Assembly (NCBI RefSeq): GCF_022605165.1
Contig: NC_063072.1
Span: 620,001-684,000, forward strand
Source: Purpureocillium takamizusanense
Taxonomy: Eukaryota; Ascomycota; Sordariomycetes; Hypocreales; Ophiocordycipitaceae
Direction of reading: 5' to 3'
DNA: 64,000 nucleotides
A program made the translations under genes and the position numbers. A model generated the notes under the pieces. That model worked only from the letters and a program-made list of their open reading frames with translations, did not search any database and was not told where the DNA came from. Shown here one piece after another: positions 1 through 64,000 of this stretch (positions are counted from its first letter, which is position 1; each line of letters begins with the position of its first letter).

Positions 1-1382
1 GATACGTTGTACGACTGCACTGCACTAATAAGGGCCTGCAAACCGTCTCCACCCGCCCGCCGACGTCGCCCCGGGGGTGCCCCCCTCCTGGCTCCCCGAC
101 TGGCGTCACCCCTGGTCATTGCATCCGTCCGGGGGGGACTAGCCCTGGCTGGTCTCGAGTCTGGCCGGGCCTGTCGAGAGGACCGTCCGTCCGCCGGCCG
201 ACAGTGACCAGACACGGCCGGCCCGTCACCGAGTGACTGCGACGGCGGACGGAGAAGCAACGCGGCCGTGACATGGCAGGGCATGACATGGAGACGGAGG
301 GACCCAAGGAGGCTTGCTCGACAGGGACTGGCGCCCTCCATGCCTTCAGTGCTGCCATCTACGTACTGTATGGATGCCCTTCCGTTATGCCCCATCATTA
401 TCCCTCGGGGCGTGCGGCGGGAGGGGGACGCCGGCCTCTGGTGGCGTGCCGTGAAGATTGGAGCTACGTACCACTAAGTTATACCTTGGGACCAACCGTA
501 CCTTCTCCGTAGGTCGCTGTCCCTCCGTCACCGCCGCAGAGGTACTTGTTCACGCCTTTTCCGCTTCCTGCGCCGTCCGGCTCGGTCGAAGCTTACCACC
601 TTCCTCCTTCCTTCCTCCCTCCCCCCTCTCACTCCCCTCCTCCTCCCTCTCCCTCCCTCCTGCCCCTCCGTCGCCACCTATTCTTTGCAGGTTGCGCGGA
701 GCGTCGTGTATTCTATACTAGGCCTTCTCTTTTTGTGCAGCGCAGGATTTTCTCTGTTCTGCCTACGAAGGGAAAGAAAGAGGCAGCGGACTCGAGCAGC
801 TGCCGCCACCGACTTGGCCAGACGTACTCGAGTGGGCGGCTACTACTGCTAGTCGGCGCAGAAATTGTGTCTCGCATTTTTTTTCTTTGATTTTGGGGCG
901 CCTCTCTCTTTGCTGGGTTCCTCGCCTCGCTCCCCGCCAACACCGAGTCTCCGGTGCTGGGAGCCCACCTTCAATCGCCTCCGCCGTGACGTGACGCTAC
1001 CCTCGCCGCCCGCGCTCAATTCCAACCACCGGACCACCCCCACGGCTCGGTCCAACGCGATCTGCGACAACAACACACGCCGCCCCGACGGAGCACCGAG
1101 CACCGTCGCCGCGCCTCGGCCTCCTCATTCGGGCTCAATCGGCTGTCTTCCTTCCCCTACAGCGCACCCGTGTCGCATCCTTTCCACGACGCACCCTTTC
1201 GCGGCTCGAGTCGAGTCTCCTCATCCGTAGCTCGCTCGGCTGCGCTTCCTCGGTCACGGTTCGCTCCGCGACCCAAGACGAGCGAACTGGTCGTCTCTGT
1301 CCGGCCTGCCGTCCCACTTCACCGTACGTGGTGACAAAAGGACGAGGCGGATCGCGGCATCTCGACCACAGCGCCCAGCAGC
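1..1382. other. 5' flanking region and leader of the ABC transporter gene
   Basis: No open frame here shows recognisable protein sequence. The proximal half (from about 600) is pyrimidine-rich and looks like the core promoter and long 5' leader of the gene starting at 1383. The first 550 bases hold nothing I can identify. Confidence 0.6.
597..670 (+). promoter_or_regulatory. C/T-rich tract upstream of the ABC transporter
   Basis: About 74 bases made almost entirely of C and T (TTCCTCC, CTCCCT and similar runs), ending about 710 bases before the start codon. Long pyrimidine tracts just upstream of transcription starts are usual in filamentous ascomycete promoters. That it marks the start of this transcript is an inference. 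Confidence 0.45.
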
Positions 1383-4300
1383 ATGGGTGCTTTCGCGCAA
1401 TGCCCGTGGCCGATATGGCGGGTTGACGACCTGCTGCCGTGCTTTCAAACAGAGTTTGTGCTTCCCATGCCGCCGCCCGCGTGCTGCTGCATCAATGCCG
1501 TTGCACAGACGTCGCTGACTGGGAACCAATAGTTATCTCAGCATCTTGTTACCGTTGATCGTGATTGGCATCTCCTTTGCTCGCATTGCCTGGGACAACC
1601 TCCCCCGCCTGCTTGCCCGCCACGGGTACAAGGGCTACAAGCCTGTGCCCAATGGCCACACCGCCGCCGAAGACCACACCGGCCTCCCTCCCGATGCGAC
1701 CGCCGACAGCGACACTGAAGACGATGGCGACCTTGAGATCAACGGCGGTCGCCTGGCCCTCGCCAAGACGATGAGCAGAGGCTCCCTAGTCCAGGCCGAT
1801 ACCCCGGCGGGTCAGCGCCTGTCGCAAGCGGTCGAGGAGCTGGCCATCGTTGCTCTCGTCATTGTCAATGTCATCGCGCTCGTCTCTGGCGCGTATCGGT
1901 ACCAGCGCGGCACCCTTGCCGCCATTGTTGGTCTCGTCACCTGGGTCTACGTCCTCATCCTGGCCTCGCTTCGACTTTCTCTCGGCACCTCCAAGTGGCG
2001 CATTCCGCACCTCTGGAATCACACCGCCGCCATTTACGCGCTCAGCTGGGTCTTCAACATCTTCATCTTCCGCTCCGCCATGATCCACCCAAGTAGCCGC
2101 ATGGCCCAAATCCTCGTCATCATCGAGTTCGCCCTCATCACACTGCTTTTCAGCATGGCCATTACGACTAGGAAGGGAAACAAGACGGTCCTGTTGGAGT
2201 GGGAGGATGGCATTGAGCCGTCGCGCGAGCCCCTGGCCAGTCTCTTCTCCCTGGCCACATTTGCCTGGGTCGACGCCATCGTGTACAAGGGCTGGAAGAG
2301 GTCTCTGGAGCTCGAGGACGTCTGGAACCTCCTGCCCAAGGACAAGGCGGCCGCCGTCATCGCCGACTACCGACAGCTCAAGAAGACGGGCGCCCTCACG
2401 TGGCATCTGCTCAAGTTCTTCAAGGGCATGCTTCTCTACCAGTGCTTCCTCGCCTTTCTCTCCGGCCTCTTCACTTTTGCCCCCACCCTTTTGCTTCGAG
2501 CAATCCTCGAGTACGTCGAGGAGCCCGACATGGCGCCAATCAACGTCCTGTGGCTTTACGTCATTGGCATGCCCGTCCTTGACACGATTCGATCCTTTGC
2601 CGACGGCATGGCTCTTTGGACCGGTCGCAAAATCTGCATCCGCGTCCGAGCCATCATCATTGGGGACATTTATGCCAAGGCGCTCCGTCGCAAGGCCGCC
2701 TCGGGCAAAGAAAAGGTCCTACTTGGCGACAAGCCTGCGCAAACCAAGAAGACGGACTCGGATGGGGACAGCACCACCGCGGCCAAGATCAAGAACGCCC
2801 TTGGCCTCGGAGGCAAGAAGAAGAAGAATCCGGACAGCGACTCCGAGTCCGCCAACTCGGTTCCCAGCGTGGAAGAGCTGTCCAAGCTTGGCGACGACGA
2901 GCAGGCTAACCTGGGCACCATCATCAACCTCATGTCCGTTGACAGCTTCAAGGTGTCCGAGGTGACGGCGTATCTGCATTTCCTCTGCGCCGCGGCGCCC
3001 ACGCAGCTCGTCATCTCCGTCGTGCTCTTGTGGCAGGTCATGGGGCTCAGTGCCATTCCCGGCCTCGTCGTCATGGCCTTCTTGCTGCCCATCAACTACT
3101 TCCTCGCGCGGGGCTTCAACATCACCTCCAAGAATATTATGAAGGCCACGGACAAGCGCATCAACGTCACCAACGAGGTGCTTCAGAACATTCGAATCAT
3201 CAAGTACTTTGCCTGGGAGGAGCGGTTCGGCCGCATCATCGACGAAAAGCGACGAGCCGAGCTCAATGCGCTGCGCTCGCGCTTCATCCTCTGGGCATGT
3301 GCCGTCGCCATCTGGAACTCGGTTCCCGTTCTCATCACCTTCTTCTCCTTCCTCGTCTATACACTCATCGAGAAGAAGCCTCTGTACCCGTCCATCGCCT
3401 TCACCGCCATCTCGCTCTTCATGCTCCTGCGCGTCCCGCTCGACCAGCTCGGCGACATGTTTGCTCACGTGCAGGAGGCCAAGGTTTCGGTCGACCGTGT
3501 CGAGGAGTTCCTCAATGAAGAGGAAACGGAAAAGTACGACCAGCTGGGCCTCGACAATGTCGACGAGGACGGCGTCAAGCGCATCGGGCTCAGGGACGCG
3601 ACCCTCATCTGGGGCGGCAAAGACTCGGTCGGCGAGGACGGCTCGCGGGCCTTCCAGCTGCTGGACATGGACGTCGACTTCAAGATTGGCAAGCTCAACA
3701 TTATTGCGGGCCCGACGGGATCCGGCAAGACGTCTTTGCTCATGGGTCTTTTGGGCGAGATGACTCTGGTGAATGGCCGCGTCTTTTGTCCCGGCGGTCG
3801 CAGCCGTGAGGAAGTTCGACCAGACCCGGAGACGGGACTCGCCGATACAATCGCCTACGTCGCCCAGGCGGCCTGGCTGGTCAATGCCAACATTCGGGAC
3901 AATATCTTGTTCGCGGCACCATACGACGAGCAGCGGTATAGGGACGTCATTGTCGCTTGTGCCTTGGAGCGCGACCTGGAGATCCTCGACCACGGCGACG
4001 AGACGCTGGTGGGCGAAAAAGGCATCACCCTCTCGGGTGGGCAGAAGCAGCGCATCTCCCTCGCCCGCGCCCTGTACTCCAATTCGGCACACGTGCTCAT
4101 GGACGACTGCTTGAGCGCCGTCGACTCGCACACGGCCCAGTGGATCTTTACAAACTGCATCAAGGGCCCGCTCATGACGGGCAGGACGTGTATCCTCGTC
4201 ACTCACAACGTCTCTCTATGCGTGCCGTCTGCCGACTTTGTCGTTCTTATGGACAATGGTCGCGTCGCCGCCCAGGGATCTGCGCAAGAGCTGATCAGCT

Positions 4301-6534
4301 CTGGCAAGTTTGGCGAGGACATCCAAAGGTCCAGGCCTCCGTCGGCGTGTGGCTCCCGTGTCCCCAGCCGCGTGCCGTCAAGCGTCGGTGACGAGACAAT
4401 GGTCAACGGCAACGGCGATGCGCTCGACGGATTGTCTAAGAAGATCAAGTCCAAGAAGCCGCAGGTGGACGCCATGGACGAGGGCAAGGCTACGGGCGCC
4501 GTCAAGTGGCCCGTCATGAAGATCTATCTCAAGTCTATGGGGCCTTGGTGGTTCTGGATCGTCACGATCGTCGTGTTCAACCTTCAGCAACTCGCAACAG
4601 TCGCCACCAACGTGTGGGTGCGAGAGTGGGCCAACAAGTACGTCGAGGAGGACACGTCCCGCGTGGCCTTGAGCTCTGCCTCTCACGGATACGGAGTCCA
4701 GTCGTTTGCCAAGGGCACGTGGGCTACAGTCTCGCGACTGGGCGGCAACGGGTCTGGACAAGTCACGGCTGCCGTCGCGGACGGCCAGGTGCCCTTTTCG
4801 ACGCCTGCGTATCCCGAAGTCAACCTGGGCTACTATCTGGCGGGGCTGGCCATCATTGGCACCGCCGGCGCCCTCGCCGCCTTCATCAGGGACATCTGGA
4901 TCTTCTTTGGATCGCTGTCGGCGTCGAAGCGCCTTCACGACCGCCTCATGTCCGCCGTGACGCGGGCCAAGTTCAAGTTCTTCGACGTGACGCCGCTCGG
5001 CCAGCTGATGAACCGCTTCAGCAAGGACCTCGAGGCCGTGGATCAGGAGATTTCACCCGTGGCGATTGGCGTCATGTCGTGTGCGCTGTCTCTGGTGGTC
5101 ACTGTCGTCTTGATTGCCATTATCACGCCGGGATTTCTTATCGCGGCCGTGTTCATTGCCGGGCTTTTCTACCTGGTGGCGACGTTTTACCTGCGTGCGT
5201 CTCGCGATTTGAAGCGTCTCGAGTCGGTGCAACGCAGCCCGCTGTTCCAACAGTTTGGCGAGACGCTCAGCGGCATGACGACAATCCGGGCGTACGGCGA
5301 CGAGCGGCGGTTCATTCGGGACAACCTGCACAAGGTCAACACGCAGAGCCGGCCGTTCATTTACCTGTGGGCGTGTAACAGATGGCTCGCGCTCCGGGCG
5401 GACGCCCTGGGCAACACGGTATCGTTTGCGGCGGGCGTCTTCATCATCCTGAGCCTGGGCAAGGTGGACGCGGGCGCGGCGGGCATCTCGCTCAGCTACG
5501 CCATGAACTTTACCGAGAACATTCTGTGGCTCGTGCGACTGTACGGTATGAACGAGCAAAACATGAACGCCATGGAGCGAGTCAAGGAGTACCTGGACCT
5601 GGAGCAGGAGGCGCCGCCGGTGCTCGAGGACAGCCGGCCGCCGGCGTCGTGGCCGGACAAGGGCAACGTCGAGTTTGTGCAGTACACGACGCGGTACCGC
5701 AGCGACCTGGAGCCGGTGCTCAAGAACATTTCGCTCAAGATCAAGGCGCGGGAGAAGGTGGGCATCGTGGGACGGACGGGGGCGGGCAAGAGCTCGCTGG
5801 CGCTGGCCATCTTCCGGGCGCTGGAGGCGGAGAAGGGCAAGATTGTGATTGACGGCATCGACATTGGGACGATTGGGCTCAGGGACCTGCGCGACAACAT
5901 CACCATTGTGCCGCAGGACCCGACGCTGTTCATGGGGACGATCCGGACCAACCTGGATCCGTTTGACCAGTACACGGACGAGCAGATGTTTGAGGCGCTG
6001 CGGCGGGTGCAGCTGATCGGACCCGACGAGCCGTCAACAGTGCCGCCGACGCCGACGGTGGCAGGGGCCCCGGGATCGGTGGGGGGTCGGTCGCCGGCGC
6101 CGTCGGTGATGACGAACAAGAACGTGTTCCTGGACCTGGGGTCGGCGGTGGCGGAGTCGGGGTCGAACCTGTCGCAGGGGCAGCGGCAGCTGCTGTGCCT
6201 GGCGCGGGCGATGCTGAAGAAGCCGACGGTGCTGGTGATGGACGAGGCGACGGCGTCGATCGACTACAGCACGGACTCGAAGATCCAGGACACGATCCGG
6301 GAGATGACGGGGACGGTGATTACGATTGCGCACCGGCTGCAGACGATTGTGGACTACGACAAGGTGCTGGTGCTGGACAAGGGCGAGGTGGTGGAGTTTG
6401 GGCACCCGTGGGAGCTCATCAGCGACGTCGAGGGCTCGTTCCGCAGCATGTGCGAGATGAGCGGAGAGCTCGAGGTGTTGCTCAAGGCGGCCAAGAAGAA
6501 GTGGGACGAGGGCCAGCTGGTGGACGTGTCGTGA
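1383..6534 (+). CDS. ABC-C (MRP) transporter, Ybt1-like, full length
   Basis: ATP-driven exporter of the MRP type, probably in the vacuolar membrane, moving organic anions or conjugates. Two exons: 1383-1453 and 1542-6534. The intron (1454-1541) has donor GTTTGT, branch CTGAC and acceptor CAG, and joins GA to C in frame, giving about 1687 residues. Without exon 1 the frame has no ATG at its beginning. The order is an N-terminal TMD0-like set of helices, TMD1, NBD1, TMD2, NBD2. NBD1 has Walker A GPTGSGKTS (about residue 747), signature LSGGQKQ (about 854) and Walker B VLMDDC, with Asp in the catalytic Glu position as in other MRPs. NBD2 has GRTGAGKSS (about 1434), LSQGQRQ and VLVMDEATASID. A Lys/Ser/Asp-rich insert inside TMD1 (about residues 410-460) and a Pro/Ser insert inside NBD2 are typical of the Ybt1/Vmr1 branch. 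Family assignment is firm; the substrate is not visible. Confidence 0.95.
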
Positions 6535-7879
6535 GTCTGTCTGTCTGCCTCCGTGCCTGCCTGGTTGCAGTCTTGTCGGGGAGAGCTGTACTTGTGTATG
6601 TGAGAGAGAGAGGACGTGGTTTACTGTGGCCGTGGCTGCATTGCATACTGCATGGAGCATGATTACACACGCATTGGATTGTTAGAATGGCTCGAGAGAA
6701 AAGAATAGCGGAATAATGGACATGCTTCTCCACGGAAGTATTTGCTAGCAGAGTGTAGCGTGTGTTGGAGCGCGCGATGCGTGTGTGTACCAAGGTGCTG
6801 TGCTGTGCTGTGCTGTGCTGACAGCCGAAAGCTCGACCGAGGCGCAGGTCGAACGGTCCGTCTGTCAGTCGGTCGTGCGTGCATTAATGAATGAAGCACA
6901 GCCCTCTCTTGCATAGCCCTTGTCGGTTGCAAGGTGTCACATCTGGCGGGTTAGAGGAGGGGGGTGGCGAGGCGCAAGCAAGCAAGCATATCTATCAGTC
7001 ATGTCGCGCCATGTCTCTCTCTCTCTCGCGAGGGACGCTCGCTCGCTCCCTGCCTCGTCCCTTTTGACTTTGAGTACCTACTTATGTATACTTTGTATAT
7101 AAGGTATGGAGTACTAACTCGGCCTAAGGTGCAGGTACTAAGCTACGTACCTGTGTGAGTGTGTGAGTGAGTGTTGGGTACTAAGGCTATGGAGGTTTTC
7201 TACGTGCAGTTAGTTTTCATATGTAACTACCTAGTGTGAGTATCGGGAGGCTAACTATGGAGGTGCCAGGTGCGGAGTGTGAGTGTTGGGGGGTTATCAT
7301 GGAGGCTCTCTCCCTTTTTCCTTTCCTTTTGCCTTGGTGGAGGGAGAGAGCCCAGAGAGTGCGGGGCAGGGGGGGGAGAGGGGCGCTTGCGTGTCGCTGA
7401 GGTGGTGGTGGCGGGGGAGCGGGGGAGGGACCCCTGGGGCTGAAGGATCCATGGATGGATGGTGCAGCACTGCAGTCAGTGGTGGCGCGACCAACCAACG
7501 GGAGAGACGTACCTATGAATGGATGAAATGCATTTTTAGGCGTCCGCCTCTTACCTTGCACGGACAAGGTAAGCAAGCAAACAGCTGCCTGCCTGCCTGA
7601 TTCATGAACGCTGCTCCGCCTCATCGCCCTGCTGTAGGCTTCTCTCGGGAAAAATTCAACACCACCGGTGTGCGACAGACGGGTTCACATCATCTCGCGC
7701 GTTGCCTCTTTGCTCTGCTGTTGCTCGTGGGGTGTTTATTTCCGTGTGTACACAAAGTACGAAGTACAGCATACCTCTTACTGGCTGGGCCGCCGTCTGA
7801 AGCGTTTGGCCGCAGCGGCAGCGGCAGCCGGCAGCAACGTCACCAGCAGCTCGCCACCACCATCAACGGCAACACCACC
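6535..7879. other. Intergenic region between ABC transporter and unknown gene
   Basis: About 1.3 kb without a convincing gene. It holds a GTGCT pentanucleotide array near its start, CT- and GTGA-rich low-complexity stretches (about 7015-7175), and a TACGAAGTAC motif at 7758-7767 shortly before the downstream start codon. Part of it must be the 3' UTR of the ABC gene and the 5' leader of the next one. Confidence 0.5.
6795..6819 (+). repeat. (GTGCT)5 pentanucleotide microsatellite
   Basis: Five perfect tandem copies of GTGCT in the 3' flank of the ABC gene. The same unit recurs at 15385-15419 as four GTGCT copies followed by three GTGCG copies. Confidence 0.9.
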
Positions 7880-9307
7880 ATGGGCAAGCCGTCGGACGGC
7901 GAGCACGTCCCGTCGCCCGCCAGGAAGCCGAGTCATCCACACCTGGGCGAGTCGGCGAGCGCCATCTCGCTCAACACGACGACCCACGAGCGCTACTTTG
8001 ACGATCCCCCTCCGTCGCACAACCACGACGACGACGAGTACGCGTACGCCGACGATGACCTCCCGCCGCTGTACTCGGACCACGACGACTTTGCGTCCAG
8101 CCCCACCGTCAACGGCGTCGCTGGCGGTGCCGGCGGCAGCAGCAGAAGCAACAACAACCATGGCGTGACGCCCGTCAACCCGCTCGTGCCCCGCGGCGGC
8201 GAGCAGCTCGTCCAGCCCTTTTGCCACAGCCGCGACGGCACGACGACGTACTACATAGACCCGCGGCTCGACTCGGACCCCGTGTTCCTGCTCGACCACA
8301 TCACGCGGCTCGCCGCCCTCCCGCCGCGGCCGTTTATGCAGCTCCGGGGCACGCACAAGGAGCGGCGGCGGCGCAGCAGCAGCAGTAGCAACGGTAGTAA
8401 CCATGGCGGCAGCAGCAGCACGGAGACGGTCGTCGACTTTGACCTGCGCATCGAGCTCACCCACCTGCTCTACACGGACATCCACACGCAGTCGGCCTGG
8501 CGCTCCGTCGTCACGGCCAGCAACTTCGAAAAGGTCCGCCGGGGAACCGTCTTCGCCGAGCGGGCGCCCGGCTTCGGCGGGAGCAGCGGGGGCCGCCACG
8601 CCCCGGAGGAGGGCACGCCCGACCTCGCCGAGTGGTGCCGGCGGTACTGCGCCGCGGGGGGTCCAGACGGGCGCGGCCGGGGCCTGCGGTGCTTCACGCT
8701 GGAGCGGCGCGTCGCGGGCTGGGACTTTGAGGCGCTGGGCCGGCGGCTCGAGGAGCTGGCGCGGGCGACCAACTACCGGGGCCGCGTCGAGGCGTCTTTC
8801 CCGGTGCGCGACGCCCGCGTCGAGGTGCACTGTGCGTGCCTGACGAGCCGCTGGCGGCTGACGCGGTGGGTGCGCGCCCTCTTCTACGCGACGCTGCTGT
8901 TCCTGCTGGCCTGGCCGTGGCTCAGGCTGCGGACCCGCCGCTGGGACACCCAGGCCGCCGAGTGGCGCGCCAGCGAGCCGACGAGCGTGCCCGGCCGCAA
9001 GAGGTACGCCGCGGGCATGAGCGAGGAGCGCTGGTACGCGCTGTGGGCGGGGCCGCTGCAGCGGGCGATGCTGGAGAGGAGGCAGGGCGAGCTGGACGTG
9101 GGGGACCTGCTGCAGGGCCAGGGACAGGGACAACAGGGACAACAGGGACCGAGGGGTGGTGGCGGCGATGACGGCGGTGATGGGCGAGCAGGCAGGAGCG
9201 TGAGGGGAGGAGCGGGAGCGGGAGGGCTCGAGGGCGTGGTGAGGGCCGGGGTGGAGGCCATGGGCGTGGTGAACCGGTCGTTTGGATGGGGAGGGGACTC
9301 GTGCTGA
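7880..9307 (+). CDS. Unrecognised protein with one hydrophobic segment, about 475 aa
   Basis: I do not recognise this protein. The start chosen is the ATG at 7880 in an ideal ACCACCATGG context; the frame stays open upstream to 7604, but that part is low-complexity and looks like leader. Visible parts are an Asp/His-rich acidic N-terminal region (about residues 35-75), a Gly/Ser/Asn linker, and a central stretch (about 115-320) with the look of a folded domain (YYIDPRLDSDPVFLLDHI, later WCRRYCAAGG). One likely transmembrane or membrane-embedded segment (FYATLLFLLAWPWLRL, about 332-347) is followed by an Arg-rich flank and a Gln/Gly-rich tail. The tail and N-terminus are probably disordered. 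The strong codon bias and single open frame make it a real gene. Function and membrane topology are unknown. Confidence 0.75.
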   Translation: MGKPSDGEHVPSPARKPSHPHLGESASAISLNTTTHERYFDDPPPSHNHDDDEYAYADDDLPPLYSDHDDFASSPTVNGVAGGAGGSSRSNNNHGVTPVNPLVPRGGEQLVQPFCHSRDGTTTYYIDPRLDSDPVFLLDHITRLAALPPRPFMQLRGTHKERRRRSSSSSNGSNHGGSSSTETVVDFDLRIELTHLLYTDIHTQSAWRSVVTASNFEKVRRGTVFAERAPGFGGSSGGRHAPEEGTPDLAEWCRRYCAAGGPDGRGRGLRCFTLERRVAGWDFEALGRRLEELARATNYRGRVEASFPVRDARVEVHCACLTSRWRLTRWVRALFYATLLFLLAWPWLRLRTRRWDTQAAEWRASEPTSVPGRKRYAAGMSEERWYALWAGPLQRAMLERRQGELDVGDLLQGQGQGQQGQQGPRGGGGDDGGDGRAGRSVRGGAGAGGLEGVVRAGVEAMGVVNRSFGWGGDSC

Positions 9308-9537
9308 GCAAGGAAGCGTGGGCATGAGATGTGGACAGGAGTATCGATATATCTGGAGGTTGAAGCCGAGCCGAGTTTCGCCGCTGGGTGGATGGAAGGG
9401 GAGCTACTGACGACGTGACGACTAGTTCTGCCTTCCCCCCTTTTTTTTGTTGTTCTTTTCTCCTGGTGTTTCGGCCCTGCCTGCGTTTACATGTCTGTTC
9501 TTGTTTTGTGTATGGGGCGTTGTGGCCTATGCCGGCG

Positions 9538-9538
<1 letters not shown>

Positions 9539-9566
<28 letters not shown>
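9539..9566 (+). repeat. (TG)14 microsatellite
   Basis: A perfect TG run of 28 bases in the 3' flank of the unknown gene, followed 30 bases later by a short TGTC array. Confidence 0.95.
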
Positions 9567-9573
<7 letters not shown>

Positions 9574-9780
9574 CGTTATATATGAGCCATGGCGACTGTC
9601 TGTCTGTCTGTCTTTCTTTCCTTGCCCGCTTGCCCGGTTGATTGGTTTGCCTGTTCTGTCTTGCTTGCTTTCGTTATCACCTTACTTCCCGCTTTGAGAG
9701 GGGCAGGGGGTCTCTGTCTGAGTCTTTGTGCTCTTATATGATGTAGCAAGGCACTCACTCCATGCCCTTGTGTGCGCGCG

Positions 9781-9803
9781 TGCATGCATGCATGCATGCA
9801 TGC
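9781..9803 (+). repeat. (TGCA)n palindromic microsatellite
   Basis: Nearly six tandem TGCA units. Each unit is its own reverse complement, so the whole run can fold on itself. Confidence 0.9.
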
Positions 9804-11090
9804 CCTGCATGGGATGGTCATGTTGGGACGGGTGTTTATACATCGTCTGGCTGGCCTGCCTACGCCGAGTCGTACGTACACCTACCTACCTTTATACCTT
9901 TTTGTCTACCCACCTTTTAACGTTATATCACCTCCCCTTGTCTACACATACATATATATTACAAACTACTTCGTAGGTGGGTAGTTGAGAACGTGCGTGC
10001 ATGCCGCCTCGCCTCGCGCCTACATGCCCGTATGTGCCCATGTTTTACGTGCTGTCTATCCGAGTTCTGTCCCGTCTCCAGTCGACGAGGCTAGTGGTTG
10101 GTTGACCAAGTACCTACCTGACCTACTGAAGCACTCGTTATGTCTGTCTATATATCTGCCCGCCTGTCTTGAATAATCATTCATGGAACGACACTAGCAC
10201 TCGTATCTCTGTCCTGCCTGCGCTTATACTTGGTCACATTTGCCTGCCGATGTACAATATATACTGTACCTACTTCGTATAGGCGTACTGCGGAGTGGTG
10301 TATAAGTAGCTACTACTCTACCACCACCCCTACTATACTGCTAATAATATTGTTTAAAAAATGCTGGGATGCAACACAAGCGAGCGCCCCATCATGGGAG
10401 TGACGTTGGATTTAGTTGACGCTGGTGGAGTGGGCGACCCCTCCTTGTTGTTGGCGGTAGTTATGTCTGCAACTAATAACTCTGCTGCAGTCCAAGAAAC
10501 CCCACCACAAGGTGCCAGCGCCGGGGAATATGTACGTACCGGGGACTGTCCCGCTGCCCCGCCGCCGACCGACCGACCACTTTGGTCAGCTTCAGCAGGG
10601 AACGTCACAACCTCAAAACTTCACTTCACTTCACCCCATCTCACGCCTCTCACCACCACGTCTCGCCCTCACCTCATTTTCACAGCAAACTCGTCTCCTC
10701 CCTCTGGCCAAGCCCACGCACTTGCCGGCGACAGCAACAATTTGATTCCCGGAGATTTAGCTGCTGCGGGCAGCTCTCCCTCCCACTTCGCCTCAACTCA
10801 CTCCACACCACACATCCTGATACCTCTATCATCTGCTTCGCGCGCTGCATCGTTGCTCGAGTACAGGGGGCGGCTTTTCCAGCAGGCAAACCATCGTATG
10901 ATCCAGTCATATCGATTAAAGAAAGCTGCGCCACGCTCGCTTGCCCACTGTTCTCACTCACGCACCGACCATCTAGTCTTCATATTCTCAAGGCGAGAAC
11001 CCAGGTGGCTGCCGCCTCGGATACAAGAAGCACGCCATCCAAGCAGGTGCCTTGGAAGAGGCAGTGTCAAGGCTGACCATCGCGCCAAGC

Positions 11091-12472
11091 ATGGAAGAGG
11101 TGTCCAACCCGCGCCGTGTTCTGGCCGTGAGCCTGGACAGCCAGGCCGCGCACCTAGGCGCCTTCATCAAAGGTACCAGCGCAGATACCATGTCACTTTC
11201 TCTTGCCCTGCTGCATCTCCCTTCTTCAAGTTGCACCTTCAGTGCATGCGCATGGGGCCTATAGACGGCGCGGACTGACATCACCTCTACGCAGAACTCA
11301 CCGGCAAGGTACCTGAACCCGCCGACCCCGAGTCATCTCTCGCCGGCACCACGCATGACCTGTCCCTTGCCACGCGCTACTACCGCGCCACTGTGCCGGT
11401 ATGGCTGGACCTCATAGCGGCGGGGACAGCACGCAACGACAAGCAAGGAACAGATGCGACGACCGCACGAGCGGTCGATCCTGTCGCGTCTAGGACCACG
11501 GCAGCCGCCGACTGGGCCGCGAGCTTCCTCTCCGACGAGGCGCGAGAGGTGCTCGACGTGCTGGGCGCCGTCGTGGTCGTGTTTGCGGTGCCACCGACGG
11601 AGGCGACGGCAACTAGAACAGCAGCAACACAAGTCACATCCACGGCGACGGGGACGACAAACACACCAGCAGCCGCAGGCCAAGGATGCAGAACGGTCGG
11701 GCGATTTCCCAATGGAACCGACTCGACAAGCCCAGACGCCGCGCAACAGGTCAAGGAGCTGGTCCACCACGTTGGCCGCGTGCTCGGCGACGGCCTCGGT
11801 GGCTGGGAATGGGACGGTGTGCGCATCGCAATCGGTGTTGGCGGGCCACCGTTGTCCACCAGTGACGGCGTCGATGAAGATCACGGCGTGGCGGCCGAGT
11901 GGGACGAGATATGCGCCGAGGCGGGCATGGAGTATGTCCACTTGCCGTCGTGGGCAGCGGCGTCTGCGCCGGGAGGCCGAAACGAGTTTGGGGAGAAGTC
12001 GGGTATGGAGCGCGTGCGTGAGGCCCTCGAGGCCAACGACTGGGAGGGGGACGGCATGGATGAGTTTGGCGCCTTCGAGGGCACTGACAGCGAGGTCGAC
12101 GACAACGCCTCGCTGGACCCCGAGAGTCTGGACTTTGGCTTCGACCGAGCCGACTTTGAGGGCCTCAAAAAGGCCATTTGGAGCTCCGGCGTGGAACCCG
12201 GCGAGGGCAACTCAACCTCAGACGCCCCGGGTGCGACTGCTGGCAACGCCACCAGCGACGTGCAGACCCAAGACGGCCGCGCGCATACACATTCGCCACC
12301 CCAAAAAGGGCAAGATATTGAGGGGGAGGCGCTTGACGAAGATGACGTTGCCAAGGTGGAGCGCATGATGCGCAAACTTCAGGCGGCGCGAGAGGCCGGC
12401 CAAGGCATGAACGAAGCGCAGCGCAAAAGGATGGCCGCGCGCGCCGTCGCCGAGGTCATGCGTGAGCTGTGA
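11091..12472 (+). CDS. irc6: Irc6 / AAGAB-type (p34) adaptin-binding protein
   Basis: Small GTPase-like assembly factor of the Irc6/p34 family, whose members bind clathrin adaptors (AP-1/AP-2) in the cytosol. Two exons: 11091-11172 and 11295-12472. The intron (GTACCA...CGCAG) joins G to AA in frame, giving 419 residues. The N-terminus has the family's beta-strand start (PRRVLAVSLDSQAAHLGAFI), then ELTGK, AGTTHDL, a TVPVWLDLI strand and the SFLSDEAREVL segment. A Rossmann-like core ends near residue 210. An acidic linker (about 240-300) leads to a C-terminal helix (VERMMRKLQAAREAG), the region that carries oligomerisation in this family. A Thr/Ala-rich insertion lies at about residues 125-155. 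The GC-rich codons match the neighbouring genes. The family call rests on motif recognition. Confidence 0.8.
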
Positions 12473-15384
12473 CCCTCGCGGCCGCCGTGAGGTTGCTGCA
12501 GAGGGACCTCGTGCTCTGTCCAAGGTGGCTTCAGTATGAGGTGGTTAAATATGAATAAGCTCGTATGCCGTCCCATTTGTCGGGCGCGTCACCTGGCTGC
12601 TCGGGACCATCTCGATCGAGGACCAGATCGGAGAGTCGAAGCCGGTGGTTTCATCTACACTACGCGTCCAGGCAGGTGCAGGCTTCGGTGGCCTGGATGT
12701 GCGTGCAGGACATCAGGTAGACAGGATGCCGCTGCTCGCGGTCACTTCGAGAGTGCCCGTTGAGGGTAGAACTTCGCGCCCATGGACATGGCAAGCCAAT
12801 GACCGAGACTTTGGGTCAATATAGCTGCCATCTCCCAATGCGAACTCGCATCCGTATGCGCAGCGTTAGGCTTGGTGTGAACGTGCTCTACGCTGCCTTG
12901 TGGCCGTGGTGCATTGAGCAGCCTGACTCGACCCGGCCTTGGCGAATATCAAAATTGCGGATGACGAACTCCCGGCACCGCGAGCAGCCATTGCGAGTAG
13001 TCTGCGAAACGCAGCGCTGCCTGGCATCTTATCGAGCGACCACAGGTTTACGGCGGGGATCGACCTGGGCGACATAGAGTACAGGCCGCGGGCATCAGTC
13101 GAAACACATCCCTCATACCGGTGCGAGTTGTCGTGGCCATCAAGCAATCAAGGTTTGGCCCATGCGGCTGGGTTGCGACGAGCTGGCGCCTGCACTCCAT
13201 CATGGGGACTGGACGAACCGCGACCACAGACCAACCGGGGCGGGCGCACAACGCAGAACGACGTCAACACCAGGAGCCACCGTCGAAATCAAACTCGGGC
13301 GGCTGTGCCCAGTTTGGCCACCAAGATGGGTTCGTGCCAGCGTCTCAGAATGGCTTGGCTGGCCGTGCGGCGTGCGACGCTGCGGTACGCAGGCGATGCA
13401 CCCGATGAACTCTTCCGAGCAACTTAAGTTTCGACGCCTCGAAGCCAGGACCTCAGAGCCATGCGAGCGGCGACGACAGGGGTATGCATGTCAGCATACT
13501 AACAGTACTTGGGCCGGGAACCACGTCGTGCTGCGGCTTGACCAAACCTCGACGGCGCTGAGAACCAGAGCTTGGACGAGGTGATACACCGACTGTGGTC
13601 ATGTGCGAAGTACCGTCGACAGATAGGATGGCGTGGATTTGACGGAGCAGTCGATCCTGGCTGGCGGCACGGGGCGTGAGACATCAGCCGAGTCAGGGGT
13701 AGTACTAGCACGACCAGACTGGACGGCTGCGACTGAACGCGCTTTGGATGGTTTGCCTGCCCACAACAGTTGTCCCCGCAGGCGTGGCTGTCCCCGCCGT
13801 CCGGTTCAGGAACGAGACGGAGGGAAAAGGAGCAGCAGGATTGACCTGCCCGTCATCGGGTTCACGCGGCCAAGAGCCGATCGTCCGCTAGACCTGTTCG
13901 GGTTTGGGAACCCTTGGAGAGGGGGGAGGGGGCTTCACTCTCGCTGTTGCAACTTTGGCGGCGCGGGCCTCGATGGGGACGAGACTGTCGTGCGAACGCG
14001 CTGGCATGTGGCCGTGGTCGGGCGGCCCTGGCGGGCCGTGGTAGGCCTCGCTGAGAGGCTAGAGGCACCAGACAGGGTCCTAGTCAGGGGTAAGGGAGGT
14101 CTTGGATGGTGGGGTGGGAGGTGGCGGCGCCGGCTCTCGAGGAGCAGAAGGACGTGCTCCGCAACAAAAGCCCTGGTGACACACAGTGCCTTTCTCTGTC
14201 ACCTGCAGGGAGGCCCAGAGCGGGAGAGACAATCGTGTGGCGCAGGTAGCACCGGGGAACCATGGCTCGAGGCCGTGTCGAAAGGAGAGGAGGAGCAGCG
14301 GCCGGGTTAGCGGCGAGGCGGCTTTCCTGCAGCTTCCTTGAAGCTCTCCTACAGCGGCGCTGTAGACTTGTTGGCTTGACGGTTGTCGTTGCTCTCCTTT
14401 TGACAGCGACACGCAAAGCCCATGCTTGAGCTGAGTGATGGAGCAAGAGGTCGCTTGCCGGGGCTCGGTTGGCAGTCTGGACTTTGACTTGCTGCGTCCA
14501 TTGACAGACACCCATGGCGTCACCGCCGGGACAGGGCCGTTGGCCGGCTGGTCCGTCGACGAGGCGTTGGGCCTCCAGCAGGGGATCTCCTCCGCGGAGC
14601 CGCGCCGCGAGCGACAGTACTACTGTGTTCTTCGTACGTAGGAAGTTACTTGGTAAACACTAGCTTTAGTAGACGGTTCGTCACCCGCGACGTCGCACGT
14701 TTTGTTGGTAATGAATCCACATCACCTTTGTCGCAGCAGTCGCCGCAGTCGCAGCAGCGGCAGGCATCGCAGCTGTGATATCCCCGTTGGCGCAACTGTC
14801 GGGTCAGCAGGCATCTCGCCTCGCAGTCCTTCTCAGCCTGGAGGGCCGCGCCGGCCAAGGTCAAGGAGTCGGGTCCGGCAGGCTGACCAGGGACCAGAGT
14901 CACACTGTCGGGGCCGACCCCGCTGCATGACGATAGGGGCGCATTGGCGAACGAGGCTACTGCAGGAACATGGCCGGCGTGGGCTCTTGGGCAGGGTCTG
15001 GCAACTGTCTGGCTGGCGGCTGTCTGGCCCCGTCTTGTCTGGCGTTGTGTGGCGTGAGACGGTGGAGTGTCTGTGGTGTGGTGTGCTGCGGCGCGGTGCG
15101 GCGCTGACGCGATGCGGTGCGTTGCGGTGCAGTGCGGTTCATTATTAGGGCGCTGATGCCAGCATCGGGGACGTGTGCTGAACTGCGGCACTTGGTTCTC
15201 GTACCGTCCCCGCAACGTTCGATGGCCCATGGGATGTGACATGGGATCAGTCAACAGCGCTTGCGACGTCGACGAAATGAATGTATGAATGACTGAATGA
15301 TTGAGGGTATTCACAAATGAGGCCCCGGGCGGGACAATCGTGAGTGAGCGCCAGACGGCAGTCGCGTGGCTGGAGTGGATGCAG

Positions 15385-15419
15385 GTGCTGTGCTGTGCTG
15401 TGCTGTGCGGTGCGGTGCG
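15385..15419 (+). repeat. (GTGCT)4(GTGCG)3 compound microsatellite
   Basis: Four GTGCT units followed directly by three GTGCG units, a compound pentanucleotide array. The unit is shared with the array at 6795-6819. Confidence 0.9.
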
Positions 15420-17453
15420 GTGCCTTTGCCCTGGCCCTGCCTAGTGTCGTGACCTAAACGTGAAGAGATGCGAAGACGCACATTCGTTGATTCAACTGGC
15501 TCTGTTGGTCTGGTCGCCGTGGCTGTCATGAAGGAAGGAACAACTGATTCACCACGCTCGTCCGTCCCTTCCAACCGTCCTGCCTTCCAGCAATAAGGTA
15601 GGGCGTGAATGCAGCAGGCAAGGTATAGTAACGAGGAAGGTACTGCACGAGCGCATTCCCTTGGCCGTCGATCGGATCGGTACCTTAGGTACCTTGCTAA
15701 CCTGAGTACCTACATGAGGTTACAGCCCGTCACCTTGCCTGGTGTGAGATGCGCACCCTGCCCCAGCCCAGGTACCGCCTGTTACCACCACAATGCCGAA
15801 CCGGCCAGGGCAATACCGGCGTCTGTTCGTGCCTGCCTTCCTTACTGCGCCTGCAACTCCAGACGAATTCACGCTTTTGGTCCTCCGGCAGGGCGTACCT
15901 AAGTTCAGGAGCCTCGCTCCCTGTCGCACAACATCGGACCCCGCTGTCGTCAGATGTTTCTGATCTGATGCCTGCCCCTTTTCTCGCCCGTCGATCCCGT
16001 CCGCACGCCTCGTGCCCACGACCAAGTCACCCGGTCCCCGACCAAGAATGAAGCGGACGCGTCGGGTGTAACGGCGGCCCCTCGAGCGACAGGCATCCCC
16101 CAGACGCCGCGGCCTCCGGACCTCCTGCTGTGTGGCGTGGCACCCAGGCATGGCCGGGAACAAGGTCCAGACGCCCAGACGGGGGACGGCGATCGACACA
16201 GGGTCGACCACCCGCGCCCGCTCCATCGTTGTCGAGTCTGCTTCTGGTCAATTGCGGTATCGCCGCGCGAGGTGACCTGGGCAAGCCTCTGCGCTCCCCA
16301 AGGCAAACTTGGTCTGCGTCTTCGTGGCTCCCTTTCTGGAAGGCTACCATGTTGTAATACAGTGTATACGTATGTACGTACAGCAATTCGTGCTGCATGC
16401 GAAGGATACTGTGCTCTTACAGGCGCCCCAAGTTGACACGCGGTGACCATAGTGGCTACCCGAGCAGATGCCGGGAGCAACAAGTGGCAATGGCACCCAG
16501 CCCCCCGGTTCCCCATCGCGAGGTCCTTGCGCGGGTTGGGGCGTTGTCTGCAAAATCGATCCGTCAGATGCCGAATGGATCCCACGAGAACACCAACTCG
16601 TCCGTGCGTATCGTGTCCAAATGGACAAGACGCTCATCTTTCTCCCGGCAAACGCAGGGACGCGCGCCATCGGGCACACTGCAGACGCTGGCGCACGGCA
16701 AGCTTGGCCGTGCCCGGCGCGCCTTTCCGCCGGAGACGAGACGAGAGTCATGCACAAAGCGTCGACAACGACGTCTGAATCCTCTGTTCCAAAAGGAAGG
16801 GGCATGGGGGCTCGGCGGGAAAGGCGAGGGCAAGTCTAGGAGAGGGGCATTTGGGGGTCAGACAGGGGGTCTTGAGCGGTCAAGGATATCGGTCCACCCA
16901 TACCGTAGTCCGGGATCCACGATCAGGCTGCCCGTCTTAGGCCCACGGCACGCACCAGGCTCGGGCGGCTCGAAGCCGATCCAGCTGGAAGTCGTTGGGC
17001 GGTCAAGACAAGACGATGGGTCTGTGGATGACACGCACGCACAGAATGTGCGAGGACATAACGCGCAGAAAAGTACATACTCGAAGTCCGTACCGGCCCG
17101 ATACGCACAAAAGCATTGACCAGTCGACTATGAGACCCCTCGCCGTGCGGACGACGATACCTGGGACGAGGCTATGAGGCATCATCATCGGACGGCTAGG
17201 TCCAGGGGACAGTGGCTTCTGAGACGGAGTGACTTGCTGCTTGCCTTTGGAGACGTCCGGAGGTCCAAGACCGACCCGACGACTACTACCGTGCGAGGCT
17301 AGGCCCATGTATGTTCCCACTTGGTTGCAAGATGTCTGACAATGCCCGGTCGAAGAGGGCAATCAGCTTTTGTTTTTCACACCCGCGCAGCCTCGTTGGC
17401 ACTGTGCGACACTGGACGCGCGAGCTGGCTGCGCGGACATGTCGTACCTTGCA

Positions 17454-17478
17454 GCACTGCACTGCACTGCACTGCACT
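17454..17478 (+). repeat. (GCACT)5 microsatellite
   Basis: Five perfect tandem GCACT units in the gene desert. Confidence 0.9.
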
Positions 17479-17580
17479 GCGCACGCCTTGCGGAAGAGGG
17501 TGCACACCGGCCGTCACGAGAGCGTCGCTGGTTGGTGGACCCGTCCGCCGGCAGCAGCAGTAGCAGCACCAGCGAAGCCC

Positions 17581-17604
17581 GCCGCCGCCGCCGCCGCCGC
17601 CGCC
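17581..17604 (+). repeat. (GCC)8 microsatellite
   Basis: Eight perfect GCC units, preceded by a short CAG/AGC-rich stretch. It lies in sequence without a supported gene. Confidence 0.9.
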
Positions 17605-19218
17605 AAAAGACGCGACAGCAACGGTCGATTCTCACAAAAGCCTCGTTCGCCAGGGGCCGACGCGGCCACCCATCGCGATCAAGGCTTGCGGCCGTGAAGC
17701 TGACCGCACCAGTCGCTTGAAATCCATATCCCCGTCGCCGGCAACGCGGGCCTGCTTCCATCTCCTGACTACGTAACGACTTCTTACCAACATCCGGGGC
17801 GACGCGTGCTGGGCGGGCTCGACGCGGAGACCCCCAAAAACGGGCGAAGCGTCACTACGTGAGCGAGCACAACAGCAGGCAGTAGATAGGTAGCGGCTGT
17901 TTTCTCAGACCAGTCTCGAGCAGCCCGTGGCGTCTCACCCCCGGTTCCCCGTCTGCACCCGCGCCCGCCTGGCCAACGGACCAGCCAGGCGGCATCAACG
18001 CACGTCCTCGAGTGGTGGTTTTGCCGGCTCGGAGGAGGCATCAACAGCAGATGGAGAAGAAAATGCGCCCATTGAGACGCACGCACGAACGAGTACGAAG
18101 GGCGGCCAAGCACCGCGGGCTCCGTAAAGTTTCCCAAGCAGGGGGTGGCCGGAGGTGTTGGTACCAATCAGTGCACCCACCACAAACCGATTCCATTACC
18201 CATGGTCCCGACCGCAACCTACGAAGGCGTAACTAGCTAACGGGCCAACTTGTCAGGCACGGTCTCGAGCAGAGCATTCGGACAGGCTTTGCCCTCGCTC
18301 TTTAGACCTTGTTCGCGCGCAGTGCCGGAGAGCAGCAGGCGGCGGACTGTTTTGGCGCCCTTGCCCCTTTAGAAAGAGATGCTAAAAATGTACACACACA
18401 GAAACACGGTACCCATCCCACAAGCGTCGTCAGCCAGTCACAGACGGCTCCCACGCCCCAGGGTCGCTGATGGTGGTGCCCTGCTCGATGGTGCTTGGGG
18501 GAGTCGTGTGTGGTGGTGGGTTGTGGATGGGCGATAGACGGGCACCCCTCGGGTTCCGTCTCAACACTTGGTTGTCGCGAGCAGTACCTGGAGTGACCGG
18601 CGCGTTGGCGCGGGCGACGCCATCCTGGCCGGTAGCCGCCCAGTACCCCACTCGTGTGGCTCCACTGGCCAGGCGCCGGGAGGGCGGGCCACTCAGCGGT
18701 GCAGCCGCCAGCGCCGTCGTCGCCTGTCCACCAGTGGCGTGCGAGGGCGAGGCGAAGCGGGTTGCATGGGTACCTGAGGCGTTCAGGTACCCGTGTGCGT
18801 GCTCCATCGAGGCAGGCAGCCCACACCTCAGCGCCTCAGGTGCGGGCAGCTTCCCTGCTGTGACGTGAGTTGTCCCTGGCGCGGCGCGGCGGCGCCCCAG
18901 CCCAGCCCGGTCCAGTCCAGGGGAGCCCAGCCCAGCCCACCCGACTTGCACCCACTGGCCGCTGGCCAACCTGCTGCCCGCCCAGCAGCCAACCTGGGCC
19001 GGTCGGTGCGGTTAGTACCTACCCCAGCACCTTGGGTTTCTGACCTCCCAGTGTAAGGTAGGTACTTGCTGGGCGGGCGTGGTCTGGCCTGGCCTGGGCG
19101 TTGCGCTGCGGTGCCCGCCCACTCGACGGCAGCAGTTCCAGATGGAGCGTGGAGGGTTGAGGTGCGGTGCCCCGTGCTGCGCGCTGCGCTGACCCTCCAG
19201 TGCCTGAGGTGCGTTTGG

Positions 19219-19259
19219 CCCCCCTCCACTCCCCTCCCCTCCCCTCCCCCCCTTCCGCA
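19219..19259 (+). promoter_or_regulatory. CCCCT-rich tract upstream of the homeobox gene
   Basis: Tandem CCCCT/CCCTC units about 710 bases before the start codon, followed by more C/T-rich sequence to about 19450. This resembles the promoter pyrimidine tracts of other filamentous ascomycete genes. CCCCT is also the STRE core bound by Msn2-type zinc fingers. Whether any factor binds it is not known. Confidence 0.4.
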
Positions 19260-19968
19260 CCCGCAGCAGCCCGCCCACCGCGAGTTCGAGTCGGTGCGAG
19301 GGCCGCCGTCCTGTCCCGTCCCGTCCTGTCTGTCCCTTTTTGCCCACGTCTTCCCACCCGACTCCGTCCTCCTCTCCTCCGCCTCCTTCTTCTCTCCATC
19401 GCCATCCGCCATTCTGCACCACCGACCCTCCCCCCCCGGGCCTCTTTTCTTTCCTTTCACGTCACTCTCTTGTTATTCCAAAGCCATTACGGTACCCGTC
19501 ACTCCTTCCGGGACCTATACATTCATTCGGCTCGTCCCGCAGCCCAGTAATCCACGCCGCCAATTCTCGAATTCGACCACACACGGCCGACCGACACTCA
19601 CGACGTCGCTGCGCATCTTGTTCCTTGTCCTCTCCTTTGGACCAGGACCGACACTCATTTCCCACCCTCGAGCTCAATCCAACTTTGCTACTTTCCCTAT
19701 TCTTACCTTGCCTTTGGACAGTCTTCGGCGTGCTTGCATCCTGCTCCTCCGTTCACCGCGCTGGCCCACAAACCACATTTCGGACGTTCGATCCAACCGC
19801 GAGACCGTCGACCGTTGCACCTACCCACCCCCCGCAGGCGTTGGCTCAACGACCACTCGAGGCACCCGAGGCGCACGTCCGCCTCTGCTGTGCTGAGATT
19901 TCAAGATCAGGGTCCGCGCCCCGTGGGAGGACATTCGTTGTTGAGTGACTGGTCAGCATCGCTGAGCA

Positions 19969-21945
19969 ATGGCAACCGAGATCGAGCAGCCCATGGCCCT
20001 TGGCCGGGGGGGATCGATTCCCAGCGCCGGCACGACGCCGACCTCTGCCACGGCCACGACCCCCAACGCGCACATGAAGCAGTCCCCAACCCAATCCATC
20101 TCGAGCGCCAGCGGCCAGTCATCCGCCTCGAAGCGCCCTCCGCGAAAGAGCACCTTGACTCAGCAGCAAAAGAACCAAAAGCGGCAGAGGGCCACGCAAG
20201 ATCAGCTAGGCGTTCTCGAGGTTGAGTTCAACAAGAATCCGACGCCGACCGCTAATGTCCGGGAGAGGATCGCGGAGCAGATCAATATGACTGAGAGATC
20301 CGTTCAGATCTGGTTCCAGAACAGGTGAGCCACCTTTTTGTCACACCCTCCTGCGCGTGACGTTTCAATATCATGACTGACGCGGATTATCTCGCTAGGC
20401 GCGCCAAGATCAAGCTGCTGGCGAAGAAGAGCCTGGAGACGGGTGAAGACATCGATTCTATTCCCGAATCGATGCGAGCATATCTGGCGATGCAGGCCAT
20501 GGAGTCTGGCAAAGGTCTTGGCGGAAGCTACCTCGGCCGCACCGGACTGCTACCCTTTGGCCACGGTGGCATGCTTCTCGGCGATCAGGGCGCGCAAGGC
20601 AAAGTTTGTAAGTGGCAGACGCGACTCGCCCATTTCGAGCGCGCGAATCTGGTTCAAACTGACCCTCTCTCTAGTGATCCATCATCTGACCTGCCGGTCG
20701 CTCAGCATCGGAAAGTGGACTCGTGTCGGTCAAAACACCATGGACCTCATCATCTTCTACTCGCCCGACAAGTGCACCATGACCTACTACATTAATAGCG
20801 ACCAGGCCGGATACAAGATTGAGTACCCCTTCTCGTACATTAAGAACATCTGGCTCGAGAACAACGAGGGCGACCAGAACAAGCTTGGCGGCATCGTCAT
20901 CGAGCTCAATCGCCCTCCGCACTTCTTCATGGACTCGTCGTGTCAGACCAACGGTTTCCTCCAGGTCGGCGACTTCACTGAGGACCTGCAGGCTTCACAA
21001 TGCATGATCCATCATCTTGGCGGCAACCCCAAGGTCCTGACGAACCAATTGGCCAAGCTCGTTTCCCTCGAGTCCTTCATGAACCGCCACAACCCACTCT
21101 CCTACGGCGATCCCCACGCAATCTCGGTGTCTGCCCCGGTTTCGCCCACCGCCCGGCCGTCGTCGCAGCCCAGCTTCCCACAGGCCCACGGAGGCATGCC
21201 GCAGGATCACTGGGGCCTTGGCCAGATGCATTCGGGCATGCGCATGCCCCAGGGGCACAAGCGACAGCGCAGCCGTTCCGTGCCTGGACCGATTGACTTT
21301 GCCATGTTCCAGAGCCAACCGATGCCGTCCTTTTATATTCAGCCCCCTGGCGAGATGGGGCCCCCTCAACATAACCCCAACATCTACGCGCCTGTCCCGC
21401 AGCAGCCCAGCGGCATGGGAAGCAACCTCCGTATCGACACGCAGGCCGGCTTCGGGCTCGACATGCGGCAGTACCCGATGTCTGCCACAACGGCTTCGCC
21501 TTCGGAGTTTCCCCCGAGCCCCGGATACTTTCAGCCGGAGCCGAACATGCCTACTTCCAGCTTCGGCACGCCCTACGGCGGCGCATTCCTGTCGCCGATG
21601 GTGAACGCGGACAATGGTGGAGCCGCTGCCGTGTCGCCACTTCCCTTCGGCGGTCCGTCTGAGCCGTCCATTGTTGAACAGTCCCCGCCAATGTCGATGA
21701 TGGGCCGCCCCGGCTCTGCCGAGTTGTACACGGGTCACGAAGGCTCATGCGCCGTCTCGGAAGACGGTCACAGCCTCAACGAGATGTACTCAAAACACAC
21801 CATCAATTTGCCGATGCACACGCCGTCCCCGGGCACCTTTGTCCAGCCATCGCAGCACGGCGAACTGGACATGGACCAATTGGTGCAGTTCGATGCCGTC
21901 GACCACGCGAGCCTGTCGCCAGAGACGGTGCCCCCGACCACATGA
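19969..21945 (+). CDS. Homeobox transcription factor (candidate Htf1/Hox2-type)
   Basis: Nuclear DNA-binding regulator, 611 residues, three exons: 19969-20324, 20399-20607 and 20675-21945. Intron 1 splits the homeodomain recognition helix at WFQNR/RAKIK; both introns have canonical donors (GTGAGC, GTAAGT) and in-frame junctions. The homeodomain covers about residues 70-130, with Trp115, Phe116, Asn118 and Arg120 in the expected recognition-helix places. A second conserved block follows (about 190-320: [32 protein letters not shown]), then a long Pro/Ser/Gln/Met-rich tail typical of an activation region. A homeodomain followed by this block is what I associate with the Sordariomycete conidiation regulator Htf1/Hox2, but that orthology is from memory and should be tested. 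The very long upstream region fits a developmental regulator. Confidence 0.93.
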
Positions 21946-24900
21946 AGGCACCAAGCAGGGGGCAGCGACGCCTCCGCACCTCGTTTCACTGGCGATCAAA
22001 AGCATTCACTCCTGGGGACTTGATGCACTTCGAAGGCGTTATTGTTAGGCAGCAGCTGATACCACGGGCTTATCGAGTTTTGTCTTGTTGTTGGATGCAA
22101 AGACCACGTCGGGCACCGCTCTCTCGGCGCTCGGCTCGCACTGGGAGTAGCTTCGTCGGTCCGAACCTACCCTCCTCCTCCACCTCCTCTGGCTTCGTGC
22201 GCGCGAGCCATAACGAATTTGGCATGACGATACTTCACATCGACGACATCGGTCATGCATGTCCGGCACAGCGATCGTGCTTGTTTGTTTACCAGTACTG
22301 CTTCGCGGGATACAGTCTGTTGTTGTCGGCCCGGGACACGGGCCCGGGGCGGACCGCGAGCAAACATTGTTATCTGGTGGCCCATTGCAAATTTCTTTTC
22401 TAGCTCTTGAATGTTTCTTTGTCGATTCGTCCAGCTTCTTGTTTTTGCTGACCCATTGTCACGGGTCGTTCTGTGTCGCGCGGGCCGTGCCTAGCCACCA
22501 CGCGGCCCGCCGAGACCTAATTCTACTCATGCATATTTCTTTCTTTCTCGAGTAATAGGGCAGTTTCCGGTCTTCGCCGTCGTCACTCTGTGTTTTTCTT
22601 TCTTTTTCTTTTTCAAACTTGTGTGTGTGCGCGCGGATGACTTGGGGGGTTTTCTTGAATGGGGAAGCGAGCCCTGGAGGCTTGGCCAGGTTCACTGGGA
22701 ATTCTACGGTCGTTAATGGCGGGAGGAGCTCGGGGGAACTAGAGCAATTCATGCATGCTATTCTGCGGCCATGGGGAGTATGGGGAGTCGTCCAGGCTTC
22801 CGGAAAGGTCTTGGGGAGACTGGAAATCTATTGCGCGCCGATGGACGCCCCGAGAAGCGGGGTGTCTGGCGCTGCTTTGCCGAGAGGGATAGTACACGCC
22901 TGGCCGACTCGGACGGGGACAGCTAGCTAGCAATGGATTCCACGTCCCAAGTTTTAAGCTGCGTCTGATGTCACTGGCAACATGGGACTCCGACTCGGGA
23001 GCCGCTCATGCCGTTGATCCTTGCCCGTTCGGCATATGTGAGCGACCCGGTTTATTTCTCTGCACTGCTGGACGGAGCAGCGCACGGTTGTGTTGGGTAG
23101 GGCAACCGTAACACCCGGCACATGCATATTACATGCCTATTACGTGCGGCGAGTAACCAAGGTACGCAGTGCCCTGTTATGTATGTACGAAGTACATGGC
23201 AGGCTTGCTAGTCGCTCGAGGGCACGTGGGATCATACAATGTGAGTTATAACATGTCGCCTTGTTTCGAGTAGGCCACGCCTGCGATGGTCCTGCTGCCT
23301 TGGTACTGCATGCTTGACGGGATGCTAGGGCGGGGGGGAGGGGTGGAAGACCCTGGCAAGATGGGACTGCATCTTGGTACGATGTGTACTTACTGTACTG
23401 TACTGTACTGTACGTCCGTACGTTTGAACAAGCCCATGTGCTTATCATGCTAGACGCGCGGGAGAACCTTGAGCTTAAACAAACTCCCGGCGACAGCGGC
23501 GGCGGGTGGGCGGTGCATCTACGTAGCTACTTTAGTAGTACTACTTTATACTAGAGGTATCGGCGGGATGGCTGGGACAAAGGGAGGAGCGGGAACGGGA
23601 AACGAACGTCGCCCCGATCGAGAGCGGTGCCGCCCAAGCCTGCAAACTTAACTTAGACCTACCTACTAAGGTATCGACCGAGCATGTCTCGCGCCTCGCC
23701 CGCCCGCCCCCCGTGGCGGCAGGTGGGCACTGGATTGGGCGTGAGGGCCAAGGGCGCCAGCGCCCTGTTGGTGGTGGTGATGGTGGTGGATGCTGGCTGG
23801 CTGGCGGGCGGTCATGGTGGCTGGAACGAGGCCGAACAAAAGTTGATTGATGATGGAGAACATTAGTATGCACGCGCCTCATGGTGGTTTCTGTCGATCA
23901 GGCGTAGCAACAGGCCGCACGTACGTAGAGACGGCGGGCGCACGTGCCGCGAACTTACGAAGCACCTTGCTTTTGTATCTACTAAGTTACTATGCGCAGC
24001 ACGGGATCGGCGCAGTGCAATTGCAAACGGCGGTGCCTTTTTTTTTTCTTTTCTTGCCCTTCTAGAAGGGCGATGAGCGAGGCCCCGGTCGGCACAGTAG
24101 GTACAGTACCGAAAATAGGGGGAGGGCCGTGACGAGGCGGTGGCTTTTGAGTTTTTGGGCAACCACCAAAGAAAAAGGGGGGCGGTAGGCGGGCGGAACT
24201 ACCTTGCATACAGTAGGTGCTTGCTAATACTAGTCTGCTCATTCTGGGCAGGCAGCTGATGGGCTTGTGGCGTCAGTTTTCTGTCGCGCCAGGGGGGGAA
24301 AAGGGAAAGGGCAAGGGCAAGGGCAGGGGAACACTTTGTTGGACGGGGGGTGAACTTTGGTGGCTGTTCCTCGTCCTCCCGTATAGGAACTTTCACAGGG
24401 GGAAGGGTATACCGAGAGACAAATGCTGGGCGTGCATTATCTGGTGATGATTCTGAGGCGCCGAGGAGAGAGAAAGACGAGGACGAGTAGGGATGGGGGC
24501 CGCTTGGGTCGTCGTCGCCCAAGAAGGGTGGGAACAGAGGGCCAATTGCAGGTGGTGAAGGCGCCGAGCACCGCCCCGGGCGGACTGCGCCACGTAGGTT
24601 GCGTCTGGGGAAAGAGGGCGAAGTCGTAAGCGGCTGAGGCCCATTTTCCTCCACTGCTTCCAGGCCAGCGCCCCCCCCCCTGGCACAGCCGCCCAGTAGA
24701 GGTAAGATACAGTGGCAGCGGTCCCAGTCCAGTCCAGGTTCTTGGACGACTCGTCGTCAGCTAGCCAGCCAGCCGAACCAGGCCTGCGTGCATGCGTGCG
24801 TCTTTGCCGTGGGCCGCTTTGGTTGCAGTTGCATCCTTTCTGTCTTCATTTCCCTCCTGCTGCGCCTTGGCTTCATTCTGTCATTCTTGAGCCGTGCGTG

Positions 24901-25381
24901 CGACGTCCGTCGTGGGTGCAGATCGCCGTGTCCCGCTGCGCCGTCCGTTTCCCACCTCTGATCTGTCGATCGCTTCAAGACCACCCCCGGGCGATTGCGC
25001 CGCGCCGCTGCTTTCGCTTACCAGCCTGCGCCGGCTATCCTCCCTTGCTTCCCCCCCTCCGGGCCGTCATTTTCGCAATTTGGAATCAGTACATACAATT
25101 ACGAGCATAGTTTTCGAACAAGCACATGCGCGGGTGACAGCAGCAAGTACAAGGCTTACCCGGACGAGAGACGGAAGAGCCCGACCAGCCAGCCCTGAGA
25201 CGAACACCACCACTTAGTTACTACTATACGAGACGCGACCAACACGCCGAGAGCACGCGCACGAGGAATGCGATCCGAACGCGGGGCGTGTTTCATCCTG
25301 AGCCTGGGGGCATTCCCATGCTGAGACATACTCGGCGAGGGCGACGACGACGACGACGACTACAAACCACCCCACGACCAC
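21946..25381. other. Intergenic region of about 3.4 kb between homeobox and flippase genes
   Basis: No supported gene. The first 600 bases are likely the homeobox 3' UTR (T-rich, TTTCTTTC runs near 22545-22615). The middle holds a TACGAAGTAC motif (23186-23195) and a TACTG array. The last 700 bases are C/T-rich and probably carry the promoter and leader of the flippase gene. Confidence 0.5.
23391..23413 (+). repeat. (TACTG)4 microsatellite
   Basis: Four tandem TACTG units ending in TAC, about 200 bases after a TACGAAGTAC motif. Confidence 0.9.
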
Positions 25382-28300
25382 ATGGCGCCCGGCCGTGACG
25401 AAGCCGCGGGACACGACGCCCGCAACGCCATCGCCGACCCCAATGCCCGCGACGACCTGGCCGCACTGAACGAGCGATACCCCTACGTCCGCCCGACGCC
25501 GCCCCGACGGGCGAGCTCGTCGTCGTCCGCTACCACGGGACTCGCCTCGGCCCGCGCGAGGTCGCTGGCTGGCGAGCACGGCGGCGCGAGAAGGGGATAT
25601 GACGTCCACGAGTTGCAGACGATACCCTCGACGGCCCCAATGGCCGACCCCCCGAAAAAGCAGCGAGGCACTGCTGCTCCCTCATGCGAAGAAGTTGCTG
25701 AAGGAACGGAAAAGCGCCCTGGCGAAGACGTGCAGCTGGTAACGTCGCATGGGACCAACAAGGCGTCGCGACTGTTCTTTTGGCGACGTGGCGGGAACAA
25801 GAGGCGGTTAAGGAGGGTCTCTCGAACAGAGCGCGCAACGGAGCAGCTGGCCCTTCTCTACCAGCGGTTCATCGTCCAAGGCCTCTTGCGCCGCAAGCCG
25901 CTCCCGCCCACGGCAGACGGCCGCCATGTTCCTCTCTGCCCCTCAGGCGTCGGCCCAGAGGGTCTTGTCGACGAGCGCAGCGGCAAGCCCTACATCAGCA
26001 ACTTCATCCGGTCGAGCAGATACACCCTCTACGACTTCATCCCCAAGCAGCTCATTTTCCAATTTAGCAAAATTGGCAACTTTTACTTCCTCATCATGGC
26101 CATCCTGCAGATGATTCCCGGCCTGAGCACCGTCGGACGCTGGACCACCGCCGTGCCCCTGGGTCTCTTTGTGGCCTTTAGCATGGGCAAAGAAGGATAC
26201 GACGACTACAGGCGGTACAAGCTCGACAAGGTCGAGAACCGAAGCCCGGCATCTGTGCTGGCGTGCGGTGTCCGGAGCAGCGGCGGTTTGAAGCCGTCCG
26301 GTATTTCGCGAAAGAGGCCAGGCGATATCGAGGAGGCCGCCTTGCGAGATCTAGAGGGCGGCGGCGGCGGCAGCAGGCCTGGCACGGGCGCCGCCAGCTG
26401 GGTGACCGTTCAATGGCAAGACGTGCGCGTCGGCGACGTGTTGCGGCTGCGACGAGACCAGGCTGCCCCCGCCGACATGGTCCTGCTGCATGCCACGGGG
26501 CCCAATGGCGTGGCGTACATCGAGACCATGGCCCTCGACGGCGAGACCAACCTCAAGAGCAAGCAGACGTGCCCTCTGCTGGTTGAGCGGTGCAGCACCG
26601 TCCAAGGCATCATGTCTGCGCAGGCCACCATTGTCTCCGAGGACCCCAACCTCGATCTGTACAGCTACGAGGGAAGAGTGGCGGTCGATGACGGTGAGAC
26701 GCTTCCTCTCTCCCTTAACAATGTCATCTTCCGCGGCTCGACCCTCCGCAACACGTCGGAAGCCACTGGCCTCGTGGTCAACTCGGGCGAGGAGTGCAAG
26801 ATTCGCATGAACGCGAACAAACACGTCCGCGCCAAGAAGCCCGCCATGCAGACCATCATTAACAAGATGGTTCTGTTCCAGATTCTCGTCGTCCTGGGAC
26901 TGGCGGGCGGGCTGACGGCCGGCTACTACCTTTGGGAGCCCAGCGTACACGCCACTGCTTCGGCCTTCCTCCCCAGCTCCCCCGTCTATAACGGCCACGT
27001 TACGTTCAAGGAAATCTTCGTCGGCTTCATTCTCATGTTCAACACGTTGATTCCCGTCTCGCTGTACATCAGCATGGAGATTATCAAGATCGGGCAGTTT
27101 CTGCTCATGCGCGACGTCGACATGTACGATCCGGTAACGGACACGCCCATGGTGGCCAACACGACAACCATCTTGGAGAACCTGGGGCAGGTGAGCTACG
27201 TGTTCTCGGACAAGACGGGGACCATGACGCAGAACTTGATGCGCTTCCGCAAGCTCAGCGTCGCCGGCGTGGCCTGCCTGCACGACATGGACCTCCAGAG
27301 GGACGCGGCGGCGGCCAAGCACGCCAAGGGCAAAGGCAGGGATGTGGCCATTTCGTCGGCGCCGATGAAGGCGCTGCCGGAAGAAGACGACGAAGACGAT
27401 GACATGAGCATCAAGGCAAAGCCGTACCCGGCTCGGCAGGGCTCGTTGAGCTCCATGCCACACTGGAAATCTTCCGTCCGTCCCGACGACGAGCCGGAGA
27501 TGAAGACGGAGCAGCTGCTTGACTACATCCAACGCAGGCCAAACACGACATTTTCACGCAAGGCCAAGCATTTCTTGCTGTGCATTGCTCTCTGCCACAC
27601 CTGCCTGCCTGAATACAAGGACGGCGGGGAGCTGGCCTTCCAAGCTGCCTCCCCCGACGAGCTCGCACTGGTCGAGGCGGCACGCGATCTGGGATTTTTG
27701 CTCATTGACCGCCCTGCCCAGTCCATAAAGCTGCAGACGCGGGATGCGGATGGGTCTCTGCATGTCGAGACGTACCAGGTTCTGGACGTGGTCGAGTTCA
27801 GTAGCAAGCGGAAGCGCATGTCCATCGTCATCAGGATGCCGGACGGGCGCATCTGCGTCTTCTGCAAGGGCGCCGATAACGTCATTATGTCTCGCCTCAA
27901 GCTGAGCCACCTGGCGGAGCAAAAGGCCAAGGACATTAGCCGCAGGGCCAGCTTGCGGAAGACGTTTGAACAGGACAAGGCGCTGCGGCGGATGAGCGAG
28001 CAGGGCGGCAGCGCCAAGGGGACACCCAGGACGAGCTTCGCCATGAGGCGCGCCGATTCGAGCGACGTGAGGGAGGGCGGCGGCTTGAGGCTGAGCCTCG
28101 GTAGACGATCAACGGACCTTGCCCGGCTTGCGCAGTCGGACGGGGTCGCGTCGTGGCTCAACAGGCGCCGAACGGAAGAGCTGCCGTCCCCGCGCGCATC
28201 GACCGACTTGCCCACGCGCTCGTTTGACCACGGCTCTTGGGTCGACGAGTCCCTGGCCAGCAACGAGGCTGCCGTCTTCGAGCGATGCTTCCAGCACGTC

Positions 28301-30258
28301 GACGACTTTGCGTCCGAGGGCCTGCGGACGTTGCTCTACGCGTACCGGTACGTCGACGAGGACTCGTACGCCAGCTGGAAGGAACAGTACCACCGGGCGC
28401 AGACGAGCCTCGTGGACCGCCAGATGCTCATCGAAGAGGCCGGTGAGCAGATCGAGCAAAGGTTCGAGCTCGCCGGGGCGACGGCCATCGAGGACAAGCT
28501 GCAGGAGGGCGTGCCAGAGACGATTGACAAGCTGCGGCGCGCCAACATCAAGATTTGGATGATCACGGGCGACAAGCGCGAGACGGCCATCAACATCGGC
28601 CATTCGGCCCGGCTTTGCAAGCCCTACTCTGAGCTCTACATCCTCGACGTCGCCGAGGGCAACCTGCAGGAGTCGATGACGACGATCCTCAACGAGGTGG
28701 GCCGGGGCATGGTGCCGCACTCGGTGCTCGTCGTGGATGGGCAGACGCTCGCCGCCATCGACGCAGATAACGACTCGCTGCTGCTCTTCAACGACCTCGT
28801 GGTGCGTGTGGACTCGGTCATCTGCTGCCGGGCGTCGCCGTCGCAAAAGGCGGACCTGATCAAGTCGATCCGTCGCCACGTCCCAGACTGTATGACGCTG
28901 GCGATTGGCGACGGTGCCAATGACATTGGCATGATCCAGGCGTCGCACGTGGGCATCGGCATATCCGGGCGCGAGGGCCTGCAGGCGTCGCGCATCGCCG
29001 ACTACTCCATCGCGCAGTTCCGGTTCCTGCAGAAGCTGCTGCTCGTCCACGGCCGCTGGAACTACCTGCGCACGGGCAAGTACGTCCTGGCCACGTTCTG
29101 GAAGGAAATAGTGTTCTTCCTGGTGCAGGCGCACTTTCAGCGGTACACGGGGTACACGGGAACGTCGCTCTTCGAGTCGTGGAGCTTGACCGTCTTTAAT
29201 AGTGCCTTTACGTCGCTCCCCGTCATCCTGCTTGGCATCTTCGACCGCGACCTGGCGCCTGAGACGCTGCTGGCGGTGCCGGAGCTGTACACGTTTGGCC
29301 AGCGCAACGAGGGCTTCAACTTTGCGCAGTACTTTGGCTGGATGATTATGGGCACCGCGGAGAGCCTCGTCATCTTCTTCACCATGTACGGGGTGTACGC
29401 GCGGGCCCTGTTTACCAACGACACGGGGCTGTTTGCTATGGGCGTGATTTGCTTCACCGTGGCCGTCATCTTTATCAACATCAAGCTCTTGTGAGTGCTT
29501 TCTTCCTTCCTTCCTCTTTTTCTTCTTCTTCGCGGGTGCTTGCTTGTTTCCTGGCATATGCTGACCCGGTTTGTAGAGTGCTAGAGGTGCACAGCAAGAC
29601 GGCCGTCATATTCGGCGGGCTCATCATCTCCGTCGGGGGCTGGTTCCTCTGGAACATGATCCTGTCAGCCGTGTACAAGCGCCAGGTGGGACCGTACATT
29701 GTGCGGGACTCGTTCCTGCGCAACTTTGGGCGTGAGCTGCAGTGGTGGACGACGATGTTGCTGGGCCTGACGGTGCTGGTGGCGCTGGAGCTGGTGGTGC
29801 AGGGCGTGCGGCGGGTGTACTGGCCCACGGACCAGGACCTGATGCAGCGCATCGAGAAGGATAAGGGTCTGCGGTGCGTGATGCGGATGCATGCTGGCGG
29901 CGGCGGTGCTGACGACGAGGGCGTCTGTGATGATGACGATGCTGATGATGATGACCGGAGCGATGTTAGCGATGAGGAGGAAGAGTACGGCGCGCGTGGG
30001 GGCATTGAGATGCGCGAGGGCATCGGCAGCGGGAAAGGCGGCCGCGTGGTGCACCGTCACGCCGGTGACGACGACGACGAGGGCCGGACGCGTGGGAGCT
30101 ACGAGCAACAGAAGCAGCAGCAGCAGCAGACGGCGCCACCACAGAGACAGCACGTTAGGGTCAGCGTGGACGAGTACCGGCCGCCGAAGTGGTCGCACCC
30201 GGCGGAGGAGCGGGAGAATCCGTTTGACAGCAGCACGATGCCGGGGCGGGCGCTGTGA
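25382..30258 (+). CDS. dnf3: P4-type ATPase (phospholipid flippase), Dnf3-type
   Basis: Membrane pump that moves lipids from the outer to the cytosolic leaflet in late secretory membranes. Two exons, 25382-29490 and 29577-30258; the intron (GTGAGT...TTGTAG) lies between the last transmembrane helices and rejoins TT to A in frame. Length is 1596 residues. The order is a disordered basic N-terminus (1-150), TM1-2 (ILQMIPGLSTVG, then SMGKEGYDDYRRYKLDK), actuator DGET (about 387), a PVSL P4-type motif in TM4, phosphorylation site DKTGT (about 609), nucleotide-binding KGADN (about 829), GDGAND hinge (about 1175), TM5-10 and a cytosolic tail. The sequence after TM1 separates it from Drs2, Dnf1/2 and Neo1 types. 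The tail carries an Asp/Glu-rich run and a polyglutamine run. Ser/Arg-rich inserts inside the nucleotide-binding domain (about 855-950) are likely regulatory. Confidence 0.95.
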
Positions 30259-32599
30259 GATGGGATGGGATGAACGAGCCCCCTTCCCCCTGTCCCCTCC
30301 TTGCCGTGTTTTGTACGATGATGGGTTGGCTGTCCCAACGTTGGCGGCAATGGTGGCTTTGGGTTGGTCTTGGTGCTGCTTGCTGTCCGTTTAAGTTTAA
30401 GTTTACGTTTCTGTCTTTTGTTTTTGGCGCGGCGTTTGGGGGGGTTTTGCACATGGCCGTGGTTTCCATGCGGTGGCGGTGGCGGTCTTTCCTTGGGGGA
30501 CGGTGCGGGGCGGCGTTTTCGGGGGAGGGGGAGTTGGTGCATGCATGCATGAGTCTGGTGGCTGGGGATTAGTAGAACCTATACTATACGCATGGAGAGG
30601 AGTCGCAGTCGCAGTTGTGGATGCAGTTGGCAGTATCCCCAGCGGGTATACCTTGTACCTTATACTTATGCTTATGAGTATGGTTACGATTGAAGGACGT
30701 ACACGTCGGTATGGTTGTGAATGATTACGATTGAACAAGTATATGCGGGTATGGTTAATGTGGAACGCTCGTGTTGACGTTTGTTCTTCTCCTTTTCGGA
30801 AGAGATGAGACGCTCGTGATTACAGGGCGCCATCGAGTTGTTAGGTAGTAGTATGTATGTATGTATACCAGACGTAGCGACGGGACTGGAGCCTCGGGCG
30901 TTATCAGAGGTGCGGAAAGGGGGGACGAACTGACATACATGAAGGACGGGCCACCCACCGTCCCAACAAGCTCACTCCGGCACAACCACCATTACTTTAC
31001 TACCACCACTATTCCACCACCGGAGACTCAATTCACTCAAGCCATTCACTTTTCACCGGTCGTGCACATGACATGAAAAAAAAAGTGTCATGATACCCGT
31101 TCCATCGGAAGTTGACTTGACTGATTGACTGAATGACATCAAATGCTCCCTGATCCCGAGATTAGAAAAGAAGAAAAAGATAGAGAGAAGGGAAACAAAA
31201 AAAAAAGCCATGCGAGAAAGAGAGAGAGAGAGAGAGAACTCAATATTGAGGCGGGATGACGGGTTCGAGCCCGTCGTCGGCTACCTCCGTACATATCAAT
31301 GCGATCCTGCGCAGGTCTGGTACTACCTACCTTAGTTGCCTACGAGATACAGACAGGTTCCTGTTATACGGCAGGCTGCATATGTGACGCCCCCTCCTCC
31401 CCTCCCCCCCGTCGCCCCAAGAGCGCCATCTCGTCTCACGGCAGGTAATAAACAAGACGAGGGGGGGGGGGGCAGGCGTGCAGGAGGGAAGCATTGACAA
31501 CGCGGGCGTGTGTACACAGCCCGGGCGAGCTGTACATGTAGTGCTGCCTTGCTGCTTATTGTTCGTGGCGATATACAAACATACATATATATAGTAGATG
31601 TGCTACGGGACTCTGACCAACATGAACACGGTGCGGACCGCCTGTGTCATCCATTTGATCCCATGGGGGCGGGCGGGCGGGTGTACCGCACCGGGGAGGA
31701 TTTGCGGTGACAGCGGCGGTCTGGTGGCGGCAGCGGCCACTCCCGTCGTTAATCCATCCATTTTGATCTCGTGCTCCCCACCTACCCACGCGACGGGCCC
31801 CTTGCATTTTCTTGTTCCTGTCTTCCCGTCTCGTACTACTTGGTGGGCATCAAATTGGGCGTGCTACATAGTCAGCACGAGAGTCATCTCCGATGATGAT
31901 AGAGGGAAGGATGTGGCGGTGGCTGGCGACGGCCCCCCAACCGCGTCACTGGGTATTATCTATTTCGTCAGACGGATTGTTGGCTTTTACCAACTAGTCG
32001 ATGCAATATGTCGGGAACGTGGGGGGCGGGCGGGCGGCTTGGAGGTTGCTTGTCGGATGGATGCTTTCCGTGAAGTATATTCCCGGCGCGAGCGCCCGCC
32101 CGCGCGCCACACACCGGATACTAGCGTTTGAAGGCGGCTGCAGGTTGCCGTGAGTTGTGTTTGCTGTCATGTGTTGTTCTGCCGAGTTGGGATTGATGGC
32201 GTTTTGTGTCAAGCAAGCAAAAGTTGCCACAATCGCCCCCCTGCAATTACTAGACTTGCCCCCCCTCCCCCCCCTTCTTCTCTCTCTTTCCCCGCGGCCG
32301 CATGATGAAAGTCATGACGTTCACTGCAGAAACCCCTCTTCCGCCTTGTATGACGGGTTGAACCCTGACGGCCCGTCGTGGCGTCCGGCTTGAAAGAGGG
32401 TTCAATGAGGGGTTCATATTGCTTGCGCCCGGGTTATTAGTGCATAACCGGACTGATGACCCTCCCAATCCTGTCCATCTCCCAACCAAAAGAGCAGTTC
32501 CTGTCGTCGATCCCGGTACCTTTTTCTAATGCAACCCACGAGCCTCGGATATAGTCCCGAACGATTCGGTGGAAGATGCGGATTTAGCTCCGGTAGGAC
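30259..32599. other. Intergenic region, 3' of the flippase, up to the AT-rich block
   Basis: No supported gene. It holds poly-A runs near 31075 and 31198, a GA array, a 12-G run (31461-31472) and a GTATGTAT stretch (about 30850). An open frame from 31598 to 32131 has no recognisable protein character. The composition shifts from GC-rich to AT-rich from about 32560. Confidence 0.5.
31218..31238 (+). repeat. (GA)n microsatellite
   Basis: About ten GA units in non-coding sequence. Confidence 0.85.
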
Positions 32600-33180
32600 C
32601 GCGTAAGCTAATAAGGTAATGCATAGATGCCCAACGCGAGCCGCCCCGAAAGGTCGCGCAACCGTTACGCGACCTTAACGATATACCTAGTAACTAATAT
32701 CTGTGTTTTAGCTACTAGGAAATAAGGACTTTACTACTATATCGTCGATAATAATTACGTCTAGAGAAAGGGGAGAATTATTTTAAGACGACCCCGTTAT
32801 TCTTAATAATTAATATCTTTTAATCTCTTTACTACTTATATTTAAGTATTACATAAACTATATTAATAATAATATTTACTAAACGCTAATATCTTAAGTA
32901 AATCGCGAGTTACGCTAAAGGTAATAAGTAGTACTATTCGCAGAGCCGGTTTTCTCTAGTTATAGGGTTTCTACCCTAATTTGTTTCTAGCTAATCTTAT
33001 ACTATATAGCTCGCTATACCTAAATATAGTTCCTAGCCTGAGCTAGCGCGCGACGACGACTAAGTCTGTCGTTAGGTAGCCTGCTATATATTCCGGCTCG
33101 TTGTTTAAGGTGCAATCTTAGCTTTGACGTAAGCTAGCTGCGCGGTCCGCGATGGAATATTCATTGAGTATATTCATTAG
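32600..33180. repeat. AT-rich, RIP-like block (left edge of accessory island)
   Basis: The composition changes abruptly to A/T-rich sequence full of TA steps (TAATAAT, TATATA), while CA and TG steps are scarce, especially from 32690 to 33000. That is the dinucleotide signature expected from repeat-induced point mutation of a former repeat. No open frame survives, so the parent element cannot be named. A 9-bp inverted repeat (AAGGTCGCG at 32650-32658, CGCGACCTT at 32668-32676) lies near the left edge. Confidence 0.7.
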
Positions 33181-33199
33181 CGTTGCTAGAGTTGTCATG

Positions 33200-33712
33200 T
33201 TAGGCGATAGCGCTGCCGGCCTGCGTGACTACTACTACGCCGTGGCTGATGAACAGCACGCTATAACTGCCATAAATCTCGGCGAGCCATTCTAGGCAGG
33301 TTGCAAATTTAGACGGGACAGAAACGCTTCTACTGCTGTTGGCGCACCCGAAGACGCCGATTTGATGGCCATCTTGAGTCATAATGGTGCACAGCAACGC
33401 CTCAGCGACCAAAGCTGGCCACGGGATGCCCAGGACACGGACGCCAGTAATGTGGTGGCATAGACCCAACATTTCTCGGGGATGAGCACAAGCACATATC
33501 CCATCGGTTGCTGAACGGGCTATAAGTCTCACTGTGGGCGTGCGATGGATCGAGTTCACTGGAAACGTGGAAGTTCTTCACTCTACATCGGTAGTCCCAA
33601 ACCAGATGTTAGGTCGCAGCTTGTTTCGCAGCATGTTGGTGTAGCAGGTCTCAAACAAGAAAGCATGCGCAACGCCTTGGTCTGAATATCGGGTCGAGGG
33701 TACGCCGTCGGT
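33200..33712 (-). pseudogene. Broken 3' part of an unrecognised protein gene
   Basis: Read on the minus strand, a protein-like frame runs from about 33712 to a TAA at 33200, with one in-frame TGA at 33580-33578. Both sides of that stop look like the same protein: upstream there is an aromatic/Cys stretch (HAFLFETCYTNM, then NIWFGTTD), downstream a Cys/His-rich stretch (GICACAHP, LGLCHHITG) and a hydrophobic segment. An intron hiding the stop would be only about 28 bases, too short. TGA can arise from TGG by one G-to-A change, the RIP-type transition expected beside the AT-rich block. The 5' end is lost; a frame change near 33712 may be a second lesion or an acceptor site (TTTAG). It lies about 145 bases downstream of the LysM gene on the same strand. 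I do not recognise the family. Confidence 0.55.
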
Positions 33713-33855
33713 CTAAACGATGCATGGAACGGGGGGGAATACTCTTCGACGGCACTCCACGCCCAGAGACAGGACTTTCAGCACTTCGAGGACGAATCAT
33801 CTTAAAAGATACCCAAGGAGACTGCGTGTCGCCAGTGTCCTCTTTGACATACTAT

Positions 33856-34774
33856 CTATAGGGTAACGCCTACACAGGCGTTTGCATCGGCCCAGAGGGT
33901 AGAGCAGTCTTTCCCCACTCCACGATTCCAACGCATGAAATCATCCAAGCTAATGCCATACTTAGACGCGACTGTAGAACAGGACTGCCCTTTCTTCACG
34001 AGGTGGAATTTATTGCAGTTATGAACCATCTGCGGTTGGGCCGGCCGGGGAGTCTCAATGCTACATGTAGTGAAAGGACTCGTGTCAGGATTGCGTAGAT
34101 TGGACATAGGGGCAGTGGCAGATGATATACCTGTTCGGAGACTGCGTAGGGACCGTCGCCCGCTGTCCGCCAACGACGGCCACGCAGGCATTAGCGCCTG
34201 CCCATAAACCATTGCAAGAGCTGCCGACATTGGCGTTCCAAACCATAAAGTCCGCGACGGAAATGCCGTGCTGGTCGGCAACGCTTTGGCAGGTCTCTCC
34301 AAGCTTGACCAAGTAGAAGGCGTTGCAGTTGGACACCATACCGGGCTGGGCAGGAACTGGGGTGACGATTTTTTCTATTGCCATTTCTTTTATCAGCGAG
34401 GGCGCGTAGCAGTATCGAGACATTCCATTTCAGCTCTTACCGTTCGGGGCCTGCACGGGACTGGGCGTGGTGGTTGCAGTGGTGACCACTGATGAGGACA
34501 CCTCGAGGACGGACTCTACACCTGTGGGTGTGGGGGTGGTCGAACTTTCCACACAGTAATTGCGGCCCGCCTCTAAACCACTTGCACAATCAATACCCGT
34601 GTTGAAGGACGTAAATTCATCTTGAGTTATGCCCCAGGCCTCAGCCATAGACGAGCAGGTGTCACCATCACGGGCCGCCGTGCTAAAGGTACAGGCTCCT
34701 GGCAAAACGGTCGCGTGGCCGTGTGCATGGAGGGCGGCAAGAAGCCAGGCCGTGATGGCGGTAGACTTGATCAT
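33856..34774 (-). CDS. Secreted protein with three LysM domains (LysM effector type)
   Basis: Secreted chitin-binding protein of 260 residues. Three exons on the minus strand: 34774-34441, 34374-34131 and 34060-33856; donors GTAAGA and GTATAT, acceptors ATAG and GTAG, all junctions in frame. A signal peptide (ITAWLLAALHAHGHA) is followed by LysM1 (about 25-75, Cys-paired), a Thr/Ser/Val-rich linker, LysM2 (FYLVKLGETC, about 128-178) and LysM3 (FHLVKKGQSC, about 208-260). There is no catalytic domain or membrane anchor. Fungal LysM proteins of this layout bind chitin fragments or coat hyphae, so host receptors or foreign chitinases have less access; this role is inferred from the family. For intron 1 an alternative acceptor 12 bases upstream also stays in frame. 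It sits in the same low-GC island as the LysM chitinase at 41367, a common pairing in Sordariomycetes. Confidence 0.9.
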
Positions 34775-35532
34775 GTTGCGGATGAGAAGACAAGCCGCGT
34801 AGGGTAGTTTGTTCGTGCACAAAAGGGGGCCTGAGTTCGAACTGAAGATGCATTCAGGACCCGAGTAAGACTGATGCGGGCAGTAATATACATCATCTCC
34901 TCGCAGACCATGGGCTGAATCCGGTTCTTACCATAAAGTCCACGTGTCTCGGAATCACCGAGCTTTCCGGTCACGAGTCTCGACAACTTCGGGTACGGAA
35001 CACGCCAGTGACATGCTGTCCGCACGATGAAGAAGGCCCACCATGTGGTATATCCTGGATACAACCAAGGATAGTAGGTGAATGACCCCATCTTGAATTA
35101 GACCCAGGGGCATAGTAATATGGCAACCTACAGTTAACGTGTGTCATCTAGGCAAGCGTCAGACCCTCCTACTTCTTCCGTACCACTGTACCACTTTGCA
35201 AGGATGTGCGTGTCCCTTTCCGGATATTGAACTATATAGAACCCTTGTTCTACTGCATTGAGTTATCTTTTTAAGAAGGTATACCGCCGAGCGAGAAAAA
35301 AGCTTCATCATGGCCATGAATTACTCGACATAACCGCGTTGAAGGTGTGCATTCATCTTGGCCTCTCACGCATTACGTTTCCCCATCGTAAAAGCAAGAC
35401 TACAGAAAAGCGTTTGCGGGGCCTGAGTTGGTGGCATCGGCCGAAGTATGACGCTCAGCGACGGCTGTTGAGTTGTTGAGCCATCCGGCCCGAGCAACAC
35501 GGGTTGGACGGGGCCCTATGAGCACTATTTCC
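34775..35532. other. Intergenic region, promoter side of the LysM gene
   Basis: About 760 bases. The first 300 should include the LysM promoter on the minus strand. Small open frames (34771-35091 minus, 35258-35479 plus) have no recognisable features. Otherwise nothing is seen up to the left terminal repeat of the MITE-like element. Confidence 0.45.
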
Positions 35533-35850
35533 CAGGAGTTATTCCTCGACCCCTATTTTTCAATAGAAAGCCCCCAAATCGTAGCGCGTACGACTTTGAC
35601 CTAGTCTTTCGTAATACACCTAACATACCCCGATAACAGCTGCTAAGAAGGGACGCATAGTCAAAACATCTTAGGGTTAGTAGCGGTTAGGGCTAGCCTT
35701 AGGATCAGGGTTAATATAGTATATTCCTTTTTATTTGGGCGTTATTACAGTGGTTTGCGATACGAAGGTTAGTAAAACGAGGAAATTGAGGTGCGTGGGA
35801 ACGATTTGGGGACTGCTTATTGAAACATGGGGGTCGAGGAACAACTCCCG
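35533..35850. mobile_element. MITE-like element with 50-bp terminal inverted repeats
   Basis: A non-coding 318-bp unit with terminal inverted repeats of about 50 bp (left 35533-35582, right 35801-35850) that match at roughly 42 of 50 positions; both read GGAGTTRTTCCTCGACCCC near the tip. Differences are mostly transitions, as expected from ageing or RIP. The element is flanked by TTTCC(C) on both sides (35528-35533 and 35851-35856), a likely 5-6 bp target duplication. No transposase fits inside. The interior carries several TTAGGG-like units (about 35671-35720). The superfamily is not clear from these ends. Confidence 0.75.
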
Positions 35851-36671
35851 TTTCCCTCGTCGAGTGGGTGCATGAGCAAGCACCTCGTGTAGCGCGCCGC
35901 TTGCGCTATACGGACCGTTGCTTATGATATTGTTGAGAGTTCATACTAGAAAATTCATGTGGCTCCTCCATGAGTGGAGTCGGCTCCAATTTGTCGTATG
36001 GCTGTTGCGGCATAAAAGTCCTGATAACTAGTGCACCACGAGCGTGCCCGTGATACACTTTTGCTCGATTGACGCAACAATGGCTCGACATGATCGACGA
36101 AACTCTGTTGTCGCAGCCGCAGTTGTGCATGCCTCGTTGATGCGAGCATTGATCAATCTGCTGGGCTGCGCTTACCTGCCCCCAAAGGAGCGACTGCCTG
36201 TATGCAGATGGTTCACAGCTCCACCTGACTGTAAACCAACAGCCGTGTTACTCGTCTGCCGTCACATCCGCCACGTCACTGTTTATGCTGCTTGTTCCAT
36301 CTGCGGACCCTATGTTACCATCGAGACGATACCATGAAAGTATTGCCCTGGTGAAGTCGGTCGCGTGAAAACGCCGTTTCTACCTCAGCAACCTTACGAA
36401 GCGGTCTGGCACGTTATCGAGGTTCTTTCTCGTGTGTTCGTATGCGGCAGTAAGTTGGTGAGATCCGTATGTCGACTGCCGTGGCTTCGCCTGCTGATCG
36501 AGTAGGCCCCAGTTCCAATTCTCAAGGCAGAATACAGGCAAAGCCTACAGTACCCCTCGCTACCAGTAACAGTGGCCTCAGTCAGATCAACTCGACCATC
36601 ATCTTCATTCCCCATTTCCTACACCACGCTTTTTTCCGCCATCACTGTCTGCCCTGCCTGCTGAGTCAACT
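35851..36671. other. Intergenic region upstream of the F-box gene
   Basis: About 820 bases with no supported gene, of mixed composition. The last 150 bases are C/T-rich and are probably the F-box leader. Confidence 0.45.
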
Positions 36672-38663
36672 ATGCAAGCCGAGGCGAGTTCAATCCAGCA
36701 ATGGGGCTCTACGACTGCCTGTTTGTTGGAGAGGCTACCACTGCTTGCCCTGGAAGCCGTCTGCGAGTACCTCGCTACTAGCAAGAGGGATCTGTGTGCT
36801 TTTTCTCTTACATGCGTTCACTACGCCACCATCTCCAGACGTTACCGTCTCCAGCACATATGTCTCAAAGATACACCAGAACTTCAACATGACCTGAGCC
36901 GCCTGCAACGGGTGCTCAGGCCAAACCATGATCTGCACTCACATTATGTGCGACGCTTGACACTCACTCATGCACCCAGGCCCCAGACGCGAGACGACGG
37001 CTCTGGAGAGGATGACGTCGAAATAAAGAGGCCAAGACTGCCACAACTCAAGAGCTTCTTTGAAGCTCCTACAACCCTCTGCTCGACACTGGACGGTCAA
37101 AGAAAGTACTCTCCTTTCTATGCCTCGACGCCTGAGATGAAAGCGAAGGTTAACGCTTTGTGGATGCCTGTTGCAGAATTCATCGGGAGCTTGCCCTGTC
37201 TGGCAGACTTGGTATACGATTGCACCGACCAAGTGCCCACATGCTTGCTACAGGCTGTGCATGAGAAGTGCCCAACAGCCCGCCTTCACGTTAACCATTT
37301 CAGCTTAAGGAGCCTCTATCAGCCTGTACGCGACCCGCATCAACCCATTAGTTCAGATGAGTACATGCTGGTAACATCACCTTGTTTGTGCAGCATCGCC
37401 ATGAAATGGTTTATGTTTGACGTGGATGGGCGCATTGGATTCAACAAGGATGCAGTGATGCAAATGGTTTCATCATCCGCACCGAACCTCAAATCTGTTG
37501 AGATGGAGCCCGATTATCCTGGCTATAGCCCGCAGATGCGGCTAGCTTTGCAGATACCTCAAGACAGGCTACCGAAGTGGAAAGGCTTCAATGCCCAGGG
37601 CCTACAATTCCCTTTACCAAGGAATGGACATCTTCACCGTCTGACTTGCCGCTCCTCCGAGATCGATGGCTGGGCTGAAGTCACCAATTTCAAGGAATTA
37701 TTAGAGTTGAAGGTCCAGTATGTATACTTGCGCGATGTTCGGCGTCTACATAGCGCAGCGCAGTGTGATGGCTTCTCATCTCTCCGGTCGCTGGCTCTGA
37801 CCTTCTTTTGCCGTGATGAATGGACAGGAGATACCTTGGACGGAGAAATAGCCATGTTCATGCGCACATTGAGGCCTCTCGAAACCCTCTTCCTAGGGGG
37901 CTTTTTAGGAGAAGCCACATTACAAGCAGTACTTGAGAAGCACGGCGCGACACTAAGGCAGTTCCAGTGGGTACCATCGCGGTCAGATTCGAGGGACGAG
38001 ATGCCGCTCGCCCTTCGGCCACAACATATTGAGCGACTTCCTTCATATTGTACGGTTCTAGAAAGACTTGAGATTTTAGTACCTCGGACCGAAGGAGATG
38101 AACAGGAGACAGCAATTTACCGAACACTCGGACAACTCCCACGATTAAAATATCTGTCGCTGAGGTTGAATTGCTCGTGCTCTCGACCGTCCAGACGAAG
38201 TGATCCCGCGCCACAACTAGACACGAGAAGGCCCATCCCTACGAGCACTTTACGCCGTGCTCTTGTCAACAGCGCAGTCGACTCCCGCCTCGCCTTGTCC
38301 ATTTTCGAGGTCCTTACCGCGCAGAGGCAGAATTGCGTTCGGTATCTGAAGGTACAGGTCGATAACGTGGGAGAATTCTCACCACTGTCATACGATAGCG
38401 ACTTTGACCGTGTGCTGGAATGGGTTGCGCGCAATTGGGTATGTCAACGGGACAGCGTGAGTGGTACTGTGAGCGTACGTGAGATTGCCCACGACGAAGG
38501 CCGACGAAACAACAGTGACGGCGAGCTATTGAGGGCCGATTTCGATGAAAGGGATGATCTCAGGGATGTTTGGACCAGTATTTGGCCAGGATCGATCGGG
38601 GACCGACGAGGCCAGTGGGCGAGCCTACCGCTTGCCGGTGTTCAATCACCGTCGGGTTCGTGA
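36672..38663 (+). CDS. F-box-like protein with long leucine-rich C-terminal region
   Basis: Probable substrate adaptor of an SCF ubiquitin ligase, 663 residues in a single exon. The N-terminal motif (LLERLPLLALEAVCEYLATS, then DLCAFSLTCVHYATIS, about residues 17-57) has the hydrophobic spacing of an F-box. The rest alternates leucine-rich strands and helices (LRSLALTFFC, LETLFLGGF, LKYLSLRLN), as in degenerate leucine-rich-repeat F-box proteins of filamentous fungi. No signal peptide. Codons end in A/T more often than in the genes before 31 kb, matching the other island genes. The target protein cannot be deduced. Large, fast-evolving F-box families are common in accessory regions. Confidence 0.8.
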   Translation: MQAEASSIQQWGSTTACLLERLPLLALEAVCEYLATSKRDLCAFSLTCVHYATISRRYRLQHICLKDTPELQHDLSRLQRVLRPNHDLHSHYVRRLTLTHAPRPQTRDDGSGEDDVEIKRPRLPQLKSFFEAPTTLCSTLDGQRKYSPFYASTPEMKAKVNALWMPVAEFIGSLPCLADLVYDCTDQVPTCLLQAVHEKCPTARLHVNHFSLRSLYQPVRDPHQPISSDEYMLVTSPCLCSIAMKWFMFDVDGRIGFNKDAVMQMVSSSAPNLKSVEMEPDYPGYSPQMRLALQIPQDRLPKWKGFNAQGLQFPLPRNGHLHRLTCRSSEIDGWAEVTNFKELLELKVQYVYLRDVRRLHSAAQCDGFSSLRSLALTFFCRDEWTGDTLDGEIAMFMRTLRPLETLFLGGFLGEATLQAVLEKHGATLRQFQWVPSRSDSRDEMPLALRPQHIERLPSYCTVLERLEILVPRTEGDEQETAIYRTLGQLPRLKYLSLRLNCSCSRPSRRSDPAPQLDTRRPIPTSTLRRALVNSAVDSRLALSIFEVLTAQRQNCVRYLKVQVDNVGEFSPLSYDSDFDRVLEWVARNWVCQRDSVSGTVSVREIAHDEGRRNNSDGELLRADFDERDDLRDVWTSIWPGSIGDRRGQWASLPLAGVQSPSGS

Positions 38664-39195
38664 CTATTTAAACCTTCTCGGTTCAGTAGATATCGACTTC
38701 ACCGCATCACCTGCATGGGCGCCTATTCTTGCTCCACTATGTATTGCTAAGTTTCAGCAGTCAATCTAGATCGCTCTATTAGTTCCTTACCTTTTTGGTG
38801 CTCGAAGAGGCTTCTTTACGGAGAATATATGGGTAAGGCCTGATGTAGATCTGAAGACGAGCCATACTTCTTTTCCTTCCGGCACCCTCGCAAATTGGAG
38901 GTAGAAGTATATCGGCCATATTCCTTTTTTTGGTATCACAAGCTCATGAAGTTCAACGGAGCCGGAACACTATCAAATAAATACTCATGCAAGCAGTCAC
39001 CCCAGGGGATATGCGAATGACAAGTCGCCCAAGGCGGTGCCCGAAAAGAAAGTATAAATCTATCATGGCATTGCCAACGAGACATCGTTGAACACAATTC
39101 AGTGATGCACTGCGGTTTGTGAAGCATTTTCCCAACCACATTATAAACTTGGTGAAATGGCGATTGATTTAACCCTTTAACTCAGAGTGACCCCG
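38664..39195. other. Convergent intergenic region
   Basis: Lies between the 3' ends of the F-box gene (+) and the secreted-protein gene (-). Only small open frames and AT-moderate sequence; nothing else seen. Confidence 0.5.
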
Positions 39196-40533
39196 CTAAG
39201 GCAATTTCATGAATCTCCAGCGCTTTTCTAGGAATAGACGCCATGCTCTTTGCCCTTGCCCGTCGCTGTCCGGATCGTATTGGAATAAATAAATGCCTCT
39301 ATGCGACCTGTCTATGAGTGCTGCATCATCTGTGTCAAAGTAATTTAGAGCTTGGTAGGGTAGGATGCACTCTTCCTTCTTAAACCTTTTACCAATAAGT
39401 TGTTCCACCTTTCTCTTGATTTCATTGTTACGCACTGCGTAACGCTCCTTTTCGTCGTCCCCCATGACGGTCGGAACAGAGATATAAAGCCTCGTCTCAT
39501 CATCATCGCGGTTGAAAAGGCTCGGATTGATTGGGCTCCCCACAGGTGGGATGTAGGGTTTCCCCATCTCAGGTTGTCCGTTCCCATCGAGTTTGACCTT
39601 GTGAGGAGTCGGACGTGTTACTGGGATTCCCTCCATGGCGTCGAGAACTCTTTCCTTAAAAGCGCGATTTCTACCGGTCCCGGTATCTACTGTGCCGTGA
39701 GAATACGTTTCCCAAAAGTGCGCCATCCAGATAGCTCTGTTGGAAATTAGGGCAACCTGTGTTCAAATGAGCTTACAAAAGTTTCGCTAGTTCACTAGAA
39801 AGCTCCCCTATGTGGTACTGACCATGGTGCATCCGTGTATGCCGCCTGTCTCGAACTGAAATGGCTCATCTCCAAACTCCCGCTGGTGCATAACAGCGGC
39901 TTCATCGCCTGAGTGTGACAAGGTCGTCAGCAACGTTCCAAGGAATTCGCGCGAGTGAGATACCGGTATTTATAGAGATCAATGGGAAGTGGCTTGGTTC
40001 ACTAAATCAAAATTCTCCTCACCATTGAAGAAGCCGTCTGGCTCGCCAAAGTACAGCGTCTCATGCCCGTTGTGGACTTGTACAAGGTAGTGGTCGATTT
40101 CGGCCCCCAAGGGATGCTCATCGCCTGCATATGTGCTTGAAGTGGCATCCAGCCGAAATAGTCTCTTCTCGAGCACCCGCGGAGTTTCGATTGTACCGTT
40201 TAGCCCTGCCGCGTCGTAGAGTTGACTTGGTATACCGCGGCCTATGAGCTTGAGGTCTGCGGCCACCGCACACTGTCCTGCACCACAAACGTCTAGCTCG
40301 CATCGCGCACCACAGAAGGGCTGTTCTTCGAGGAGAGATTCTGGTTGGAAAAAAAGGGGCGGGAAATAGGATCTACCACATAGGCAATCAGGTAAGTGGC
40401 ATGCCAAAGAACTTAAGATACGTGACGATTGGAAGCTGCATAGAGTGTCTTACCCTCGACTGACAACTGACGTTGTCACCAAGGTGATGAGAAGAGACCA
40501 CAAACGTAGATGAGCCCCCGAGATGGGTGCCAT
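39196..40533 (-). CDS. Secreted protein of unknown family, divergent from the chitinase
   Basis: I do not recognise the family. Four exons on the minus strand: 40533-40454, 40372-40023, 39908-39823 and 39756-39196; donors GTAAGA, GTGAGG and GTCAGT, acceptors GTAG, TCAG and ACAG, all phases consistent, giving 358 residues. A signal peptide (LWSLLITLVTTSVVS) is followed by a four-cysteine cluster (PFCGARCELDVCGAGQC, about 43-59), a HYLVQVHNGHETLYFGEPDG block (about 120-139), a conserved-looking core HGCTMVALISNRAIWMAHFW (168-187), then a hydrophilic C-terminal half with TPHKVKLDG and a final RAWRLFLEKRWRF. No catalytic motif, transmembrane helix or GPI signal. It shares a promoter region of about 830 bp with the LysM/GH18 chitinase, so the two products are probably made and secreted together. 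Confidence 0.85.
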
Positions 40534-41366
40534 TTCTCTGTAACTATGCTAGGGTTTTGACAAAAATACTGATGATAGTAGAATACAAGCGTCTAGATCA
40601 GGTAATGACTGGCTATTAAAGGCTTCATGGTCGAAGGTAAGGGCCACCACTCGTACCATCCTCCTATAATGCCCTATACAGGAGGCCGAGCAGTCGATTG
40701 TATAATCAAGCTTGGCGACTTTTCGGGCTCCGGCCGTACTTCGGTGGGTCTCAGACGGGCGGAACAATATCTCGCTACGTATAATCTTGGTCGAGGCGAC
40801 CAAAAGAGCGAGAGGGGAAATCTGCCGTAGCATAAAAAGGATCCTCCTGTCGTGCGAAGCTCTACTCCTGTGTGCCAAAGTCTGAATTTGGGTACACAGA
40901 GAGCCCCTCCTTGTGATCGTTGCATCAACTGAACCGTTACATACATCTCCCTTCTAGAACCAAGAATACAATAAGGTATTAATTGCCGCATCTGGAGGTT
41001 GATATCGGCTCGGTTTTAAGAATAGGAGTGCGGCGCTGTCAACCGTATGCACATTATGCTTTTGGGTTTGTAAAGCAGCCTCCACTTGAAGGCTTTACTT
41101 CGATAACAGTACCCAGCTATCTCTAGACTGTATGCCCAAAGTATTGAAGACAAACGAGATGCATGTTCCTTTTCTGGAGATATGAGGTCCGATATTAATC
41201 AGGCAGCAGTCATCTCGCTCTGCCCCAGCATGTGGACAATGCAGTCATCTGAGGGAGATCAATGTCAGTACTCCCCAGGCACCGAGGCAGCGTTATATAT
41301 GCGGACCTGGGGACCGTATTAAGCCTCTGCCGTGACCTCACAGTCAAGGCAGTTCAAATTGCGACC
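40534..41366. promoter_or_regulatory. Shared divergent promoter of secreted protein and chitinase genes
   Basis: An 833-bp non-coding gap between two divergently transcribed secreted-protein genes. It holds no other gene. A TATATA element lies near its right end and would serve the chitinase. Co-regulation is inferred from the geometry. Confidence 0.6.
41293..41300 (+). promoter_or_regulatory. TATA-like element of the chitinase gene
   Basis: TTATATAT lies 67 bases before the ATG at 41367. The frame is open back to an ATG at 41262, but that ATG is upstream of this element, which supports 41367 (or 41385) as the real start. Confidence 0.45.
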
Positions 41367-44300
41367 ATGATCTTGCAACGCATAATGCACCTCAACGGTC
41401 CAGCGGGCAAGCAACCAGCTGGCGGCCTTTCAACCCTATTGCTTTTGTTATGCGTGTTGTCATTTTTTATCTCTGGAAGTCAACAAGAATCGCCGTACGG
41501 CTCGTTCTCAAACTTGTCCGGATGTCCGAGGCCATGTGACAGAGGCAACAGTTGGACACCTTACCACGACACACGCGGAGTAGAAACATGCAATCAGACA
41601 ATCATCGTCAATTTGGGTCTGCATAGCAGGGTCCATGTCGGGGCGACGCCTGGAATCTTTCCTGCATGCACAGTTGATCATCAGCCAACGCGCCGAGAGT
41701 GGCCATTCCCGTTTCACAGCCAGTCGGGCTCGCCCGTTGTGGCTGGGCGACTTGGTGTTCGTACTGAGAATCAGAAGCCGAATTTGCAAATTTCTTGGGA
41801 AGTCGATGACAGCTCAGCTGATGGGATAGAGTCCGAGAGATCGGACCTGGTTGGGGCCTTGATCAATTGGATCCAGACAGACGACAGCGGACACACCCCG
41901 ATTGTCGTTCTGTCTAAAGCCGGGCGCACCGTTTTGGGCCTGTATGCTGGCTCCAAGTTTCCCAAGCAAAGCGTTATCCATGTGCTCCTAGAATTCCAGA
42001 GGAAAAGGATTCCAAGTGCTAACTCGATTATTGCACAAGTGTGCAATGATCTCTCTCAGAGCACCGAAATACTTGGCATTGCTGCAGTCAGCGATGGTGA
42101 GCTGAGCTCGGTTATCAAAATCATTCAGCAGTGGGAAGATGCGGGCTGTGTTGAGGCTATGAACGAAAGCGAAACGCAGAAAGCCGTTCCATCAGAGATT
42201 GAGCCTCAGTCCAATAGCTCATCCATACAGGCTACATTCGAAGCGGATGAACACTCCAAGCTTTCTAAACGATCAACCTGTCAGTACACACAGGCTGCTG
42301 CAGACGACGGTTGCTGGGCACTCGCAAATCGATGCAAGACAACTGAGGGGAGGTTGCGTCGGTACAACCGCAACAGAGACCTCTGCAGCACACTCAAGGT
42401 CGGTCAGTACGTCTGTTGCTCCCCCGGCGAACTGCCCGACTTTTCTCCCCAGCCCGGCCCAGATGGCTCCTGCAAGACCTACACGGTTAACCCTGGCGAC
42501 ACCTGCTACGCCATAGCACTCGCAAACTCTATGACTGTCTCTCAAATCGAGGAGCGCAACAAGAAGACCTGGGGCTGGGCAGGGTGCCAGTATCTCATGG
42601 CTGGCCAAGTCCTCTGCCTGTCCGAAGGGTCACCTCCAATGCCGGGTCCCATCAGCAATGCGGTCTGCGGCCCGCAGGTGCCAGGGACGGAAAAGCCTGC
42701 AGACATGTCCAAGCTTGCGGGGTTGAATCCATGCCCCCTGAACGCCTGCTGCAATGTTTGGGGCCAGTGTGGAATCACCGCGGATTTCTGTATCCCCAGT
42801 CCAGCAGACACCGGTGCCCCTGGCACGGCAAAACCCGCATCAAACGGCTGCATATCCAGTTGCGGCTTGCAAGTTGTCAATAACATTGCGCCGCCGCCAT
42901 CGTTCATGCGGATTGGTTACTATGAGGCATGGAACTTGGAAAGGTCCTGTTTGCACATGCGGGTAAGTCATGATTGATAGTTATGGCTGCATCTCATTGA
43001 GCACGCTTGTCCAACTAATACTATAGCCTCATCAAATCGATACCACCCACTACACACATATAGTAAGCGGATTTGATTCAACCACATAAACTTCATACTA
43101 AACAGAGAAAATGCCAGCATTTCGCCTTTGCAAATATCAATTCGAATTTCGAGGTAGATCTTGGGAAGCTCCGAGACACGTTTGACCAGTTCAAAGCCCT
43201 CAGATCAGTGAAACGCGTCTTATCACTTGGAGGCTGGTCTTTTTCGACAGACCGTGACACTTTCTCAATATTCAGGGAAGGAGTGACTGCATCAAAACGC
43301 CGGCAATTCGCAACTAATGTGGCCAAGGTACGTTATATTCACGATACGATTACACTTGCGAGCGCCTGCGCTGAGGTTCAATAGTTCATTACCGACGAGA
43401 ATCTGGATGGCGTCGACTTTGACTGGGAGTACCCTGGTATAGAGACTTGATACCGAATCCTGTTATGCCCTCTCGCTGATGTACTCCCGTAGGTGCGCCT
43501 GATATACCTGGCATCCCGGCCGGTGGCCAAGATGACGGCAAAAACTACCTCAGGTTTCTGAGGCTAGTTCGAAGGGCACTTCCAGCAGACAAGACGATCG
43601 GAATAGCTGCCCCGGCTTCGTTTTGGTATCTAAAGGGGTTTCCAATCGCAGAGATTGCACAAGTAGTTGACTACATCGTATACATGACGTACGATCTTCA
43701 TGGGCAGTGGGATTATGGTAACCGCTGGTCGACGTAAGCTCACATATAGAGAACGACAAAGTGCAACTACTGACAGAGTACATAGGGATGGTTGTCCCAC
43801 AGGGAGCTGTCTCCGACACCATCTCAACCAGACTGAAATCGAATACTCTCTTGCCATGGTTACCAAAGCTGGCGTGCCAGCGAACAAGCTCATCATCGGT
43901 ATGGCGCTGTACGGCAGGTCATTCAGGATGGCAAGACCGGGTTGTTATGGCCCAGACTGCTCATTTACTGGCCCAAACTCAGGTGCACGCCCAGGGAGAT
44001 GCACAAACACAAGCGGCTACATCTCCAACTTTGAGATCCGGGAAATCATTGCAAGCGGAGGCAAGGTTACGCAGCACTCGGACAAAGATGGAGATATACT
44101 TGTGTACGACGATGTACAATGGGTGTCTTGGATGTCAAAAGAGAGGTATGATAAACAAGTGCAATGGATCGCCGACCTAAATTTTGGCGGGACTTCGGAT
44201 TGGGCCATGGACCTTGATGCGGATTATGACACGGATACAAGCCCTCGCGGCGGAGACTCGGGGTCGGGTCCTATCTTCATCAGCCCCGATCTATACAAGG

Positions 44301-45782
44301 AACGGCATCCAAAGGTGGGATGCATTCCTCCGTGCACATTTGTGTTTCCCCCCTGGGTCCTGCGAACACCAACGACCATCCACGTGCCGCCTGCCACGAT
44401 TACCTATGAGGAGAACTGGGGTTTTGAAACAACGTTTAGAGGGACCACCATCACGGTTCCAGCCGCGAGCATCACCAGCACCGTGGTCACTATTCCACCC
44501 ATAACGACGACGGCCATTGAGCTATGGAACGTTGTATGGGAAGAGCGCGAAGAGGAGGACAACCACGACAACGCAACAGTCATTTGGCTGACGTCTAGCA
44601 TTAACATCCCCCCGATCACTATAACGCAGAGTACGAGGTCGGGCGAGACGGCTGCCCCAGTCACTTGGACCTTTAGTCCCGGGCCGTACCCAGCTCAGAA
44701 GACAGACAAGCCGGACCCTCCTCCGCCCAAGAAAGACAACAGGCCGGATCCTCCGCCGAGGACAGACAGACCCGACCCTCCGCACAAGACACACAGGCCG
44801 AGCCCCCCGGCCAAGAGTAACAAGCCGGGCCCTCCACCCAAGACACACAAGCCGGACCCGCCGCCCAGGGGCTTCCCATCAACGGTCAGGTTCACTAGAA
44901 GCAACCCGCCGCTGACGAAACCGACCTGCCATCCACCCAGTTCATGTGGCTCCAAATGTCGAGTGAACTGCAACCCCCCGGACAGTGGATGCAAGGGCAT
45001 ATGCGGCTGCATCGGCCCGTTCTGCGATATCAACTTGAAGAACTGTGTCGGTCCGGGATGTGTCGCGTACGGCGGTTCGAGCGGGCCAGATAAAGAAGAC
45101 TGTCGAAAACACACCACGGTCTCCTTTTGCGAGGTAGGGTGCTCGGTGATGCGATTCGACAGGACCACGACGACCCATTGCGGCAGGGAAAAGTGCAGCA
45201 GGACAATGACGGGCTGTAACACGCGAGGCAGCACCACGACGACTACGACTACTCTATCCTGCGGTGCTGCGCATCATGTGTACACATACAATCCCAATGC
45301 TCCCGCTCCAATGCTTCGCGATGGCTGGTACTCTACCATGACCCGCCCAAGAAGCACGAAAAGGCCGGTATGATCCTCCAGTCTCTCGCCTGACCGCTCC
45401 CACATGCAACCACACTGCCTCAGCTCCTGCTGCTAATTGCCTACTGGACATGAAGAACGCAACTCCGCCGCCGGGCACGCGATGCGAAGGGGACTCGGAG
45501 TGCGACAGGTACAAGTGCACCGAGGGCTTGCAGCCGGGCTGCTTGGTCAAGGCCATGGGCGGCTCCAGGGCCGGAACATGTCAGTGCGTGCCCAAGGAGG
45601 CGGCGGCGTCGTCGTCGGCGACGCCGGCGCCACCAAAGAAGACGGCAAGTCCACCGCCGGCGAGGCGATACTGTGACTCGCGGTCCGATTGCGCCATCTG
45701 GACCTGTCGCGATGGGTCGAAGCCCCTGTGCGATACGCGGGCCTCTGGAGACCCGTTTACGAAGTACTGCCGCTGTGGGTGA
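41367..45782 (+). CDS. Killer-toxin-like chitinase: LysM, CBM18, GH18, Cys-rich tail
   Basis: Secreted chitin hydrolase of GH18 subgroup C, about 1347 residues in seven exons: 41367-42962, 43027-43062, 43118-43327, 43385-43436, 43493-43733, 43786-45367, 45456-45782. All junctions keep frame; exon 2 is only 36 bases. A signal peptide (LSTLLLLLCVLSFFISGS) precedes an N-terminal region of unknown fold (to about 300), a degenerate LysM (about 304), a clear LysM (CKTYTVNPGDTCYAIA, about 369-420), a CBM18 chitin-binding domain (CPLNACCNVWGQCG, about 455) and the GH18 barrel (about 515-830). The catalytic motif DGVDFDWE (622-629) is intact, and QWDYGNRW, LYGRSF and FGGTSDWAMDL are present. After it come Thr/Ile-rich sequence, a PPPKTHKPD-type proline-rich stretch and Cys-rich segments, with two six-Cys modules in the last exon. 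The family resembles the zymocin alpha/beta chitin-binding subunit. The last intron's acceptor is chosen because the alternative CAG gives a stop. Confidence 0.93.
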
Positions 45783-45899
45783 GGTGTCTGCTCATAGTCA
45801 TGCTTGGGTTTCTATAATACGGTTCGTAGAAACGTCATGCAAATGCCGTCACGGCACGATCAACTAGAGCAGAATTAGACTTGTATTGTGACTATAGTT

Positions 45900-46340
45900 T
45901 GAACGAGGACTTGGGCTGTAGGTGAGAGTAATATTGCCGACACTCCTACCACTATAGTACTTGGTCGGAATTTCCTCGTATAGTGCTCTAAACGTAGTTT
46001 GCGCCGCTTACCGTCCCGTCGCCCCGTTATCAGCTAATGCCCCCCTATGTCTCCTATCCCTTAGTTAATATAGCTACGTACCTAGGCTCGAGGACTAGTG
46101 CGCCCGCTATAAGTATAGGATAACATCTAGGATCGACTATATAGTAGTAGCGGTAGATATTTTATTACATAAGGTTAGATATAGGAGCTATAACTAGAGG
46201 ATCTTAGCGGTAAAAGACGATATAGTATACGAGCTATTAGAACGATGTGCGGTATAAGGAGCTATCTAGAGGTATATTATCTAGCGTAGTTTCCCGCGGC
46301 GGTAGAGTCACTCCTATGGAGCCTAGCGAGCTTCTGAGAA
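45900..46340. repeat. AT-rich, RIP-like block (right edge of accessory island)
   Basis: TA-step-rich, CA/TG-poor sequence (TATAGTAGTAGCGG, TATATAGTAG) from about 46050 to 46300 with no surviving frame. Its composition mirrors the block at 32600-33180 and it changes sharply to GC-rich sequence at about 46350. Probably a RIP-degraded repeat that cannot be named. Confidence 0.65.
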
Positions 46341-47343
46341 CTAATGAACTATGACTATCCTAGATGCTGCGCCAGCCGCCCCTCCTCTTGCGCCACAGAG
46401 ATGCCTGGCTTATTACCGAGGTCGCGCGACCACACCCGCATGGCTCACCCGGCTCATCCAAGGTCGCGCGACTGGCCAGAGCACTAGAGCTACCCTCGCA
46501 CTTGCAACCAAGTCCCGGCCGAGAGACAACAGCAAAAAGCAGCCCCCCCCCCCCCCCCCCCGTCCCCGCATGCGCCCCAAGGAACCCGCCCCCCCATAAG
46601 AGGCGTTCTTAGCCCCTGCTGAAGCGGGCAAGGTGCGAATACCACCTCGGCAACGACATCCGACGACGAAATGAAGAGCTTCCTGATACCGCCCGTCGAC
46701 CTTCTTCTTCCAGCGCGTCCGTGTGTTCGTGCGCGGCGGCGGGGGGGCGAGGCGCCGGTTCGCGCGCTCCGCTCGCAGCGTCACACATGCGACCCCCCCA
46801 GCCGTGGGCCCGCAGATTGTTACCATGTCCTGCACGTCTTCGCGGTGGCCGACAAAAGGGCGGGCGACTGCATGGTTGAGGAAGGAAGGTCGCCCGGGCC
46901 ATGAGCGATCGTGACCCCTCCCCTCCCACCGCCCCGCGCCCGGCCGGGGTTTAATGTTCCGTCCTCGTGAGAATGGGGAATGGAGTCTCCGACTGCGGCC
47001 TTTGATATGATCTACGAAGTACGAAGTATACACCGCCGGCTGCGTGCTATGTGACGCTGCGGCAGGTACATGTAGGTAGCCTGTTGCACAGGGTCTCGTC
47101 GAGCCGTGACCCTGTCTTGTCCAGTCCGTATATAAAGCCTCGGCCTGCCGTCCCAGTTTGCTTGTTGGTTCGTATACTACTGTCTTGTCTCCTGCAGATA
47201 TACCGTAGACAACAAACAGGCATCGGCCCGTGCTTGCTAGCTCCCGCTGCCGAACCTTCTACTCTCTTTACTTCTCCCCGGCAGTGTCATTGAGGTCCCC
47301 CCTTCCCCTTCCTCGCCGCGTCTCAGCTACCTACCTACCGGCC
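46341..47343. other. Intergenic region and promoter of the sedolisin gene
   Basis: GC-rich non-coding sequence with two GGTCGCGCGAC copies (46424-46434 and 46463-46473), a 19-C run (46543-46561), and a doubled TACGAAGTA motif (47013-47028). The leader starts after the TATA element. No supported gene. Confidence 0.5.
47129..47136 (+). promoter_or_regulatory. TATA box of the sedolisin gene
   Basis: TATATAAA lies 208 bases before the start codon, preceded by the doubled TACGAAGTA motif about 100 bases upstream. This spacing suits a fungal promoter with a leader of about 170 bases. Confidence 0.55.
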
Positions 47344-49289
47344 ATGATCGGCACCTTGGTCCCGCTGCTCGTCGCGGCAGCCCTGGCCGCCGCCTCGCCC
47401 CTCGGCCAGGACATGGTCACGAAGCAGGCGCTGAGAAAGGCCTCCAGCGGCTGGGAGTTCAAGGCCTCCGCGCCGGCGGACCTGACGCTCAACATGCAAA
47501 TCTCCCTCAAGGAGCAGAACATGGACAAGCTGCAGCAGCGGCTCCTGGAGATGAGCAACCCGGAGCACGCCGACTACGGCAAGCACATGTCCAAGGCGGA
47601 CATTGAGGCCCTGACGGCGCCGTCGGCGGCCCACGTCGGCGCCGTCAGGAAGTGGCTCGAGTCGCACGGCGTGCGGGCGGGCGACGTCGTGAGCGGCACC
47701 CTCGCCGTGACGATGTCGGCGACGCAGGCCGAGGAGCTGCTCGGGGCCAAGTACGGCGTCTACTACCACGCGCAAAAGGGGGTGTACACGGTGCGCACCA
47801 CGCAGTACAGCCTGCCGCGGGACGTGCACGACGCCATCGCCATGGTCCAGCCGACGACCCTGTTCAGCGACATGAACATGTCCAACGGGCGCACGCGGGT
47901 CACGGCCTTGTCCTCCCGTGTGGCCAGCGGCGGCGTCGCGGACGGTGCTGACAAGGCCGTGAGCTGCGATCAGGGGCTCACCCCGCCGTGCCTGAGGGAT
48001 CTCTACAAGATCGAGGGCTACACGCCCCAGGCCAACAAGACGACCATTGGCATCACGGGCTACCTCCATGAGGTGGCCGGCAAGGCGGACCTGCAGTCGT
48101 TCCTCCAGCAGTACACCAAGATTCCTTCTGACGCCACGTTTGGCGTGCATCTCATCAACGGTGGCACAAACGACGGCAACGGCACCGGCGAGGCCAACCT
48201 CGACACGCAGTGAGTTACCTGGCCCCCCCTCACCATATGTTTTGCTGTGTATACCATATGCCATTATGCCCTGTGACGATAACGAAGTTCCTTCTAACCC
48301 CGAGGCCAGATACGCCATGGGCCTGACGTACCCGATCCACAACGACTTCTACTCGACGGCGGGCTCGCCGCCCTTTATCCCGGACGCGAGCACCCCCAAC
48401 AACACCAACGAGCCGTACATAGAGTGGCTCAACTACATGAACGGGCTCGACAAGGTGCCAACGACGGTGACGTCGTCGTACGGCGACAACGAGCAGACGG
48501 TGCCGCGCGACTACGCCGAGACGGTGTGCAACCAGTTCATGAAGCTGGCGGCGCGCGGCGTGAGCGTCCTGGTGAGCTCGGGCGACGGGGGCGTCGCGGG
48601 CGGCCAGACGAGCAAGTGCGTGAGCAACGACGGCAAGTGCACGAGGAAGTTTTTGCCCACGTGTGAGTCCTCCAGCAGACATTCATCTGTATTTTTCTGC
48701 CATCATCATGTCATGTATGTGGACTATGTGAGAGAGAGAGAGAGGCTGACGATGGCATCATCATCATCAAGTCCCCGCCAGCTGCCCCCTGGGCGTCACC
48801 GCCGTCGGCGGCACCACCAAGAGCAACCCCGAGGTCGCGGCCGGCCTCTCGTCGGGCGGCTTCTCCGACTACTTCCCCGTCCCGGACTACCAGTCGGCGC
48901 AGACCAAGGCGTACATTTCCGGGCTGGGCGACAAGTACGCGGGCTTGTACAACCGTGGGGGCCGCGGCATCCCCGACGTGGCGGCGCAGGCGGAGCGCTT
49001 CGTCGTCGTCATCGGCGGCAAGAGCCACCTGCTCGCGGGCACGAGCTGCTCCTCACCCACGTTCGCGTCGGTGGTGGCGCTGCTCAACGACTACCGCGTC
49101 GCCGAAGGCCGCGCGCCCCTGGGCTTCCTGAACCCCTGGCTGTACAGCAAGGGCCACGCGGGGCTCAACGACATCACGCAGGGGACGAACCCGGGGTGCG
49201 ACACGGAGGGCTTCTCGGCGGGCAAGGGCTGGGATCCGGTGACGGGCCTGGGGACGCCCAACTTTGTGGAGCTCAAGAAGCTCGTCTAG
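47344..49289 (+). CDS. Secreted sedolisin (S53) / tripeptidyl-peptidase-like protease
   Basis: Acid serine-carboxyl peptidase, 578 residues, secreted as a proenzyme that frees itself at low pH. Three exons: 47344-48209, 48310-48662, 48772-49289; donors are GTGAGT, and the acceptors join CA to A and T to TC in frame. A signal peptide (LVPLLVAAALAAASPLG) precedes an activation prodomain (about 20-200: MSKADIEALTAP). The catalytic residues are present: Glu283 and Asp287 in EANLDTQY, the oxyanion Asp in SSGDGG, and Ser498 in AGTSCSSP. The calcium-site strand GWDPVTGLGTPNF is near the C-terminus. Length is normal for the family. Extracellular nutrition or degradation of host protein is the usual role. 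The second intron contains a GA run and a CAT run close to its acceptor. Confidence 0.95.
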
Positions 49290-49834
49290 TGGCGGGTTTG
49301 TTGCCTGACGATGGTGAAATAGGGGTTACACCAAATGTGCTTCGTACATATATGCATGTATATGCTGTCTTTGCGAGCATGGGTAGACATGAAGACGGCC
49401 TCATCTACATGTACCTAGAAACAACAACGCATAGCGTCAATAAGCACACGTCTCTACCTAGCATTTGATCATGTCGGATCGAGAAGAAGCGGCTACATGT
49501 GGGTGCCGCTGCACGTTGAGCGAGACGATGTCGATTCACACAAGTCATGGATGAGATACATTGACATCAGAATCAACGCACAGCCCCATACCTCTAAATT
49601 AAGAGCATCACACATCATACATGCAGTTGTACCATTGAGGAGTCTCGCATTCGGCAGCATGTGCTGCTAGCAAGACTCCTCGCGACAAAACTGGCTCCTG
49701 CGCTTCAGACGCTTCAGAATAAGGGGAGAAGGAAGACTCGACACACCAGACGCTCCATGAGCAAATGCACTCACCACGGCAAGAACCCATCCAGCCAGCC
49801 GTCATCGTCTTCATGTTCAGCATCAGCATCAGCA
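49290..49834. other. Convergent intergenic region
   Basis: Separates the 3' ends of the sedolisin (+) and oxidoreductase (-) genes. It holds a short AGCATC array that reaches the end of the oxidoreductase gene (about 49817-49840). Nothing else seen. Confidence 0.5.
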
Positions 49835-51182
49835 TCAGCACTCATCGTCGCCCACCTCCGGATTCACCCTGACGAGCACCTTGCCCCTGGCGTGCCCCTT
49901 GGCCAGGTGCGCGTACGCCTCCCTCGCGTCCTCGTACGCCCACGCGCGGCCGCCGCCCCCGTCCCCGTCCCTCACGACGCGCACCTCGCCGCGGGCCAGC
50001 ATGCCCACGACGCGCTCCCGGTCGGCCAGCGTCGGGCTCATCATGCTCACGCCGCGCCACGCCCGCCCCGCGCCCAGCAGCCACCGGCTCGTGGGCCACC
50101 ACTCGTTGAGCTTCATGGTCCACACGGCGCGCAGGAAGTGCGCCACCGAGAAGCCCGGCGGCTTGATGCCCACCGACGAGTAGTTGCCGCCGGGGGCGAG
50201 GTACGCCGGCGACGCCAGGTACAGCGCCTGGAAGCCGAGCGTGTCGATGACGGTGTCGAAGAAGGGCGGGGCGCCGGAGAAGCGCGTGGCGAGGTGGGCG
50301 GCGAGGTTGTTGACGTCGCCGTGCTGCGTGTAGTCGACGATCTGTTGGTTTTGGTGCGTTAGTTCGTTTGTTGACATGTGAGTCCAGAGCCAGCATGATG
50401 ATGATCGACCCCCCTGACCTTCAAACTATCATCGTGCCATGGTGTAGGTAGTAGGGGGGGGTTCGCCTTACCTCGTCGGCGCCCAGGCTCCGGACCAGCT
50501 CCGCGTTCTTGCCGCTGCACACGCCCACTATATAGCCCTCGTCGCCAACGACGCGCCGCACCATCTGCACGACCATGGTGCCGATGCCCCCGCTGGCCGC
50601 GACGACGAGCACGCGGTGGCCGGCCGCCACGCCGCTCTCGTCGACCATCTTGGCCGCCGTCATGCCCGTCAGGAGATATCCCGCGGCGTCGGCGTAGCTC
50701 ACGCCCTCGGGCTTGGGCACGGCGTAGCGCGCGGGGATGGCCACCAGCTCGGCGAGCGCCCCGGTGCCCGTGGCCAGGGCGTGGCTAGCGGGCAGCATGG
50801 CGACGGCCCCGTCGCCCCTTTTGAAGCGCCGCCGCCGCGTCTCCTGGCTCTGCGCGTTGGTTCTGCTGCTGCTGTCGCCGTCAGGGTGCCAGACGTCGAC
50901 GACCTCGCCCGACAAGTCCATCTCCGCCGTGCAGGGGTCCTTGCGCAGAAACGCCGGCACGAGCGTCATCTGCCAGAGGGAGCCGACGTTGAGGCCCGCA
51001 AAGGCGACGCGCACGAGGATCCATTCCTCGGGCTGCGGCGCGTCGCGCGGGAGCGGCAGCGGCGGGGGCAGGGTCGGGGCGGGGAGGGAGGCGAGGGACA
51101 GGACGGACGAGGCCTCGCCGCGGGCGGACCAGACCCAGGCGCGGGACGTTGATGCCGATGGTGGTGGTGGTGGTGGTGCCAT
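49835..51182 (-). CDS. MDR-family NAD(P)-dependent oxidoreductase (zinc-free type)
   Basis: Medium-chain dehydrogenase/reductase, probably a quinone- or enone-reductase-like enzyme in the cytosol; 405 residues. Two exons on the minus strand: 51182-50472 and 50341-49835; the 130-base intron (GTAAGG...ACAG) falls in phase 0 after GADE. The N-terminal GroES-like part (about 15-155) starts with a Pro-rich stretch and has the AGLNVGSLWQM strand and the GDGAVAM segment. The Rossmann part has VLVVAASGGIG (about 185-195), then DTVIDTLG and the C-terminal GKVLVRV strand. The Cys/His zinc ligands of alcohol dehydrogenases are absent, pointing to the quinone oxidoreductase side of the family. It is divergent from the SLC6-type transporter, 2.4 kb away, too far to argue a shared promoter strongly. 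Substrate unknown. Confidence 0.9.
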
Positions 51183-53632
51183 GAGTGGTGGTGCGGCTTG
51201 ATGCGACTTGGTGAGATTTGATGAGTCTGGCGATTTGATGTTGGGCTTGAGAAGCGCCGAGCTTCAATTGCGGCAAGGCGGTTTCGCAGAACAGACCCCA
51301 CCTGACTGACGATGAACGGCCTGGGAGTCGAGGTCCCTGATGTGGTGGTCTGGTTTCAGCCCCGACTCTAGGAGACGGACAGACCATCGATGGTGATGTC
51401 TTGGGGGACTGACTGGACTCACTTGAGCTGATGGATCTCTATGCAACAGGTATGGAGATGAATTCTTCAACAGACATAAATACGCAGTACGTGTTTTCAA
51501 CGGCAGCGCAGACTCAACTACATATATTTACCTCAGCCTCTTTCACGGCCTTTATTTGATGCAACCACCATGTCAACGTGACTCCTCCCAGGCTCCCACT
51601 ACCACGACGGGCGGCAACGCCTCTTTGAGGAACAGGCGGCGGCCCACCGCAGCTGAACATTAAACAGACGTTTAAAGGCAGGCGTCCACCAATCGTGGCT
51701 GGCCAACCGCGCCTCGTGCGCGGGAAGGGACCGGACACGATGGAGCCAGCCAGCCAGCCAGCCAGCAGAGCCGCGGTCCGGGGATTGGGTTCTGGAACGC
51801 CTCGTATTCTGCCCCGTGGCGTTTCGACAATGTGTCCTTGGGACCGTCGACGGGGCAGTTGGTTGAGCCGCTTGGATGATGACTGTATTGGTCAATGTCC
51901 AATGTTCGACTGAATGCATCAATCTCCAATGCATGTATACGAAGGAGACGAAATGGGCAGATGCGTCGCCGCAAACTACAAAAGGTGGAATGAGTCTCAA
52001 AAGACCCTGGACAAGTTTGGGCATGTCTCAATCTGTCGGGCAAGGGTTGGCACACTTGATGCAGGCAGTTGAAGCCTGCGCCCGACGATCCGGAGCGGGC
52101 CGGCAGGCCCAAGTCGGTCCGGCCTACCCTGTATTGATAAATTCCGTAGCAAGCGAGGTTTAACGTGGAACGGCATGGGGATGCTGACGCCTACAGTGTC
52201 GGCTCGTGCGATGATTCAAGGCCATTTCTTCATAGCCCGCAAGTTGTCTATTATTCTTTGTTACCCGTCTTGTCATCAACGTGATATGCTGGAAGGGTCG
52301 TGAGTGTATTTATTCGATGCCTCGTCGTGTATGTCTTAGACGTACTCTGTCATGGAGCGAGCATCTGATGCCTACGTTCTCAGGCTCTTGGCCATTAACG
52401 CCGGCAGATGTCAAGGGAAAAACTCCCCCCAAGCGATAAATCGATCATGGCCAGAGAAAAGTGCCATGCCCCAACATGAATGCTCACTCACCTACTCACT
52501 CCAGCGAGTCCCAAGTCCGTCCGACCCGGACTTTTGGGCGCGATTCATTCATTCGCTCCGAGCCCCCTGCCACCCGGACTCTGGCAAGCGGCTCGGCGCC
52601 CCGGTTTTTAGACACGTTCGGGGCGGCGGTGCCAAGAATAATACGCGATAACCTTATGAGCCTGTCCCCGCAATGATGTCTGGTCTGCCCTGGCGCCAGG
52701 CGCCGGTTCCTTTCCTGCGAATGGTGAATTGTCGCCCGACCTCGTGGTGGTGGCCCGCTCGAAACGTACCGAGTACATGTACTTTGTATATTGTATGTAC
52801 GTGCTGCGTAGATGGGGAAGGAGACTGACGAGCTCGCTCTCGGTGAGGGACGCCCGCCCGTGAACATCCTGGCTGGCCGTCTGTCTACGTATATACAGCA
52901 TGTACGAAGTATGTGGTCGTATGAACTCGAATCCTTCGTGTCCACATGATGCTTGGCGCTACAGACGAGCACGCGTCGCGGCCTTCAACGGCCAGGCTGC
53001 CGGACATGGACGCTGGGACCGACGAGTCGTGGTGCGGAGACTAGAGTGGCAACACGGACTCTTTAGGTTCACAGTTATCCCCATCCTCCGCCTGCCCGCC
53101 ACCATCTGTGCCATTTGTTGATCCCATCCCATCAGCTCCTCCTCGCGGGAGCGCCGTCAACCCGCCAAGACCGCGAGGGCTTCGGCGGAGCAAGGAAGAC
53201 AAAGAAAAATGCGGATTCCCCCTCCCTCCTCCCCAACGTGCTGTGTCGAGAGACGATCTGCCAAGACGCCGGCCAGCAATGTCGACATCTGAGTTGCCGA
53301 TGACGGGCACTCGGTCTGGCCCGCTCGAGGGTTTTTTTCTTTCTCTCTTTTCCGTTGCGTGTCGTTGATGCCGTTGAATGTCTCTAGACTTATATCCCGA
53401 GTTCAATCTCATCGCTGGCCACCTTGATGTGGTAAAACATCCTACAACATCATTGAAGCTAATACTCGCGCCTCTCTCGCGCCGTGTTTGAGAACCATTG
53501 AGCAGACCTCCCGTCTCGCCACCGACAAACGTTGACGGCTACACGACGTTTGACGACTGATACGACCTCCTCTTCCTCCTCCTCCTCGCCCCCTTACTCC
53601 TCCTCCATGGCCCCGACCGACCCGACATCATC
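51183..53632. other. Divergent intergenic region of about 2.4 kb
   Basis: No supported gene between the oxidoreductase (-) and the transporter (+). It includes a CAGC-rich stretch (about 51746-51766), a TACGAAGTA motif (52903-52911), and a C/T-rich leader before 53633 (about 53565-53610). Open frames of up to 158 codons lack any protein character. Confidence 0.5.
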
Positions 53633-55737
53633 ATGGCCATCGCAACGTCCCTCAAGAACCTCCTCGCGCGGCTCGCCCCCCCGCCCAGCAAGTCCCCCGA
53701 CGGGCGCGACCAGTGGCCCTCGCGGGCCGCCTTCCTGCTCGCCTCGATGGGCGGCTGCGCGGGCATGGGCAACCTCCTCCGCTACCCGTCGCAGGTCTTC
53801 AACAACCACGGCCTGCAGTGGTTCCTCCCCTACCTGCTGTGCGTCCTGCTCATCGCCATCCCCGTCCTCGCCCTCGAGATCGCCGTCGGCCAGGCCCACC
53901 GCGGCGGCTGCGTCGTCGCCTACTCGAGCCTCGGCCACCGCCTGCGCGGCGTCGGCCTCGGCATGCTCTACGTCGGCTTCGTCGTGAGCCCCTACTTTGT
54001 CGCCAACCTCGCCTGGATCATGGTCTACTTTCGCAACTCCTTCACCAGCCCCCTGCCGTGGGAGGGCGGCCGCGGCGAGGACTTCTTCCGGCGCGACGTC
54101 GTCGCCAACGTGGACCCCGTGCCGGGCAACTTCACCGCCGACGGCTCCGCCGTGCTCGACTACACCGCGTACCCGGGCGTCGCGCTCATCGGCGAGACGG
54201 TCGGCTGGACCGCCTTCACCTGGCTGCTGGTCTGGCTGTCCATCTTCCGCGGCGTGGGGCTCACCGGCCGCGTCGTCTACTTCACCATGGGGCTCCCCAT
54301 CGTCGTCACCCTCATCCTCATCGGGCGCGCGCTGTCGCTCGACGACGCGGCCCGCGGCGTGCGCCTCTTCTGGGCGACGTGGAACGGCGGGCAGCTCGGC
54401 CGCGGGCAGATCTGGCAGACGGCGTGCGGGCAAGTCTTCTTCTCCACGGGCGTCGGCTTCGGCTACTTTACGAGCTACGCGTCGTATAACCAAAAGTACT
54501 CCAACGCCGTCATGGACGCCATCCTCATCGTGTCTAGCAACGTGCTGTTTGAAAACGTCGCCGCCTTTGCCGTGTATGGCGTCGTCGGCTTCCTCGGCCT
54601 GTTTCCCGAGGACGGCGTCCGCCTGGGCAGCTTCGAGGTCGGCTTCATCACCCTGCCGTCTGCCGTGGCGCAGATGCCCGGCGCCAACTTTTGGGCGGTC
54701 CTCCTCTTCTTCACCCTCATGGTGCTCGGCTACAGCTCTGCCTTTGCCATGGTCGACGCGCTCGTCACCCTCGTCATGGACGCCCGCCCGCGCTCGAGCC
54801 GCCCGCTCGTCGTCTCCGCCATCGTCGCCGTCTTCTTCCTTCTTTCGTTGCCGTATTGCACGCAGTTTGGGTACTACCTGCTCACGGGCATCGATCGCTG
54901 GACCAACGACGTGGCGCTCGTCTTCGTTGTCTGGGCCGAGTGCGTATCGTCCACCACCGTGTACCGTTGGAAGGATGTCGTCGGCCAGGTCGGACTGCCG
55001 TCGTTTGCGATATACAACGCGGGCTACTTTGGCGGCATGATTCTCGGCGTGACGGTCGCGCAGACTGTTTCGCCCGCTGCTGGTGCAGGGGTTGGCTTTG
55101 GACTCTTCATCGTCGGCACCCTCGTTGCGGGTTTGACGGGTAGGGTCCCTGACGCGGCGACGCCCCGAGGATGGAGCAACAGTCTCTTTGGCAGGAGACT
55201 CTGGTTTGTTGCTTTCTACTCTGTGAGCCTCACCCCTTCCTTCACCACGAGACGCCATGAGTCCCGGATCTGACACAGACAAAGGGTAACCAACTCCGCC
55301 GCGACCTCAACCAAATCGTCGCCCGCGGCAAGAACTGGTCGCTCCCGTCCTTCTGGGGGCCGCTCCTCCGCTACGTGTCCGCGCCCATCCTCGCCATCGT
55401 ATACAGCTTCTCGTACCCGTCATTCTACGCGCTGCGCGAGGACCCGCTGCACATCCTCGGCTTCGGCGTCGGCCACATCGCGCTGCTGCTGGTCGCCGGG
55501 GGCTTCGTGTTCCCGCGCTGGCTGGCGCCCCTCGTGCCCGCCTCGCGCCGCGGAGAGGGCAAGCTCGACATTGGCGCCAACGTGACCCCCAAGAGCGACG
55601 ATGGGGACACCATTGACAGCGTCGAGGTCGGCGACAGCGGCGATGCCGACGCAGCGTATCAATGTGAAGCCCCTGAGCCGGGGACGGAGGGTGCGCGCGG
55701 TGCGGCGATAGCGGGCCTCGACGAGAAGAAGACTTGA
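53633..55737 (+). CDS. Sodium:neurotransmitter symporter family (SNF/SLC6) transporter
   Basis: Secondary transporter of the plasma membrane or an internal membrane, likely for amino acids or related amines with sodium, 682 residues. Two exons: 53633-55222 and 55279-55737; donor GTGAGC, acceptor CACAG, phase 0 (a second acceptor 6 bases downstream is also in frame). About twelve hydrophobic helices are visible. TM1 has the family's unwound substrate/sodium region, GCAGMGNLLRYPSQVFNNHG (about 41-60), in the place of GNVWRFPY...NGGG of animal members. TM6 to TM8 are recognisable (FFSTGVGFGYFTSYASYN; LGYSSAFAMVDALVT). The C-terminus is acidic and cytosolic. Fungal SLC6 members are known but little studied; the substrate cannot be read from the sequence. 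Confidence 0.92.
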
Positions 55738-56877
55738 GCGAGTCAAAACTGGAGGCATTTGCTTGACTTGTGATACTGAGACTTGATGGAACGGAGGGAC
55801 GATGAAGCAAAATGAAAACCAGTGGCCGCGTACTGATGCTGCGACTGAAAGGGCGCCGCCCCGTTCCGATGACATCGGCTCAAGACACGATGCAGGTTTC
55901 CTTTGAGTGAGGGAAAACCTAGATAGGAAGGCATCCCGAAGCGTCCGAGAATGTCGTCTTTGGAACAGGGTGTCCCAGATGACCAGACTGGGACGTACAG
56001 TAGCCCTGCTGCGGACCATGCATTCAATGTTGCCGCATTGAATCAGACCATACTCCTGTGCTGCCTATCGGCACAATACCAACAGCCGACAATGCGTCTG
56101 CAAAAAATGATCGCAGGCAGGCTGAGATATGCTTGTCCATCCGTATAGCTGACCGCTGTCCGCCAGACGCCGATGTGCGTGGCCTGGGCTGCGGTGCAGC
56201 GCGTTCAGGGGTACTTGAACAAGAGCGTTCTGACCTCGATGCCCTTCCGCGTTTCTGAGCTGGGGCTTCGTGAAGCGATGGCCAAAGGAGACTTGCTCGC
56301 ATCCTGAGACTCAACACTTAGCTGAAAAGGTCCACCCTACTGTGTGATAGTTCAGTGAAGTCTGATGTGGTCGGGCAGCATTGACACCTACCATTTGGCC
56401 TTTGAGTCCGGATCAGAGTCGAAGATCTTGAACAGAACATACCTCACCGGGAGATTTGGTCCCCGACGTGGTAAAACATCATGTTTTGGCCCGGGCTGAA
56501 GTGGAGGGTAAAGCGTCGCCCCTTTGTAGTCGTGCCGCACATGATGGCATTCAACAACGTCCTGCTCCTCCACATGATCCGACGTGTTTTCCAGCGTCAG
56601 AGTCGCGTCCCCAGTACTGCCACCTGATCCTCGGTGGCAGTTCATTTAGGTCATCGCTTTGCAGGCAGAAGGGACAAGTTCAGGTCGAATCAATGGATTT
56701 TGTAGGTAAGCAGGCCACAGCACTCCCATCAGCCCGATGGACCAAGACACGGATGGTGTTGGGGAGATCTCGAAAATGGCCTACATGTACAGTCTATAGT
56801 ACACACTGCAGCGATGTTCAGCCTAGTGTTTCCATGACGGCGACATTACTGAGATTATATTGTGAATAGTATCTGGA
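55738..56877. other. Convergent intergenic region
   Basis: About 1.1 kb between the 3' ends of the transporter (+) and the FAD oxidase (-). Open frames are short and without features; nothing else seen. Confidence 0.5.
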
Positions 56878-58779
56878 TTAGCCGAGCTTAAAGTATCCCG
56901 GCTGCAGCTTCTGCCACACCTTGGCAGGGTCGTACTTGGAACTAATGGCTCTCAGCCTAGCGAGGTTGTCGCTCCCGTAAGAAGCGAAGACATTTTGCTG
57001 CTGCGAGGCGTAGTTCTGGTACAGGAACGGCTGGTCCAGGCCCCGAGCCCTGGCCGCGGCAACGGCCCTATCGACTATGTTCTTTCCCGCAGCGAGGACG
57101 CGAGCGTCGTCGGCGGCATTGGACCAGGAGATGGCAATGTTGACGACTTTGGCATGCGTCAGTGACGAGAACAGAAAGGAGCATTAACTTGTAAAGGATA
57201 AAATGCATACCGTTGAAGGGACCTTTGCCAGCGAGCCCAAGCGGGTTTCCGCCATTCTTCGAAAAGTGGGAAGTCATGCCCGTGGTGATGGGCTGGTACA
57301 CGGCTGAAGGGACGAGCCCTGGAGCGTCCTTGATCTTGTTGACCTCGTCCATGTAGGCAGCGACCATCTCTGCCATCAGATCGGGATCATTGCCCACCGT
57401 GTAAGTCCAGTACGATTGTCTATTCCACATTACCCGAGTCAGTGCCGTTCAGTGGGTTCCATGCATTTTTATGTCAAGGTTAGGGGTAGGGGGGTACGCC
57501 ATACCGAAAGCCGCCAGGGTTGGTGTTGTTGAACTCAATCGTCAGGCCGGGAAGGTCGGTCACGCGAAGAGTGTCGGCAATGGCGCCGGGGATCGACGTG
57601 AAGTTTTGGAAGATGGGCGGGTTCGCAACGGGCTTGCCGTATTGGAGATCCGTGGCAATAACAAACACGCCCTGCGCCTGGGCGTACGCGTACGCGACGA
57701 TGGTCTGCGCATAAGGATCGGACGGGCCGTTGACAGCAAGATAGTAGAACGCGTTGTTCACGGCGGCGGCCGTCTCGTTGGTGTAGAGGAAGGTCTTTGC
57801 GCCTGCCCAAAGGTCGCCCTGCGGGTAGGTGGCGAGGTCGAAGCGCGTCACGATGCCGAAGTTGTTGCCGCCTCCGCGAAGAGCCCAGTACAGGTCCGAG
57901 TAGGAGGATGAGTAGCTGACATCGCGAATGGATCCATCTGCGAGCACGACCTAGCACCCTCCCATGTCAGTCAGTGCTTCGGGTCGCCCCCGTATAATAG
58001 AGACGTGTGTGTGTGTGTGTGTGTGTGTTTGTACATGGAATTTGATGAGAGGCTCACCTGGAAGTTGTTGACGTTGTCGCACGCCCATCCATACCGGGCA
58101 GAGAAAAAGGAGATGCCTCCGCCCAGCGTCAAGCCGCCGACGCCAATGGCCGAGACTCTCCCTCCGATGACAGTCAGACCCTTGGGCGTGAGGTACTTGA
58201 ACACGTCGTACCAGACGTTGCCGGCGCCCACAGACGTCTGCTTCTGGTCGGCCGAGAGGACAATCTTGTTGAGGTTGATCAGGTCAATGGTCAATCCGTC
58301 TTTGATGTTGGAGGCGCCGGAGAAGGCAGCATGGCCGCCGCTCTTAACGGCAAACTTGCACTGGGTGAGGCGCAGGGTCAAGACGGCGAGAGACACCTCC
58401 TCTGCCGAGGCCGGGGAAAAGCGGCACGACGGTCTCGTGAGCGCCTGCTGCTGCGACCAATACCTCGACTCCTCGAACTCGTAGTTTGGCGTGTCAGGGT
58501 ATGAGAGCCTCTTTGGCAGGGTGAATGAGAGGAAGCCACACTGCGACGGACGGCGGTCAGCACAAACGTCTGGTGATAGCGACGGGGAACCCCATCAATC
58601 AATGGGAGAGGCTTTCTTACGGCAACCGAGCAGCCAATCTGCGAAAGAGACCGCTCTGCGATCGTCTCGTTTTGGTCCAAATATGACGAGATCTGATCTT
58701 CGACCTGGTTTAGGGTAAAGGTTGCGCGGGCGAAGCCCAGCCTCAGCAGGACAGGCAGGGCAAGACTGAGGAGGCGCAT
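56878..58779 (-). CDS. Secreted FAD-linked oxidase (BBE-like, PCMH-type)
   Basis: Flavin oxidase of the vanillyl-alcohol-oxidase/berberine-bridge type, 521 residues, probably secreted. Five exons on the minus strand: 58779-58621, 58540-58058, 57950-57505, 57419-57211, 57146-56878; donors GTAAGA, GTGAGC, GTATGG, GTATGC, all phases consistent. The signal peptide is LLSLALPVLLRLGFARA. The FAD-binding part (about 80-250) has KSGGHAAFSGASN, whose His is the usual covalent flavin ligand, and GGRVSAIGVGGLTLGGGIS. The Cys that makes the second flavin bond in bicovalent enzymes is replaced by a small residue there, so monocovalent attachment is likely. The substrate domain follows, and a BBE-like C-terminal motif (LYQNYAS, about 480) closes it, including YGSDNLARLRAISSKYDP. 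Such enzymes oxidise sugars or secondary metabolites. No biosynthetic partner is adjacent. Confidence 0.93.
58005..58028 (+). repeat. (GT)12 microsatellite inside an intron
   Basis: A perfect GT run lying in intron 2 of the FAD oxidase gene; on the transcribed strand it reads as CA repeats just 3' of the donor. Confidence 0.95.
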
Positions 58780-59959
58780 CTTGATACTTGTGGTGCCCAA
58801 ATCAGGACAAGCTACAGAATGAAGATGCAGCTCCTGGAACACACACCTGCAGGATTGAGAAGGAGGGGAGGGGGGGCTGCTTGTGTGTAGTAGTAATTAT
58901 TGGTGGGCACCGGGCCTGTTCTGAAGCTTTATCAAGCCCGCCTGCAGTCTGGTGATGGACATGGTGCGGTTGCGCGACTTCCCCTCGTCCCGGGGGGCCG
59001 CTGTTTCCGGTGGTGGCCGCAATTTGCACACTGGGCTCGCTAAGAAAGCAAGACGCAGCCCATCAACGGGACGATTTTCCCGGCTAGGTTTGGGCTGAGG
59101 GGAAGGGAACACCGGGGTCGGGCCGGGGGCCCCAGCCGGGGTGGCGGGCTTGTCATCCATCGTGTGTTGCCGCTAGCTGGCTTGGGACAACCGGCCGTCG
59201 CATCAAGGGCCGGACCCGATTGTCCATCCTTTCGACTGTCAGATTCTGACAAGCGTGTTGCGGCAGAGGCAGAGAGCGAGAGACTGGTCGATGGGTTTCT
59301 GCTCCGCCCGTGTGGCGGCCACTAGCAACAAGGCATGTAACCGGACTGAACGCCATAATGTGACAGACAGGCTGTACAGGCGTTCGGCCCTGGCAGCAGA
59401 ATGATGGCAGTGAGTTCTTGGGGGGCGGCTGAACAATTGCCGGCAGAAATAAATTTAGGAAAGGGTTTGTGACTCCAAACGATGGACCGGCTCCTCATGT
59501 CTGTTTCTTTTGCAACATGAAAGTCCAGAGGATCAGAGTCATATCAACACAGGCTGCAGGACAACGAAACGAACGGTCAACTATCTGGCAGCCATTTATC
59601 GAACGGCCCCAGCAAGTAATGACATGTAGTTCTGAAATTCTGCCAGGCTTGTATGAGATGGGAAGGATGCCCTGTCTGGCAGGCGCCACGTCTCGGGCTT
59701 GTCGATCTAGCAACCCAAGGAAGGGGCTTGCTTCGTATTGCGCTCGCTTGGAAGAATGGCTGGCGCCGAGGACACAAAAGACTCTGTTTCTTAGTGTCCA
59801 TCACGTGGAGCCCGATCTGCTACCCGACATCCATAATTACCTCGTGGTTTCCGAGATTCACGCCGTGTGCCGTGCGGCACGGTTAGACTCTCGACCCGTC
59901 GGCAGTCCTCGAGTCCGTGTCCCGTGCTGTGTGCGTGGATCACACACGCATCACCGGCC
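58780..59959. other. Divergent intergenic region
   Basis: About 1.2 kb between the FAD oxidase (-) and the SAT4-like gene (+). It should contain both promoters. No supported gene and no repeat. Confidence 0.5.
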
Positions 59960-61365
59960 ATGGTGTCTCAGAACATCTCCCGCACGACGGATGAGGTAAG
60001 TTCCTGGCTTGAACGAGCAGTGGAACGCAAGCACGGCTTTTGTTCACGGGATGATGGAGCGGCTAACAATTCGCAGCATGGTCTTGTAGCATGTCTTTGC
60101 GTCGCGATCGTGTTCGTGGTCCTACGGACTGGCGCGCGATGGTACAAGATCCGCACGATCCCTCTAGAGATGGAGGATGTCTTCATGTACCTCGCCATCG
60201 CATCTTTCGCCATCACCGCCGCACTGTACCTCGCCACGATCCCGACCTTCTTCAACGTCATGGCGATAACGGCGGGGCAGATGCAGCCGTACCCCAGTCT
60301 ACCGAATGACTTGAAGGTCATGTTGAGAGAGTTTTTCGTCGTCCAGCTATTCTTCTGGTTGACGTTGTGGGCGGTCAAATGGAGCTTGCTGTTCATGTTC
60401 AAGAGACTCACGGACGGACTGCCGCTATACAACAAGATCTGGTGGGCGGTGCTCGTCTTCTCGATCCTGACGTTCATCGGATGCTGCGTGAGCAACTTCA
60501 CCAGCTGCTCTTCCATGCATGCCTGGTTCACGGCTGGGGAGTGCGCAACACCCCGGGATGCTAGAGCAAAGGAGATCAGTCTGTGGTTCAGCCTGGGTGC
60601 AGATTTGGCGACAGACCTATTGAGTAATTCTCCCAGACTCCACGTCGCCCCTCCTGACTCCTTGCATGTGACTGACCGGAGCAGTTATGGCTGTGCCCAT
60701 CCGGGTGCTCTGGAACTTGAAGATATCTCTCGTCGAAAAGATCAGCATCGGCCTTGTCTTCGTTGTTGGCATCCTTACCATGGTCACTGCCATCATACGC
60801 AGTGTCTCCTTGGAGTCGAGCACAAGCTCAGGTCAAGTCAGCACAACATGGCTCATGCTGGTATGTAAATTAATGAATATCTATCACGCCGTTGCGCCGA
60901 TTGTCAAGCACATGTACTGAGCTGACCTTGAACGTACAGTGGGCGGGGATCGAGGGAGCAGTCGGTACGTACACCCGACTCGATGATCATCAACGTGTCG
61001 ACTGGAGAGTGCTAACGTCGTCATCCGACTTATTAGCTATTGTTGTTGGCTGTCTACCATCCTTTGCAGTCTTTATCCGCGGCCGTGTAGCAGCGTCACG
61101 GGTCCAATACGACGGCAGCTCGAACACGAACCCCTCCGGATATAATTCGCAACCTAAATCCCGAGAGCGAGCCGGCAGTCGGCGATCACAAAGCGACAAC
61201 CGATTCTGGCAGCTCAAAGACTCGGGAAGTGATAAGAGTTTGGTTGACGGACGAGGAATCGTGGTCACGAGAACATGGAGTCAAAATTGGCATGACGTGA
61301 GAAGACATACTCAATTGCAGCAGAAGAGGGAGCTGGGACATGAACTAGACACCATCCGTCCGTAG
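59960..61365 (+). CDS. SAT4/fungal rhodopsin-like seven-TM membrane protein
   Basis: Integral membrane protein of the large fungal SAT4 (Pth11-related) family, 370 residues, possibly a receptor. Five exons: 59960-59995, 60077-60623, 60685-60860, 60940-60964 (25 bases) and 61037-61365; all donors fit GTRNGT or GTAATT and all phases agree. Seven hydrophobic helices are visible, beginning HGLVACLCVAIVFVVLRTGARWYK, whose Arg-containing TM1 end is typical, followed by EDVFMYLAIASF, FFVVQLFFWLTLWAVKWSLLFMFKR, WWAVLVFSILTFIGC, a Cys-bearing loop, MAVPIRVLWNLKIS, and the last helix AIVVGCLPSF. There is no N-terminal CFEM domain. The cytosolic tail is Ser/Arg/Asn-rich. The first intron is a multiple of three and open, so a retained form would add 27 residues. 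Confidence 0.9.
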
Positions 61366-62139
61366 CCGGCATGCCTCTATGGCATTGAGTATAGAAAACG
61401 AGCATGTTTCCGAGCTTTATCGTCCCCATCAAATTATATAACTCACGTAGTTAAGGTTGAATTCCCCCTTGCAACTGCTCCACATAGCCTCACTAATAAA
61501 GTGTCGAAGCCTCAACGGTTGAGACTGCGTTCGCTTACGCAAGGCCTTTTCAGCAAGTTCGACGTCTGGTATGATGTCGGTCAAGTAAATGACGCACTTG
61601 GCTACAGGAATCCACAAAGCGTCTGAGTTTTTCTTGTTGGATCATCTGAACCTCAAAGCCAAGACCATAGATGATCCTGCACTGACTCATTGTACCACGC
61701 CCAAATACAGCTCTGTGGGTTGTGATTGACCGTAAGTGAAACGAGACTGAATTGACATCTACGATCCCTATCAAGTCGATGCCATTATTAGTCTATGTGG
61801 TCTTGAAGAAATATTGGGGAACTAAAAAATTGCTGCCGATCTGTGCCTGTATGCATTGGTCAACAAGGACGAAGGAGGCATGCCATTTCCCACCGTTCTT
61901 GGCTTACGTCGTCAACAAATCCTAGGTTGATTTAAGGTTCTGAAGTCCCTGTTATAACGGAAAAATTACCATGTCCAGGGCCAATATGCCTCTAGTATAA
62001 CGACATTGGCCACGGGAGAGGCTGTTGTCGGCCTTGGCATGGCAGTAGCGAGCGATCCGGATCTATCACTCTATTCCATTATAAAACACAAAGACTTATG
62101 AACATTGGTAGTCTCACCAGTATCCCGAATCAAGTGATC
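61366..62139. other. Intergenic region and lectin promoter
   Basis: About 770 bases with no supported gene. The right end holds a TATA-like element for the lectin gene. Confidence 0.5.
62079..62086 (+). promoter_or_regulatory. TATA-like element of the lectin gene
   Basis: TTATAAAA lies 61 bases before the ATG at 62140 but only 12 bases before the first in-frame ATG (62098). Transcription should start downstream of 62098, so 62140 or 62152 is the likelier start. Confidence 0.45.
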
Positions 62140-63292
62140 ATGTCAACCCAGATGCTGAAACTCATCATACTGCAAATTGTCTTCATTTCTTCTGCTGCCT
62201 TTGCAGCACTTGATTCTCCAATCATCGGAGCTCGTCTAAAACCACTGGATCCGCAATGGGCGAACCTTGGAGGCTCATTCTCTGGTGAGATCATCTTCCA
62301 AAACGCGCTGTCAATCCTCTTCTAGACAATGATCAATGGAAGCTAACGATCACGCAGACCGCCCTGCGGTAGTGTCGTGGGCACCCGCGAGGGTAGATGT
62401 TTTCGTTCGTGGAGGGAGCAACAGCATCCATCACAAATGGCAGAAGGAAGGCACGGGCTCTCCCTGGTTGCCTGCCCAGGCAATGTACGAAAATCTTGGA
62501 GGCACCATATACGGCAACGTGGCAGCCGTGTCATGGGGCGCGCCGCGCATTGACCTCTTCGGGGTAGGAATAGGCAACGAATGCTGGCACCAGTGGTATG
62601 ATGGCGACTCCTGGCAGCGCTGGACATCGCTCGGGGGGCTCTTTGTTGGAGACATATCGGCCGTCTCCTGGGCTACCGACAGGATTGATTTAGTCGGCCG
62701 AGGCGTCGATAGCCACATCTACCACAACTCGTGGAATGGAGAGTACTGGAGCGGCTGGTACAACATTGGCGGTGTTGCCATCGGCAGCCCTAAGGTAGTT
62801 AGTTGGGGGCCGCAGAGACTCGACGTCTTCATTCGCGGACCCGACAACTCCGTCTTCCACAAGGGGTGGGACGTTTCTCACCTATACCTGTCTGATCAGA
62901 ATTGGTACAACCTCAGCGGCGTCGCCCTGGACGACATCCAAGCGGTCTCCACGATGCCCAACCGACTAGACATCTTCATCCGAGGGCCAAGGAACGAGGT
63001 CCTACATAGGAGCTTTGATGGGATCCGATGGTGGTCATGGCGCAACTTGGGCGGAGCTACGGCTGCGAGACCAGACGTAGTGACGTGGGACAACAAGCAC
63101 ATAGCCGTGGCTATACAAGGAACCGACAACGCGGTCTACCTGAGGGAGTTTAACGGGCGGGAGTGGACAAAGGACTGGCGGTCCATCAATGGGCTCCTGA
63201 CGGGTGCGCCAGCGCTTCATCCGCGAAGCGGTGAGAACCAAACGGTCGTCTTCGCAAGGGGAAGGTATTCTGAGCTTGTTGTGTACGAGTAG
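62140..63292 (+). CDS. Secreted seven-bladed beta-propeller lectin, PLL-like
   Basis: Secreted protein of about 359 residues resembling the bacterial PLL-type lectins of Photorhabdus, which bind fucose or O-methylated sugars. Two exons: 62140-62284 and 62358-63292; the intron (GTGAGA...CGCAG) joins G to AC in frame. The ATG at 62152 gives the cleanest signal peptide ([18 protein letters not shown]). The mature part is six full and one split repeat of about 45-50 residues with the pattern VSW...RxDxFxRG..N..xHxxW......W..LGG; the C-terminal half-blade ([15 protein letters not shown]) pairs with the N-terminal LGGSFSG as the closing blade, giving seven blades. Blades 1-4 keep the aromatic binding pattern best; blades 6 and 7 are more diverged. 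Family call from repeat pattern; sugar specificity unknown. Confidence 0.88.
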
Positions 63293-64000
63293 CTAATAAC
63301 CTTTGACGTGTGGCCATGAATGCTGTGCGGGCCCTGAACGTTGCTCAGTAGTGGCCGTATACCATACCAAGATTCTTGTGTCGGCCATTGCGTAGCGCAT
63401 TACGCAGTTGAGGCCATCACCACCCCTTGTCTACACGAGAACCCCGCAGTCAAGCTCGACAGGCCGTCGGCAGGGTTTCTAGATACCAAATAGATAGCTT
63501 CAGCGGCCACTTATAGGCTGGAGCCCGCATGCGTGGCCGTACTGGTTGGGCACTTGTTTGCGACTTTGGCTCGCCGGTCTGATGGTGGGTCATGGGTTCA
63601 AGGGAGACCTACTATGCAAGGTTCCAGCAGTCCGCTCGGGGTCTCACTGGCTTTCTTGCCGATGCCTCTTCATATCATTAAGCGAGCTGGAAAAACCTTT
63701 TCTTCGTTGAGACGATAAAACCATTCACGATATCTTGTCACGTGTTGATCAATTCTTCCACAGCAAAGATTCGATTAGCCTATAGCTAAGGGAGTGGTTT
63801 GAAAGCTTAGTCGAACAGGAATCTAGCGAGGAACCCCCCAAGCGGAAAAAAGTGTGAAGAAAAGGAGTGACGTGAGATCAATTTCAAAGCATCGAATCGA
63901 CATAAAAACTCAAACGGTCGTCTCCTAACCCGCCGACCAACCCCTGGCTTCCCGAAATTCCTTCTACGTCCAGTCGTGACGAGAGCCCCCAGGGCCTGCG
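63293..64000. other. Right-end intergenic sequence with a possible coding remnant
   Basis: Non-coding after the lectin. From about 63690 a stop-broken frame on the + strand reads like protein (KTIHDILSRVDQFF, then WFESLVEQESSEEPPKRKK), which may be the edge of a decayed transposase or a gene that continues outside the window. I cannot name it. No other feature seen. Confidence 0.3.

Follow-up and report, generated by a model that had tools for sequence, protein, structure and literature searches.

The zymocin of Kluyveromyces lactis is an α/β/γ killer toxin whose γ subunit is a tRNase. Many filamentous fungi have killer-toxin-like chitinases, and what these might deliver, if anything, is to our knowledge an open question. 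The α subunit of the K. lactis toxin assists entry of the toxin and has an architecture like that of subgroup C chitinases (PMC4392113, which, like PMC7176902 and PMC3482391 below, is cited from excerpts). In Trichoderma, a LysM gene lies beside a subgroup C chitinase (PMC4392113), and in Clonostachys, chitin induces lysm2 and chiC1 together (PMC7176902). A 2012 survey names killer toxins as the systems in eukaryotes that come closest to bacterial polymorphic toxins, records at least 13 toxin domains passed to fungi, and, in the excerpts used, gives the CNF toxin domain only for gamma-proteobacteria (PMC3482391). Through a Cys and a His, CNF domains modify a glutamine of small GTPases by deamidation or transglutamination (PMC3482391).

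The locus described here lies in Purpureocillium takamizusanense, on a 64,000-nucleotide stretch (the window) spanning contig C5:620001-684000 of a 35.57 Mb genome of 14 contigs. The published assembly of PT3, an insect-pathogenic member of the Ophiocordycipitaceae, comprises 35.6 Mb in 14 scaffolds with a mean GC of 57.76% (PMC9302088). Within the window, an interval bounded by two RIP-like blocks contains the genes of interest; the features, in window coordinates, are as follows.

25382-29494: flippase gene (Pfam match), left of the interval
32553-33072, no strand: left RIP-like block, in which two diverged repeats (32553-32930, 32923-33072) form a mosaic
33856-34774, minus strand: three-LysM secreted protein, 254 aa (splice model; exons 34774-34441, 34356-34131, 34060-33856)
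35535-35848, no strand: MITE-like element with terminal inverted repeats of about 48 bp
36672-38663, plus strand: single-exon ORF, 663 aa, LRR-like at best, single copy
39196-40533, minus strand: gene C, candidate secreted deamidase-fold protein, 358 aa (splice model; exons 40533-40454, 40372-40023, 39908-39823, 39756-39196)
40534-41366, no strand: divergent intergenic region, 833 bp, between the start codons of gene C and the chitinase
41367-45783, plus strand: killer-toxin-like chitinase, 1348 aa (splice model; Pfam; motif and hydropathy)
45900-46335, no strand: right RIP-like block
46336-46516, no strand: repeat of about 181 bp that abuts the right block and matches at 8 other places
47230-48213 (47344-48213 as ORF): right neighbour with a pro-kumamolisin activation domain (Pfam), therefore probably a secreted sedolisin-type protease

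Both chitin-related genes proposed in an earlier note, made from the letters of this DNA, hold up. The three-LysM protein is matched by the Pfam LysM model over three stretches (E 3.8e-25), its secretion signal being judged from a hydrophobic N-terminus; with several LysM and no enzyme domain above the Pfam cut-off, it has the makeup of a LysM effector. The chitinase, whose last intron (45368-45452) is an inferred one, runs from a signal and an N-terminal region through two LysM, a CBM18-like domain, and GH18 to a Pro-rich and Cys-rich tail. Its proposed LysM/CBM18/GH18 composition stands for the two LysM and for GH18 (E 9.5e-51), while CBM18, at 27.1 bits, falls just under the cut-off of 27.8; hevein and wheat-germ lectin chains match at residues 449-492. 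The GH18 motif DGVDFDWE (DxxDxDxE) lies at residue 622, and the presence of LysM and a GH18 with this motif in one secreted protein is as expected for subgroup C. Beyond GH18 the maximum 19-residue hydropathy is 1.28, versus 2.36 in a paralogue on contig C4, and a hydrophobic C-terminal region like that of zymocin β was not found by hydropathy on the window chitinase. The shared chitin-related function suggested for the two genes is supported, and their genomic pairing is a known one (PMC4392113, PMC7176902), ordinary here because it has been described in Trichoderma and Clonostachys. When the genome was searched for LysM and for GH18, three more places were seen to have both, on C2, C4, and C8. 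At the start of contig C8 (C8:1-9500), GH18 pieces and LysM-rich reading frames lie together in GC-poor sequence.

Other parts of the interval fared differently. The MITE-like element was confirmed by its inverted ends of about 48 bp and by two other near-complete copies (74% and 72%); a copy at C2:1580269 has, by eye, an exact 8-bp flanking repeat, which suggests a hAT-type origin. The 663-aa ORF, which had been called an F-box protein, has no F-box match and only a sub-threshold LRR (LRR_14, 21.2 bits, cut-off 40). No sign of the broken gene was found: the stretch 33181-33855 has no second copy in the genome, and a 125-aa open piece, the only one tested, gave no Pfam match.

While the chitinase/LysM pairing is known, the partner, gene C, is new and appears to come from an undescribed family within a known superfamily. 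Recorded earlier as an unrecognised secreted protein, it indeed has a hydrophobic, signal-like N-terminus and no Pfam match (E up to 1). It lies head to head with the chitinase, is single copy in the genome, and occurs at one of the four LysM/GH18 places. Protein-database searches found six homologues, two unnamed and four named, from Microsporum audouinii, Seiridium cupressi, Lophiotrema nucula, and a Pseudogymnoascus, which we take to represent four classes of Pezizomycotina. Alignment of the seven sequences gives 44 invariant columns, including Thr171 as well as Cys170 and His185, which are separated by 15 residues and invariant in 7/7. Cys170 is the sole Cys common to all; P0001, P0004, and P0005 have no further Cys, but most or all of the N-terminal region is missing in these three. 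Upstream of the core, the window protein and P0006 share a Cys cluster (C-x3-C-x4-C-x4/5-C), of which P0002 has the last three Cys. Four of the five sequences that extend to the core start have KR or RR at that point (KR at 96-97 in gene C), and the pro-region may be cut off there by a Kex2-type protease.

Profile searches gave gene C no family. Pfam CNF1 (PF05785) matched neither gene C (E up to 1) nor the six homologues (E up to 10, at which the HMMER filters drop most weak matches). NCBIfam and PADLOC returned nothing for three of the six homologues, and a PDB profile search returned nothing. Of 38 pattern stretches from bacterial and archaeal genomes, none was a relative. Searching the genome with PF05785 gave no match, but its controls gave none either, so this says little. 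Pfam recognised no uptake domain in gene C.

Models of two gene C homologues stand out, with modest to moderate scores, against a single group of solved structures, those with the Cys hydrolase/deamidase fold of CNF1/CNFy, NTAN1, CheD, BLF1, and YfiH. The best Foldseek rows are CNFy and CNF1, toxin catalytic domains, with BLF1 at row 6 (E 0.31 and 0.15 for the two models), while VIA puts NTAN1 and CheD level with the CNF toxin domains. CheD and NTAN1 belong to one superfamily with CNF1. YfiH and CNF1 are likewise placed together in excerpts of the 2012 survey (PMC3482391). On these models, gene C likely has the alpha+beta sandwich fold of the CNF1/CheD/YfiH superfamily. Two uncharacterised proteins of Mimiviridae sp. 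ChoanoV1 in BFVD (A0A5B8HVT9 and A0A5B8IFF4) match a homologue model (E 2e-4 and 4.3e-3), as does a Moumouvirus “CheD” protein in the viral library (E 0.12).

We tentatively favour, at a little short of even, a model in which the locus provides a secreted effector of the deamidase type for use together with a chitin-binding chitinase, in a zymocin-like arrangement with another warhead. The model builds on the gene content, the signal-like N-termini, the orientation, the moderate-score fold match in the homologues, and the invariant Cys and His. The locus would serve an entomopathogenic fungus as a chromosomal attack unit. Its chitinase and LysM protein would bind and open target surfaces that contain chitin, or would protect the wall of the producer itself. 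The gene C product would combine a Cys-rich pro-region and a probable dibasic site of Kex2 type with a catalytic core that has the CNF1/CheD/NTAN1/YfiH fold. Once delivered into the target cell in cooperation with the chitinase, this core may deamidate (or transamidate) a target protein at the side chain of a glutamine or asparagine, which would make gene C the chitinase's enzymatic partner, parallel to the γ tRNase of zymocin. Two observations count against such a unit: the chitinase has no hydrophobic tail, and gene C is present at one of four LysM/GH18 places in one genome.

At C4:2787001-2797000 (2692-8316 therein), another killer-toxin-like chitinase, this one with a hydrophobic segment at its C-terminus, is divergent, at about 790 bp, from a signal-bearing orphan protein of about 287 aa, whose sole protein-database match is itself (JDV02_005503, 100% over 90%). 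This layout and that of gene C, divergent from its chitinase with 833 bp between the starts, are counted as support for a gene C/chitinase partnership. This C4 partner has no noteworthy Pfam or NCBIfam match and no PDB match below E 0.47; a weak PADLOC match to DrmC (E 0.022) was taken as chance. At the C2 locus, a DUF7136 protein and a LysM gene are near, and no head-to-head chitinase partner is evident among ORFs of at least 110 aa. Filamentous fungi might have modular chromosomal killer-toxin units in general, each a chitinase head to head with an exchangeable secreted warhead (here a CNF/CheD-fold deamidase, at C4 an orphan of another family); we consider this generalization unlikely as yet.

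The alternative that survives best is that gene C encodes a secreted deamidase-fold enzyme that acts outside cells, for example on proteins of the cuticle, the wall, or the surface of competitors, or as an amidohydrolase in nutrition, and lies beside the chitinase only via shared regulation. Such a role would suit a fold group that takes in the cellular non-toxins NTAN1, CheD, and YfiH, a chitinase without a hydrophobic C-terminal segment, and a protein without a recognised uptake domain. It sits less well with toxin catalytic domains as the best Foldseek rows, although VIA rates NTAN1 and CheD equal to these, and with homologues that number only six and are scattered over fungi, unlike those of a common nutritional enzyme. 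Moreover, the core has one conserved Cys and therefore no conserved disulphide. We regard this extracellular role as possible, if rather unlikely.

Coincidence is a further explanation, whereby an ordinary LysM/chitinase pair and an unrelated secreted gene lie amid repeat debris in a low-constraint region, gene C having no tie to chitin and its fold no chemistry. The modest fold scores and the presence of gene C at only 1/4 LysM/GH18 places agree with this. We judge pure coincidence decidedly unlikely.

The surroundings of these genes bear on a last alternative. As had been noted, GC is low between the blocks (0.522 at 33181-45900, versus 0.613 at 1-30260 and 0.588 at 46341-64000); of all 12.72-kb stretches taken in 500-bp steps, the minimum of the window begins at 31501 (0.511 versus a median of 0.596). 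Codons ending in A or T are also more frequent inside, GC3 being 0.54-0.64 in the four inside genes and mostly higher in the eight outside ORFs measured: 0.83 and 0.93 in those with Pfam matches (25382-29494 and 47344-48213) and 0.62-0.90 in six others, not verified as genes. The sharp edges that had been described did not hold on the left, where GC declines gradually from 30 kb and is already 0.543 at 30261-32559; 56001-64000 is likewise low (0.544). Low GC is found at two of the three other LysM/chitinase loci of the genome, C8 (0.46-0.53) and around the C4 chitinase (0.48-0.53), but not at C2 (0.54-0.61).

The RIP-like character of the edge blocks was borne out. TpA/ApT and (CpA+TpG)/(ApC+GpT) are 1.63 and 0.37 in block 32600-33180 (GC 0.38) and 1.78 and 0.42 in block 45900-46340 (GC 0.45), and none of 2000 shuffles preserving base composition attained either index for either block. 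In a comparison of 207 half-kb bins (128 from the window, 59 from the three other chitinase loci, 20 from ten arbitrary 1-kb stretches), the bins at 32501 and 46001 ranked 1st and 3rd in CpA/TpG depletion. Rank 2 went to the first 500 bp of C8, whose strong depletion resembles that of the left block. A simple RIP threshold was dropped as a test, as it flagged GC-rich bins too. The left-block repeats have at least 22 further matching places in the genome (69-95% identity). Alignment with nine of these loci, including L015 and L019, which are duplicates of each other, gave 358 transitions versus 109 transversions. The window had T or A in 222 of these transitions, and in 48/54 when set against L015, on C2, alone. 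This transition excess and the T/A bias in the window fit RIP. For the right block (45900-46335), a genome search found no second copy. At C2:4523044-4525035 and at C2:4556265-4558311, a copy of the left-edge repeat stands about 1.4 kb away from a fragment of a DUF3435 recombinase; these places are 33,221 bp apart and identical over 1698 bp, and so count as one observation.

The low GC and RIP-like edges are read as fast-changing, repeat-rich, weakly constrained surroundings rather than as a proven mobile unit. That the 13 kb form a single island, mobile or recently acquired and bounded by the ends of RIP-inactivated elements, along the lines of the mobile module suggested in the earlier note, is very unlikely: low GC and GC3 inside, a RIP-like block at each end, and few, scattered gene C homologues speak for it, but a single mobile unit is not shown because the blocks carry different, diverged repeats with different boundaries (best mutual match 18 bp, E 0.004; none above 19 bp), none of the eight genomic matches to the Starship-type DUF3435 recombinase is on C5 (where a RIP-damaged copy could escape detection), GC falls gradually from 30 kb, and the C8 and C4 loci, though not C2, are GC-poor too.

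In the open-licence PMC literature, searched mostly by title, we recognised no description of a secreted fungal CNF/CheD-fold protein beside a chitinase, which does not prove its absence. The fold match of gene C hints at a possible fungal weapon. With the predicted fold, a superfamily known for bacterial toxins would extend to secreted fungal proteins, and gene C, with its single conserved Cys, is a concrete candidate for what killer-toxin-like chitinases might deliver.

Among the known systems, CheD, NTAN1, and YfiH differ from gene C in being intracellular non-toxins, at 6-15% identity. CNF1 has the same Cys-His spacing of 15 (Cys866, taken from an entry title, and His881). For CNF1, CNFy, and BLF1, identity is 6-16%; gene C has no Pfam CNF1 match and, unlike bacterial deamidase toxins, is fungal, with a signal peptide and without bacterial delivery domains. 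The window chitinase resembles subgroup C chitinases in its signal, two LysM, CBM18-like domain, GH18 with DxxDxDxE, and nearby LysM-only secreted protein, and differs in its head-to-head deamidase-fold partner, no such partner being mentioned in the excerpts of PMC4392113 and PMC7176902. Compared with zymocin, the locus is chromosomal rather than on a linear plasmid, its candidate warhead has a deamidase fold rather than being a tRNase, and its chitinase lacks the hydrophobic C-terminal segment; what the two have in common is a chitinase with LysM, CBM18 (here CBM18-like), and GH18 beside a separate secreted warhead, here a candidate one.
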